NCBI GenBank assembly: GCA_029961685.1
Contig: JARWKL010000004.1
Location: forward strand, 16,986,348 to 17,050,347
Reading direction: 5' to 3'
Origin: Aristolochia californica
Taxonomy: Eukaryota; Streptophyta; Magnoliopsida; Piperales; Aristolochiaceae
Length of the DNA: 64,000 nt
The position numbers and the translations under genes are program-made. The number at the start of each line of letters is the position of its first letter. Within the stretch, counting starts at the first letter, position 1. The notes beneath the pieces are model-generated. The model did no database searches. It saw nothing but the letters and a program-made list of their open reading frames with translations, and had not been told where the DNA came from. This document shows positions 1-64,000 of this stretch, piece by piece.

Positions 1-2010
1 TGAGATTTTCAGAAGATCCAAGCACTTGCATTCGGGTAGGTGTCATTAAGCAATGTGTAGAAGAAGCATTTCAAGTAGATGTACCAATCAATCACCTAGA
101 ACAATGTATCACAGCTTCATCTTAAACTTATAAATTTAATAACTTTGTTGTTTGTGAATCTGATTTACCTTTTGTTAGTGAAGAATTTCTCCACTATATA
201 TTTGCCTTGGGAGCCTTGCAGCAGGTTACATAACTTAGAAATGAAGTAGAGAGGCTAGAGCCGATAGTTGCCAAGTTAGATTCAATGATTTCTAAAGAAT
301 GCAGAAAACTACAACTCTAGATTTGAAGCAATTGCCTGAGCATCTTCACTATGCATTCTTGGGTGATAGTAACGAACATGTGGAGAGGAATTGTGCACTT
401 GTTCCACTTGGAAACCCTAATTGATGAAGATTGAAAAGTCTGGTTGTAGACTTTAAAATAAGCGCTTTTGGGAGGCAAGCCATAGAACTTTCTTTTATTC
501 CTCTATTTTTATTTTTTTTATTTTTTTATAATTTGGATTTTGATGCAGGTTTATTTAGGATGAATAAAAAGCTGAAAATTACAAACTAAGACTAAATCAC
601 CATGAAACCAGGGAAGTTCATTTTATTTCTTCAATCTTTCTCACTTTTGAATTACAATGAGGACAATGTTTAATTTAGGTTTGGGGGTGTAAACTCCTAT
701 AGTTATTTTGTCTTCTTGATTCTCTTACCAAGCTTGTATTTGAGTATGATTGAACTCTCTATGATTTTGAAATTTGTGATTGAGGATGGGATTGAGAAAA
801 AATTTCAAAAATTTCTTTTATGTCAAACTGATTTTTGTGGGTACTTTGATTTAAATCTTTGTCCTTGATCATAATTGAACACATAGTCATTTTTTTATTT
901 ATTCCATATTTTTTACGAAGAGAGTGAGTTGTATTAACTGGGTCAGGGAAGTTCAATCTTGCCTTGCTCTAGAATTCGTTGATGAATCCTTGAGGCGAAA
1001 TCCTAGTTGATATAAAAAATTAGAAAAATGATCTAGACCTTCCTTCTTAAAAAAAAAAAAAAAAAAAAAAAGCTTTCGCAGCCATCCTGATATATCATGG
1101 CATCATTGCATGGTGTATTTCCATAGTCAACCCCCTTGAGCCTTATATTACATAAGCCTTTATTTGTTCTTTTAACTACATATACCACTCCCGTTTTAAA
1201 CCTAAAAAACCATGAAATTACCTTTTACATTCTGAAAAAATACTTTGGTGGAAATTTACATTTAAAGAGAAAGTGAGTTCAAAGAAATTATCCACATTAT
1301 GTTTGCTCTGTTTGATAAAAGTGTGAAAAGAAAAGAAAAGAAAGTGAACAGCAAAAAAGAAAAAAAGAAAGAGAACTCAATAAGTGGAGTGTACATCAGT
1401 TCAGATTTTGTTAAAGGTGTACTTGATACTACTTCCTTGATTACAAAAACAATATTGTCATTAATATGAGTATATTGTCGAGAAAGAATTATGGTATGAG
1501 TTTTGTGGAATTCTCTTTTATTGTTCTTTCAACCAAGCATTTTCCCAATTTGCTTTGATTTTCCATATCAATTTCTTTCTTAGGCCTCACCATGTGGCCT
1601 ATCATTACAACCTGATTATAGACTTTTTGATCTCTGATTTTGGTGTTTGACTACAATAGTGGAGAGGATTTATGAAAATTGGACTTATGGGGTTAAGTTT
1701 TCAGAGAATTCTTCTGGTTTCAGTTGATATACTTTTATCTGAATTTGCAGGTGGTTTAGAGTTAAATTGACTATATCACACACACACTCAAGGTCTTAGC
1801 TCTAGGTTTAAGTAAACACTTAACTCTTGCTTGACAAATTGCTAAATTTTTATTGATTTTCATGCCATCTTTGATGTTAAAAGAGTAAAATAATGTGATG
1901 AAATCTAAATTCAAATCATGACTTGGCGAGTGATGATACTGTCTATAGTGGTATTTTATTTTATTTTCTTTTTGTTTGAGGACAAACAAAGTTTCAAGTT
2001 TGGAGGTGTT
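1..2010 (+). mobile_element. Decayed Tat/Athila-like Ty3/gypsy element, 3' internal part
   Basis: This stretch has no usable reading frame. Three landmarks place it in the internal 3' half of a plant Tat/Athila-type element. At 323-376 a short frame resembles the protease-RT junction peptide of these elements. At about 655-690 there is the line 'gaggacaatg' followed by a 'tttgggggtg' purine run. At 1975-2010 a second 'gaggacaaac ... tttggaggtg' run sits directly before an LTR that begins TG at 2011. The RT, RNase H and integrase expected between these landmarks are absent, so it is either a deletion derivative or a non-autonomous (LARD-like) relative. It includes an A-run at 1049-1070 and a purine-rich stretch at 1320-1375. 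The upstream end lies outside the window. The lineage call is by motif recognition only. Confidence 0.55.
323..376 (+). pseudogene. Gypsy polyprotein scrap (LPEHLHYAFLG peptide)
   Basis: Read from 323, the frame gives LKQLPEHLHYAFLGDSNE. An L-LP-HL-YAFLG peptide is a familiar marker just before reverse transcriptase in Athila/Tat elements. A stop follows soon after and no RT is found downstream, so this is a remnant. Confidence 0.55.
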
Positions 2011-2629
2011 TGATGACTTGCATAATTTAGTATATTTTATGACTTCTTAACTTTAAATTTTAGTCTAATTTTATTTATTTATATTTGTATTAGGCTTCTC
2101 TAATTTTATTTCAGATTTGAAGAAAAATGTCGAATTCTGCTATTCAAAAACTCAACTTGATCTTTATCTATTAAATAGCACTAGTGAAACTGTTATATGC
2201 TGAATAATATGCTTATTTTGATGATATTGAGAGAGTAGAAATCAGCTGAGCATCCGAAGGTGGAGGAGGCTGTTAAACGGTTTTTTTTTAGCTGTTGTGG
2301 TGCTGACCATAAATTTGGAGCGGGACCCATCACCATTTCCTTATCCTTTATGCAAATATTAGAGAATTGGATCTGATACAAGACATGGATGAGTTTTGAT
2401 TTGGCAAGAGAAAAATCACAATGATTGAGAGATTTACTTTGGTAGTTTGATTGATGAGAGATTCATGCCAGCAGCTTTGGGGATTCTTGACTGGTATTTG
2501 GCAAACACGAGGGGAAAAAAGAGGATGTTGGGCAGTTGAAGAAGACGTGGCAAGCAGAGAGTGAAAGAGGAAGAGTACTGGGAGGAGTTTAGAAAAAGCA
2601 GGGATGGCAAGAGGAGAGAAGAAAGATTA
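2011..2629 (+). repeat. Tat-like LTR, left portion
   Basis: The LTR starts with TGATGACTTGCATAA immediately after the purine-rich tract at 1975-2010. It is interrupted at 2629 by copia element M, which duplicated GATTA (2625-2629 and 16200-16204). The rest of the LTR resumes after 16204. The LTR totals roughly 1.5 kb when the insertion is ignored, which suits Tat/Athila-type elements. Confidence 0.6.
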
Positions 2630-2825
2630 TGTTGAAATGAGTTGTAAATTATAGGTTGTAATTTTTTACCGTAATTTTAGGAAACGATTTGTTTCCTTGA
2701 TTTTTTTTTTTTTTGATTATAGGATCTAATTTGGACCAAAATTAGGTTGTAATTGTATTATAAAAATCTTATGTATGGGAGAAGAATACATCTGAAAATT
2801 ATTATTTGAAACTTCTGTTTTGACA
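2630..2825 (+). repeat. 5' LTR of copia M
   Basis: This 196-bp LTR begins TGTTGAAATGAG and ends TTTTGACA. It aligns along its length with 16009-16199 and has a T-run (about 2700-2714) that is not in the other copy. Confidence 0.88.
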
Positions 2826-2837
2826 TGGTATCAGAGC
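2826..2837 (+). other. Primer binding site of M (tRNA-Met)
   Basis: TGGTATCAGAGC directly abuts the LTR end CA. It is complementary to the 3' end of plant initiator tRNA-Met, the usual primer of plant copia elements. Confidence 0.88.
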
Positions 2838-3540
2838 AGGAGATCTCCTTAGTCGTCCTCATCGCCAAAGTTCTCGTCCCATAGTCGTCCTCGTCGCCGA
2901 AGGTATTGTTGGAAAAAAGCCAAAGCAGAACTCTGTTTTTTTTTTTTTTTCTGTTGTTGCCAGATGGTATCGACGGCTCTGTCCCATTGACAAAAAAATG
3001 TCGCCGCCTAAGCCACCGACCATCGTCGTCGCCGAAGTACGCCGACACACCATCTCCGACACTGAAGGAGAAGAGAGCAGGAGAATCGTTCTCCTGTAGC
3101 CAAAAAACCAGAGCAGGCTCTATAGTCTCTGTGAAAGAAAGTTGTTGTTTGCGTTCCTTTTGTTCATCGCCGTAACACCGAGCCACCGCCACCCAAACTC
3201 CGACGTGAATCCCAAAAGCTGACGAACCATTGTCGAACCATCCTACTTCCTTCTAAACATTGAGCCATCATCGAACCACCAACGTCAATGATGGAGAAGA
3301 CGAAGGTGATCCTTAGTTTAATTTTTTTTTAACTTAGGAACTACTGTTCTTTTATTTTCTTCCGACCGAGCCAGACCGTCGGATCAACCTAGCGGATCTG
3401 GACCAGACTGGACCGAATCGGCCCTGAGCCAAAACCAAACCGAACTCGACTGACCAGACCGGATCGAACTCAAAATCAAGTCAACCCAGTCGATCAAATC
3501 GATTTTCTAGACCAGACCAGAAAAAAATTTTGGGTCAACC
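2838..3540 (+). other. Leader and deleted gag region of M
   Basis: Non-coding leader. It holds a T-run near 2937 and, from 3360 to 3540, a low-complexity stretch built from repeated 'gaccagaccgga'/'gatcaac' words. A similar word pattern occurs in N at 5330-5470. Short frames overlap on both strands but look like composition artefacts. Most of gag should lie here and is missing. Confidence 0.5.
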
Positions 3541-3843
3541 ATGAGAGAGACAATGGGGAGCTATCGTCTAATCTCTGGAAAAGCTAACAACTGAGAATGT
3601 ACTCACTGCAGGTACAAAACCCATTCGCAACAGTGTTATTACGAGATTATTGGGTATCCGAAGTGATGGGACTTCTCTAAAAAACCTCATAAAAATATTA
3701 TTAGGAAAGATATGATGACATCCACGACAGAATATCAAGTGCTGCCTACGACAAATGTTGCCCATCCAGGTGTTATCGGTAAAGCCTCAGTATTCTCTGC
3801 ATATTCTAAGAATAGAACTTGGATTATTGATATAGGTGCATCC
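3541..3843 (+). pseudogene. Copia M gag end and protease start, truncated
   Basis: One frame reads a degraded nucleocapsid tail (CYYEIIGYPK, then WDFSKKPHK), the usual copia GYP(E)WW region. A second stretch leads to NRTWIIDIGAS at 3814-3843. That corresponds to the aspartic-protease motif WIIDSGAS with the S changed to I. The frame is cut exactly at this motif by element N, and the expected DHM tail reappears at 5821-5835 on the far side. Two of the three parts of gag are absent. Confidence 0.7.
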
Positions 3844-4259
3844 TGTTGGAAGATAGGGCCCAAGCCCACATATCCAAGTGTGTTAGAAGATGGGCCCAAG
3901 CCCATAAACCAAGGAAGACCCATGCATCTAAGAGATATAGAAGACGGGTTCAAGGCCCATAAATCAAGGAGAGGGCCCATAGGCCCACATACATTAATGG
4001 TAGGATGGTAAATAAAGGGTCATCTCATAGAGATGGCATTGATGTAATTAAGTTAAAGTTCCAGGGTTAAAACCCGAAACTCTAAACCCTAAGATCAGGG
4101 GTATTATTGTAATACAGTAGTTTCATAAATCTATAAATAGAGCTTCAAGGGGAGGGTTAGGAATAATCAATTCTAAAACCCTTGTTCTCCTGTTTTCTAC
4201 CAATGAGTTTTTTCCATTTTTCTCCCTGAACTAAATTCATGGAGTCCTGAAAATCAACA
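3844..4259 (+). repeat. 5' LTR of N
   Basis: This 416-bp LTR starts TGTTGGAAGATAGGGCCCAA and ends AAATCAACA. The TGTTGGAAGAT-GGCCCAAGCCC head is shared with the LTRs of K, A, C and J, indicating a related copia group. A TATA-like 'ctataaatagagc' lies at 4130-4142. The last ~145 bp match 5672-5818 closely. Confidence 0.82.
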
Positions 4260-4271
4260 TGGTATCAGAGC
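4260..4271 (+). other. Primer binding site of N
   Basis: TGGTATCAGAGC immediately follows the LTR end, again tRNA-Met type. Confidence 0.85.
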
Positions 4272-4598
4272 TTTGATTTTCAGGACTCGTAGTATAGTTT
4301 TTAGAATTCCAAGAAATCCATTATTTTTCTTTTTTCATATTGATGTTTTTTTTTATAGTTGTTGAATTTAGTTTTGAATTTTGTTACTCATCTCTTCTTG
4401 ATTAGAAAAATCAAAAGGTGGAATTATGGTGATATTTTTATTCCTGTCATGAGCTTAGTGAAAAGTACTTGATAATACTAAGTTACAAGCATAGGTTTCT
4501 TGACTTAGCTCAACTCACTGCATCTTGGCGATGGAGGAGCCTGTACTCGGAAGGGCAGCCCAAGAGGAAAGTAATGGGAAGACACCTTCTAAGGTCCC

Positions 4599-4990
4599 TT
4601 AGTTCGAGCCAACGTATTTGAGCGGGCTGTAGGCGATTATACCGACGCAGAGAGGCATTACAGCACCGCCGACACCGATATGCCATCCCCAACCACCAAA
4701 AGCTCCTCTACAGTAGTAGTCGTTGGTGTTAAATATCTCACAAGCGCTCTTGCAAGCAATGATGGCACCACCCTCATTTGTCACCTTCAATTCCGGTAGG
4801 CACATTGCATTGATATTTGCACTGCAGACACTCGTACCGCAGCTTCCGCTATCGGCCTATCCGTTCACCGAGAAGGGCACATTGTAACCATTGAAAAGGC
4901 TTGTGTCATAGAAATCTTGTCCATAGGCTCCATCGAGAGTGAACTCAATGAGATTTGCAAGGGAAATCTAGAGGCAGGCCATCGGAAACT
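4599..4990 (-). pseudogene. Captured thaumatin-like (PR-5) gene fragment
   Basis: Read on the minus strand, one continuous frame from about 4962 to 4599 resembles the middle of plant thaumatin-like proteins, which are secreted, disulphide-rich PR-5 defence proteins. It contains LIEFTLDGAYGQDFYDTSLF, then NVPFSVNG, then SGSCGTSVCSANINAMC, PELKVT and CKSACEIF, ending in YYCRGAFGG. In family members the motif order is FTL-dG-dFYDvSLVdGfN-P, then GC-AdiN--CP-eL, then CKSAC--f---yCC-ga. The order here is the same. There are at least two stops (one at 4857-4859, another in the 4970s), no signal peptide and no N-terminal third. The orientation is opposite to the host element N. This is a dead transduplicate. 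The C-terminal part after GAFGG no longer matches. Confidence 0.78.
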
Positions 4991-5001
4991 CAAATGATAA
5001 A

Positions 5002-5277
5002 GTGCTTGTTGATGAGCTTGCAAGATCGTTCGACGTCAGGGAAGAAGACTTTCCTAGCTACTCCATTAATAGGGGAAAGTTTCCCTTCCTAATTGCTTCT
5101 CCGGGATCCTCGGCCGAAACGTTGCTGCTCTCGGAAAGTTTCCTCCCGAAAAGAAAGCTTTGTTCGATGATACTTCTTTCCATTTTACGTTTCCATAATC
5201 CAGATTTTCTTTTTCAGCTATTCTATTTGGTGTCGAGAAGTGGAAGAAGCACTGTTGCTAAATTTAATTCTTCCTAA
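5002..5277 (+). other. Unassigned 91-codon frame in N
   Basis: This frame (MLVDELARSFDVREEDFP...) lies directly beside the thaumatin-like fragment and has no family features I recognise: no zinc knuckle, no protease motif and no membrane segment. It may be part of the captured DNA or chance. It is followed by the 'gggtcaac' low-complexity leader-like tract at 5330-5470. Confidence 0.2.
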
Positions 5278-5671
5278 GTTTGGAAGAGTTTGATTAAATC
5301 TGGGCCCACTTTTGTTCTGTCGAGACCCAGACTCGCCCGAGTCAAGCCAGTGACCGAGTTCCCAGCCGACCCAAGGTACTGTTTCTACATCAGCTAGACC
5401 AAATCAACTCGGACCAACTCTGTTCGGGTCAACCCAGACCGGGTCAACTCAGGTCTGGGTCAACCTGAATTGGGCCACTTATTTTCTACCTCGGTATACA
5501 TTCCCAAGGTTTTTTCGGCGTGACTCGGTAAAATTTTTTCTCTGGCTGGATTATTATTTTTGAAGAGTTGACAGATTATTCTTTGGGTTATTTTACAAGG
5601 ATTATTTTGGGTCATGTTAAATGGGCCCGAGCCAAGCCCATTTCAGCTGCTGCTATTGTGTCTCTTTTAAT

Positions 5672-5818
5672 ACAATAGTTTCATAAATTGATAAATAGAG
5701 CTTCAAGGGGAGGGTTAGGAATAATCAATTCCATAACCCTTCTTCCTCTTGTTTTCTCCCAATGAGTTTTTTTCCCTTTTTCTTCATGACCTAAATTCAT
5801 GGAGTCCTGAAAATAACA
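5672..5818 (+). repeat. 3' LTR of N, shortened
   Basis: This matches the last ~145 bp of the N 5' LTR (4115-4259), with the TATA-like 'ataaatagagcttcaagggg' block and the AAATAACA end. A TGTTAAATGGGCCC start at 5615 may be the degraded LTR head, with about 200 bp deleted from the middle. Confidence 0.72.
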
Positions 5819-6976
5819 CATATGATCACATGATGAGGGATTCCAATTAGTTAAAATTTGTCCTACCTTCTCGTCAATCCGTTATTTCCACCGCCAATGG
5901 TAGTACCTCACCTATTACTAGGGAAAGATCAGTTATCTTGTCAAATAATCTTACATTAGATATTGTCCTTGTTGTTTCATCTCTTAAATACAATATGTTG
6001 TATGTTAGCCATATTACTTGAACTCTTGCTTGTACTGTAACTTTTTGGCCCTCATTTTGTGTCTGTAAGGACATTCTAACCTGGAAGATTCTTGGTTATG
6101 GTGTTAGACGGGGCAAACTCTACTATTTGGATCGACAATTAGTTTGGAAAATCAAGCTAGCAGTGAAGACAGTGCTCAAACAACTATATGGTTATGGCAT
6201 CGAAGACTTGGCCATCTTTCCTTTGGTTATCTTAAGACATTGCAACCAAATTTTTTGCATGTTTGAATAATTTGGATTTTCATTGTGACTCTTGTGAACT
6301 GGCTAAGAGCCACCGTATCTCTTATTTACTGAGTTTGAATAAGAGTTCAGAACCTTTTGAGGTTATTCATTCTGATGTTTGGGGCCTTTCAAAGGTTCCC
6401 TTTATTTCTCAAGCTCGACATTTTGTAACATTTATTGATAAATGCATTAGAATGACTTGGGTATCCATACTTATAAAAAAGAGTGATGTGTGTCTAGTTT
6501 TTCAAAAATTTTACCAAATGGTACACACTCAGTACCAGAAGCAGATTCCTGTTTTGCAATCTGACAATGCTACTGAGTATGTCGATACTTCTCTCGGTAA
6601 TTTTTTGAACAATCATGGCATTCGTCATCAGACCTCATGCACCTATACTCTACAAAATAATGGATTGGCAGAGAGGGAGAATAGACAACTTTTGGAAGTA
6701 GTGCATGCCTCCCACTTTGGCATGAACATGCCTCGGTTTTATTGGGGTGAAGCTGTCAAATCTGATATCTACCTTATCAATCGAACACCTTCTCGTGTTG
6801 TAGACTTTCAAAATCCTCAACAAAAACTGCACTCCCTACTTTCCATTACCCATCTTCCGAATCTTGAACCTTGGGTTTTTGGGTGTACCGTATATGTTCA
6901 TATCCCAAAAGTCTTACGAAATAAACTTGATACGTGTGCCAAACGATGTGTTTTTGTTGGCTATTCTGATTTTTAA
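5819..6976 (+). pseudogene. Copia M protease tail, pre-integrase and integrase
   Basis: The frame resumes with the DHM tail of the protease motif (5824-5832). A stop-ridden stretch leads to the GAG-pre-integrase zinc region WHRRLGHLSFGYLKTLQ (about 6187-6240), then CDSCELAKSH. The open part from 6263 encodes the integrase core. The catalytic triad is D38 (HSDVWG), D101 (QSDNATEY) and E137 (GLAEREN), with the expected 35 residues between the last D and E. The triad is intact, but the N-terminal zinc region is in another frame and the reading frame ends at 6976. The enzyme would insert element cDNA into chromosomes. Here it cannot be made as a whole protein. Confidence 0.86.
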
Positions 6977-7346
6977 AAAAAGGATATCAGTGTTATGATC
7001 CACACACCCGAAAGCTCCATGTAACCCTAGATGCCTCTTTCAATGAATTAAAGCCTTATTACTCGGGGGGTGGGGGGTTTCTCTCGGAATTCTCTTCAGG
7101 GGGAGAGCTAAAGTCAAGATAATGTTCAACAAGAGAATACGGGAGGGGCTGAGTTTATTGAGTTAGAAGTGATGAATGAATTTTTTAGGCAAACAGGTCA
7201 TCATGATGTGCCACCAGACTGTGCTCCCAATGATGAAGACAAGAGTGAATCATTAATTTTTCCTAAAGAACCCTCAGAGTTGCCTCTGTCTGCACCATCA
7301 ACTGAAGAATCAACCCAAAATGTTTCTCCTCAAGTAAATATGAATC
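6977..7346 (+). pseudogene. Copia M integrase-RT linker
   Basis: This is the variable hinge between integrase and RT in copia polyproteins. It is hydrophilic and rich in S, P, E and T. An open stretch at 7169-7393 (MMNEFFRQTGHHDVPPD...) is in a different frame from the integrase. Confidence 0.6.
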
Positions 7347-8497
7347 ATGTGTTTGATGAATCTAATGAAACATGTGTTCGTACAAAAAATTAGAACTCCT
7401 AGATATCCACAAAGATTGAATAGGGGAGTTTCAAATAAACAATATGAACCTGATCTTGAAGCCAAGACAAAATATTCAATCCATAACTATGTGTCCTCCC
7501 ATAGGTTGACTAAATCGTATGCATTTACTGTTGAGGAACTATCCGTGGCTTCTATTCCTAGTAATGTGCAAGATGCATTAACTGATCTAAAATGGAAAAA
7601 GGCGATAAACGAAGAGATGGAGGCTCTACAAAAGAATGTCACTTGGGAACTTGTTCCACAACCTAACGGAGTGAAGACAATTGAATGTTGATGTGTGTTA
7701 ACGGTGAAACCCAAACCGAATGGAAGTATTGAAAGATATAAAGTTTGGCTAGTTTCAAAGGGATATACGCAAAGGTATGGGATAGATTATCAGGATACTT
7801 TTGCACTAGTAGCAAAGATCAATACAATTCACATTCTTATATCTGTAGCAGCAAATTGAGACTGGCCACTGCAACAATTTGATGATAAAAATGTCTTTCT
7901 CAATGGAAACTTAGAAGAAGAAGTCTACATGGAGCTACCACATGGAGTTAAAAGTGGTTCTTTATGTCAAGGTGAAGTCTGTAAATTGAAGAACTCATTG
8001 TACGGGCTGAAACAATCACTTAGAGCATGGTTTGGGAGATTCTAGGCTGAATGAAGGAGTTTGGATATAAGCAAAGTAACTCAGATCATACTTTGTTTAT
8101 AAAACACAAAGAAGGAAAAGTAACGACTTTAATTGTGTATGCTGATGATACGGTCTTGATAGGAGATGACCCATGTGAAATGCAAAATTTACAAGAGTAT
8201 TTAGCCACTAAATTCTACATGAAGGATCTCAAACAACTTAAATATTTTTTTGGAATTGAGGTTACAAAATTGAAACATTGAGTCTTCCTTTCACAACGAA
8301 AATATGTGTTGGATCTTCTAGCCCAAACCAGAATTCTTGATTGTCAACCAGTAGAGATGCCCATGGAAATGAATCATAAGCTCAGAATTCTCCCATATCA
8401 AACCTCAACAGACAAAGGACATTATCATCAATTAGTTGGAAGATTAATCAACCTATCACACACAAGACCAGATGTAGCATATACGGGAGTGTTGTGA
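7347..8497 (+). pseudogene. Copia M reverse transcriptase, broken
   Basis: The RT begins with WKKAINEEMEALQKNVTWELV (about 7591-7653), the standard copia RT start. After a stop at 7689 come [15 protein letters not shown] and SLYGLKQSLRAWF in shifted frames. The catalytic box VYADDTVLIGD is at 8135-8167 (YADD 8138-8149), followed by KYFFGIEV, SQRKYVLDLL and LINLSHTRPDVAY. At least four stops (near 7689, 7858, 8045 and 8279) break the frame. The motif set and order are those of Ty1/copia. YADD is an accepted variant of the usual YVDD. Confidence 0.88.
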
Positions 8498-8998
8498 GCC
8501 AGTTCATCCATGCACCAAGTGCAGAACATATGGAATCGGTCTATCGAATCTTGAGATACTTAAAGAGTGCTCTAGGAAAAGGTTTGTTATTCGCAAAAAA
8601 AGGTATCTCTAACATTGAAGGATACACAGATTCTGATTGGGCAGTGATTAGATAACCAGAAGATCCACGTCTGGTTACTTTAGTTTTGTATAAGGTAATC
8701 TTGTCATGTGGAAAAGAAAAAAACAGAAGGTAGTATCAAGGTCAAGTGGTGAAGCTAAATTTCGAGGCATAGCTCATGGTGTATGCGAATTGTTATGGAT
8801 AAGAAATAAATAGAGGGACGTAGGGATTGAATATGCTAAATATTTTGAAGTTGATCGTCATTTCATCAAGGAAAACCTCGATGCAAAGATTATACAATTT
8901 CCTTTTATTCCATCCAAGAGTCAGTTGGCTAATATACTCACGAAGGGAGTATATGGGAAGGTATTTCATGGTATAATTGACAAGTTGGGCATAATCGA
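8498..8998 (+). pseudogene. Copia M RNase H, heavily decayed
   Basis: Only scraps remain in several frames. One is a degenerate RYLKSA-GKGLLF region. Another is the block 'aaacagaaggtagtatcaag' leading to SRSSGEA-F-GIAHGVCELLWI (about 8728-8802). The C-terminal IIDKLGIID at about 8973-8998 is cut by element K at the duplicated ATCGA, and a short tail (TYAPI) resumes after 15982. Confidence 0.75.
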
Positions 8999-9435
8999 TG
9001 TTGGAAAGTAGGCCCAAGCCCACACGTCCAAGCAAGGCCCACATATCTAAGAGTATTTATAAGATGGCCAACGAGACCAATGAAGGATCACAAAATAGGC
9101 CCAAGCACATAAGAAGCAGAACCCACCGTGACAAGCTAGCATCCTTATTATATAAGTTAGAAGATCAAGAAGGACTCACAAAAGCATCTTTATCTTATGG
9201 CCACATCCTAGAAGAGTTATAGTTTGAGTTATGTTTGTCGTTTATCTATATTGAGTAATTTAATTATGTTAGGACTTATCTTTAAGTGTTAGAGTTTGGG
9301 TGTAATTGGGACAAAGGTAGTTTTATTGTAATTGGACTCTACTACCTCCATCTATTATAAATACAGGTTCATGTACTCTAATTATAATAAGTTAATGAAG
9401 TCAATGAAGTATTTCTCTTTTTCATAAATTCAACA
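8999..9435 (+). repeat. 5' LTR of K
   Basis: This 437-bp LTR starts TGTTGGAAAGTAGGCCCAAG and ends TAAATTCAACA. A TATA-like 'tataaatacaggttc' is at 9356-9370. It matches the J LTR (56585-57023, reverse complement) over essentially its whole length. Confidence 0.85.
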
Positions 9436-9447
9436 TGGTATCAGAGC
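9436..9447 (+). other. Primer binding site of K
   Basis: TGGTATCAGAGC abuts the LTR terminus. Confidence 0.85.
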
Positions 9448-9668
9448 AGGTTCTATGAGTTGACATGGTCAACCCACATAGATAATGAGATCCTTTTCTC
9501 TAAACCCTAAACCCTACATCTAGGTTTGTAGTTATTTTTTTTAGTCCCTACACCCATAGTTTTCTTTATCTTTTTAACTTCTATACTGAGATTTTCATAT
9601 TACAATTTATATATTGTCAAAAACATATTTGAGTATAATTTCGAAAGAAAAATTATTTTTTCCAATCG

Positions 9669-10090
9669 GAGTTATCTACAGAGAGATATTGATATTTGAA
9701 TTAGTGAAGCTCAAATTGCAATAGAGGTTTAAGCAGCAGCAGAAAGCTTCAGATTCTAAGGTATTTTATGCTCTCAAGAACTAGACTTTATATGGAGAAA
9801 TATAAATCAAAAGAAACATATGTAAGTCTATTCTTTTGCCTATTTAACCAATTTTTTATCTGAGTTATCTACAAAGAGAAATCGATATTTGAAAAATAAA
9901 AGGTCATATTGCAAAAGAGGTTCGAGCAGCAGCAAAAAGCTTCAACTTCCAATGTATTTTATGCTATCAAGAATGAGAACTTATATGTTGAATTATATAT
10001 CAAAAGAAATATCTGTAAGTCTATTTTCTTACCTATTCAACCAATTCTATATCTGACTTTTTATAAGGAGATATTGATCTTCAAAGAGTC
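9669..10090 (+). repeat. 193-bp tandem duplication inside K
   Basis: Two diverged copies start with GAGTTATCTACA at 9669 and 9862. Both run through 'gaggtttaagcagcagcag'/'gaggttcgagcagcagcaa' and a 'tcaaaagaaa-at' block. A weak third copy starts near 10055 (ttttataaggagatattgat). There is no stable reading frame through the units. Confidence 0.7.
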
Positions 10091-10691
10091 AATGGTCATG
10101 CTGGAAAAAAAAGAGAAACAGTGCTTTGTTCGGCCAGATGACAGAGACAGAAAACTATCAGATTATTTATCTTCTAATAATTACATTTTATGAAGAGAAG
10201 TTATACTTGGGTGAAATGTATTTAAGTCTAGTTTCATAAGGAGAAATTTTGATGTCAATCTAATTTATATTTAAATATGTATTTGCATTGGAAGAATTAA
10301 AGGTCATGCTAGTATTTTGTTGTATTGAAAAATCCAAATTTATGCCCCTTGTTTTGTGTCACTGTTTGAGTTGTTATATCCGGAAAATATCTCACTTCTC
10401 CGTGGTTTAAGGGCTTATTATTACATTTATGTTATTTGGGCTTTCTACTGTATCTATGATATTTGGTTCAAGCTAGGATCACTGCCATTTTATTTGAGGG
10501 GGAGAAGTAGAAGAAGTACAAGAAAGATGTATTTTATTTCACATGTTGTGGATACGTTTATGTGACAAAAATATTCATGAAAGGGGAGCACAAAAGATGA
10601 ATCTTATGCATCTAAAAAAAATATTTATATCAAATTATGATTATTTCATGGGTCCTTCTACAAGGTTTATTATTTTGGTTTGTGTTATATG
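10091..10691 (+). other. K internal region, no gene seen
   Basis: AT-rich sequence with short overlapping frames on both strands (for example 10356-10565). None has recognisable domains. I see nothing functional. Confidence 0.4.
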
Positions 10692-11196
10692 TGTTGGAAG
10701 ATGGTTGTGTTACATTATAGCTGTTGGTATTATGTCTCTTTGAATGAGACATTATTATTGAAGAAGAGGTGGCCTCAGTACCTTTTCTCATATTATAATT
10801 TATTTGACTCGCAAAAATATCACAATTGGGACACCATGAGAGTCGGTGCCTGGACTGAGACACCATGATAAATTTAACTCTAAAAAATATCATGATTGAG
10901 ATACTTTGAGAGTCGGTATCTAGATTGGGACACCATTATAAATAAACCCACTACCTCCTTGTAATGGATTTTATTACTCCTACCACTTGAGAGTCGTCAT
11001 CTTGTGTAGGGACACGATGGTGGACACTTCAGATCAATGCCGATAGACACACTACCTATTGAAGACGGAGTGTGTCCTACATCCAACATTAGGACTGGAG
11101 TATGGAGTAATGTCTTACTGGCTAGGAGTGATTTTTACTCTCACTTATATTATGCAAGCAGGACCTCATGGAAGGATGCAATAGTGTGAGGGGGAG
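10692..11196 (+). repeat. 505-bp K/J-family internal module
   Basis: The segment begins with the LTR-like head TGTTGGAAGATGG and ends in a purine tract (gtgagggggag) followed by another TGTTGGAAGATG. It contains a short internal repeat built on 'gggacaccatgagagtcgg' and related words (about 10828-10935). The same module occurs in reverse complement in J at about 57138-57622, including the order of these words, so it is a conserved part of the family. Confidence 0.65.
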
Positions 11197-11526
11197 TGTT
11201 GGAAGATGTGCCATTTTATACAAAAAGATTCTACTCATCAGTTGCAACAAGCTGGCATCCTTATTACATAACTTGAAAGATCAAGAAAGACTCAAAATGG
11301 CATCTTTATCTTATGGTCGCATCCTAGAAGAGTTCTAGTTTGAGTTATGTTTGTCTTTTTATCTATATTGAGTTATTTAATTTACTATGACATATCTTTA
11401 CATGTTAGAGTTTGGGTGTAATTAGGACAAATATAGTTTTATTGTAATTGGACTCTACTGCCTTTCTCTATTATAAATAGAGGTTCATGTACTCTGATTA
11501 TAATAAGTTAATGAAGTCAATGAGGT
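11197..11526 (+). repeat. 3' LTR region of K, interrupted
   Basis: The first ~45 bp (head plus 'ccattttatacaaaaag') match internal DNA of J, not the K 5' LTR. From about 11245 (aagctggcatccttatta) it follows the 5' LTR (9130 onwards) until it is cut near 11526 by element L. The 5' half of this LTR is therefore missing or replaced. Confidence 0.7.
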
Positions 11527-11923
11527 TTTTAAACATACAATAACATTAATATTAATTTTTTTTATTTAATTTACATTGTTTTATTTCAGTTTAGGCCACA
11601 AGGGTATTTTTGGAATATTTTAATTATAAGGGTATTTTTGGAATATTTTATTTATAGGGGTATTTTTATAATATTTTATCTTAAACCCTAACAGGGTGAA
11701 CCCTATTTAAGGGGTAAGAGTAATGAGAAAGACAAACATTGATTTTAGGTTAAATTTAGGTTATACAGGCTTGGAGCTCTCCTCAACTAGCTCTAGGGTT
11801 TTCGATTGATTTTCATCTTCCTCTCCATGTCTCCCTATAGTTCTGCCATGTTGTTCTACAATTACCCATGGCTAAACCGGAACGTCAACAATGAATCTTT
11901 GTGTCAGATCCGGGACCATAACA
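11527..11923 (+). repeat. 5' LTR of L
   Basis: About 397 bp. It contains three copies of a 'ggggtatttttggaatatttta' type phrase (11609-11670) and ends GATCCGGGACCATAACA, the same end as the Q LTRs. The head is degraded (ttttaaacatacaataac against TGTTATGCACGCAATAAC in Q), so the start is approximate. Confidence 0.75.
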
Positions 11924-11938
11924 ACTAGTATCAGAGCG
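11924..11938 (+). other. Primer binding site of L
   Basis: ACTAGTATCAGAGCG lies three bases after the LTR. It is a one-base variant of TGGTATCAGAGC, with the same small offset as in Q. Confidence 0.7.
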
Positions 11939-11946
11939 GGAACACA

Positions 11947-12380
11947 ATGAGCCCGTCTCTGTCCCTAGAAAAAGGGATTGCCTTACGTGATCAACGGGAA
12001 GAAAGACTGCACGGTATAGAGCAATTGATGAAGAATTGCATACAACAAGAGAAGTATTTTCTGCTCGCATTGCCGCCGAAAAATTCATACGACATGAAAT
12101 CCTCGAGCAGGATGTATGAGAAGGGAAAGCAGCAGAAGTTGTCTCGGACGGAGCAACAGGCCATGGCCCGAAAAAATCAAAACTTTTGTCCCGTTTACTA
12201 GCCGAAGTCCCTGCGAAAGATTTGGGGGAAACCACAAATCCAGACGGACAGAAAGGCCATGTCTCGGAAACCTTCAAAATTTCAGTGCAAGGTGAGCTAA
12301 AGTCGGGCATTCAGCAGGGTTTTCTCCCAAGAAGTCGTCGGTCGTGGACGATACTGGTACGAACCCAAATATGAATACGG
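11947..12380 (+). pseudogene. L/Q family-specific 5' frame (gag-like position)
   Basis: Overlapping frames start MSPSLSLEKGIALRDQREER and continue in another frame with LLAEVPAKDLGETTNPDGQK and VQGELKSGIQQGF. The position just after the primer site is that of gag, but no zinc knuckle is seen. Q has a 126-codon frame at the same place with the same flavour (E-FAAREKLAAEVARDVSEG, then GD-NQKLDSKFPKS). One frameshift separates the two parts in L. The function is unknown. It could be a remnant of gag N-terminal coiled coil. Confidence 0.45.
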
Positions 12381-13184
12381 GGACCTCAAAAATCTCTAAG
12401 AAGGTCCCTGGAAATCCAAAATCGAGGGGTATGCGGACACAATCTCATCGATAAAAGTTTATTTGGGTTCGACCTCCAAAAATCCATTATCATGATCGGC
12501 AGAAGGTCGGTTCTTCACCGTCGATAGGGAAAACTACCAAACGGCGAAGCCCCAACAGGCTGCGATTCGCCACCGGAGAAGCAAGAGACTCCATTGGGTC
12601 CGTCGGTGAAATTTCCACTTAAAACTTGGTCTCGGTAGCACAACGGCAAACAAACTTCCGCAAAATTTGGGGTAAACTCCTGCGATGAATTTTCCCAAAT
12701 TTTGTCTTCTCTTCGCTCAAATCCATCTATGTTTTACATAATTCCTCCCCAATGGCATCGAAATTGTTCCATGAAAATTTTGGTGTTGCGAAACAAAGGG
12801 GTTTTCTATTTAATTTTTTGGATCCCATGTATGTTATTCGGCCATGAACTTCCAATTGGAAATTTTGGCCTGGTGAGTTTCTGTTCTGAGAAGCAGAGAA
12901 ATTTTGGGTATATGAATTTCGACTTGTAATTTTTCTGGGGCTGCCGGGATTCATAGAAATAATTTTATGGGGAATGCTGAATTTTTTTTTTGAGGGGCTT
13001 TGTTTTTCTGTGGATGAGCACAGTATCTGTGCGGCTGTGAGTCTTCAAATTTTCGAATGTGGGGTTCAAATTGAAGTTGTTTTGGAGGAGACTTGCCGTT
13101 ATGTAGCTGAGGCCCTTGTCCTAACACTTCGGGTTGATGTAATAGGCAATATGGCTTGACCACTACAAATATGGGGAAGCCTAA
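12381..13184 (+). other. Unassigned internal DNA of L
   Basis: No recognisable domain. Frames at 12702-12929 and 12974-13159 are uninterrupted but lack family features. The sequence around 12700-12960 contains repeated 'aattttggg' words. It may be captured genomic DNA, given its neighbours. Confidence 0.3.
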
Positions 13185-13655
13185 TTGACCACTAATGAAG
13201 CATCTATTACTTCAATAACTAACAAACAGAAAACAGTGGACAGCCCAGATGCAGCTTCTGATCTTGTGGAGGGCAAAATGGCTGAAAGTACATCAGGAGT
13301 CCACCCAAACATTGGGATTGAAGTTCCTATTACAATGCAAAGTTTCTATTCAGGCAAGGGAGAATTAGAAGTAGATGTTGCTGGAAAATTTTGTTCTCCT
13401 ATTGAGAAGGAGTTATAAATGAAAGGAATTGAGAATTTTGGAAGAAATAGTTGCCTTATAACTAGGAACTTACTACCTGGCTTGAGGAGCTGCATGGAGT
13501 TATTCAGTTATATGTTTAATGATGCAGAAGATGCTTCCAACAGCACTTCCACATTGCTCAGCTTAACGTTGGACGACAAAGAAAAAAATGAACTGGAGTA
13601 TATGGAACAATTGGAAAAATCTCCATTCCTTGAGAGGCTCACAAAGAAAGACTGA
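13185..13655 (+). pseudogene. Captured E(z)/SWN-like Polycomb methyltransferase fragment
   Basis: The frame reads SPIEKEL, a stop at 13416-13418, then KGIENFGRNSCLITRNLLPG followed by LRSCMELFSYM. In plant E(z) proteins (SWINGER/CURLY LEAF, the H3K27 methyltransferases of PRC2) the corresponding segment, just before the CXC and SET domains, has the pattern EK-LY-KG-EIFGRNSCLIARNLL-GLKTC-EV--YM. The fit includes the invariant FGRNSCLI core. The stop (TAA) sits where that pattern has Y, one base away from a Tyr codon. There is no CXC and no SET domain. The continuation (LTLDDKEKNELEYMEQLEKS) is not clearly E(z). It is a dead, intron-free fragment inside element L. Confidence 0.7.
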
Positions 13656-13780
13656 GGTAATTTTCTTCACAGCCCCAGTATTTGAATTTGGAAAATTTGG
13701 AGGCAATTCAGCAGAAGTGTCCTTCCATACTGTCACTGTTGGCACTACTTGTGCCTCTGTCCCTGAAGGGAAGACATTAG
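13656..13780 (+). other. Unidentified coding-like joint between the two captured genes
   Basis: In the frame 13588-13818 the sequence reads FTAPVFEFGKFGGNSAEVSF and then VTVGTTCASVPEGKTLDETI. It looks like real, low-divergence coding DNA (no stops, balanced codons), but I cannot name the family. It overlaps the end of the E(z)-like frame and the start of the PRMT3-like frame in other phases, so it may be a third captured exon. Confidence 0.35.
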
Positions 13781-14668
13781 ATGAAACCATTCATGTCGGA
13801 GGATGCATTTTTGCATAGTTTTGGTGGGGATGAAGATGACCGAGATGAATGTACCCCAACAGTTGACAGAGAAGAATTCCTGAGGGAGGTGGACTACGTC
13901 AAAGATTTTGCTAAAATTTGCTTGGTGGATGAGAATGTTCTTGATGCTGTTTTATATGAACTTGATTATGTTCATGGACCCTTTAAGAAGGTACATGAAG
14001 AAGTTCATGAAGTTCCAATTGCTGCTTACAAGGCCCAAAATGTTATTGCTGGAAATGGCATTCCGGGGGGTGAGCTTGGAAGATTTCCTGCATGGGAAAG
14101 GAAGGATAATAGTTTGAAGGGTTCTTTTGCGAATGTTGCTGCCAGAGTAATCAAGAATGTAGACGAGAATTATTTTGGGACGTACAGTTCTTTTGGAAGT
14201 CACAGAGAGATGATCAGCGAGATGGTGAGGACAGAATCTTATAGGGCAGCTATTCTGAATAATCCTTCTCTCATGAGCCATGCAACAGTTCTGGATGTTG
14301 GTTGTGGGACTGGAATACTGATTTTATTTGCTGCAAAAGCAGGGACCATTCTCACTGATATGGCAACTATGTTTTCTGCTGGAGTTGGGAGAGGTGGACC
14401 TAGCATTCCATTATGGGAAAATGTCTATGGATTTGACATGTCTATCTTTGGGATGGAAGTTCTGGAAGATGCGACCCTGCTTCCTATTGTTGATGTAGTC
14501 GACATTAGTGATATTGTAACAGGCACATCAGTTCTCAAGACCGTTGATCTGGTGACAATGGAGTCTAGTTATGTAGACTTAACCTCTAGCTTTGAGTTGG
14601 AGCCGACGAGGCTATCTCATGTTGCTGCTGCTATTGCAGTGCAGATAAGGGCACCCCAGCAGCAATGA
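13781..14668 (+). pseudogene. Captured PRMT3-like arginine methyltransferase fragment
   Basis: A 295-codon open frame. Residues 2-15 (KPFMSEDAFLHSFG) resemble the segment after the C2H2 finger of plant PRMT3. Residues 116-148 (FANVAARVIKNVDENYFGTY, then SSFGSHREMISE) are the PRMT N-terminal helix with the YF-Y signature. Residues 170-178 (VLDVGCGTG) are SAM-binding motif I. The frame then jumps at about 188-193 to the beta-barrel part (IPLWENVYGFDMS 209-221, PIVDVVD 235-241, DLVTM 256-260, FELEP 271-275). The missing middle contains the double-E catalytic loop, so it cannot be an active methyltransferase. PRMT3 methylates ribosomal protein S2-type substrates. The exons are fused without introns, consistent with capture of spliced RNA. 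It ends AAIAVQIRAPQQQ, not a PRMT C-terminus. Whether it is translated is unknown. Confidence 0.82.
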
Positions 14669-15650
14669 CAACCTGAAAAATATAATGCAATACCATATTG
14701 CGTACAGAGACAGAACCATGAATGGGACAAAGCTTCATGCACACCTGACTTGGACAGAGGCCTGCAAATTGCTACTGTGGTGGCACTGTAGCAATGGGGT
14801 CAGCATAAAAAAATAACACCGGGTTGAAGTGATGCAGATGAGCAAAACCTGGAATATATAGACCAAAATGGAAATGACTCACAGGGTGCATCTATAGCTG
14901 ATGTGATTCAGGGACATGCTGCTGTGATTAATGCTGTCCAGTTCGGTGAACACCAATGGGAAACAACACACCTAATCGGTCCATATTAAGGCAAGCGGTA
15001 TGGCAGTGTTTATGGGCAGAGAGGAAGTTCCACTCCATGGAGTTCTTTACACCCAGCAAAGGCTCTCTTAACCTAGTGGAGTTATGTGGCAGTCCAGCAT
15101 ACTCAGCAGACACTGCTGCTAGCCAGCCCAACCGAGGTGCTTCTTGTGGATGCAGAGGGTTATTGGCATGCAATCAAGGCACTAACCCAGAGTGTTGGAC
15201 ACAGGTTGTATACTTCCGGTGATGCTGAATCTACTGCTTCTACTAAACCTGTTATTAGTGATGGTTTCCGGCCTCTGAGTGTTTCAAGGTGCAGCAAATG
15301 GAGGGGGTTCGTGCTGCTGATTATTCTCCATCCCAGGGGGCTGGTCTTGATGTTGTTGCTGCCAGGCTGGCAAAGTATAGACAGTGCAACCTAGCCAACG
15401 GGGGGCCACCGTGAGGGGCTATTTCACACCAGTCCAGGACTGAGGGAGGGCAGAGATGCTGCTTGGGGAGATGTAGTGACATTCAACACGCATCCTTATA
15501 GTCGAGCATAAAAAAAAAATGGTAGAGGGAGTGCTCCAGTTTTGGGCGTCCAGAGGGCGAACATAGCGATCGCGGATGCTACTTGGGCCCAGGAGGAGAC
15601 GTTGGCATACAGACCCTTTTTTTTCTCAAGCTCGTTCTTCTGAAGGGGAG
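14669..15650 (+). other. Unassigned internal DNA of L
   Basis: Stop-ridden, gene-like base composition with scraps such as DQNGNDSQGASIADVIQGHA (about 14860-14920) and TLLLASPTEVLLVDAEGYWH (15107-15166). I do not recognise a family. It ends with an A-run (15510-15519) and the purine tract (tgaaggggag, 15641-15650) next to the 3' LTR. It may be a further captured gene or an old internal domain. Confidence 0.3.
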
Positions 15651-15970
15651 TAATTTTATGCACGAAATAACATTAATATTTAATTTTTTATTTAATTTAA
15701 ATTATTTTATTTCAGTTTAGGCCACAGGGGTATTTTTGGAATATTTTAATTATAGGGGTATTTTTGTAATATTTTATCTTAAACCCTAAAGGGTGAACCC
15801 TATTTAAGGGGTAAGAGTAATGAGAAAGGCAAACATTTATTTTAGTAAAAATTTAGGTTAAACAGGCTTGGAGCTCTCCTCAACGTGCTCTAGGGTTTTC
15901 GATTGATTTTCATCTTCCTCTCCATGTCTCCCTACAATTCTGCCATATTGTTCTACAATTCCCCATGGCC
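15651..15970 (+). repeat. 3' LTR of L, truncated
   Basis: Homologous to 11527-11923 from 'ttatgcacg' through 'aattccccatggcc'. It lacks the last ~45-50 bp (the GATCCGGGACC end). The loss coincides with the border of K at 15977. Confidence 0.75.
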
Positions 15971-15997
15971 GAATCAAATCGACACCTATGCACCAAT

Positions 15998-16008
15998 TTG
16001 AGGGGGAG
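15998..16008 (+). other. Polypurine tract of copia M
   Basis: The 'ttgagggggag' tract ends where the 3' LTR starts (TGTTGAAATG at 16009). It primes plus-strand synthesis in the family. Confidence 0.8.
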
Positions 16009-16199
16009 TGTTGAAATGAGATGTAAATTATAGGTTGTAATTTGTTACCATAATTGTAGGAAAAAATTTGTTTCCTTGATTTGTTCCTAATTCTAGGATC
16101 TAATTTGGACCTAAATTAGGTTGTAATTGTATAATAAAAAGCCTCCGTATAGGAGAAGAATACATCGAAAAATTATTATTTGAAACCTCTATTTTGATA
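16009..16199 (+). repeat. 3' LTR of copia M
   Basis: 191 bp. It starts TGTTGAAATGAG and ends TTTTGATA (CA mutated to TA), followed by the target duplication GATTA. Confidence 0.86.
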
Positions 16200-16204
16200 G
16201 ATTA

Positions 16205-17085
16205 TTTCTGAGCGACGCTATGGAAGAAAAGGGAGGAAGAAGATTATTCAGAGAGAACAAGAAACCACGACAACAGAGAGGAAAGGTGGACAGAAGAAGG
16301 AGAGAAAAATTATTCTGAGTAGAGAGGGAAAACATTGCAGAAGGAGAAAATTATTCTGGGCAGAGAGACAAGAACTTACAGTGAGAAGAAGTTTGCATTA
16401 CTGGTTGGTGGAGTAGTCTGGTTGTGTGACCAAGCTCGATCACCTTGTCCATCGAATTGTCTGCCTCTAATCTTCAATCCATCGTTAACCTACTGAAGAG
16501 AAAAATTATTCTGAGTAGTTTTGAAGATGCTGAGGTAGCGAAGCAAATGAAGAGGAAAATTATAATCGGATTCATTTTCTTCTATTCAGATTCATTTTAT
16601 TCTTTTCCCCTCATAAAAAAAAATATAGTGAAGTTGTTGATGTTGAATTTAATTTTTAGCATGAACTAAATTTTTTTTATTCTATGAAAATTCTATAATC
16701 TAGTTTTGAAGTATGCTTGCCTTTCTATGCTAATTGTAATTCTCTTCTATGTTTGTCTGATTTATTCTGGTATTATTGCTCCTAATTGACTGGCCATTAA
16801 TTAGATGATTTTGATCTTGTGATTTTCTATCGAAAGTGGGAATTATAGGATAGATCTTGGATATTTCGGCATAGGTAAATATAGAGATCGAAAGACTTGT
16901 ATGAACCTATGTAGTATTAAAATCATTGGTCTTAATACTTTCTTGCTTTATTAATTTGCATACTCTTATGTAAAATGATGAACAATATTTGTCAAAAGTA
17001 AGTTACCAATCCTTGAGGACGATACTTTTCTTATCACTTTACTATAAAACTAAGATATTGTGCACTTGCAATTTTGCACCGATCA
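16205..17085 (+). repeat. Tat-like LTR, right portion
   Basis: This continues the LTR that began at 2011 after the GATTA duplication. Near its end it has the phrases 'ccttgaggacgatactttt' (about 17012) and 'gtgcacttgcaattttgca' (about 17059), which are typical of the 3' end of Tat-type LTRs. It probably ends in CA at 17085. There is no coding potential. The exact right border is uncertain because the matching target duplication lies outside the window. Confidence 0.55.
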
Positions 17086-17584
17086 CTCGGATCGATGCCA
17101 CCCCTAGCTACTAGCATTACCTTCGGCTCTTCCAATGATAATATCTCTTTTTAGAACGAGTAGATTTAGAAATGATTTATTGGGATAGAAAGTAGAGTCA
17201 CATATATTTATTTTGAGATATATTTCTCAACATAAAATTTCAGCTATTTTGGTACAAACTGTTCAGAAAGTTGACGCTTTCTAGTGCTACTTGAAACTTT
17301 TCATTGGCTTGATCTTTGCTACTTCAAATGTCAAATTCCCTTTCTAGGAAAAAATAGATTTCCACAATTCTTTTTGAGTTAGAAACTAGAATAAAATATA
17401 TTTCCAATGCTACATAATTTTCTATATAAAACACATGGTATGAGAGTGAAAAAAACATAGAAAAGTAGGAATTGAGAAAGAAGATTAAAGACAAACATCA
17501 GAAACTCTTTTTTTTCTTATTCTTCTTCTTCCTCCTCCGTTTTTTCTCCATCTTCTTATCCTTGTCCACTTTAGATATTTACCT
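17086..17584. other. Unassigned, with a possible copia leader
   Basis: No reading frame of note. 'catggtatgagagtg' at 17444-17458 looks like a mutated plus-strand primer site. The pyrimidine-rich block 17495-17560 looks like a minus-strand copia leader next to the LTR at 17597. Neither is certain. Confidence 0.35.
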
Positions 17585-17960
17585 TCTCTGATACCATGTT
17601 GATTTCTAGGGCCAACACATAAACACAAGAGATCTCAGGGGAAGGAGAAAAAAGAGGAACTCTTGTTCTTGGAAGAGAGGAGAGAAGAAACCAAGGGAGA
17701 GAAAAAAGAGGAAAAGAGAGAGAGGTTTAAGGACAAATTTGAGCCAAGAAGAAGAAGCTTCTATGCTCTACCACTTGCCTTGAGACTGTATTTATAGTTG
17801 TGGGAAAGTGTTTACAATGATTACATTGCTATTAGGGCTACATGATTCAAAAGGAGAAAGACATAAGAGGACATACACCAGCTTGCATAAATACAATTTT
17901 ATGTAGAAGTTCTCCTTATTTACTACCCATTCCACCCTTACATACGTGGGTATCTTTTAA
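17585..17960 (-). repeat. Solo or truncated copia LTR with primer site
   Basis: On the minus strand, 17597 is the end of an LTR (reading ...GAAATCAACA), and TGGTATCAGAGA (17585-17596) directly follows it as primer site. Inside is a TATA-like 'tatttatagt' (17789-17800 region) and a purine-rich stretch at 17637-17730. No partner LTR or pol was found and the outer border is a guess. Confidence 0.5.
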
Positions 17961-18834
17961 TCATTATATTATTAATTTTTGTTCAATTTTTTATGAACTT
18001 TTTTTAGTCCATATTATTTGTTAATCAATTTCCACGCCTTTTAATCCTATCCATAAGCAAGACAACCTTTTTGTTCTATATAAATTACTCTTAGTAGTCT
18101 TTCCAGAAGGTATTTTAACATCTATATGATTGATTTCAAGTTCATATGCGGTTAGCATTCAACTTATAGTTATCCTAATAAGTGGAGAGCAAGTATAAAA
18201 GTAATTCGTTCCATTATTTTGACACATAAGTTTGTAGTTTCTAGGAATTCATCTTGATCATGTTTCTTTTGGTAAGATTGATTTAGAGCCTAGAGGTAAA
18301 ACTATCAAAGTCCATGGACTATATAAAAGGAATAATTTTATTTCACTTTGATGTCTCCCTTCATTGTATTACCATGGTCTTTGCTTCGACATCAATCAAG
18401 AATTATCCTCAACTAAAAATACCTAGAAATCATCTTTTAGGTTTCTTTCTATCTAAAGGGGGATTATCGTGTCTGAAATTGCTTTAGATTTGGGCTTTAG
18501 TTGCAGATTAATTGTGATATATTCTATATTGTGTTTGGAGTTATGAAAATATTTTCTTGGAGCCTCATTTTTAGTAATTTTCGAATTCAATTTCATTCTC
18601 CAAGAACTTAAATGAATTTTTAATAGAAAATAAAAAAATAAAAAATTAAACATTTTAAAAAAGGAAGGCAATTCTCCTTCCTTGTCCTCAATCTAGAGGA
18701 GGATCCCCATTGCCTTCACTCTATTGGCAGCACAAGGAGGGTATCAACCTCCCCTTTCCTCATTTGGAGTAGGGAGGCAACCCTCCTCCTTAGGGCAAAA
18801 ACGAAAAAGGGGTAAGGGGGCTTGACCCTCCTCT
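17961..18834. other. Unassigned AT-rich DNA
   Basis: Nothing recognisable. Short frames on both strands lack domains. From 18660 to 18830 the sequence becomes a G/C-rich 'ctccttcc'/'gagggggg' type stretch leading to the TRIM. Confidence 0.3.
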
Positions 18835-19332
18835 TGTTAAGCACCTGCCAAAAACTACCCAAGTGACCGGCCTGGTAGGTAGCGAAAAGCCAAGTACTTA
18901 ACCCTAGGATCATAACAATACTCGCACCATTATGAGCCGATGTCCACGATGGCCCACTCTAGCGACGACCTACTCTAGCGACACCGCTATGTCTCCCCCT
19001 CCGCTAGATTTGCTCACATCGGGATTCGAACTCATGACGACGGTATAACTATGATACCAAATGTTAATCACCTAGCAAATACTACCCCAGAGACCGGCCT
19101 GGTAGGTAGTAGAACGCCAAGTACTTAACCCCAGGATCATAACAATACTCCCATCATACACTCTAGAGACACCGCTAGGTCACCCCCTCCGCTAGGTTTG
19201 GTCACGCCAGGATTCAAACTTGCAATGACGGTATAGCTTTGATACCAAATGTTAAGCACCTAGCCAATACTATCCAAGAGACAGGCCTGTTAGGTAGCAG
19301 AAAGCCAAGTACTTAACCCAAGGTTCATCACA
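18835..19332 (-). mobile_element. Tandem TRIM: three 83-bp LTRs, two internal spacers
   Basis: Three LTR copies, each exactly 83 bp, lie at 18835-18917, 19062-19144 and 19250-19332. On the plus strand each starts TGTTAAKCACCT (TGTTAATCACCT in the middle copy) and ends in ATMATAACA-like bases. Read on the minus strand each LTR is TGTTATGATC...CTTAACA (the third is mutated at its end). After two of them comes TTTGGTATCAWAG, a tRNA-Met primer site (plus 19050-19061 and 19238-19249). A few bases later is a tRNA B-box-like GAGTTCGAATCCC (19020-19034) or its diverged partner (19209-19222). Flanks CCTCT (18830-18834) and CCTCC (19333-19337) agree in four of five bases. LTR-spacer-LTR-spacer-LTR arrays are known for TRIMs and arise by recombination between LTRs. 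There is no coding capacity. Confidence 0.8.
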
Positions 19333-20317
19333 CCTCCCCCCATTCCCCCACTCTCCACCCCCCCATTTTTTATCATTGATTGAAAGGAAAATGAACGAGG
19401 GGAAGGACACCTTGCCCTTTCCATATAGTTCCTTCTCAAAGGAGGCAGATGACCCTCATGACAAAACATGGAGCAACACATCGTATTGGGCAAGGAAGAG
19501 GATGACAACGTGACCTGAAAACCTTGTGTTCATGTTTTTGGTTTCACCCCAAGGGTAAAAATTGGGATAGAAAAAATCCATTGGGTTTTGGGTTAGATAC
19601 GAGTTTTCCCAAACCCGACCTGCAAGGACAAGACATGGGTATAAAACTTGTCGGAATGGGTTGGATTTATAGGGATGGGGCAGAGATGGGTTGGGTTTAA
19701 GTTGGGTTTATGGGGATGAGGTGAGGATGGGTTGTGGGGAAAGTGATCGGGTCAAATTTGGGTTTGACATTCATTGTTTTTATAGTTTTTTTTATGTTCC
19801 GGTTTCCGGACACCCGACCCGTGCCCACCACCAAGGTGAAAACACTCTCTTCCAAGAGGTAGGATAACTAAATTATATCAAAAAGATAATTTAAATTAAA
19901 ATTTTTATTTAGTTAGTTTAATCGAATCAAAATTATTTTATTTTACTTAAAAAATTAATAATTATTTATAAATAAAAATTTGAAAATAATAATTTTCTGA
20001 TAATTTTTAAAATGGTGATTTTTATTCAAAATATAATACAAAAAATTTAATGCAACAATTATTTTGTTACTTATTTTATTTACATAATATTCATGATAAT
20101 TATTTTATACATTCAATTAATTATTTTAACTCCATAACTCCAGCAGTTAAACCAACTCTAGGATTCTATATTCTAAAAATATTTACTCTAGAATCTTATA
20201 AACCAACAACATAATTCCAATAGAAAAATAACACTCACATAAACCCCCATTCCTCTTTCCCTTCTAAGTGAAAGTTTTAGTACTACTTCAGAAATATCAT
20301 TTTGAAGTCTAGAAGAT
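19333..20317. other. Unassigned DNA with AT-rich core
   Basis: 19333-19510 is G/C-rich. 19550-19760 carries irregular repeats of 'gatgggttgggttt' and 'gggtttgggt' words. 19860-20130 is extremely A/T-rich. No gene or element ends are seen. Confidence 0.35.
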
Positions 20318-20399
20318 TGTTAAGCACCTAGCCAATACTACCCAAAAGACCGACCTGGTAGGTAGCGAAAAGCCAAACACTTAACCCAATATCATAACA
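20318..20399 (-). repeat. Mini-LTR (82 bp) at the 3' end of chromovirus remnant F
   Basis: The sequence starts TGTTAAGCACCTAGCC and ends ATCATAACA on the plus strand. It aligns along its whole length with the 83-bp LTRs at 18835-19332 and 48471-48553. On the minus strand it directly follows the polypurine-like end of a chromovirus pol (CTTGAGGGCAAGCTC, then AAGGGGTG, at about 20405-20440). It is therefore placed exactly where a 3' LTR should be. Left flank AAGAT. Confidence 0.65.
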
Positions 20400-20403
20400 T
20401 CGC

Positions 20404-20640
20404 ACACCCCTTGGAAAAAGAGCTTGCCCTCAAGCTCATATGCTAGGTTGACCTGTTGTGCCCTCTGGAGGCAATCAGTAATATTCTGTAGCACCTGGTC
20501 TCGGTCAATGAGTGCCTGATCAATTGCTTCCACTCGTGTGGAGCCCAGAGTATATGATAGAAGCCGAGGAGGATCTTTGCCATATAGAACTCAAAATGGA
20601 GTAGACTGGAAGGTTGTGTGGAAGGAAGTGTGTGGTATAT
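20404..20640 (-). pseudogene. F integrase C-terminal scrap
   Basis: This matches, at DNA level, 24430-24560 of element D (the 'gtggagcccagagta' and 'agaagccgaggaggatct' blocks), which lies upstream of the chromodomain. At about 20600 it jumps to sequence equivalent to 25200 in D, so roughly 650 bp of integrase were deleted. The left end reaches the purine tract. Confidence 0.65.
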
Positions 20641-21240
20641 AGAGGCGCTTGTTGTAGAAAATAAGAGAATCCTAGAATGGCCACTTAGAGTCCATTGCCC
20701 TCTATGTAATTTTTTTGTGCAGCTCTTGTAGGACCGGATTATTGGTATTTCCCTCCTTAACCAAGTCTAAGAGGAGAAAACGAGGCTGGGTGATGGCATA
20801 GACGAACTGTTGATTCTCCAAATATCTTGACAAGGCATCCATAGCTTTGTTTAACCTCCCAAAGCGGTACTCCACTGAAAAGTCAAACCCCATCAATTTA
20901 CAAAGCTAGTGTTGTTGAGGAGAAGTAGTGAGGCGCTGCTCAAGCAAAAATTAAAGACTATAATGATCAGTGCGACCCCAAATTTTGAGAAATGCAAGGC
21001 CACAAGTAAGGTCGGCAGTGATGGACAACCTTGACCAATCCGATTAATTCCCGTTCATATGCTGCCAATTTGTGATGCCTTGCTACCAATTGTCAGCTGA
21101 AATATGCAATGGGGTGGGATTGCTACTGAAGAACGGCTCCAATGCCCCTTCTGGATGCGTCACACTCGACCAAAAATAATTCCTCAAAATTTGGTAGTTG
21201 CAGAACTAGTGTGGAGGCGAGAGCTAGTTTGAGATCTTGG
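20641..21240 (-). pseudogene. F RNase H and connection region
   Basis: The frame at 20702-20896 starts MMGFDFSVEYRFGRLNKAMD and then ALSR, matching the LLGFDF-VEY-PGK-N-VADALSR end of gypsy RNase H. Upstream on this strand are degraded HYSL-FLL and H-L-AYERELIGLV-AV type blocks near 20930-21060. There are several stops. Confidence 0.75.
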
Positions 21241-22129
21241 AAGAACTATGTGGCCTTTTCATTCCAAATAAAGGATTTTTTTCTTGAGGAGGCTGGTTAA
21301 TGGTGCGGTCAACAACCCATATTTTTTTATCAACTTTCTGTAGTATCCAGCTAACCCTAAAAACCCTATCAAAGCGATGTTATTCAGAGGTTGTGGCCAA
21401 TCGGTAATTGCTTGAATCTTCTCGGAATCAACAGTGACCCCTTCATGTGAAATAATATGGCCGAGATAGGCCACATGGGACTTGGAAAAAGAGCATTTAG
21501 ATTTATTTAAATAAATTTGGTGGGCTCTTAACGATTGAAACACCAAACATAAATCCTCTAAATGTTGATCCTTAGACTTGTTGTTAATGAGCATATCATA
21601 AAAAAAATACAAGCACAAACGTTTGGAGATAGTTTCAGAATACCTAATTCATTGATGCCTGAAAAGTGGATGGGGCGTTTGATAACCCAAATGACATCAC
21701 AACAAATTCAAAATGGTTGTGATATGTGCCGAAGACAGTTTTCTGAATGTCAGAAGGATTCATACGAAGCTGATGATACCCAGAATGCAAGTCCAATTTG
21801 GCGAATACCCATGAACCATGTAATTCATCTAGGTGCTCCTCCACCACAGGTATGGGGAACTTATCCTTTATGGTTTGGGCATTCAATTCCCTATAATTGA
21901 AACAAAATCTCCATGTACCATCATGTTTCTTAACAAGGAGGACTGGTGAAGAGAATGGGGAATGACTGTTATGAATAAGGCCCTATTGCAGCATTGTGTG
22001 GCATTGCCTTTCTATTTCATCTTTTTGGAGGTGTGGATACTAGTATGGTCTAACCACCACCACATATGAACCACGTTTTAAACAAATCCGATGATCATAG
22101 TGCCTCAAGAGAGGCAGCCCTGAAGGCTC
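21241..22129 (-). pseudogene. F reverse transcriptase, inactive
   Basis: The frame at 21644-21886 gives [20 protein letters not shown], then [35 protein letters not shown]. The next frame (21259-21618) should carry the catalytic YDD but reads FFYDMLINN, so the box is damaged. It continues with YLGHIISHEGVTVDSEKIQA and GYYRKLIKKYG. This is the standard gypsy RT order. A frameshift lies between the two pieces. Confidence 0.85.
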
Positions 22130-22669
22130 TCAGAACAGGTCTGAGAAATCGTCTAGGATTTTGTCTAAAGTGATGTCCGATTGGTCCTGTGTGTGGAGGG
22201 TATGAATGTGATGCGGCTTGTCAACTTTACTACCCTGTAACAGCACTTGTCGTCCGCCCGTTGCAAATCTCATAGTTAAAGTAGAGAAGTCCCACAAAAT
22301 GGGGCCCAAGGTTTGCAACCATTTAATACCCAGTACCATATCTAACCAGACTAAAGGTATACCAAAAAATTCTGAATGAAAGGGAGTCGTACCAATTGAA
22401 AACATTACCACTTTGTTGATCCCATTGCTAGGGACTTTCTCTCCATTGGCAATCAAAATCATAACTATTGGGTGGGGAAGGATCTGCAGTTGAAGGTGTT
22501 GAGCAGTTGAAAAGCTAAGAAAATTGTGTGTACTTCCTGAATCCACGAGTCGCACAAGTTCCTGGTCCATCACCCGTGCCCTAACTTGCATAGTTTTGGC
22601 AGATTTCTGCCTTGTAGTGGCATTCAGATAGATTTTCAATGCGTCCTCCTCTGTACGACCATCACTCAT
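22130..22669 (-). pseudogene. F aspartic protease region
   Basis: A 179-codon open frame. Residues 33-50 hold LVRLVDSGSTHNFLS with the active-site DSG, then VANGEKVPS and WLDMVLGIKWLQTLGPILWD, all classical for chromovirus proteases, ending in the RT connection. Its N-terminus continues from the gag frame after a stop next to 22670. Confidence 0.82.
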
Positions 22670-23337
22670 TTATGGTTCTGATTCTTCATCAAATTCTAGC
22701 CAAAACAACCATTTACACCGGTGGTCTGCCCTGTACGGTTCATCACAGTTGTAACACAGGTTCTTTTCCCTACGACCAGCCATCTCCAAACTTGTTAATT
22801 TTTTGATATACTAGGCTGGTGAATTGCTAAAGCGTGTATTTTCTGCCAAAGTAGTAATTGGATTACTTTTCGGCAATTGCATTACAGGAAAGGTCACATG
22901 AGGTGAAGTGTTTTGCCTCTTTTGCCAACGAGTGGAATTGTTCCATTCCCCTTGCCAAAAATGTCCTCCGATTTTGAACTTTTTGTCTGGTTTCAAGTGC
23001 TCAAGATAGATTCATTGCTCGAGCCAAATCACGAGGTGCATGGAGCTTCACTTCTAACCTTAAGGGCTCATTAAGGCTGGCTATAAATAAATTGACCTAC
23101 TGGTCTACGTGAACTATCCGGTTGGCTCGGGCAAATTTTTCTTGAAACTATTTTTGATATAGCTCCACTGAGCCAATCTACCTTAACAACACCAAATCCC
23201 CCAACGGGTTATTGTGTTCTAGAGGACCGAACTGTATAGTGCATAATTCTTTAAACTCCTCCCAATCTAGCACCAAACTATCCTGTTCGACTTGATGAAA
23301 CCAAAGTTGTGCTTCATCGAGCATGTGGAAGGCGGCC
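22670..23337 (-). pseudogene. F gag C-terminal half
   Basis: The zinc knuckle reads CYNCDEPYRADHRCK (about 22715-22760; C-x2-C-x7-H-x2-C spacing, as in element C gag). It is preceded by the QLPKSNPITTLAENTRF spacer and, upstream, by LVLDWEEFKELCTIQFGP and NPLGDLVLLR (about 23170-23290). The N-terminal part is lost where the D LTR begins at 23338. Confidence 0.75.
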
Positions 23338-23485
23338 TATTATCGTCCCTAGCCATGGATCTAGTAACTCGGCGTGGGAGTGGTGAATCTAGAGTGAGAA
23401 AAATGAGTTCAACACTGGTAGGTGCTGCTGCTCTCGGTAAGAGGTATAGGGACCTCTAATGAACTTGGAAAAAGGAGATTTAGAG

Positions 23486-23532
<47 letters not shown>

Positions 23533-24005
23533 CCTCTTGCTGGTCTCGGTTGAGAGGTTGAGAACCCTCTTGTTCTTCACAGGAAGAGAGGATTTTTATC
23601 CTCTTGTGGTACAGGGAAAATCAGAATAGGGCCTTCTCTCTCTCTCTCTGAATGTTATAGACAACAATAGATCAAAAAGGGTAGAAGAGAAATCAGGTTC
23701 AAGAGGGAACCTAGACCTAGAGCTCATCAAGGAGAACTCAAAACCCCAGAGCTTATCAAGGAGAACTCTCAAACCCTGTTTAACCTAAAAATCAATACTT
23801 GCTTCTCTTTATTCCTTTACCCTCTAAATAGGGTTTGACGCAAATAGAGTTTAGGGTTTCATAATTACATTTCTACCTCTGCAGCATGTAACCATAATAA
23901 TGAAAAATATACTTTAAAGTAATATAAAATATGAAAGTAAAAGTATTTAACTCAGTGAGTCAATGGCGCCTCATTTGGGTGACTCGGTTAGCTATTGAGT
24001 CCTCA
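23338..24005 (-). repeat. 3' LTR of chromovirus D
   Basis: 668 bp including a 42-base C tract. On the minus strand it begins TGAGGACTCAATAGC, defined by comparison with 47416. The LTR is longer than its partner (599 bp) mainly because of the C tract. Confidence 0.8.
23488..23529. repeat. Homopolymer of 42 C
   Basis: An uninterrupted run of 42 C, then TCCCCTC. The same position in the partner LTR (about 46960) has only about five C. The run is a simple-sequence expansion or an assembly artefact. The minus strand would be G42. Confidence 0.95.
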
Positions 24006-24440
24006 AGCTTGTAAGTTGGGTAGACTTGCAAGAAGTTGTCCCACGGTTCCCATGAAGCAGTTGCTGGTTTGGTGTCCTTCCATTGTACTAGAATCTCCCA
24101 CTTGTCATTAATAAGGTGGGCACGCAATACCGTGGCTGGAGTAAGAATAACCCCTCCAATGTCCACCTGAGGAAGGGACGGGGTGGAATGAGGGGGTGAC
24201 CTCTGAAAGGGTTTAAGTAGGGAGACATGAAACACATCATGAAGATTAGTCGTGGTTGGAAGTTGCAGTTGATATGCAATCGACCCCACGTGCCGAATAA
24301 TAGAGAAAGGGCCAAAGTACTTTGGGGAAGGTTTATTACGCTGTTTGCCAGCAATTGAATGTTGTCAGTGCTGTTGGAGGCATAAAAAAACGTAGTCCCC
24401 TTCCTTGTATGAGATAACTTGTGCTTTTAGGAGGCGAGCT
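23960..24440 (-). pseudogene. D integrase C-terminus with chromodomain, read-through into LTR
   Basis: An open frame of 109 codons contains LQLPTTTNLHDVFHVSLLKP (the GPY/F-type tail region). The chromodomain follows as WEILVQWKDTKPATASWEPW, then FLQVYPTYKLEDS. The aromatic and acidic residues typical of Tekay/Reina-like chromodomains (W-ILVQW, ASWE) are present. The last 14 codons and the stop (23960) lie inside the 3' LTR. The domain probably guided insertion to modified chromatin. Confidence 0.85.
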
Positions 24441-24471
24441 GAAATATTTTGTAGCACTTGGTCCCGTTCAA

Positions 24472-25250
24472 TTAGTGCATGATTAATAGAGTCCACTCTG
24501 GTGGAGCCCAGAGTAAAAGAGAGAAGCCGAGGAGGATCTCTTCCATATAGAATGCTGAAGGGAGTAAACTGCTAGGTTGTGTGGAAGGACGTGTTGTAAC
24601 AATATTCAGCCCATAGTAACCAATTAAACTAGTTTTTAGGACGATCACCCACAAGGCATCACAGATACATTTCTACGGTCCAGTTAACCACCTTTGTTTG
24701 GCCATCTATTTGAGGATGATAGGATGATGAAAATTTCAGCTTGCTGCAAACAAAAAAGTTTCCGCCAAAATGTGATGGTAAAGACTGCATCACAATCACT
24801 GACAATCGATTCTGGAATGCCATGTAGACGAACAATATGCTCTAGAAATATCTGTGCCACACTGGATGCAATATATGGGTGTGCCATGGGAATAAAGTGA
24901 GCATACGTTGAGAACCTATTTACCACCACAAATAATACCGAATTGCCTGAAGATTGTGGAAGACTTCGACGAAATCCATAGATATATCGGCCCAGACTTG
25001 TGTAGGAAGTGCAAGAGGCTACAGAAGACCCGCTAGACTTAAGTGGTCGGACTTGTTATGTTGACAAACTGGACAAGATGTGACATATGCATGCCAATAG
25101 ATATCTGCTCGAATGTGATGCAAGGTTTTATGTATGCCTTCATGAGTGTTGTCATGGTATGCAGAGAGGATGACTGAAAACAACTTTGAAGTTTGTGGTA
25201 CATATAAGCGCAATTTGTAGTAAATTAGAGAATCCTGAATGGACCATCTA
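24472..25250 (-). pseudogene. D integrase core and zinc-binding domain
   Basis: The HHCC zinc region is at 25019-25213 (YHDNTHEGIHKTLHHIRADI, then SCPVCQHNK). The core is at 24684-24929 (VVNRFSTYAHFIPMAHPYIA, then HGIPESIVSDCDAVFTITFW), where VSDCDAVF has C where the family has R. The terminal E region is frameshifted. It is broken by at least three frame changes. Confidence 0.8.
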
Positions 25251-26509
25251 GAGTCCAGTGTCCCCCCTCTATAATTTTTGTGTGGAGATTTTGGACAACT
25301 AGATTGCTGGTATTTTCCTCAACCAAGTCTAAGAGAAGAAAACGAGGCTGGCTGGCATAGAGAGGCGGCGGATTCTCTAAACGTCATGACAAGGCATCGG
25401 CCACCTTATTTAACCGCCCAGTGTGGTATTCTACTATAAAGTCGAACCCCATCAATTTACTAATCCAGTGTTGTTGAGGAGAAGTCTTGAGGCGCTACTC
25501 CAACAAATATTTAAGATTGTAATGATCAGTGAGAATGAGAAATGCACGGCCCCATAAGTAAGGTCACCAATGTTGGATAGCTTTGGCTAACCTGATTAAC
25601 TCGCGTTCATATGCTGCCAATTTGTGATGCCGTTTTGCCAATTGTCTACTGAAATATGTAATAAAGTGAAGTTCTACAGTAGAAAGGCCCCAATGCCCCT
25701 TCCGGAAGCGTCACACTCGACCTCAAATAAATCTTCAAAATTTGGAAGATACAGAACTGGTGTTGATACAAGAGCTAATTTTAGATTTGTGAAGGACTGT
25801 GTGGCTAGGTCATTCCAAATAAAGGAATTTTTCTTGAGGAGGCTTGTCAATGGTGTGGCTAATAGCCCATAATTCTTGATAAATTTTTTGTAATATCTTG
25901 CAAATCCCAAAAACCCTCCCAAAGCAGAGGTATTCATAGGTTGTGACCAATTGGAAATGGCTTGAATTTTCTCGGCATCAACCATGACCCTATCATGGGA
26001 AATAATATGACCAAGATAGGCCACATGTGACTTTGCAAAAGAGCATTTAGATTTCTTTTAAATATAGCTGATGTGCACATAACAATTGAAATACCACTCT
26101 TAAATGCTCTAAATGTAGAGTTCCAGACTGGCTATAAATGAGTATGTCATATAAAAAATACAAATTTGCGTAGATAGTTGCAAAATACCCCGTTCATTAA
26201 TGCCTGGAATGTGGATGGGGCGTTGGATAACCCAACCGACATCACCACAAATTCAAAATGGCCGTGATGAGTGCAAAAGGCAGTTTTCTCGATGTCGGCT
26301 GGATGCATTTGAAGTTGATGATATCCAGAGTGTAAGTCCAATTTGGTGAATACCCATGACCCATGTATCCAAAATCTCCTCCACCACAAGAATAGGGAAG
26401 TTGTCTTTTACAGTTTGGGCATTCAAATCCCGATAATCGACACAAAATCACCAAGTACCATCATGATTATTAACGAGGATGACTGGTGAAGAAAATGGTG
26501 AATGACTAT
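25251..26509 (-). pseudogene. D reverse transcriptase and RNase H
   Basis: RT motifs are [20 protein letters not shown] and [20 protein letters not shown] (26147-26389). The YDD box region near 26150 is damaged by a small deletion. The frame resumes at 26024 with AYLGHIISHDRVMVDAEKIQ, GFARYYKKFIKNYGLLA, KKNSFIWND and EVECDASGRGIGAFLL (RNase H start). It is cut at 26509 by copia E. Confidence 0.85.
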
Positions 26510-26800
26510 TGTTGAATTTAGGATCCCTTTTCCAAGATCACGAACAAGAGAAAGAAGAAAGAAAATCGAGAAAAGGGGAGGAAAGCTCTCAGTAGAGAAG
26601 AGAAAAAATAAAAGGAGAAGAGTGGGCTGCGCCAAGTAAGGAGAGGGAGAGAGAGAACCAACTCGGGATTGAATGTGTGACTTGCTTTGGGAGAGGACTT
26701 TTCTTGGTGTCCCACACCCTCTAGGACTCTTCTTGATGACCTACGTCCTTATGGTTAGTCCCATCAACTCGAGCACCATGGTGGGTTTCACATTGTAATA
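26510..26800 (-). repeat. 3' LTR of copia E
   Basis: About 291 bp. On the plus strand it starts TGTTGAATTTAGGATCCC (LTR end on the minus strand). Its head on the minus strand reads TATTACAATG, so the expected TG has become TA. The tract CCCAGCTTGAGGGGGAC precedes it. Confidence 0.7.
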
Positions 26801-27047
26801 GTCCCCCTCAAGCTGGGGGTGAGAAGACATCATAAACGCCCAGCTTGCTGCATATAGTAGACATAATCTTGTGAGTGACTAGTTTGGTGAGGATGTCTGT
26901 AACTTGATTTTGTGATGAGATGTGCTTAAGGGATAAGAGACCAGCTTGGAATTTTTCTCGTATAAAGTGGCAATTTACCTCAATATGCTTTGTCCTCTCA
27001 TGGAAGACTGGATTAGATGCAATATGTATTGCTGCTTGATTATCACG

Positions 27048-28330
27048 CTATAGATCCATTGGAGCTTGTTTATAAAATCCCAATTTAGTGAGAAGAAACC
27101 TTATCCATAAGAGTTCACTTACAGTGTGTATCATGGCTTTGTATTCAGCTTTTGCACTTGACCGTGCTACTACATTTTTTTTTTTGCTTTTCCATGTAAC
27201 CAGATTTCCTCCAACCATCGTGCAAAAACCAGAAGTAGATTTTCTATCATCTGGAGATCCAGCCCAGTCTGCATCATCGAACCCCTCAATGTTGAAGTGA
27301 CCATGTTTTTTATAGAGGAGCCCCCTTCCATGAGCACTTTCAGATAACATAGTATCCTCTCAAGTGCTTGTCAATGACTAAGTTGTGGCTTGTGCATATA
27401 TTGACTGACCATACTTACTGCATATGAAATGTCTGGCCTCGTTACACATAGGTAAATAAGTTGTCCCACTAACCTTTGATATTTTCCAATATCGACATCT
27501 TCTCTAGTGCCTCCACATAATTTTGTATTTGCATCCATAGGAGTGTCTACCGGTTTGCATTCCATCATACATGTTTCTTCTAGTAGATCAAGGGCATATT
27601 TTCTTTGGGATAGAATAATCCCATGTCTAGATTTTAAGACCTCAATACCCAAAAAGTATTTCAGTAATCCAAGATCCTTTGTCTTGAATTCAGCACATAT
27701 TCTCTCTTTTATTTTCTGAATGCCCTCAGAAGCACTCCCAGTTAAAATAATATCATCAACATAAACAGCTAGAGTCACCTTACCTCTTGCTGTATTCTCA
27801 ATAAATACGTAGTGGTCTGCAAACCATCTGTAAAAACTTGCCCGTATGATGGCTTGATTAAATTTCTCAAACCATGCCTGTGGCGATTGCTTCAGTCCAT
27901 ATAAAGATTTTTTAAGATGACATACAAAATCCCCCTCAACCACATATCCAGGTGGTTGTTGCATATAAATATCTTCTTTGATATCACCATTGAGAAAAAG
28001 CGTTTTTTACATCCAGTTGATATATTGGCCATGATGAATTAGCTTCCAAGGATAATAATATACGTACCGAGGTCATTTTTGCCACTGGAGAGAATGTCTC
28101 ATCATAATCAATTCCATAGCATTGAGTGTATTCTTTAGCAACCTGTCGAGCCTTCAAACGTGCAATAGTCCCATCTGGATTATGTTTTACTGTATAAACC
28201 CACTTGCAACCAACGGGTTTTTTATCTGTAGGTTGAGGAACCAGTGACCATGTATGTTTATCATTGAGTGCCTTCATTTCTTCATCCATTGCCGCCTTCC
28301 ACCCTAGATGTTGGAGAGCTGCCTGATATA
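27048..28330 (-). pseudogene. Copia E RT and RNase H
   Basis: Order on the minus strand: WKAAMDEEMKALNDKHTWSL (about 28250-28310), KARQVAKEYTQCYGIDYDET, YQLDVKNAF (28000), SLYGLKQSPQAWF, AVYVDDIILTGS with YVDD at 27753-27764, KYFLGIEVLKSRHGI, then RNase H from 27350 (DADWAGSPDDRKSTSGFCTM, SRSSAKAEYKAMIHTVSELL). The catalytic boxes are intact. There is a frame change near 27970 and another near 27360. Confidence 0.88.
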
Positions 28331-28771
28331 ACTATGGAACAGATATGGAGGAAATAGAAGAAAGAAACTAACAATATAAAGGTGAGAGGCGATGATGAGA
28401 CACAAAATTTGAGATAGGATGAGAAGTAGAAGGTTGAGTGCATAAACGAGGTTCTTTTCTTATGGCAATAGGACGAGTATCAAATTCAGGACCAAAAATG
28501 ACTGGTGATGAAGGAATTACCTCTGGTGGATCCAACAACTAAGAAGGTGTGGTATCGGCCATTGTCTTTGGGGTCTGAACAATCTCTGTATCACGAGGCA
28601 CAACCGGTCGAGGAGAACTTGGTACTGATGACATACCAGGTGGAGCTCTATCAGAATAATATGAGGATTCTTCAAAAAATGTTACATCCCTAGACACAAA
28701 TAAATGTTGCAAAGAGGGACTATAACAAACATAACCCTTTTGTGTGAGAGAGTATCCCAAAAAGATACACT
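28331..28771 (-). pseudogene. Copia E integrase-RT linker
   Basis: Hydrophilic hinge with GYSLTQKGYVCYSPSLQHLF and RDVTFFEESSYYSDRAPPG (28539-28760), motifs at the integrase end in this copia group, and RPIAIRKEPR-like text near 28450. Confidence 0.7.
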
Positions 28772-29447
28772 TTAAGGATTAGGGTCAAGTTTGTTGTGTC
28801 TAGGTAAAGTATTATGAACAAAACATTGACAACCGAAGACTTTCAATGGTAATGAAAATGGATCATCATGTGGTAATAGTTTAGAGTAAGGAGATTTATT
28901 CCCAAGAGCAGTAGACAGTAGACAATTTATAAGAAAACACGATGTAAGGACAACATGGGGCCAATAAAAATATGGAACTTTCATGGCATATAATAGACCT
29001 CGAGATACCTCAAGAATATGACAATTTTTCTATTTGGCTACACCGTTTTGTTGAGGAGTGTAGGCACATGATGTCTGATGGATAATGCCATTCTCTTGAC
29101 AAAAGGATTCAAGGTCTTTTGAAATATACTCTTTGGCATTATCAGACCGGAGGATTTTTATCTTCTGACCAAATTGTGTGAGTACCATCGCATAAAAAGA
29201 TTTAAAAATAGATGGTATCTCAAAACGCTCTTTAAAAATAAACAACCAAGTTGTGCGAATGAAATCATCAATAAAAGTGATAAAATATTTAGCTTGAGAA
29301 ATATTAGAGACACTCAAAGGCCCCCAAACATCAATATGAATCAATGAAAAAGGAATGTTACTTTTGACTTCTAGACGAGGAGAGTATATACTCCTTTGAT
29401 GTTTACTTAATTGACACACCTCACAACTGAATTCTGACCTTATCTTA
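28772..29447 (-). pseudogene. Copia E integrase, N-terminally cut
   Basis: Starts within the zinc region (CEVCQLSKHQRS) and has D in HIDVWGPLSVS, D in RSDNAKEYIS and the GVAK site where E should follow (PQQNGVAK then a stop). The C-terminal part (28772-28984) continues as YFYWPHVVLTSCFLINCLLS. It is joined abruptly to chromovirus C at 29447/29448. Confidence 0.82.
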
Positions 29448-30490
29448 AAGGAATTTTTCTTGAGTACACTAGTCAATGGTGCTGCCACTGGCCCATAGTT
29501 CTACATAAATTTGCGGTAGTAGCCCGCAAGACCCAAAAAACCCCGTAATGCAGAACACGACTGTGGCTGTGGCCACTCGTGAATAGCTCAGATCTTCTCA
29601 GGATCCACCGTAACCCCCTCATGTGAGATAATATGTCCCAGATACCCCACATTTGAAGCCGCAAAAGAACACTTGGAATGTTTCAAATAGAGCTGATGTG
29701 CTCGTAACAAGTCGAAAACAATCCTCAAGTGTGCTAAGTGCTCCTCAACCGACTTGCTATATATCAAAATATCATTGAAAATTACAAGAACAAATTTTTG
29801 AAGATAGGGGCTAAATACCTCGTTCATCAAAGCTTGAAAAGTGGAGGGTGCATTGGATAACTCGAACGGCATGACGACGAACTCAAAGTGGCCATGGTGT
29901 GTGTGGAACACCGTCTTCTCGATATCAGAGGGGTGCATCCGGACCTAATGGTATCCCGAATGGAGGTCGAGTTTAGTGAATAACCATGACCCATGTAACT
30001 CATCCAGAAGCTCATCCACTACCGGAATCGAAAACTTGTCTTTTACTGTCTGGACATTCAACTCCCAATAATCCACATAGAACCTCCATGTCCCATCATG
30101 TTTCTTCACAAGTAAGACGGGTGAAGAGAACGGGGAGCAGCTGGGACGAATAAGACCCTGTTTCAACACCTCATGGCACTGACGCTCTATCTTGTCCTTC
30201 TGAAGGCGTGGGTAACGATATGGTTGCACGACCACTATCCCAGATCCTGGTTTTAGATAGATCCTGGTGTCACAGTGCCTCAAGGGAGGCAACCCCGAAG
30301 GTTCCTCGAAGAGGTAAAAGAACTCCTCAACCAAACCATCACTAGTACTATCAGGCTGATCCTGTGTCTGCAAAGTGTGCATGCAGTGGGCTCGGCCCAT
30401 CTGAAAGCCTTGTAAGAGCACCCAATTTTCGGCCAAATGAAAGCTCATGGTTAAAGCCGAAAAGTCCCACAGGATGATGGGCCTCAACGT
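29448..30490 (-). pseudogene. Chromovirus C protease end and RT
   Basis: The frame 29945-30487 contains [72 protein letters not shown] and [11 protein letters not shown]. The next frame (29588-29938) has [20 protein letters not shown] and LVIFNDILIYSKS, where FNDI replaces the catalytic FDDI/YDDI, so it is inactive. It ends YLGHIISHEGVTVDPEKI, then the RNase H start (KKNSFK) at the scar. Confidence 0.85.
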
Positions 30491-30493
30491 TTG

Positions 30494-30884
30494 AGTAGAA
30501 TTTAGAATCTCATGAAAGGAACTTTAGATCAACAAGAAAGAAGAAGAAGAAGAAGAGAGAAGGAGAAGAGAAGAAGAAGAACGTGGAAGAAGAGAGTTTG
30601 GATTAAAGGAGAAGAGGGTTGCGTCAAAAATAAAAATGAGGGTTGGACGAATTTGTGGAAAGAGAGGAGAGTGCTTCAATGCCCTACCTATTAGCCAATG
30701 CCTTTATTTATAGTTTTACAATACCCTTAGGACTACAACTTGATAAAACAAAAGACATAAAAGGAACACATATTTATACTTCTATGCCATCTTTATGGAA
30801 AGTACCATATTTTACACATATGCCACTCCTTTGACGTTTGGGCTTCTTGTCTTGAGCTCGTGGGCTTGAGCCCATCTTCCAACA
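30494..30884 (-). repeat. 3' LTR of copia C
   Basis: 391 bp. Plus-strand start (T)GTAGAATTTAGGATCTC with the first base changed, end CCATCTTCCAACA. A GAAGAA-type run lies at 30536-30580. The tract CTCCCCCTCAAGCTGG follows (polypurine on the minus strand). Confidence 0.83.
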
Positions 30885-31156
30885 CTCCCCCTCAAGCTGG
30901 AGGAGAAAAGACATCAATCATAAATACCCAGCTTGCCACATATAAACGATAGGATTTTAGATGTAACGGGTTTAGTGAGAATATCAGCTACTTGCTCTTG
31001 AGATGACACATGTTTGAGAGAGATTATTCATGTTTGAAACTTCTCCCGTATAAAATGACAATCCACCTCAATATGTTTAGTTCTTTCATGAAAAACTGGA
31101 TTTGAAGTGAGATGAATGGCTGCTTGATTATCACAAAGCAAATTCATGGACCCCTT

Positions 31157-32330
31157 TTAATAAAAACCTAGTTCTGTAAGAAGGGTCCGGATCCATAAAA
31201 GTTCACTAACGGTATGGGCCATAGCTCTGTATTCTGCTTCGGCACTAGATCTTGCAACCACATTTTGCTTCTTACTTTTTCCATGTAACCAAGTTTCCCC
31301 CAACCAAAGTACAATATCCTGATGTAGATTTTCTATCATCAGGAGATCCAGCCCAATCTGCATCTGAGAAGCCTTCTATGTTGAAGTGCCCATGTTTTTT
31401 ATATAACAATCCTCTTCCTGGAGCTCCTTTTAGATAACGTAATATTCTCTCTAAAGCCTGCCAGTGGGTAATTTGTGGTTTGTACATGAATTGACTCACC
31501 ACACTTACATCATATGTTATGTCTGGCCTAGTTACCGTGAGATAAATCAGTTTTCCCATGAGTCTTTGATATTTGCCAATATCAATATCTTCTTCATTTG
31601 TGGCACATAATTTTACATTTGTATCCATAGGTGTGTCAACTGGTCTACAACCCTTCATTCTTGTTTCTTCAAGGAGATCCAAGACATATTTCCTTCGAGA
31701 AAATATTATCCCATGTTTGGATTGAAAAACTTCTATACCCAAAAAATATTTAAACATACCAAGGTCTTTAGTCTTGAATTCTTGACATATCATCTGCTTC
31801 ACCTCTTGTATGCTCAAAGCATCATCATCGGTTAAGATAATATCATCCACGTATACGGCCAATAATATTTTCCCTTTGATCGTATCTTTATAATATACGG
31901 AATGAAAACAAAACCATAGGAGTGTTTGACTAATTTATCACACCAAGCCCGAGGGGACTTCTTAAGCCCATATAAAGACTTTTTTAACCGACATACTGAC
32001 TCCCCCTCAATCACATAACCAGGTGGTTGAACCATATAAATTTTCTCACTGATATCCCCATTTAAAAAAACATTTTTAACATCCAACTGATAGACGGACC
32101 AAGAGGAGTTAGCTGCAATAGATAAGATGATGCGTACCGAATTCAATTTTGCATCAAGGGATGGATCCACTTCAAGATTGAACGGCACAAGCGGACAAGG
32201 AGAAATAGAAGGACAAGTCCATCCTGGAGGAGCATCATGGGAGGAGTAGAAGGGAGTGTCATCAAAGAAAGTCACATCCCTAGAGATAAACATCCTCCGA
32301 AGGGTAGGATTGTAACAGACATAACCTTTC
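31157..32330 (-). pseudogene. Copia C RT and RNase H
   Basis: AVYVDDIILTDDDALSIQEV has the catalytic YVDD at 31843-31854 intact. KYFLGIEVFQSKHGI, YVLDLLEETRMKGCRPVDTP and GFSDADWAGSPDDRKSTSGY follow, then SRSSAEAEYRAMAHTVSELL. Upstream on this strand the text jumps at about 32160 from NLEVDPSLDA to KLNSVRIILS, so about 100 residues of the RT fingers are missing. A frameshift lies at 31850. Confidence 0.87.
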
Positions 32331-32361
32331 TGGGTGCGAGAGTATCCCAAAAAAATATACT

Positions 32362-33189
32362 TCATAGACCGAGGATCAAGTTTATTTTTAATGGAAATGT
32401 AACATGAACAAAACACGTACATCCAAACACTTTCAAAGGAAGAGAAAAAGGATCTTCACCATTAAATAACATAGAGTAAGGAGTTTTATGATGAAGGACT
32501 GATGAAGGTAACCTATTAATGAGAAAGCATGTTGTAAGTATAGTATGAGGCCAATAGAAATAAGGTACCTTCATGGAGTAGAGGAGGCCCCGATCAACTT
32601 CAAGAAGATGACGATTCTTCCTTTCAGGAACACCATTTTGTTGAGGAGTATAGGCACATGATGTTTGATGAATAAGCACATTACTATCACAAAATGATTT
32701 GAAGTCATGAGACATGTATTCCTTAGCATTATCAGATCTAAGGGTTTGAATTTTCTTCCCAAATTGTGTCAAGACCATAGCATGAAATTTTTTAAACAAA
32801 GGAAGAATTTCGGAACGCTCTTTAAATAGATATAACCAAGTCACTTGAGTAAAATCATCAACAAAAATGACAAAATATTTAACTTGGGAAATATTTGACA
32901 CACATAAAGGGCCCCATACATCAGAATGTATTAGCTCAAATGGAACAGTACTTGTAGTTGTAAGACGAGGAGAATATGTACTCCTGACATGTTTACTTAA
33001 TTGAAAAACCTCACAACTGATATTAGAAAGTCCTTTTAAAGATGGAACCAAAGAACGAAGTGAAGGGGTAGGCGGATGACCAAGTCGGTTGTGCCAAAGT
33101 TGGGCCTCATATGTAGTGGATGATAATGCAGCTAATGGTGGAAGAGTGAAGTAGTACAAACCCCCCTTTTCATGGCCGACACTAATCAC
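32362..33189 (-). pseudogene. Copia C pre-integrase and integrase
   Basis: A 275-codon open frame: GAG-pre-integrase (QLWHNRLGHPPTPSLRSL, CEVFQLSKHVRS with the first zinc Cys pair altered to CEVF), then D in HSDVWGPL, D in RSDNAKEYMS, E in NGVPERKNRH. The catalytic triad is intact. It is the longest undamaged integrase in the window. Confidence 0.88.
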
Positions 33190-33207
33190 CCGCTTCGTAG
33201 TGAGATC

Positions 33208-33963
33208 CTAAAAGACACAAGAAGACGGTGAGAAGGTGATAGAGCAATTTAATTGTTTGTTCAATTGGCTAACCGAGAGAAAATTTAAAGGGAATTGAGG
33301 AACAAACAAAACATCTTGAAGGGGAATAGATGAAGTAAGAGAGGAGGAACCTTTGCCAAGGACCTTGGTTTGGGTACCATCAGAAATAGTAATGAATTTA
33401 TGAGGATAACAAGGAGATAAGGACTGCAACAAGTGTTTGTTACCTGATAGATGTTTAGAGGCCCCGGAGTCGATGATCCAAGAGGAAGAGGAAGAAGAGG
33501 AAGAAAGCATACCTAAGGCAATAGTAGTGGCAGCAGTAGATGATGAGGGAATAGATGATTCCATGAAGGACTTCATTTTATGAAATGAAGCATAGTCCTC
33601 AGCCGTAAGAGTCACATTTTTGGATGATGATTCAGCCTTATCTTCATTTTTCTCAACGTTAACTGAGACTAGGTTAGCTGTGGCCCAATCAGGCTTGCCA
33701 TGAAGTTTCCAGCATGATGCCACAAGGTGGTTCTGACGGCCACAATAAGTGCAAAGTTGAGGCTCAGTACAGAAAGAATTCTGACCCATTCTACCACCTC
33801 TATTTTCAGCCCCTCTCATTGTTCGATCCCCTCTCATATTTCTACCCCATCCTCGGGATGAGGAAGATGTTCCCCCATTTCCCAGAGAACATCGCTGATG
33901 GAGTATCAATAGGACAAGGAGGGGATGGATCCGGTATCCTAAGTAATATAGCACTAATATCAT
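33208..33963 (-). pseudogene. Copia C nucleocapsid and protease
   Basis: A zinc knuckle CTYCGRQNHLVASC and the protease motif SWIIDSGASKHLSGN occur in one 251-codon frame, followed by GKGSSSLTSSIPLQDVLFVP and FPLNFLSVSQLN. Both catalytic motifs look intact. An RGG-like basic stretch (GRNMRGDRTMRGAENRGGR) precedes the knuckle. Confidence 0.86.
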
Positions 33964-34518
33964 CGAAGGATGGAAGAGCAGAAGAACTTAGAAGTTGAGT
34001 TTTGGCCAGCTCAAGGTATGGTCTAATATTCGATAAGCAAATGGCTGCTGCCAAAGCTTCTCTTTGTCGTTCTTGAACGACAATATCAGTGGAACATGGC
34101 TGAACTAGTTTCCATTCTTGAAGAAGACCGTGAAACCGTGCCAAAACTTCATGAATATTATCTCCATGTTTCGTATGCAACAAGTTTTTTAAGACATCAT
34201 ATATTTTTTTGTAATGAAGCAGTGCTTGAGTAAAGCTTGGCACAAGTGTCCCATATGTTCTTGGTGGTTTCCAAGTGGACCACATTGTTGGCCACCTACT
34301 CTTCCATGCTATTAATGAGCCAACTTATCACCATGTTATCATCCTTAACCCACTTGTGGTAGGACGTATCTTCTTCATCAATCGGAGGAGGAAAGTTAAC
34401 AACGTGGCTCAACCCTTCGAACTGATTTTGACCAGCTCATGTAATTGGAGAGACCTCTAAGTGGAATTGTAGTAATACGGAGTATATCACTCTTATTACT
34501 ATTGTATCCAATCTCCAT
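33842..34518 (-). pseudogene. Copia C gag
   Basis: Start ATG at 34516-34518 (MEIGYNSNKSDILRITTIPL). A frameshift follows at about 34420 where ~20 bp present in copia A are deleted. Then VHLETTKNIW-like text and LHTKHGDNIHEVLARFHGLL, QERQREALAAAICLSNIRPY to the RGG region. The family is the UBN2/RVT_2-linked copia gag. Confidence 0.78.
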
Positions 34519-35406
34519 GACGAGGCAAGTAAAATATGGAGGTCAAGGGAAAAGGCCTTCTTCAAAGAACAATTACTCTATGAAATTTGAAGAACCCGTA
34601 GACCAAATCAATCGCCAACAAAAGAGAACAAGAACCAATTTCTTTCACAAGGGCAAACACCAAATTATCAATAAATTTGTGCCTTTAGAAAGTGATAATA
34701 ACTTCCAGCCATCACTCATCTTCTCTTGTATACATAAGAACAAAGAGAAGAAAGTAGATGCAACCGATTAAGCCTTAATTCAAACTCCAACACAAACGAG
34801 CAATTGACAAAAATTTAGAGAAGATTTAACGACAAACCAAGACACTTGGAAGAGATTTATCTTCAGCTCATGAGAGACTTCAACGTAAGAAAAAAATCAA
34901 TTGTTGAAGTTAAAAAAAAAGGGAATTACAAAGGGTAAATGACTGCTGGCATTTCATCAAACATATAATGGGCATCCAACAACATAACACAAACCCATGA
35001 GCAACCTTAAGTAGGAGAAGATACAGCAACAGTGCTGGAATTCTACCTCAAATGAGATGGATCCAAATTACATAAAGGTAATTGAATTTCACCCATCAAT
35101 CTTAATAAGATGCAAATTGAAAATGATCTTGATCACTCTTGTAATTGATTTACAAGGAGTCAAGATTATAACATCAATTTAGTCATAAAAATAAATCTTT
35201 ACAACATATAAAGATTTATTTTGACTTGATGTGACTCAAAATTCTAGAAGTAAAGAAAAATAGTAAAAAGGAGTATGTAAATAAGAAAAGGAAACAAAAA
35301 AACTGTAAATAAGAAGATGATGAACTTATCTCTTTATGATTGAACTCCTTTTACAACTTCTTGAATAGATTTCATAATAACTCCATGAAGAGATCCTAAA
35401 CTCCTT
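34519..35406 (-). other. Leader of copia C
   Basis: Non-coding between gag ATG and primer site. It aligns with 39300-42112 of copia A once element Q is removed, including the site where Q inserted (GTTTG-like word near 35110 is lacking its duplicate here). No gene. Confidence 0.7.
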
Positions 35407-35757
35407 GCTCTGATACCATGTAGAATTTAGGATCTCATGAAAGGAACTTTAGATCAACACGAAAGAAGAAGAAGAAGAAGAGAGAAGGAGAAGGGAAGAA
35501 GAAGAACGTGGAAGAAGAGAGTTTGGATTAAGGGAGAAGAGGGTTGCGTCAAAAAGAAAAATGAGGGATGGATGAATTTGTGGAAAGAGAGGAGAGTGCT
35601 TCAATGCCTTACCTCTTAACCAATGCTTTTATTTATAGTTTTACAATACCCTTAGGGCTACAACTTGATAAAATAAAAGACATAAAAGGAACACATTTAC
35701 ACTTCTATGCCATCTTTATGGAAAGTACCATATTTTACACATATGCCACTCCTTTGA
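35407..35757 (-). repeat. Primer site and 5' LTR of copia C, truncated
   Basis: The primer site (GCTCTGATACCA on the plus strand, 35407-35418) abuts TGTAGAATTTAGG at 35419. The LTR is cut at 35757 within 'ccactcctttgac', losing its first ~53 bp together with part of the chromovirus C protease. Confidence 0.82.
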
Positions 35758-36855
35758 CCCAGTAATAACATGCAAGGATATCTCTGGTGGTTCCTCCTCG
35801 ATAATATCCTCTAGCTCCTCTAAATCCTCCACCTCGAGCCAAAACAATCGTTTACATTGGTGTCCTACCAGATACTGCTCATCGCAGTTATAACATAAAT
35901 TTTTGGACCACCTTTCTGCCATCTCCGCACTCGTCAATTTTTTTATAAAGCTTGGTAGGGAATTACCAAGGCGGGGATCGGCTACCCGAGTCGTAGTTGG
36001 AGTGTGTTTGGATGGTGCTGCTGGAGATGCTTTCTGAGATGAATTATAGCGATGCCCTTGCCACATGGAGGAAGTGTTCATCTCACCCGACCAACCCGGC
36101 ATATGTTGCTGCAACTGTTGTCGTTGTTCCATTGCACGGGCCATATTCATGGCATGAGCTAAATCCGTGGGCATAAGGAGTTCTACCTCTAGCCGTAAAT
36201 ACTCATTGAGACCTGCTATGAATAAGGAGACCTGCTGGTCAACCAATAATCTCTCACTAGCATGAGGCAACTTTTCCAAGAAAAGTTTTTGATATTGTTC
36301 CACCGAACCAGTTTGTCTCAATAGGACTAACTCTCCCAGGGGGTTGCTGTTGGCGGGAGGCCCAAATCTAATTGTGCATAGATTTTTAAATTCTCCCCAA
36401 GACATTCCCGGTCTCTCTTTCTCTACTTGAGTAACCCATAACATGGCTTCATTTGTCATATGGAAAGAGGCTAGTTGCACTTTATCCCATTCAGTAGTCC
36501 GTTGGTTCAAAAAAAAAATTTCACATCTATGCAACCAAATTAAGGGATCAACAGAACCATTGAAAGAGGTTAACTCAAACTTGGTGTACCTTGGAACTGT
36601 GCTGCCATGCTGAGGTCCTTGGACAGCAATGAGCCATGGACACTGGTCTCCTCTTCTGTGATTTGGTTGAGCAACCTCTCTAACCTCTGGACTCTGATGT
36701 CTCTCTGTCCTCAACTCCTATAGCATGCTGATGACTCGGCTCATCTCTTCTTCCAAACCACAAACCTTCCCCAACATTGGTTGTGCTGTTTCAAGGCTAT
36801 CTTCTATCTTTTGTATCCTGATTTGGATTTCTTTATTGCTGATATTATCCCTCAT
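35758..36855 (-). pseudogene. Chromovirus C gag
   Basis: About 366 codons from ATG at 36853-36855. An N-terminal coiled-coil-like part (QKIEDSLETAQPM, GLEEEMSRVISML) ends at an in-frame TAG (36718-36720). The retrotransposon-gag domain reads RYTKFELTSFNGSVDPLIWL, EKERPGMSWGEFKNLCTIRF and SVEQYQKLFLEKL. A zinc knuckle CYNCDEQYLVGHQCK sits near the C-terminus, followed by an acidic spacer (EVEDLEELEDIIEEEPPEIS). It is broken at 35758 by the copia C scar. Except for one stop this is the best preserved gag in the window. Confidence 0.85.
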
Positions 36856-36863
36856 GTTACCCT

Positions 36864-36875
36864 GCTCTGATACCA
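36864..36875 (-). other. Primer binding site of chromovirus C
   Basis: GCTCTGATACCA on the plus strand (TGGTATCAGAGC on the minus strand), three bases from the LTR end at 36879. Confidence 0.82.
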
Positions 36876-36878
36876 AGT

Positions 36879-37727
36879 TGTTATGGTCCCAGGTCATGGA
36901 TTGAGATTTGTGAATCTAGCACCGGTACTGAGTTGTTGGACTCAATAAGGAGGGTTAAAGATCCCTTCTTTGGGTAATCTTCCACCAGTGATCAGTCTCC
37001 CTTTTTATGAACTCATTCTAGTGCTAAAGTTATGGCTAGAATAGAATTAATTTAGGTGGAGAGATAATGGAGGAATACCTGTTCTTGCTAACATAAATCA
37101 GGGTTTCAACCCTGATTTGATGTAGCTCGTTCTAGGACTTGAAGGCCTAACTTAGGGGACAGCCTTGGCTCACGTTGATGGTTGTCCTTGCTCTGTTTCT
37201 GTGATGAATTCCCAGTAGGAAGAGTTGTTCTAATCCTTCATGTGAAAGAACCAGAAATCTTCTTTTTTTGCTGTTCGTTAAGAGGGAATTGAACCCTACT
37301 TGTTGTTGACGCTGATGATGAGGGAAGACCCTCTCTTTGGGCTCGAAAAAGGGGCAGGAAGCTCCTCTTCTTAGTATGGATGATGTGGGATGAATTTGGG
37401 TGAAGATGGATGGCAATGGAGGGCGAAGGATAGGTTGGATTTTTGGCGTAAACCCTAAACTCGAGATCAAGAGGTGATCTCAACCTGTTTAGACTAGGTT
37501 ATTCTAAAATCTCAAAGTTTACCTATTTCATTCATTCCTTTCCCTTAAATAGGTCACGTCATGGAGTTTTATGGTTAGGGTTAAAATAATTCCCCATAAT
37601 GCTCTTACATATAAAGTAATTAGAAATAACTCCTACTTAAAACAATATAAGAAATAAATCCTACTCAAAGTAATATAAGAAATAAATCCTATTGACTAAG
37701 TTGTTGTTGCCTCCTTTGAACCCAGCT
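36879..37727 (-). repeat. 5' LTR of chromovirus C
   Basis: At least 849 bp. The LTR end TGTTATGGTCCCAGG (plus strand) is at 36879. The other end, by comparison with the D LTR, should extend ~35 bp beyond 'gttgcctcctttga' but is cut at 37727, where D protease sequence starts. No coding function. Confidence 0.72.
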
Positions 37728-37734
37728 AAAGGTA

Positions 37735-37990
37735 TGACAAAAAATTATAAATGAAAGAAAGTCGTACTGATTGAGAAGTTTACTGCTTTGCTGATTCCAT
37801 AACTAGGAATTTTCTCTCCATTGGCAACCAAAACCGTGGCTATTGGGTGTGGAAGGATCTGTAGTTGAAGGTGTAGAGCAGCTGTTAAACTAAGAAAATT
37901 ATGTATACTTCCCGAATCCACAAGGCCGACAAGGTCCTGGTCCATCACCCGAGTCCTAAATTGCATAGTTTTGGGGGATTTCTAGTTGGT
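37735..37990 (-). pseudogene. Chromovirus D protease
   Basis: The frame 37745-37966 reads DQDLVGLVDSGSIHNFLSLT (active-site DSG), VLVANGEKIPS and ends STTFFHL at the scar. It is close to the F protease (22130-22669). Confidence 0.8.
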
Positions 37991-38050
37991 AATGGCATGT
38001 AGAGAGATTTCTGGTGCATCTTCCTTAGTATGATCATCACTTTGTTCTGG

Positions 38051-38900
38051 TTATGCTATTTCATCGACTTCTAACCAAAACAACCATTTACATTGATGGC
38101 CTGCCCTATACAGTTCATCACAGTCATAACATAAGTTCTTTTTCTTGTGGTCAGCTATCTCCAAACTAGTTAATTTTTCAATATACTGGGTGGGTGGGTT
38201 ACTGGGCTGTGTATCTGCTGCAAGAGTAGTAATGGGATTATTTCTGGCCTTTTGCCCTATTGGGAAAGTTATATAAGGGTACTGTTGCACCTCCCTAGCC
38301 AAGTATTGGAAGTGTTCCAATCCCCTTGCCAAGTTGTCCTCCTATTTTGAACTTTTTGTTGAGTTTCCAATGCACGAGCTAAATTCATTGTTCAAGCTAA
38401 GTTAGTAGTTCTGAGGAGCTGCACCTCTAACCTTAAAGACTCATTAAGGCCTGCTGTAAATGAATTGACCTCTTGGAACTGTTTTCGATATAGTTCCACT
38501 GGCCTAGTTTGTCATAACAGCACCAAATCCCCCAAGGTGTTGCTGTGGGCTGGAGGACCGAACTGTATAGTGCATAATTCTTTAAACTCTTCCCAATCAA
38601 GCGCTAATCTATCCAACTCTACTTGATGAAACCAATTTTTTGCTTCATTGAGCATGTGGAAAGGCTGCCAGTCCCACCATATCAATTTCTAATGTTCTTT
38701 GATGGATAAAAAATTTTATGCACCTATGTAGCCAAATCAAGAGGTTGTCTGACCCATTAAAAGTAGGAAAATCCAATTTTGTATACCTGGATATGGTGCC
38801 ACCTCCTTGGTTGAAATTTCTAGTCAGGGTAGGAAAGGTAGTGCGCCCTGCAAACTGGTCTCCTCCTCTGCTGTGCAAGTTGTCTTCTCAACTTTGTTCT
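38051..38900 (-). pseudogene. Chromovirus D gag
   Basis: Pieces in two frames. One is ISRYTKLDFPTFNGSDNLLI, WLHRCIKFF near 38750-38830. The zinc knuckle piece is at 38051-38332 (CYDCDELYRAGHQCK, then LFWLEVDEI). It is cut at 38900 by copia A, and the upstream part should continue at 46593, where the leader-proximal sequence contains several stops. Confidence 0.78.
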
Positions 38901-39287
38901 TCTTGGAAGACGGGCTCAAGCCCACGAGCTCAAGACAAGAAGCCCACACGTCAAAGGAGTGGCATATGTGTAAAATATGGTACTTTCCATAAAGATGACA
39001 TATAATTGTAAATATGTGTTCCTTTTATGTCTTTTGTTTTATCAAGTGTTAGCCCTAAGGGCATTGTAAAACTATAAATAAAGGCATTGGCTAAGAGGTA
39101 GGGCATTGAAGCACTCTCCTCTCTTTCCAAAAATTCGTCCAGCCCTCATTTTTTTTACGCAACCCTCTTCTCCTTTAATCCAAACTCTATCCTTTCACGT
39201 TCTTCTTCTTCTCTTCTCCTTCTCTCTTCTTCTTCTTCTTCTTTCGTGTTGATCTAAAGTTCCTTTCATGAGATCCTAAATTCTACA
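38901..39287 (+). repeat. 5' LTR of copia A
   Basis: 387 bp. The head TCTTGGAAGACGGGC has TG mutated to TC. End AAATTCTACA. Contains 'ctataaataaaggc' (TATA-like, 39071-39084) and a CTTCTT run before the end. Confidence 0.88.
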
Positions 39288-39299
39288 TGGTATCAGAGC
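39288..39299 (+). other. Primer binding site of copia A
   Basis: TGGTATCAGAGC, adjacent to the LTR. Confidence 0.88.
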
Positions 39300-39587
39300 A
39301 AGGAGTTTAGGATATCTCTTCATGGAGTTATTATGAAATCTGTTCAAGAAGTTGTAAAAGGAGTTCAGTCAAGAAGAGATAAGTTTATGCTCTTCTTATT
39401 TACATTTTTTTTGTTTCCTTTTCTTATTTACATACTCTTTTTTACTATAATTCTTTACTTCTTGAATTTTGAGTCACTTCAAGTCAAGATAAATCTTTAT
39501 ATGTTGTAAAGATTTATTTCTATGACTAAATTGATGTTGTAATCTTGTAAATCAATTACAAGAGTGATCAAGATCATTTGATGTTTG

Positions 39588-39977
39588 TGTTACAGTCCCG
39601 GATCTGGCACAAGGATTCTTTGGGTAGATCTGCAATCTGCCATGGATTACCGTACGGATATTAAGGATTAAAGGAAGACATGGAAAACGAAAACGAAAGA
39701 TCAAGCCTAAGGGAAGCTTGATAACCCTAGAGCTCGTTGAGCAGAACTCTAAGCCTCTCTACACTGGATTTAACCTAATTCTTAATACTTCAATGCTTGT
39801 TTTTCTCATTACTCTTACCCCTTAAATAGGGTTCACCCGGTTAGGGTTTACGATAAAATATTACAAAAATACCCCTATAAATAAAATATTCCAAAAATAC
39901 CCCTATGGCCTAAAACTGAAATAAATAAAGTAAATAAAAGAAAACACTAAAATAATAATGTTATTGCGTGCATAACA
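39588..39977 (-). repeat. 3' LTR of Q
   Basis: 390 bp. Plus-strand start TGTTACAGTCCCGGATC, end GCGTGCATAACA. Contains repeated 'aaaatattacaaaaatacccc' type phrases, as in the L LTRs. Confidence 0.92.
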
Positions 39978-40617
39978 TTATACCCCCCCTGGAAGACGAG
40001 TTTGCCCTCAAGCTCGGAAGCAGTGTCTGCGCAAGTGTCAACAGCGGTATCGAATTGCCTCAAGCCAACGAAAGATTTTTTTTTGTTTCCCGAGTTGACC
40101 CGGTCCGAGTTGGCCTGGGTTGACTCGGTATTGGACCCCCGGTCCTGTGCATGACTCAGTTTCCTGCGCTCATCAAATTTTCCTAACTTAGGAAAAATTG
40201 AATCGGGAGTCATCTTCCTCCTTCGGCGGAAATTTCGCTGACGGCTCTTCTAGGGAAATCGGAAATCTTCCTCCTCCTCATGTCGATCCCGAAATGAGCG
40301 GCCATCGGACATTGCGGGAACCTCGGCTTCTCCCCTCACGGCACCGACTAAGGCGGGCGATGGTCGTATGCCGTTCTCACGGCACCGCACAGTGCGGAAA
40401 TTTCGCCGACAGAGTCTCCTGCTGCTCCGACGGTGAATCGCAGCTCGTTGGCCCCCCCGGAACAGAGACCCCTTGTGGAATTGTCGCCTATTTCACCGAC
40501 AGGATCTCCTGCTTCTCCAGTGACGAAGAGAAGTCCTCTGAGGAGTCGGCGCTTGGAATTTTTCCAAGACAGAGTGCTCTCCGAAACACATCCCGATGGG
40601 AAGAAGCACCAGAAATA
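39978..40617 (-). other. Q internal 3' region, G/C-rich
   Basis: Contains repeated 'ttgccgac'/'tcgccgac' and 'ctgcttctc' words and overlapping frames on both strands (for example plus 40198-40752). No domain recognised. The polypurine tract lies at its left end. Confidence 0.5.
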
Positions 40618-40998
40618 TTACCTTCTCCTGTTCGGCAAGGTGTTTTGCTTGCCGTGAGCCTTTTTGGTGTGAATTCGGATTTGAGGTCTCACCCAATTTG
40701 TCAATGCCGACGAGGTGTTAGCAGAAAACCCCTCCGATTTTGGATTTCTTGAGTCCTGGCCGTCAGATTTTGGAAATTTGGAGTCCAATTTCTGATTTGT
40801 GTCCCCAATTTCGGATTTTGCCGCCGCTGGAGAGACAGGGGGCGCTCTGATTTCTTGCGTCTCCTGCCCTTCTGAGACATCTCGAGCGACTTCTGCAGCG
40901 AGTTTCTCTCTCGCAGCAAACTCTCCCCCTACGTTTTGTGCCGGTGTTGTGGTCCTTCCCCTCGTTAAACTTGTTACGTTGTTCGTCCGCCCATTCAA
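40618..40998 (-). CDS. Q family-specific frame of unknown function
   Basis: A 126-codon open frame just after the primer site, where gag would start: MNGRTNNVTSLTRGRTTTPA, then EFAAREKLAAEVARDVSEGQ and KSEIGDTNQKLDSKFPKSDG. It is hydrophilic and rich in charged residues, with no zinc knuckle, protease or membrane segment. L has a broken counterpart (11947-12380). An alternative frame (40701-40919) overlaps it. It may be a gag remnant under weak constraint or a frame by chance in G/C-rich DNA. Confidence 0.4.
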   Translation of the reverse strand: MNGRTNNVTSLTRGRTTTPAQNVGGEFAAREKLAAEVARDVSEGQETQEIRAPPVSPAAAKSEIGDTNQKLDSKFPKSDGQDSRNPKSEGFSANTSSALTNWVRPQIRIHTKKAHGKQNTLPNRRR

Positions 40999-41120
40999 CC
41001 TCTCTATATCGAGATTAAATTTAGAGAGCCTCTCTAGGGCAGTATCAAATTTTCTTTAAAGCAATTCAAAGTATTCATTGGTGTTTCTCTCTGTCGGGTT
41101 ACCCTGCTTTGATACCAAGT

Positions 41121-41510
41121 TGTTACGGTCCCGGATCTGGCACAAGGATTCTTTGGGTAGATCTGCAATCTGCCACGGATTACCGTACGGATAGTAAGGA
41201 TTGAAGGAAGACATGGAAAACGAAAACGAAAGATCAAGCCTAAGGGAAACTTGATAACCCTAGAGCTCGTTGAGGAGAACTCTAAGCCTCTCTACGCTGG
41301 ATTTAACCTAATTCTTAATACTTCAATGCTTGTTTTTCTCATTACTCTTACCCCTTAAATAGAGTTCACCCGGTTAGGGTTTAAGATAAAATATTACAAA
41401 AGTACCCCTATAAATAAAATATTCCAAAAATACCCCTGTGGCCTAAAACTGAAATAAATAAAGTAAATAAAAGAAAACACAAAAATAATAATGTTATTGC
41501 GTCCATAACA
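41121..41510 (-). repeat. 5' LTR of Q
   Basis: 390 bp. Plus-strand start TGTTACGGTCCCGGATC, end GCGTCCATAACA, followed by GTTTG. Confidence 0.92.
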
Positions 41511-41515
41511 GTTTG

Positions 41516-42112
41516 CATCTTATTAAGATTGATGGGTGAAATTCAATTATCTTTATGTAATTTGGATCCATCTCATTTGAGGTAGAATTCCAGCACATGT
41601 TGTTGTATCTTCTCCTACTTAAGGTTGCTCATGGGTTTGTGTTATGTTGTTGGATGCCCATTATATGTTTGATGAAATTCCAGCGGTCATTTACCCTTTG
41701 TAGTTCTGTTTTTTTTTTAACTTCAACAATTGAATTTTTTTTTTATGTTGAAGTCTCCCATGAGCTGAAGATATTTACTCTTCCAAGGTCTTGGTTTGCC
41801 GTTAAATCTTCTCTAAATTTTTGTCTATTGCTCATTTGTGTTGGAGTTTGGATTAAGGCCTAATCGGTTGCATCTACTTTCTTCTCTTTGTTCTTATGAA
41901 TACAAGAGAAGTTGAGTGATGGCTGGATGTTATTATCACTTTTTAAAGGCACAATTTTTTTGATAATTTGGTGCTTGCCCTCGTGAAAGAAATTGGTTCT
42001 TGTTCTCTTTTGTTGGTGACTGATTTGGTCTACGGGTTCTTCAAATTACATTGAGTAATTGTTCTTTGAAGAAGGTCTTTTCCCTTGACCTCCATATTTT
42101 ACTTGCCTCATC
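41516..42112 (+). other. Leader of copia A, continued
   Basis: Non-coding. Resumes after the GTTTG duplication and aligns with the leader of copia C on the opposite strand. Confidence 0.75.
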
Positions 42113-42955
42113 ATGGAGATTGGATACAATAGTAATAAGAGTGATATACTCCGTATTACTACTATTCCACTTAGAGGTCTCTCCAATTACATGAGCTGGT
42201 CACAATCGGTTCAGAGGGTTCTTATTACTCGTGACCTCTTGAGCCACGTTGTTAACTTTCCTCCTCCGATTTGTGCAGAAGATGCGTCCTACCACAAGTG
42301 GGTTAAGGATGATAACATGGTGATAAGTTGGCTTATTAATAAAATGGAAGAGTAGGTGGCCAACAATGTGGTCCACTTGGAAACCGCCAAGAACATATGG
42401 GACACTTGTGCCAAACTTTACTCAAGCACTGCTTCATTACAAAAAATATATGATGTCTTACAAAACATGCTGCATACGAAACATGGAGATAATATTCAAG
42501 AATGGAAACTTGTTCAGCCATATTCCACTGATATTACCGTTCAAGAACGACAAAGAGAAGCTTTGGCAGCAGCCATTTGCTTATCAAATATTAAACCATA
42601 CCTTGATGTGGCCAAAACTCAACTTCTAAGTTCTTCTGCTATTCCATCCTTCGATGATATGCGTGCTACATTACTTCGGATACCGAATCTATCCCCTCCT
42701 TCTCCTATCGATGCTCCATCGGTGATGTTCTCTGGCAAACGGGGGAACATCTTCCTCAACCCGAGGTCGGGGCAGAAATATGAGAGGGGGTCGAACTATG
42801 AGAGGGGCTAAAATAGAGGTGGTAGAACGGGTCAGAATTCTTTCCATACTGAGCCTCAACTTTGCACTTTTTGTGGTTGTCAGAACCACCTTGTGGCATC
42901 ATGCTAGAAACTTCATGGCAAGCCTGATTGGGCCACAGCTAACCGAGTCTCGGTT
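42113..42955 (+). pseudogene. Copia A gag and zinc knuckle
   Basis: Starts MEIGYNSNKSDILRITTIPL. A stop at 42353-42355 is followed by VHLETAKNIWDTCAKLYSST, QKIYDVLQNMLHTKHGDNIQ (a ~30-bp deletion relative to copia C), REALAAAICLSNIKPYLDVA and the basic KYERGSNYERG. After a stop comes the zinc knuckle CTFCGCQNHLVASC (42863-42904), directly followed by a stop. gag packages element RNA. This copy is broken in three places. Confidence 0.84.
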
Positions 42956-43000
42956 AACTTTGAGAAAAATTAAGATAAGATTGAATCATCATCCAAAAAT

Positions 43001-43330
43001 GTGACTCTTACGGCTGAGGACTTTGTTGCATTTCAGAAAATGAAGTCCTTCATGAAATCATCAATTCCCTCATCATCTACTGCTGCCACTACTATTGCCT
43101 CAGGTATGCTTTCTTCCTCTTCTTTCTCTTCCTCTTGGATCATCGACTTTGAGGCCTCCAAACATCTATTAGGTAACAAACACTTGTTGCATTCCTTATC
43201 TCCTTGTTATCCTCATAAATTCGTTACTATTATTGATGGTACCCAAACCAAGGTGGTTCCTCCTCTCTTACTTCATCTATTCCATTTCAAGATGTTTTGT
43301 GTATTCCTCAATTTCCTTTAAATTTGCTCT
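43001..43330 (+). pseudogene. Copia A protease, active site lost
   Basis: The frame reads SSWIIDFEASKHLLGNKHLL. The catalytic DSGA triad has become DFEA at 43145-43156, so the enzyme is dead. Copia C keeps DSGA in the same context. A deletion follows at about 43255 (loss of the GKGSS segment). Confidence 0.85.
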
Positions 43331-44400
43331 CGGTTAGTCAATTGACCAAAAAATTAAATTGCTCTATCACCTTCTCACCGTCTTCTTGTGTCTATCAGGA
43401 TCTCACTACGAAGCGGGTGATTGGTGGCGGCCATGAAAAAGGGGGTTTGTGCTACTTCACTCTTCCACCATTAGTTGCATTATCATCCACTACATCTGAG
43501 CCCCAACTTTGGCACAACCAACTTGGTCATCCGTCTACCCGTCACTTCGTTCTTTGGTTCCATCTTTAAAAGGACTTTCTAATTTCAGTTGTGAGGTTTG
43601 CCAATTAAGTAAACATATCAGGAGTACATATTCTCCTCGTCTTACAACTACAAGTACTGCTCCATTTGACCTAATAAATTCTGATGTATGGGGCCCTTTA
43701 TGTGTCTCAAATATTTTCCAAGTTAAATATGTTGTCATTTTATTTGATAATTTTACTCAAGTGACTTGGTTATATCTATTTAAAGAGCGTTCCAAAATTC
43801 TTCCTTTGTTTAAAAATTTTCATTCTATGGTCTTGAAACAATTTGGGAAGAAAATTCAAACCCTTAGATCTGATAATGCTAAGGAATACATGTCTCATGA
43901 CTTCAAATCATTTTGTGAGAGTAATGGGTTATTCATCAAACATCATGTGCCTATACTCCTCAACAAAATGGAGTTGTTGAAAGGAAGAATCGTCATCTTC
44001 TTGAAGTTGCTTGGGGTCTTCTCTACTCCATGAAGGTACCCTTTACTATTGGCCTCATGCTATACTTACAACATGTTTTCTTATTAATAGGTTACTTCAT
44101 CAGTCCTTCATCATAAAACTCCTTACTCTGTATTGTTTATTGGTGAATATCCTTTTTCTCTTCCTTTGAAAGTGTCTAGATGTACGTGTTTTGTTCATGT
44201 TATATCCCCACATAAAAATAAACTTGATCCTTGGTCTATGAGGTGCATTTTTTTGGGGTACTCTCGCACCCAGAAAGGTTATGTCTGTTACAATCCTACC
44301 CTTTGGAGGATGTTTATCTCTAGGGATGTGACTTTCTTTGAGGACACCCCCTTCTACTCCTCCTATGACGCTCCTCCATGATGGACTTGTCCTTTTACTA
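43297..44400 (+). pseudogene. Copia A pre-integrase and integrase
   Basis: FPLNLLSVSQLTKKLNCSIT, GHEKGGLCYFTLPPL, LWHNQLGHPSTR, then in a new frame CEVCQLSKHIRS, NSDVWGPLCVS (first D), RSDNAKEYMS (second D). After a frameshift near 43930 the E region is read as LLKGRIVIFL in the wrong phase. The C-terminus VFIGEYPFSLPLKVSRCTCF and GYSRTQKGYVCYNP is at 44133-44381. Confidence 0.84.
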
Positions 44401-45990
44401 CTCCTTGTCCGCTTGTGCCGTTCAATCTTGAAGTGGATGCATCCCCTGATGCACTGGCCGTAGCTTCACCTGTGGAGTTGCTGGATCCACCTGAGGTAAG
44501 TCCTTCTCCTCCTATGTATGGGCCTGAATTTGATACTCGGCCTATTTCTTTAAGAAAAGAACGTCGCTCCTGTTCTACTTCGCATCCTATCTCAAATTTT
44601 ATGTCTCACCATCACTTGTCTTTCGAGAGTTTTCAGCTTCTTGTGTCCCTTTCTTCTAGTTCCATTCTGCAGTCGTATCAAGAGGCCCTACGACATCCAG
44701 GATGGAAGGCAGCTATGGATGAATAAATACACACCTTCTACGGAAACCAAACCTGGTACTTAACATCACTCCCGAAAGGTAAAAGACCGTTTGGTAGTCG
44801 ATGGGTTTTTTCAATGAAACATAATCCGGATGGATCGGTTGCTCATCTTAAAGCTCGTCTAGTTGCTAAGGGCTATACGTGGTGCTATGGGATAGATTAT
44901 GAGGAGACCTTTTCTCCTGTTGCAAAATTGAATACGGTACGCATCATCTTATCTATTGCTGCTAACTCCTCATAGCCCGTCTATCAGTTGGATGTTAAAA
45001 ATGCTTCTTAAAATGGTGATATCAGTGAGGAAATTTATATGGTTCAACCACCTGGTTATGTGGTTGAGGGGGAGTCAGTATGCTGGTTAAAAAAGTCTTT
45101 ATATGGGCTTAAGCAGTCCTCTCGGGCATGGTTTGATAAATTTAGTCAAACACTCCTACGGTTTGGTTTTTATCGGTGATCAGTTGATCATTCTGTATAT
45201 AATAAAGATACCGTCAAACGAAAAATATTATTGGCCATATACGTGGATGATATTATCTTAATCGGTGATGATGCTTTGAGCATACAAGGGGTGAAGCAGA
45301 TGATATGTCAGGAATTCAAGACTAAAGACCTAGGTATGCTTAAATATTTTTTGGGTATAGAAGTTCTTCAATCCAAACATGGGATAATATTGTCTCAAAG
45401 GAAATATGTCTTGGATCTCCTTGAAGATATAAGAATGAAGGGTTGTAGACCAATTGACACACCTATGGATACAGATATAAAATTATGTGCCACAAATGAA
45501 GAAGATATTGATATTGGCAAATATCAAAGACTCGTGGGAAAACTGATTTATCTCACGGTAACTAGGCCAGACATATCATATGCTGTAAGTGTGGTGATTC
45601 AATTCATACACAAACCACAAATTACCCACTGGCAGGCTTTAAAGAGAATATTACATTATCTAAAAGGAGCTCCAGGAAGAGGATTACTGTATAAAAAACA
45701 TGGGCACTTCAACATAGAAAGTTTCTTAGATGCAGATTGAGCTGGATCTTTTGATGATAGAAAATCTACAGCAGGATATTGTACTCTGGTTGGGGGCAAC
45801 TTGGTTACATGGAAAAGTAAGAAGCAAAATGTGGTTGCAAGATCTAGCGCCGAAGCAGAATACAGAGCTATGGCCCATACCGTTAGTGAACTTTTATGGG
45901 TCAGGACCCTTCTTACCAAACTAGGTTTTTATAAAAAAGGGTCCTCGAATCTGCATTGTGATAATCAAGCAGCCATTCATATCACTTAGA
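44401..45990 (+). pseudogene. Copia A RT and RNase H
   Basis: HPGWKAAMDE with a stop (44724-44726), [50 protein letters not shown] with a stop, SLYGLKQSSRAWFDK, then the open frame 45231-45740 with AIYVDDIILIGDD (YVDD 45240-45251) and KYFLGIEVLQSKHGI. A stop stands at the W of DADWAG (45738-45740). RNase H continues [42 protein letters not shown]. About five stops in total. Confidence 0.88.
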
Positions 45991-46202
45991 ATCCAGTTTT
46001 TCATGAAAGTAATAAACATATTGAGGTGGATTGTCATTTTATACGGGAGAGTTTCAAGCAGGAATAATCTCTCTCAAACATGTGTCATCTCAAGAGCAAG
46101 TAGCTGATATTAACACTACACCCGTTACATCTAAAATCCTATCGTTTATATGTGGCAAGCTGGGTATTTATGATATCTTTTCTCCTCCAGCTTGAAGGGG
46201 AG

Positions 46203-46592
46203 TGTTGGAAGATGGGATCAAGCCCATGAGCTCAAGACAAGAAGCCCACACGTTAAAGGAGTGGCTTATGTGTAAAATATGGTATTTTCCATAAAGATGG
46301 CATAGAAGTGTAAATATGTGTTCCTTTTATGTCTTGTGTTTTATCAAGTTGTACCCCTAAGGGCAATGTAAACTATAAATAAAGGCATTGGCTAAGAGGT
46401 AGGGCATTGAAGCACTCTCCTCTCTTTCCACAAATTCGTCCAGCCCTCATTTTTCTTTTTGACGCAACCCTCTTCTCCCTTAATCCAAACTCTCTCCTTC
46501 CACGTTCTTCTTCTTCTCTTCTCCTTCTCTCTTCTTCTTCTTCTTCTTTCTTGTTGATCTAAAGTTCCTTTCATGAGATCCTAAATTCTACA
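46203..46592 (+). repeat. 3' LTR of copia A
   Basis: 390 bp. TGTTGGAAGATGGGATC to AAATTCTACA, followed by the duplication GTTCT. Confidence 0.9.
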
Positions 46593-46817
46593 GTTCTAGG
46601 GTTTAGTTCCTTATAGCCGTAATATTTCCCATCATCCCATAAAGTCTATCGATCAGGATATTCATATTTGAAATTTGTTACAACTTCTCCATGATTAGAG
46701 AAAACTTTATTTCATTTTCTACCTATATTTCTGCCTGCGCCTGCTGCCCTCTGATCAATAATTCTTTTAACTCGACATTGCTGGGATCCCCCGTGTTACC
46801 CTGCTTTGATACTACGT
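46593..46817 (-). other. Leader/gag start of chromovirus D
   Basis: Resumes D after copia A. Near the LTR the minus strand reads GTAGTATCAAAGCAGGG, a primer site with one base changed, then a degraded gag N-terminus. Confidence 0.6.
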
Positions 46818-47416
46818 TGTTATGGTCAGCCATGGATCTAGTAACTCAGTGTGGGAGTTGTGAATCTAGAGTGAGAAAAATGAATTCAGCAATGGTAGGT
46901 GCTGCTGCTCTCGATAAGAGGTATAGGGACCTCTTATGGAACTCGAAAAAGGAATATTTCAGAGCCCCCTTGCTGGTCTTGGATGAGAGGTTGAGAACCC
47001 TCTTGTTCATCACGGAAAGAGAGGATTTTTGACCTCTTGTTGTTCATGGAAAATCAGAATTGGAGTCTTCTCACTTTCTATAATGCTGTAGAGAAAAATA
47101 GAGATAAAAAAGGGGTAGAAGAGAAATCAGATTCAAGAGGGAACCTAGACCTAGAGCTTGTCAAGGAGAACTCTTAAACCCTGTTTAACCTAAAAATCAA
47201 TACATGCCTTCTCTTCATTCCTTTACCCTCTAAATAGGGTTTGACGCAAATAGAGTTTAGGGTTTCATAATTACAATTTTGCCCCTACGACATGTAGCCT
47301 TAAATACATAATGAAAAATACACTTAAAAGCAATATAAAATATGAAAGTAAAAGCAATTAACTTAGTGAGTCAGTGGTGCCTCCTTTGGGTGACTCGGTT
47401 AGCTATTGAGTCCTCA
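46818..47416 (-). repeat. 5' LTR of chromovirus D
   Basis: 599 bp, TGTTATGGTCAGCCATGG to TTGAGTCCTCA on the plus strand. Aligns with 23338-24005 except for the C tract and small indels. Confidence 0.78.
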
Positions 47417-47831
47417 ACATAGGGATCTAGGTTGGTTAACCTAGGGTTTTGTAAGTGCTTGTGAAAGTTCACATTGGAAATTGGCTGGTATGGCATAACT
47501 CCTTATGCATGTAGTAAAACAATGGCCCCTTGTAGTTGTTTGATCTAAATGTTGTTTGGCCCTTCTACATAGTTGATTCAACTCTAAGGTGTACACACCT
47601 TGGGATTGTACGTAGGAACTTGAGTTTTTGTTTTGAACCACTATAAATCTCAGTATTGATGTGTGATTATGATTGTTTGGCTTGAATTTATTTAAAAATC
47701 AAATTGCATTAGAATCTCTCTTCTTCTCTCTTCTCTTCCTTCGTCCTCTCATTTCTTCTCCTCTTCTCCTTCCTCTCCCCTCTCTCTCACCCTCTTCTCA
47801 TGGAACTTATCATGGGATCCTAAATCCAACA
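47417..47831 (+). repeat. Probable 5' LTR of G
   Basis: The end GGATCCTAAATCCAACA is the same as in copia E (GGATCCTAAATTCAACA). A 'tcttcttctctcttctc' run precedes it. The start is not visible and may be buried at the D insertion border. Confidence 0.5.
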
Positions 47832-47843
47832 TCGTATCAAGGC

Positions 47844-48470
47844 ATTGGGTTTAGGATCTCAACATTAAAGTGGTGATTAAGAGGTTTTTATCAAGCTTCA
47901 TCTATTTGAGTTGGTAAGGCAAAGGCTCAACAAGAAGATAAGTGATTTTTCTCTCTTTCATGAGATGTTATTGATAATGCCTTGATCTTATTAGGATGTT
48001 TACTTATTGTTACTCATTGGATAAAATTTTCGTGATTCATCTCATGCATGAAAATGTCTTGTGCTTGGTTTATTTTGCATGCAAAAAGAATGCTCAGTTT
48101 GAGCTTATGTTGGATTATCATAAGTTCAATTTTCTCTCTTAGAGAAACCAATGTTGGATGAAATTTTTTTTGTCATCTTGATGTATATGAGGACTAAAAT
48201 GATCAAAGTATGACTAAATTCGTTCAAGATGACTTTGTATTTTTGTTTGCATGTTTTACTCTCTAAAGAGCTGGATAGAGGTTGATTTTCTGGTTATTGA
48301 GAGAATTTTTTAAAGGTGCTGAAATATTTTTGCATGATTTTTTTCTCCTTGATATCTTCCGTTGGTGATGTTATCCTCTGCAGTATATTACCTAAAAAAA
48401 TTAAGGAAAAAAAGGAAATATTTGGCTATGATTTCAATCACAAATTTGGCACACTTTCATAGACAAAAAT
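47844..48470 (+). other. Leader of copia G, first part
   Basis: Non-coding and T-rich. No feature other than its position between primer site and the inserted TRIM. Confidence 0.5.
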
Positions 48471-48998
48471 TGTTAAGCATCTAGCCAATACTACCCAAAA
48501 TACCGGCCTTTTAGGAGCAGAAGACATAGGTACTTAACCCTAGGACCATAACAATATACCCCACCTTCGCGTGCTGACGTCCACGGCGGCTTAACACTCA
48601 ACGACGGGTGCCGGGTCAAGATCCCATAATCCCTTTCGGCCACCACGTCCAGGGCTCGCGACACCCGCGCTGGATTAAAATTACTGGTAGGGCATAGAGG
48701 CTGGATTAAAATTACTGGTAGGCTGTGGTTGGGCCAGTGTCGCTGCGCCGCCCTGGTCATCGGCTCATCGTGAGTTCGAATCCCCGAAGGGAGTCCCGGT
48801 GTGGGTGTCGCGAGCCCCGGACGTGGTCACCGTAAGGGATTATGGGATCTTGACCCGGCACCCGTTGTTGAGTGTTAAGCCACCGTGGACGTCAGCTCGT
48901 GAAGGTGGGGTGTACTATTATGGTCCTGGGGTTAAGTACCTATGTCTTCCGCTCCTAAAAGGCCAGTCTTTTGGGTAGTATTGGCTAGGTGCTTAACA
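48471..48998. mobile_element. Palindromic TRIM: two mini-LTR arms in inverted orientation
   Basis: The left arm (48471-about 48685) and right arm (about 48790-48998) are inverted copies of each other at high identity. Each outermost 83 bp is a mini-LTR (48471-48553 and 48916-48998) of the family at 18835-19332, pointing in opposite directions, so both outer ends read TGTTAAG. The central ~105 bp hold a 21-bp direct duplication (tggattaaaattactggtag at 48671 and 48702) and a B-box-like GAGTTCGAATCCCC (about 48770-48784). The whole unit is flanked by AAAAAT (48465-48470 and 48999-49004), consistent with a target duplication and insertion as one piece. No coding capacity. Confidence 0.78.
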
Positions 48999-49456
48999 AA
49001 AAATTTCCTTATTCTTTAAAGCTGGTGTCCTTGAAGATTGTGATCATATCTTGCTATGATTGATCTATTTTAAGGCTTCCTCTATTGATTTTTTCTCTGT
49101 AATTTCTTCCTAATCCAGTTAGGAAAACAAAAGTCAAGCCAAAGATTGTGATATCCACTCTCTACTTGGCACATGTGCCAAAGAAGGGAAATTTTCTTCT
49201 TTAAGAAGATCTTCTAAGTTGTCAAACATCTCTCGATATTTCTATTTCTGGTATAATTCCTTCTCAATTAAGAACGATTGTGAATCAATTTTACAATATT
49301 TGGATGAGCATGAGGAACTAAAAAATCAGAAATTAAGTGCTTGGTTTGGTTTGGAATCAGTGCTTGGCTCGGTTTTTTGGCATGGTTCTTCTTCTCTTCT
49401 CGATTCCAACAATTGGTTTGGTTCAAATTGATAAACCAGGTGTTTGAATATTTCCT
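48999..49456 (+). other. Leader of copia G, second part
   Basis: Non-coding. A frame at 49219-49431 shows no retrotransposon features. Confidence 0.45.
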
Positions 49457-50520
49457 AGTGATGGGTGAAAATTATGTGAATATGAGTGGCAAAAGTTATT
49501 TGTAAAAGATTACCACAATACCTTTGAGTCGATTATCAAATTATTGATAATCCTAGTTATTTCCTAGTTTAGAGATTCCTTATCAGTAGAGATCTCTTAG
49601 GACATTTGTCTAAACCATCTCCACCCATAGATGAAGATGATAGTTCATATATCAAATGGCTTAAGAATAACACACTTGTCATTAGTTGGCCCGTTAACAA
49701 CATCAAAGAACATGTGGATAACAATGTTGTGCACCTTGAGACCACAAGGCAGATATGAAACACTTGTTTGAAGTTGTATTCAAGCACCAAGATTTTACAA
49801 AAGTTATATGATGTATTTAATAATTGTTAAGGACTCGTTCCACATGTATTAGTGAGGACAAATATTTTGAGTTTATTAGTTGAAAAAGAGGTTTCCTAAG
49901 TGGGCTAGTCATTTTGGGATAGGCCTTGGACCCAATTTAACATGGTATCAAAGCAAGTACTCGTATGTGGGCCTCCACCCAAATTATCTACGTGAGGGGT
50001 AGCGTTAAGGAATCCCAAATGGATTACTGAGTACAAAGATCTTGAGTTTATTAGTTGGAAAAGAAGTTTCCAAAGTTGGCTAGTCATTTTGGTATAGGCA
50101 TTGGACCGAATTTAACAATAATATGTTTACTACAAAACTAGGAGAGAACTTTAATGAGTTCTTGCCTATATTCATAGGGTTGATTAAGGAATGAAAACTT
50201 GCTCAGCCCCTATCAATCGATATATTTGTTACCAAATTCTTCCTCTAGCTCTCATGTTGAGGTATCATCTGCTATGTACTAAGGAAATAGGGGTACATCT
50301 TCTACCACTCAAGGGCATTATAGAAATTATAGAGGCCAAACAAGAGGATGTAGGAATGGTTCTAGTCATTCAAGATCAAACAACCGGTTATGCACTCACT
50401 ATTGTGGACTTAACCATATGGTGGAGACCTATTGGAAGCTTCATGGCTAACCATACTGGGTCACTGCTAACCAAGTCTCGGTTTAGAATGAGAAGCAGAC
50501 TCCAATTGACGATGATTATG
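49457..50520 (+). pseudogene. Copia G gag, split by a micro-TRIM
   Basis: ITTIPLSRLSNY-like text at about 49510, SRDLLGHLSKPSPPIDEDDS and VHLETTRQI at 49589-49756, LYDVFNN before the insertion (49825-50117) and ENFNEFLPIFIGLIKE after it. A degraded zinc knuckle (HYCGLNHMVETYWKLHG) lies at about 50397-50446. Many stops. Confidence 0.72.
49825..50117 (+). mobile_element. Micro-TRIM, 293 bp with 116-118-bp LTRs
   Basis: LTRs 49825-49942 (TGTTAAGGACTC to AATTTAACA) and 50002-50117 (CGTTAAGGAATC to AATTTAACA) enclose only 59 bp. That stretch contains a primer site TGGTATCAAAGCA (49943-49955) and a purine tract (gtgaggggtag, 49991-50001). Perfect target duplication ATAAT (49820-49824 and 50118-50122). 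No reading frame. The overall size is like the very small SMART/FRetro129-type LTR elements described in plants, but I cannot test homology. It moves, if at all, with borrowed proteins. Confidence 0.92.
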
Positions 50521-51870
50521 ACATCTTATAGAGGATGAAAACTCTTATGGTATCTCCTCCATCTTCTCCAGCACCTTCCACTATTTTTGTTTCCACTACT
50601 ACTACAAGTATGCTTTCTACCACTCCCTCCTCTTCATTTGGGATTATCAACTAAGTGGCCTCTGAGCATCTTACAGGTAATAAGAATTTGTTACATTCTA
50701 TATCTCCATGTCTACCAAGTAAGTTTGTTACCATCATCGACAGATCCCAAACCAAAATTCTTGGGAAGGGATCCTCCCTTGTTACACCATCTATTATACT
50801 TACCGATGTCTTATTTGTCCCTCAATTTCCTTTAAACTTATTATCTGTTATCCAGTTAACCAAGCGTTTGAATTGCTCCATTACCTTCTCACCTTCTTCT
50901 TGTGTCTTCCAGGATCTCACAACAAAGCAGGTGATTGGTGGTGGGCCATGAATAGGGGAACCTCTATTACTTGAACTTGCTTCTAGTCACCATGATTGCT
51001 AATTCTCTGACAGAGGTAAGGTTATGGCACAACTGGCTTGGTCATCCATCCACAACATCACTTTAGCTCTTACTTCCATCCTTGAAAACTTTACCAACTT
51101 TCAATTCTGATGTTTTTCAATTGAGCAAACACCAAAGGACATCCTATTCTCCTCGAACTGAAATTAAAGATGTTTCTCCCTTTTCATTAATATATTCAAA
51201 TGTATGGAGACCCTTAAGCGTCTCAAATATTTATTGAGTTAAATATTTTTTCACCTTTGTTGATGACTTTACTCGAGTCACGTGGCTTTTTCTTTTGAAA
51301 GAACGATCTGAAATTTTCTCCCTCTTTAAATCTTTTCATGCTATGGTCTCTACACAGTTTGGAAAAAAATAGAAGTGCTTCGATCAGATAATGGCAAAGA
51401 AAACCTTTGTAGTGATTTTCAATCCTTTTATTGTGATAATGACATTATTCATCAAAAATCTAGTGCTTACACCCCTCAACAAAAAGGGGTAGTTCAAAGA
51501 AAAAAACTGACATCTCTTGAAGTAGTTTGAAGCTTAATCTACTCTTTGAAGGTACCCTACTTTTATTGGCCTCATGCAATTTTTATAGCCTGCTACCTTA
51601 TTAATAGGCTACCTTCATCAATCCTTATCCATAAATCCCCATACTCATTATTATTTTTGAAGGAATACTCGTCCCTTTGAAAATTTTATGTTGCACATCC
51701 TTTGTTCATATCACATCTCCACAAAAGAGTAAACTTGAGCCAAAATCACTTAAGTGTATTGTTTTAGGTCACTCTCGTACCCAAAAAGGCTATGTTTGTT
51801 ATAATCCCTATCTTCAAAGGATATTTGTCTCGAGGGATGTCACATTTTTTTAGGAAACACCTCTTTATTC
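50521..51870 (+). pseudogene. Copia G protease and integrase
   Basis: Protease: the DSGA motif is lost (FGIIN then stop, ASEHLTGNKNLLHSISP), followed by LGKGSSLVTPSIILTDVLFV (50755 onwards). Integrase: LWHNWLGHPS at about 51025, QLSKHQRTSYSPR, FVDDFTRVTWLF, LRSDNGKE at about 51380, then the E region frameshifted. C-terminal GHSRTQKGYVCYNPYLQRIF is at about 51770-51830. Stops throughout. Confidence 0.78.
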
Positions 51871-53164
51871 CTCAAAAGATGCACCCCGTGTTTTTTTTTC
51901 TGTGTTACCATCTCCAAAGCCATTTGTACCCTTTAATGCAGGTCTACTTCAGCCCCTTGAAGACTTGGTCAACACCACACCTATGGAGTTTACAAATCCA
52001 TCCAAGGTAAGTCCATCTTTCATTATTGTATTTGACCCACAATTTGACACTCAGCCCATAACTCTAAGAAAGGAGTCTAGGACTTGCACTAGGCCCACTA
52101 CTTCTCATCCCATTTCAAACTTTATTTCTCACCATCGTTTGTCTTCTTCATGTTGTCAGTTTCATGCATCTATTTCTTCCCTGTATGTTCCATAGTCCTA
52201 TCAGGAGGCTCTGATTCATCTAGGATGGAAGAAGAAATCCATGCCTTATATGAGAATTAGACTTGGGCCCTTATTCCTCTTCCTCCCCAAAAAAAAAACC
52301 CATGGGTTGTAAATGGGTAATTACTAGCAAACATAATCTTGATGGTTCTGTTGCTCCCCTCAAAGCCTGACTCATTACCAAGGAATACACTCATTGTTAT
52401 GGAGTGGACTATGAGGAGACTTTTTCCCAAGTGGCTAAATTAAACTTAGTATGCATTTTATTATTTGTAGTTGTGAATTCCTCTTGCTCGGTGTTTCAAT
52501 TGGATGTTAAAAAAGTTTTTTTTGAATGGGGACGTCAAGGAGGAGATATATATGCAGCAACCACCTAGTTTTGTGGTTGAGGGGGAGTCTATATGTAAAT
52601 TGAGAAAGTGTTTATATGGACTTAAATAGTCTCCTTGGGCTTGGTTTGACAAATTTAGCAAAACACTATTACGGTTTGGATTCAGCTAATGCTCAGTAGA
52701 TCGTTTTGTCTTCATCAAGAATACCTTAAAAGGGAAATTAATATTAGCACTTTATGTTGATGATATCATCCTAACCAGTAGTGATGCAAAGAGCATAAAA
52801 GAAGTCAAACAAAAGATATGCCAAAAATTTAAAACAAAAGATCTTGGACTTCTAAAATACTTTATGGGAGTTGAGGTATTCCAGTCTAAGAATGAAATTG
52901 TATTATCTCAGAGAAAGTATGTTTTGGATATATTTGAAGACACAAGGATGATAGGGAATCGACCTACAGATACTCCTGTGGATGCTATTGTAAAACTATG
53001 TGCAAAATCTGGAGAAGATATTGATATAGGTAAATATCAGAGGCTTGTGGAAAAACTTATCTACATCATGGCGACCGGACCAGATATATCATATGTAATA
53101 AGTGTGGTAAGTTAGTATATGCACAAACCACAATTTACCCACTTGCAAGCCTTAGAGAGGATAG
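51871..53164 (+). pseudogene. Copia G RT
   Basis: Linker DPQFDTQPITLRKESRT (52030-52080), YGVDYEETFSQVAKLN, FQLDVKKVFFEW, QQPPSFVVEGESICKLRKCL, ALYVDDIILTSSDAK (YVDD 52753-52764), YFMGVEVFQSKNEIVLSQRK and IGKYQRLVEKLIYI. It ends at LQALERI where the LTR of H begins. Confidence 0.85.
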
Positions 53165-53272
53165 TGTTAAAAGATGTAAAAAAGTTTGAGTAGCATTATT
53201 GTAATATTCTTATGGTGAAGGGTATACTTGTAATTTATGTATCATTTTTATCTATAAATAAAGGTTAAGGGG

Positions 53273-54176
53273 TGTTATGAACGCTATAGCGAGCCGGGTA
53301 ACTTAGCGGCACCATGGGTGAGTTCTGCATATTTTAATTACATTTTGGTTTGTATGCTATTTCTGTTTAAATATGCCTCTGGGCATTTTTGTAATTTTTG
53401 CCTTAAACTCATATTGGCGTGAACTATTTGTAAGGCAGCAATGGAAATGAATCGTCAAGTTGAATTTGGCCCAAAACAGGATTCGAGTTCTCCTTTCCGA
53501 ACTCAGGGTTTGAGTTCCTCTTGAGATCTAGTTATCCCCTCCAAATCTCTCCCTCTTCACCTCTATCTCTTCCCGGTTTACAGATTTGATCCGGGAACAG
53601 TAGCCTTCTCTGGTATCAGATGCTGCTGTTCGTGGTGTTTTACAGCAGAGCCAAGAGTCATTGCAGATAGAACAGCACCTCGGGCTGTTGTGCTGGGATT
53701 GGTCGGAGAACAGCAGGTAGGTGCTGCCGGAATTCCACCAAGAACAGCCGCAACTGCTGCTCAGACCTCGACCAGCCGGCAGTTCGCTGTTGTTCTGCCC
53801 TCCGAGCACGACAAGGGTTGATACCCAGTCCACCAAGAGCAACAGAGGGGCACGATTCCGTTCTGGCCAACTTCCAGAAACCCACGGCTGCTAACAGAGA
53901 GGAGCATACACGCGGAGTTCCAATTAAATCATCCAGCAGTAAGCTGCAGTTAAAATCTGCCCATATCTGTGGGCCCACTCCCTCACAGTTGCTGCTGCTG
54001 TCCAGATCTGTGGGCCCATTCCCTCACAAATTGCTGCTGCTATTTAGACCAGTCCAGATTTGTGGACCACTCCCTCACAGTTGTTGCTGTCGAGACGAGC
54101 CCAGATCTATAAGCCCACTCCCTCACAACACTGGATCCATCCGTCCCTCGCCGATCCATGACTCCGGACCCTAACA
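53273..54176 (+). mobile_element. Solo LTR, 904 bp
   Basis: Begins TGTTATGAACGC and ends CGGACCCTAACA, flanked by a perfect duplication AGGGG (53268-53272 and 54177-54181). No internal domain, primer site or second LTR, as expected after recombination between two LTRs. It belongs to none of the other LTR families in the window. Several frames (for example plus 53818-54174) are uninterrupted but look compositional. Orientation not determinable with certainty. Confidence 0.86.
53959..54132. repeat. Minisatellite inside the solo LTR
   Basis: Four imperfect units of roughly 42-52 bp built on 'agatctgtgggcccactccc' plus 'tcacagttgctgctgctg', starting near 53961, 54003, 54055 and 54103. Confidence 0.75.
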
Positions 54177-54356
54177 AGGGGGAGGGTTGAGGTAACTTCC
54201 ACAAAACCTTATTCTTCCCTCTTTTCTCCTCTACGTATTCATCTCTCTTTCTCTCTCATCTGAACGTACCTCTATCTTCCTTCATTCATTTCACCTCACC
54301 TCTTCTCTTTTCCTTCTTCTCCCTTCTCTCTTACACTCTCATTAAAGATCTTAACA

Positions 54357-54999
54357 ATATGGAATCCTGAACTCCGAGCAATGATTTCAGGATTCCAAAA
54401 AAAATAAAATAAATAAATTGGTACTTGGATAATAATTCATGAAGGAATTATTCAGCACGGAAGAGCTGCATGACAAAGATAAGGTTCTCTTATCCTTGGA
54501 TCTAAAGCAGTTGATGCTTCATGCTTTCCTTCAGTACTATTTATTGCTATTAATCTATGTCTTTTAATGATAATTTGTTACTGCTAATCTATTTGAATGT
54601 TATGCTCGATATACTTGTTGGTATACTACTAGAATGTTATGCATGGAGAATTCATTTTTCCTCTTGAGTTGCTAGATGGAACTGACTTCTCTGCAATACC
54701 TCTGAGAAGTTAATTCGTCTATTTCCATCCAAGAAAGAAAAATTTATACAAGAAATGAAAGTGAAGATTGGTATTACTCCTAGCACTGTCTATGGTATAT
54801 TCAGATTGGTGAATGTTATTGGTTCATAGCACAGTCAATAAGCTAATGAGACTTCTGATTCACGTTGAGGTAAGCATCTATTGATCCTTACACTACTGCT
54901 GTCATCTAATGAGCTCCCTATAGCTTCCGCTTCATGTCCATCATTGTGATCGGAGGAAAGGGATTCTTGAGCAAAATCTTTCTGTTGTAGATCGATTGA
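54357..54999 (+). other. Probable leader of H
   Basis: Non-coding, following the H LTR and ending where the LTR of I starts. No gene seen. Confidence 0.4.
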
Positions 55000-55267
55000 T
55001 GTTGGAGCATATGGCGTATATACTTAGGTTGGGGGGGGGGGGGGGATATTTTTGTACAGAGGTATTTGTGTATTTTATACAAAAATATATTTAGGGTTAG
55101 TATAAATTACAATGATGAAACCCTAATGAAAAAAGAGTGAAATTTTTCAAGTCGTTGCTTCGGTGGATGTAGGTGTATTGTTGAACCACCATAAAACCCA
55201 TTGTCGTCTTCATTCTTTGTTGTCTTCTTCATTAATTGATCAGGAAATAGCCATTCGTTTCACATCA
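55000..55267 (+). repeat. 5' LTR of I
   Basis: Starts TGTTGGAGCATATGGCG, ends near TTTCACATCA. Contains a G15 run at 55031-55045. The primer site follows within three bases. Confidence 0.72.
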
Positions 55268-56584
55268 AATGGTATCAAAGCTTACCTGTCGATTCTGAAA
55301 AATCCTATCGTCTATTCCATTACTGCCTCCGGCTCCGACAACGATTCCATCGAGGTTTCCTTCGGTTTGGACATGTGTAACCCTCCCCATTGACGGTGTC
55401 CACTACAGAGTGTTGAAGGAGTCTTTGTTTCAGGAAACAGAGGAGGTTGCACGTTGAAATTCCTGATGACGAGACCGGAGCTCCATTTTGATTCACGGAA
55501 CACCGACACACTGACACTACTGTGTCTTCCACACCGAAAGTTTGTCTAAGTTTTCACCGCTGTCTCTGACCTCAAACGTCGACCACCTACCGGTGACTGA
55601 GGTTTCTTCTACCAAATTTGACATGACAAAATTTGACAGGACTAGGAATTTCGGATTATGACAGAGGAGGGTGAAGGACCACTATACGAAAAACAACCAG
55701 TGGGAATGGATGACATGGATTGGAAAGAAATGGAAGTGAAGGATGTGGTGATTATCAGGCTTTGTTTGGCTGTTGACGTGATGTATCATGTCATGGATGA
55801 GGAATCATTGACGGAAGTTTGGTTGAAACTGGAAAGTTGGTATGTCCAAGTCATTGACGAACAAGCTCTATCTTAAGCAGAAACTATACGGTCTTAAGAT
55901 GTCAGAGGGCTCGGATCTAAGCCAGCATATCAACATTTTCAATCAGCTTATTAGTAATTTGAGGCGGGTTGAAGTGAAGTTTGAAGACAAAGACAAGGCA
56001 TTAATGTTACTAAATTCTCTACCGAATTCTCCTACATACGAAAAATTTGGTTACAACTTTGATGTAGGGAAAATAAATTCTTGAATTGGAGGATATCACA
56101 AGTGCTCTATTAGGCTTCCATCAAAGGAAGAAAGGCAATGATGAGACTTCACAAGGTGAAGGACTTGTGGTAAAAGGTGATCAGGAACGTGGAAGAAACA
56201 AGTCTTTGAGTGGATTGAATAACAACAATTCTCGGTCTAAATCCAGAAAGAGGAAGGATATCACATGTTTTAAGTGCCGGAAAAGGGGCACCTAAAACGG
56301 GATTGTCCAGACAAAAAGAAAAGGAATCCAGAGAACCCAGAGGGTCCATCAAAGTCTGTGAATGTAGTAGAAGAAGAAGACTCAGAGAGTGGTGATGGGG
56401 ATATGCTTTTTGTTTTATCTATTTCAGATCATCTTAGAGATTCTTGGATTTTTTTTTCAACATGCTCATATCACATGACACCCAATAAAGGTTGGTTTCA
56501 CACCTACAGGTTAGTAAACTCTGGTTATGTTCTGATGGGTAATGATGCTTCATGCAAAGTTGTTGGAATAGGGAGCATAAAAAT
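55000..56584 (+). mobile_element. Tork-like copia element I, 5' half only
   Basis: LTR 55000-about 55267, primer site TGGTATCAAAGC at 55270-55281, gag and the start of protease. It is cut at 56584 by the LTR of J. Left flank ATTGA (54995-54999). The gag type differs clearly from copia A/C/E/G. Confidence 0.8.
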
Positions 56585-56600
56585 TGTTGAATTTATGGAA
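55658..56600 (+). pseudogene. Element I gag, nucleocapsid and protease start
   Basis: Tork-type gag in three frames: DDMDWKEMEVKDVVIIRLCL and DVMYHVMDEESLTEVWLKLE (55706-55830), SKSLTNKLYLKQKLYGLKMS with LSQHINIFNQLISNLRRVEV (55845-55970), LLNSLPNSPTYEKFGYNF. A zinc knuckle CFKCRKRG then H-LKRDCPDKKK is broken by a one-base deletion near 56290. The protease start SWIFFSTCSYHMTPNKGWFH (about 56442-56500) has FFSTCS where the family has LDSxCS, so the catalytic D is lost. gag forms the element's particle. This copy is dead and cut at 56584. Confidence 0.85.
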
Positions 56601-57023
56601 AAAAACACTTCATTGACCTCATAAATTATTATAATCATAGTACATGAACCTCAATTTATAATAGAGAAAAGTAGTAGAGTCCAATTACAATAAAACTACC
56701 TTTGTCCCAATTACACCCAAACTCTTAACACTTAAGGAAAAGTCTTAGCATAATTAAATAACTCAATATAGATAAAAGACAAACATAACTCAAACTATAA
56801 CTTTTCTAGGACGTGACCATAAGATAAAGATGCCTTTGTGAGTCCTTCTTGATCTTCCAACTTATGTGATAAGGATGCCAGATTGTGCTAATCATGGTGG
56901 GTCCTACTTCTTATGTGATTGGGCCCATCTTGAGGACCTTCCTTGGTTGTGTGGCCCATCTTATAATACTCTTAGATATGTGGGTCTTCCTTGGTCTTGT
57001 GGGCTTGGGCCTATCTTCCAACA
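56585..57023 (-). repeat. 3' LTR of J
   Basis: 439 bp. Plus-strand start TGTTGAATTTATGG, end CTATCTTCCAACA. Unlike the K 3' LTR it has the complete head, so it shows the full family LTR. Confidence 0.82.
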
Positions 57024-57622
57024 CTCCCCCTCAAGCTGGGGGTGAGACAACAACATGAACTCTCAGCTTACTGCAAATGATGTATAGAATCTTTTTTTAT
57101 AAAATGCCACACCTTCCAATATGCCTTCATCTTCCAACACTCCCACTCACACTGTTACATACTTCCATGAGGCCCCACTGACATAATATAAGTGAGAGTA
57201 AAAATCACTCCTAGCCAGTAAGACATTGCTCCGTACCCCAGTCCTAATGTTTGATGTAGGGCACACTCCATCTTTTGTAGGTCGTGTTTCTATCGGCATT
57301 GCTCTGATATGTCCACCACCGTGTCCCTCTATAGGACAATGACTCTCGAGTGGTAGGAGTAATAAAAGCCATTATAGGGGGGGAGGGGTTAGTGGGTTTA
57401 TTTATAATGGTGTCCCAATCTGAACATCAACTCTCATGGTATCCCAACAATGATATTTTTTTGAATTAATTTTTTCATGGTGTCCCAACCGTGATATTTT
57501 TGAGAGTCTAATAAATTATGGTATGAGAAAAGGTATTGAGGCTACTTCTTCTTCAATAATAACGTCTCATCCAAAGAGACGTAATAGCAACAACTGTAAT
57601 GTAACACGACCATCTTCCAACA
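56585..57622 (-). mobile_element. Element J, K-family copia-like, 3' portion
   Basis: 3' LTR 56585-57023 on the minus strand, matching the K 5' LTR (8999-9435). It is followed by a purine tract CTTGAGGGGGAG and about 100 bp resembling the 3' end of an autonomous copia (LTR-proximal AGCTTGAGGGGGAG text, as in E). The 505-bp module also found in K comes next. It ends sharply at about 57622. Left flank AAATT. It cuts the protease of I. Confidence 0.78.
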
Positions 57623-58110
57623 CATCTAGGGGGGGTTAGTCCACAATGAAGTGGAATGAATTCCCCTTGCATTACTTAGTTCATTAAATAATGGCATTAG
57701 TCTAGAATGAATTACATTGAAGAGAGATTACACCACTTCATTCGTTCAAGAAAAAATGGGGAAAGTTGATTCATACCTATTTTGCGAATCAACCGATTGA
57801 AATGCACGGCGCTCCTTGCTCCTTCCCTTCTCCCCCCGCGATCCTTCAGCAAAGTTTTTTTTTCTCCTCCCTCATCCCCCACCCCTGTCGACCTTCCTTC
57901 CTCTCCTCTCCCTCTCGACCTCTGTTGCAGAGCACAGGAGGCCAAGCCTCTGTCGTAGAGCCTCTCGACCTCACGACTTCTCTTCTCTCCATCGGCCTTC
58001 CTCCCTCTCCTCTCCTCTCCCCCTCGACCTCCTTCACAGAGCACGGGAGACTGAGCCTCTTGGCCTCCCGGCTTCTCTTCTCTCTCGGTGTACTGTCGGA
58101 GTGTCGCCAT
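57623..58110. other. Spacer with polypyrimidine duplication
   Basis: 57623-57780 carries loosely inverted 'gtggaatgaattcc'/'gaatgaattacattg' words, possibly an old MITE, not proven. 57830-58095 is strongly C/T-rich on the plus strand and consists of two ~105-bp copies beginning near 57889 and 57994 (each with 'cctctcctctcc', 'ctcgacctc', 'cagagcac-gga'). Overlapping frames on both strands are compositional. The satellite starts abruptly at 58111. Confidence 0.5.
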
Positions 58111-61100
58111 TGGGCAAAAAATGGATTGTTCGGATTGGGTAAATTTCCCACCGTACGTTCACTTTAAAATTTAATGAGCATTTGTTGTTCTCCTTAAAGT
58201 CTTGTATCCTTGGGTCATTTTCATTTTCAATATCTTTTGTGCATTCATATCCATATTTAAAAATTGTTTGAATCAATCAAAAATCTATTTCGGATAAAAT
58301 TCCAACCTATTAGGGGTTGTAATAGTGGAATTTCCCAAACATGGTTAACAAACCTTTGGTGTTAATTTGTGGTGAGTGGATAAATATTTTTACTTAAATT
58401 TATTATTGTTTCAAATTTTTTGCATATGAAACCGCTAAAATTTTCATTTTGTTGCGATCTATTTTTCTTAATGTTTTTTGTTTACAAGAGAAAAAAGGGA
58501 GAGTGAGATTTTAAAACAAAAATTGACATCTAAAATGGAAAAAGGACAAATGCGGAGAGAGATAATTCCAAAAAGTCTTCGTACTTATTAGGGATTGTAA
58601 AACTCCTTTAGTTTTTAAATATTAGGTTTTGCAAACATCAGGAAAAGGGGGGAACGGGGGATTTTACTGAGTGTTGACTACTAATCTGCAAAATATTTCT
58701 TACAAAAATAAAGGTCGTTACTTATGATCAATTACTTCACAATGATCTATGATTGTTAGATTAACTTTTTTGTAAATGGGCAAAAAATGGCTTGTTTGGA
58801 TCGGGTAAATATCCTAGCGCATGTTCACTTGAGAATTTAATGAGCACTTGTTGTTCTCCTTAATTGTCTTGAATCTTTGGGTCATTTGCATCTTCAACAT
58901 GTTTTGTGCATGCATATCCATATTTAAAACATGTTAGGATCAATTAGAAATCACTTTCTTACAAAATTCCAACTTATTAGGGGTGTACTAGTGGAATTTC
59001 CCAAACATGGATAACAAATCTTTGGTGTTCGTTTGTGCAGTGTGGATAATTTTTCTATTTTTACAATTATTATTTTTAAATTTTTTTGCATACATAAACT
59101 CTAAAATTTCCTTTTTATTGTGATCTACTTCCCTTATCTTTTTTTTGTTTACGAGAGAAAAACAGGAGTGAAAAACTCAAGTTTGGATTTAAAAAAAAAA
59201 TTGTTATCTAAAATAAAAATTCACAAATGCAAAGAGAGATAGTTCCAAAAATTCTCTGTAAATTTTAGGGATTGTAAAAATCTTTTAGTTTTTATATATT
59301 AGGTTTTGCAAACATCAAAAAAAGGGGGAAGCGGGGGTTTCTCTGAGTGTTGACTCTTATTCCACAAGCCAATTCTATAAAAAATGTAGCTCGTTACTGA
59401 TGATCAATTACTTTACAGTGATCTATGATTGATAGATTAACTTTTTGTAAAATGGGAAAAATGGCTTGTTTGGTTCAGTAAATATCCCACCGCACATTCA
59501 CTTGAGAATTTAATGCGCATTTGTTGTTCTTCTTAAAAGTCTTGGATCCTGGGTTCATTTGCATCTTCAACATTTTTCGTGCATGCATAATCATATTTTA
59601 AACATGTTAGGATCAATTAGAAATATCTTTCTAATAAAAATCCAAGCTATTGGGGGTTGTAATTCTGGAATTTCCCAAACATTGATAACAAAACTTTGGT
59701 GTTCGTTTGTGGTGTGTGGATAAATTTTCTATACTTATATTTATTATTGTTTCAAATTTTATGCATACATAAACTCTAAAACTTTTATTTTGTTGTTATC
59801 CATTTTCCTTATCTTTTTTTGTTTATGCGAGAAAAAAGGGAAAGTGAAAAACTCAAGTTTTGATTTTAAAACAAAACTTGACATCTAAATGGAAATGCAC
59901 AAATGCAAAGAGAGATAAATCGAAAAAGTCAATGAAATTTTTAGGGATTGTAAAACTCTTTAAGTTTTTATATATTACGGTTTGCAAACATAAAAAAAGG
60001 GGGGAGCAAGGGATTTAATTGAGTGTTGACTCCTAATACCAAAGGCATTTCTTACAAAAATATAGCTTGTTACTCATGATCAATCACTTTACAGTGATCT
60101 ATGTTTGTTAGATTAATGTTTAGTAAATGGGCAAAAAATGGCTTGTTTGGATTGGGTAAATATCCCACCTCACGTTCACTGGAGAATTTAATGAGCATTT
60201 TTAGTTCTCCATAAAATTTTTGGATCCTTGGGTCATTTTCATTTTCAACATGTATCGTGCATCCATATCCATATTTAAAACATGTTTGGATCAATCGAAA
60301 ATCTATTTCTTATAAAATTCCAAGCTATTAGTGTTTGTACTATTGGAATTTCCCAAACATGGATAACAAAACTTTGGAGTTCGTTTGTGGTGTGTGGATA
60401 AATATTTTTACTTCAATTTATTATTGTTTCAAATTTTTTGCATACGTAACCACTAAAATTTTCATTTTATTGTGATCTATTTGCCGTATCTTTTTTTTAT
60501 TACAAGAGAAAAAAGGAAGAGTGAAAAACTTAAGTTTGGATTTTAAAACAAAACTTAAAATCTAAAATGGAAATGGACAAATGCGGAGAGAGATAATTCC
60601 AAAATGTCTATGTACTTTTTAGCTATTGTAAAACTCTTTTAGTTTTTAAATATTAGGTTTTGCAAATATCAGAAAATGGGGGGGACCAGGGGATTTAACT
60701 GAGTGTTGACTTCTAATCCACAAGTCATTTCTTACAAAACTATTAGTCATTACTTATGATCAATCACATGACAGTGATCTATGAATGTTAGATCAACATT
60801 TTTTTAAATGGGCTAAAAATGGCTTGTATGGATCAGGTATCCAAGCGCACGTTCACTTGGGAATTTAATGAGCATTTGTTGTCTCCTTAAAAGACTTGAA
60901 TCTATAGGTCATTTGCATCTTCAACATGTTTTGTTCATGCATATCCATATTTAAAACATGTTAGTATCAATTAGAAATCTCTTTCTTATAAAATTCCAAG
61001 CTATAAGGCGTTGTACTAGTGGAATTTCCCAAACATGGATAACAAAACTTTGGTGTTCGTTTGTGGTGCTTGGATAAATTTTCTATACTTACATTTATTA

Positions 61101-64000
61101 TTGTTTCAAATTTTATGCATACATAAACTCTAAAATTTTATTATGATGCAATCCATTTTCCTTATCTTTTTTTGTTTACGAGAGAAAAAAGGGAGAGTGA
61201 AAAACTCAAGTTTGGATTTTAAAACAAAACTTGACATCTAAAATGGAAATGCAGCAATGAAAAGAGAGATAAATCCAAAAAGTCTCTGTAATTCTTAGGG
61301 ATTATAAAACTCTTTTAGTTTTTATACATTAGGTTTTGCAAACATCGAAAAAAGGGGGGAGCGGGGGATTTAACTAAGTGTTGACTCCTAATCCAAAAGT
61401 CATTTCTTAAAAAAATATTGCTTGTTACTCATGATCAATCACTTTGCAGTGATCTATGATTGTTAAATTAACATTTTGTAAATTGGAAAAAAATGGCATG
61501 TTTGGATCGAGTAAATATCCCACCGCATGTTCACTTGAGAATTTAATGAGCATCTGTAGTTCTCCATAAAAGTTTTGGATCCTTGGGTCATTTGTATTTT
61601 CAACATGTTTCGTGCATGCATACCCATATTTAAAACATGTTTGGATCAATCAAAAATCTATTTCTTATAAAATTTCATGCAATTAGGGGTTTTACTAGCC
61701 GGATTTCCCAAACATAGATAACAAAACTTTGGTGTTCGATTGTGGTGTGTGGATAAATATTTTTACTTCAATTTATTATTTTTTAATTTTTTTTTGCGTA
61801 CGTAACCGCTAAAATTTTTATTTTGTTGCGATCTATTTGCCTTATCTGTTTTTGTTTACGAGGGAAAAATAGGAGAGAGAAAAACTAAGAGTGAAAAACT
61901 TAAGTTCGGATTTTTTTTAAAAAACATTGACATCTAAAATGGAATTGGAAAAATACGGAGAGAGAGAATTCCAAAAAGCCTCTGTACTTTTTAGGGATTG
62001 TAAAACACTTTTAGTTTTTAAATATTAAGTTTTTCAAACATCAGAAAAAGGGGGGAGCGGGGGATTTAACTGAGTGTTGACTCCTAATCCCCAAGTTATT
62101 TCTAACAAAAAATACAGGTCGTTACTTATGATCAATCTCTTTACAGTGATCTATGATTGTTAGATCAACTTTTTTGTAAATGGGCAAAAAATGGCGTGTT
62201 TGGATCGGGTAAATATCCAAGCGCACGTTGACTTGAGAATTTAATGAGCATTTGTTGTGCTCCTTAAAAGTCTTGAATCTTTGGGTCATTTGCATCTTCA
62301 ACATGTTTTGTACATGCATATCCATATTAAAAACATGTTATGATCAATTAGAAATCTCTTTCTTATAAAATTCAAAGCTATTAGGGTTGTTCTAGTAAAA
62401 TTTCCCAAACATGGATAACAAAACTTTGGTGTTCGTTTGTGCTATGTGGATTAATTTTCTTTACTTATATTTATTATTTTTTAAATTTTTTTGCATATAT
62501 AAACCCTAAAATTTCCATTTTGTTGAGATCTATTTGCCCTATCTTTTTTTTGTTACGAGAGAAGAAAGGGAGAGTGAAAAACTCAATTTTGGATTTAAAA
62601 ACTAAACCTGACATCTAAAATGGAAATGTACAAATGCAAAGAGAGATAGTTCAAAAAAGTCTCTGTAATTTTTAGGGATTGTAAAACTCTTTATCCATAA
62701 GTTATTTCTATAAAAAATATAGCTTGTTACTCATGATCAATCACTTTACAGTGATTTATGATGGTTATATCAACTTATTGTAAATGGGAAAAAATGGATT
62801 GTTTGGATCAAGTAAATACCCTACCGTACGTTCGCTTTAGAATTTAATGAGCATTTGTTGCTCTCCTTAAAAGTCTGGGATCCTTGGGTCATTTGCATTT
62901 TTAACTTGTTTCGTGCATGCATATCCATATTTAAAACATGTAAAGATCAATTAGAAATCTCTTTCTTATAAAATTCCCTGCTATTAGGGGTTTTACTAGT
63001 GGAATTTCCCAAACATGGATAACAAAACGTTGGTGTTCATTTGTGGTGTGTGGATAAATATTGCATACATAAATGCTAAAATTTTCATTTTGTTGTGAAT
63101 TATTTGCATTATCTTTTTTATTTTACGAGAGAAAAAAGCGAGAGAGAAAAACTCAAGTTTGGATTTTAAAACAAATCTTGACATCTAAAAACAAATGCAA
63201 AGAGAGAGAGAGAGTTCCAAAATATCTTTATTATTTTTAGGGATTTTAAAACTTGTTTAGTATCTATATATTAGGTTTTGCAAACATCGGACAAAGGGGG
63301 GAGTAGGGGATTTAACTGAGTGTTGACTCCTTATCCACAAGTCATTTCTTACAAAGATATAGCTTGTTACATATGATCAATCACTATACAGTGATCTATG
63401 ATTGTTAGATCAACTTTTTTGTAAATGGGCAAAAAATGGCTTGTATGGATCAGGTAAATATCCAAGAGCACGTTCACTTGAGAATTTAATGAGCATTTGT
63501 TCTTCGGCTTAAAAGTCTTGGATCTTTAGGCCATTTGCATCTTCAACATGTTTTGTGCAATCATATCCATATTTAAAACATGTTAGGATCAATTAGAAAT
63601 CTCTTTCTTATAATATTCCTAAATATTAGGAGTCGTACTAGTGGAATTTTCCTAACATGGATAACAAAACTTTGGTGTTTGTTTGCCGTGCATGGATAAA
63701 TTTTCTTTATTATTTTTATTATTTTTAAATTTTTTTTTGCATACATAAACTCTAAAATTTTAATTTAGTTGTGATCTATTTGCCTTATCTTTTTTTGTTT
63801 ACAAGAGAAAAAAGGGAGAGCAAAAAACTCAAGTTTGGATTTCAAAAGAAAAAGTTGACATCTAAAGCAGAAATGCAAAAATTAAAAGAGAGATAGTTTC
63901 AAAAAGTCTTTGTATTTTTTAGGGATGGCAAAACTCTTTGAGTTTTAATATATTAGGGTTTGCAAACATTGGAAAAAGGGGGAGCGGGGGATTTCACTGA
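58111..64000. repeat. Satellite array, monomer about 670 bp
   Basis: The marker 'aaatgggcaaaaaatgg' and variants recurs at about 58111, 58777, 59452, 60128, 60809, 61484, 62181, 62785 and 63426. The spacings are 666, 675, 676, 681, 675, 697, 604 and 641 bp. The array continues to the window end. Each monomer has 'aatttcccaaacatggataa', a G run ('ggggggagcggggg') and an imperfect hairpin 'atcactttacagtgat' (for example 60087-60102). At least two monomer types are seen: type A ('gtttggatcaatc-aaaatctatt' and 'accgctaaaatttt') at 58111, 60128 and 61484, and type B ('gttaggatcaattagaaatc' and 'cataaactctaaaatt') elsewhere. The 604-bp unit lacks ~85 bp near 62690 and the 641-bp unit lacks ~50 bp near 63060. 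No transposon is inserted in it. Confidence 0.93.

What the first reader, a model, noticed from the sequence alone, without database searches (positions are those of the whole stretch)
11527..15970. LTR element L carries fragments of two methyltransferase genes, E(z)/SWN-like and PRMT3-like
Between two homologous LTRs and after a primer site lie, in the same orientation as the element, an E(z)-type segment (FGRNSCLI core, 13419-13500) and a 295-codon PRMT3-type frame (SAM motif I, YF-Y signature, barrel region). Neither shows introns, which suggests spliced RNA was copied. Pack-type capture is known for plant LTR elements, Helitrons and MULEs. Two fragments from chromatin/protein methylation genes in one element, with an open 295-codon frame left, is unusual.
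Basis: partly seen in the sequence, partly recalled or inferred. Interest (0 to 1): 0.8.

Follow-up and report, generated by a model that had tools for sequence, protein, structure and literature searches.

The report
Retrotransposon that collects plant gene pieces
A small, worn-out plant retrotransposon carries reverse-copied scraps of two methyltransferase genes, probable relatives of it seem to carry scraps of other genes too, and the captured pieces here look dead rather than useful.

Summary
Between two direct LTRs (about 11529-11923 and 15654-15969), with a primer site and purine tract, lie a gap-free E(z)/SWN piece (13185-13610, 85% identical to Aristolochia californica EZ3) and a PRMT3 piece (13781-14605, about 83% to A. 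californica PRMT3). The 295-codon frame is no working enzyme: 93 donor residues after SAM motif I are missing, and its changes fall at random with respect to PRMT3 conservation (47 changes, z 1.2; functional pair 94 changes, z 9.8). Four truncated A. californica 'PRMT3' proteins share the deletion and group with it, so the piece was probably captured once and amplified; one of them ends in this element's own 3' internal sequence. Relatives carry other host pieces: NAP1-like (weak), Hsp110 and PPR. L is best read as a decayed copy of a non-autonomous LTR retrotransposon family with several captured host mRNA pieces, probably picked up by template switching. The pairing of two methylation genes looks incidental. 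It is a Bs1-like case: a new member of a known kind. Donor DNA and further whole copies could not be read, so exon borders and mechanism are inferred.

The parts
11529..11923 (+). 5' LTR of element L; first ~10 bases degenerate or eroded at the junction with the preceding element's LTR
   Evidence: Alignment with L 3' LTR (K2P 0.077, 23 differences in 314 sites) and with the LTRs of relative M
11926..11937 (+). primer-binding site, tRNA-iMet type, directly after the 5' LTR
   Evidence: Sequence TAGTATCAGAGC; relative M has TGGTATCAAAGC at the same place; iMet assignment recalled
11924..12600 (+). 5' internal backbone, weakly shared with M
   Evidence: Short blastn matches at 12411-12430, 12528-12588 and 12552-12591 (the last two overlap), 72-95%, E 4e-6 to 0.007
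13185..13610 (+). captured E(z)/SWN fragment, one in-frame stop at 13416-13418
   Evidence: 142 codons, 85% to P0121 aa 237-378 and 73% to P0122; short islands from 13136 may mean it starts a little earlier (weak)
13741..13782 (+). non-PRMT3 piece (GTTCASVPEGKTLD) joined to PRMT3; the same join occurs in A. californica P0001; origin unknown
   Evidence: 12 of 14 residues identical to P0001 aa 1-14; no Pfam or PDB match for frames covering it
13781..14605 (+). captured PRMT3 fragment, 275 codons, with a 93-residue internal deletion at about 14342-14347
14606..15145 (+). segment C, shared with chimeric A. californica protein P0124; origin unknown
   Evidence: 69% identity to P0124 aa 273-472 over 14564-15145, broken by stops in L
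15524..15653 (+). 3' internal backbone ending in the purine tract (15643-15653)
   Evidence: 15524-15616 is 81% identical to the C-terminus of P0003; tract next to the 3' LTR as in M
15654..15969 (+). 3' LTR of L, last ~45 bases missing where the tract and LTR of another repeat begin
39588..41510 (-). element M, a relative with complete ends: 390-bp LTRs TGTTAT...TAACA, CAAAC on both sides, no recognisable gene

Best explanation
L is a decayed copy of a non-autonomous LTR retrotransposon, probably of Ty3 type, in an Aristolochia-like genome. Its coding region has been replaced by reverse-copied pieces of host mRNAs: E(z)/SWN, then a short unknown piece, then PRMT3, then segment C of unknown origin. 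Shown: LTR pair, primer site, purine tract, the two host pieces in sense, a PRMT3 deletion shared with four A. californica proteins that group with L, the element's 3' end in one of them, and neutral change in L. Inferred: element RNA was packaged by proteins of an autonomous partner; spliced host mRNAs were co-packaged; reverse transcriptase switched templates between element and host RNA; the PRMT3 piece was captured once, lost 93 codons, and was amplified with later swaps of neighbouring cargo. L makes no working methyltransferase.
For: Structure. Cargo identity. Five A. californica rows are among the 120 listed hits; the 4 truncated ones all have the deletion, the full-length P0002 does not, nor does P0005 of Tasmannia. 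Element copies separate from P0002 with ultrafast bootstrap 93, and L with P0001 with 98 (13 sequences). P0003 carries the L 3' internal end. P0003 and P0004 join PRMT3 to RGN..VLG at the same place. P0124 shares segment C and holds Hsp110 and PPR pieces. NAP1-like start in P0003, with similar starts in P0004 and P0009. Neutrality. No inverted repeats of 30 bases or more in 9000-19000.
Against: Target-site duplication cannot be tested because both outer ends of L are eroded. No donor DNA, so intron loss is indirect. LTRs were not seen around the A. californica proteins, which are gene predictions. The PRMT3 deletion lies between two Gly-Ala dipeptides of P0002, so it could be an exon skip or an ordinary deletion. 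The Ty3 assignment rests on a short peptide.
Confidence: 0.77

Rival explanations
1. The cargo frame is a working chimeric gene or regulator (as suggested for Bs1), kept by selection.
For: A 275-codon PRMT3 frame without stop or frameshift; four relatives annotated as genes in A. californica. P0001 and P0003 lean slightly towards changing at variable sites (z 1.9 and 2.1).
Against: L changes are random with respect to conservation: 28 L-only changes, z 0.10, 7 at near-invariant sites against 7.3 expected; the functional gene pair shows 1 against 24.6. The region after SAM motif I is lost. The E(z) part has a stop.
Confidence: 0.06
2. L matters as a source of RNA or small RNA that silences or titrates the donor PRMT3 and EZ3 genes.
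For: Sense cargo of over 800 and 400 bases; uniquely mapping small RNAs at LTR-captured genes are reported for rice and sorghum (PMC3726574, passages read).
Against: No expression data here; protein-level identity to donors is only about 82-85%, which limits perfect pairing.
Confidence: 0.1
3. The arrangement arose at the DNA level: pseudogene pieces gathered by nested insertion or non-homologous repair between two LTRs, with no RNA step for the cargo.
For: The neighbourhood is dense with repeated elements and L's outer ends are eroded. Intron positions of PRMT genes are said to differ considerably between maize and other plants (PMC9655960, passage), so intron content of the donors is not certain.
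Against: Same PRMT3 deletion in four other predicted proteins and the element's 3' end in one; pieces continuous across 426 and 564 bases, whereas the three G. arboretum E(z) genes listed have 17 exons each and all apple PRMT genes have introns (passages).
Confidence: 0.12
4. The PRMT3 deletion is not a copying error but a captured exon-skipped transcript of PRMT3 (compatible with the best explanation).
For: Deletion is in frame and the same in L and four A. californica proteins; exon skipping is suggested for some pepper retroduplicates (PMC5664825, passage).
Against: The ends lie in two Gly-Ala dipeptides, which also fits slippage between short repeats; donor exon borders unknown.
Confidence: 0.4

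Closest known systems
Bs1 of maize (LTR retrotransposon with pieces of three host genes)
   Same: LTR element with several unrelated host gene pieces inside (review PMC13317346, section 4 read)
   Different: Different host lineage and genes; Bs1 is reported as transcribed and translated, L shows no sign of selection
NLR retroduplication inside mostly non-autonomous LTR retrotransposons of pepper (PMC5664825, passages read)
   Same: Spliced host mRNA captured in LTR elements and amplified; two or three genes inside one element were also met there
   Different: There the focus is one gene family; here pieces of several unrelated genes appear in L and its relatives
LTR-captured genes of rice and sorghum (672 and 1,343; PMC3726574, passages read)
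   Same: Same general phenomenon; many rice cases are taken for pseudogenes
   Different: The passages read count annotated genes inside LTRs; I saw none on joints shared between copies
TRIM elements with transduced cellular sequence (Arabidopsis P450 piece; PMC13317346, section 4)
   Same: Short, gene-poor LTR elements; relative M (1.9 kb) resembles this class in size
   Different: M and L have LTRs of about 390 bp and L a 3.7-kb interior with several pieces
Pack-MULEs and gene-carrying Helitrons
   Same: Carry several gene pieces
   Different: No terminal inverted repeats found; LTRs, primer site and purine tract instead. Helitron ends were not searched for

Membership tests
LTR retrotransposon | two direct LTRs more alike to each other than to relatives' LTRs | tested here: met
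   L5/L3 K2P 0.077 against 0.23-0.27 to M LTRs
LTR retrotransposon | primer-binding site after 5' LTR and purine tract before 3' LTR | tested here: met
   Same positions as in relative M; primer assignment recalled, one mismatch in L
LTR retrotransposon | target-site duplication | tested here: inconclusive
   Both outer ends of L eroded; relative M has CAAAC on both sides
Ty3-type LTR retrotransposon | gag-pol of Ty3 order | tested here: inconclusive
   No Pfam retroelement domain in the parts of L and M scanned; only the peptide ELEGKL(V/F)FQG of M recurs at 20408-20443 beside Ty3-type domains
gene-capturing (Bs1-like) LTR element | pieces of more than one host gene between the LTRs | tested here: met
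   E(z)/SWN and PRMT3
gene-capturing (Bs1-like) LTR element | cargo derives from spliced RNA | tested here: inconclusive
   No gaps against donor proteins except the PRMT3 deletion; donor exon borders not available
gene-capturing (Bs1-like) LTR element | cargo moved in more than one copy | tested here: inconclusive
   Shared deletion in four and shared 3' end in one A. californica protein; LTRs of those copies not seen
active PRMT3 methyltransferase | complete SAM domain with post-I and double-E motifs | tested here: not met
   P0002 residues 319-411 missing; motif names recalled
active PRMT3 methyltransferase | protein-level constraint | tested here: not met
Pack-MULE | terminal inverted repeats | tested here: not met
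   0 inverted pairs of at least 30 bases (seed 11) in 9000-19000; shorter or diverged ones would be missed
Helitron | Helitron termini around the cargo | not tested
   No call

The most novel reading that the evidence does not exclude
The family is a serial gene collector: its copies have taken up pieces of at least five unrelated host mRNAs (PRMT3, E(z)/SWN, a NAP1-like gene, Hsp110, PPR) and reshuffle them by recombination between packaged RNAs. L shares its left cargo joint with P0001 and its segment C with P0124, while P0001 continues PRMT3 where L has segment C.
Probability: 0.4. Interest if true: 0.6.

Novelty: new member of a known kind. Interest (0 to 1): 0.42.

Why it matters
It adds what looks like a family of LTR elements with several kinds of cargo in a magnoliid lineage; the cases I read about come from grasses, Arabidopsis and Solanaceae. 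It also shows a practical trap: four A. californica proteins annotated as PRMT3 appear to be transposon-borne fragments. If sibling copies carry different cargo with shared joints, the family would allow the order of capture and shuffling steps to be read directly, which bears on how reverse transcription builds chimeric genes.

Tried and rejected
The genome of origin could not be searched: the genome search was unreachable in all six tries, so other L copies and donor DNA were not read. Reading the open frame as constrained was tested and rejected. A third known gene in 14606-15520 was sought: Pfam gave nothing credible in three frames, PDB nothing for 14606-15145 in one frame, and the protein search, limited to proteins of about 256-814 residues, gave only P0124, also A. 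californica. The piece before PRMT3 stayed unidentified. A Pfam scan of the neighbouring short element (8999-11540, plus-strand frames) and of M's interior found no domain. An NCBIfam scan of P0124, P0009, P0003 and P0001 gave only weak matches far below the curated cut-offs. The PPR piece had no Pfam match at E up to 10; it rests on PDB chains (E 0.0008 for a chain in which it matches once). The NAP1 identity rests on Pfam E 0.0069 for P0003 (below the curated cut-off) and on 11 of 12 PDB rows being NAP1 with best E 0.061; P0004 and P0009 themselves showed no NAP match at E up to 1, the cut-out piece of P0009 gave E 0.26, and both are linked only by 81% and 69% identity to the P0003 piece; the fit to plant NAP1 is recalled. 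A possible LEPKI match of P0124 to PRMT3 next to segment C was seen, but another PRMT3 alignment of the same stretch is also possible, so it is not used as proof. PMC9655960 (passages) gave no exon count for PRMT3. Papers: PMC2899935 (Bs1) is not held. A search for Aristolochia californica with retrotransposon found 0 papers in the library, and a six-term search for different cargo in copies of one LTR family found 0; this covers only that library and those words. Searches were used as listings, apart from the papers cited.
Full report
What is there. Two direct repeats flank the region: 11539-11872 and 15666-15969, 92-94% alike in the two aligned blocks. A relative, M, lies on the minus strand at 39588-41510. 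It has 390-bp LTRs (TGTTAT...TAACA), a primer site, a purine tract and CAAAC on both sides. By comparison with M, L's LTRs run about 11529-11923 and 15654-15969. L's two LTRs differ by K2P 0.077 (23 of 314 sites) and M's by 0.034 (13 of 390 sites); L to M is 0.23-0.27. At rates from 3e-9 to 1.3e-8 per site per year, L inserted roughly 3 to 13 million years ago (rates assumed). L's left end meets the cut end of a preceding element's LTR, and its right end gives way to the purine tract and LTR of another repeat (16009-16197 matches 2630-2823; copia-like by its look, not tested). A target duplication therefore cannot be read for L.

Backbone. Just after the 5' LTR lies TAGTATCAGAGC, a tRNA-iMet-type primer site (recalled), at the same place as in M. 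The 5' interior up to about 12600 shares three short matches with M, two of them overlapping. The 3' interior ends in a purine tract as M's does. Neither L nor M shows a retroelement protein domain in the parts scanned, so both would need a helper. M's peptide ELEGKLVFQGG recurs as ELEGKLFFQG at 20408-20443, beside Ty3-type gag, protease, reverse transcriptase and RNase H domains on that strand. A Ty3 origin is therefore likely but not proven.

E(z) piece. 13185-13610 matches residues 237-378 of EZ3 of Aristolochia californica (P0121) over 142 codons without a gap, 85%, and its paralogue P0122 at 73%. One in-frame TAA lies at 13416-13418. Three proteins matched at E up to 0.001, among 384 candidates; the third, from Arctium, at 41% over half the piece.

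PRMT3 piece. 13781-14605 matches A. californica PRMT3 P0002 (621 aa, with the zinc finger, methyltransferase and C-terminal domains) at residues 131-318 and 412-500, 83% and 82%. Residues 319-411 are missing. They contain the stretch after SAM motif I and the double-E loop (motif names recalled), and L also ends before the C-terminal THW. The frame cannot encode a working enzyme (inference).

Other copies. The protein search listed 120 of 2670 hits. Five of the 120 are A. californica; the four truncated ones, P0001, P0003, P0004 and P0009, have the same deletion. On 275 columns and 13 sequences L and these four separate from P0002 and the outgroups (ultrafast bootstrap 93), and L groups with P0001 (98). 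The branch to P0002 is 0.011, those to the copies 0.05-0.13. L and P0001 also share the odd joint GTxCASxPEGKTLD before PRMT3. P0003 ends in RGNAPVLGFQRAAIAIADATWTQVETSAYRP (then four residues more), 81% identical to L 15524-15616, which is the element's own 3' interior. P0004 joins PRMT3 to a similar start (RGNPLVLGI) at the same place.

Other cargo. L 14564-15145 matches P0124, an 'uncharacterized' A. californica protein, at 69%; it was the only hit at E up to 10 among 1484 candidates of limited length. P0124 also has an Hsp70/Hsp110 C-terminal piece (Pfam HSP70 1.8e-5; yeast Sse1 1.2e-11) and a PPR-like piece (0.0008 against a PPR chain in which it matches once; no Pfam match). P0003, P0004 and P0009 begin with a common piece fused to PRMT3 that is NAP1-like in P0003 (Pfam NAP 0.0069, below cut-off; 11 of 12 PDB rows NAP1, best E 0.061). 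P0009 and P0124 share a further short piece. L and the relatives thus hold pieces of four host genes, and of a fifth if the NAP1-like piece is accepted. For the relatives this rests on predicted proteins; their DNA and LTRs were not seen.

Selection. Site entropy was taken from 108 homologues of at least 560 residues (109 with P0002; 4 element copies and 7 shorter rows of the 120 were left out). The 47 differences of L from P0002 fall at sites of mean entropy 1.58, random expectation 1.41 (z 1.17; 11 at near-invariant sites against 12.3 expected). The 28 L-only changes give z 0.10, with 7 against 7.3; the 14 shared with P0001 z 0.75. The functional pair P0002 and P0005 gives z 9.8 over 94 changes, with 1 against 24.6. 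Two narrower L-only sets, picked by P0002 matching the majority or near outgroups, lean to conserved sites (16 changes, z -2.2; 20 changes, z -1.1), which that choice itself favours. P0001 and P0003 lean slightly towards variable sites (z 1.9 and 2.1), weak evidence of some constraint in part of their history. Expected new stops are 0.86 on the L-only branch and 1.45 for all L changes, so no stop has probability 0.42 or 0.23; frameshifts were not modelled (all).

Introns. No gap interrupts the aligned stretches apart from the PRMT3 deletion. The three G. arboretum E(z) genes in the passage seen have 17 exons each (PMC9890721, passages), and all apple PRMT genes have 6 to 22 introns (PMC11165092, passages). 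A 426-base and a 564-base stretch without an intron therefore fit spliced RNA. Donor gene models were not available.

Mechanism. The best account is a non-autonomous LTR element whose RNA was copied in particles of a helper together with spliced host mRNAs. Reverse transcriptase switched templates into and out of those mRNAs. The PRMT3 piece probably entered once; later copies changed neighbours. The left joint of L is shared with P0001 and segment C with P0124, while P0001 continues PRMT3 through the place where L turns into segment C. This mosaic suggests recombination between copies, but only protein predictions support it.

Known context. Bs1 of maize holds pieces of three host genes, and template switching is described for plant LTR elements (review PMC13317346, section 4 read). 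LTR capture is frequent: 672 genes in rice and 1,343 in sorghum (PMC3726574, passages). NLRs of pepper were multiplied inside mostly non-autonomous LTR elements, and two or three genes in one LTR element were met (PMC5664825, passages). L fits this kind.

Host. The best cargo matches are A. californica in all three protein searches, so the window is from Aristolochia or a close relative (inference). The genome itself could not be searched.

Noticed in passing
window 39588-41510 (-): Element M: a 1.9-kb relative of L with complete 390-bp LTRs, CAAAC on both sides and no recognisable gene, inserted in a larger repeat copy whose other copy lies at 30495-35758.
   Followed up: partly
window 8999-11530 and 56585-57625: Two copies of another short LTR element; no Pfam domain in the copy scanned (plus-strand frames). 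Its first LTR is followed by TGGTATCAGAGC and a tract GAGGGGGAGTG precedes the second.
   Followed up: partly
window 58109-64000: Long tandem array with a period of roughly 670 bases, running to the window's end.
   Followed up: no
window 18834-20399 and 48466-48999: A short repeat family; part of its translation (VKHLANTTQKTGLLGAEDI) recurs with two changes inside the A. californica protein P0003, so that gene model contains a second repeat.
   Followed up: partly
P0001, P0003, P0004, P0009, P0124 (A. californica): Annotated proteins that appear to be transposon-borne chimeras; probable annotation artefacts.
   Followed up: partly
window 13645-13788 and 14606-15523: Two L segments of unknown origin; parts of both recur in A. 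californica proteins.
   Followed up: partly
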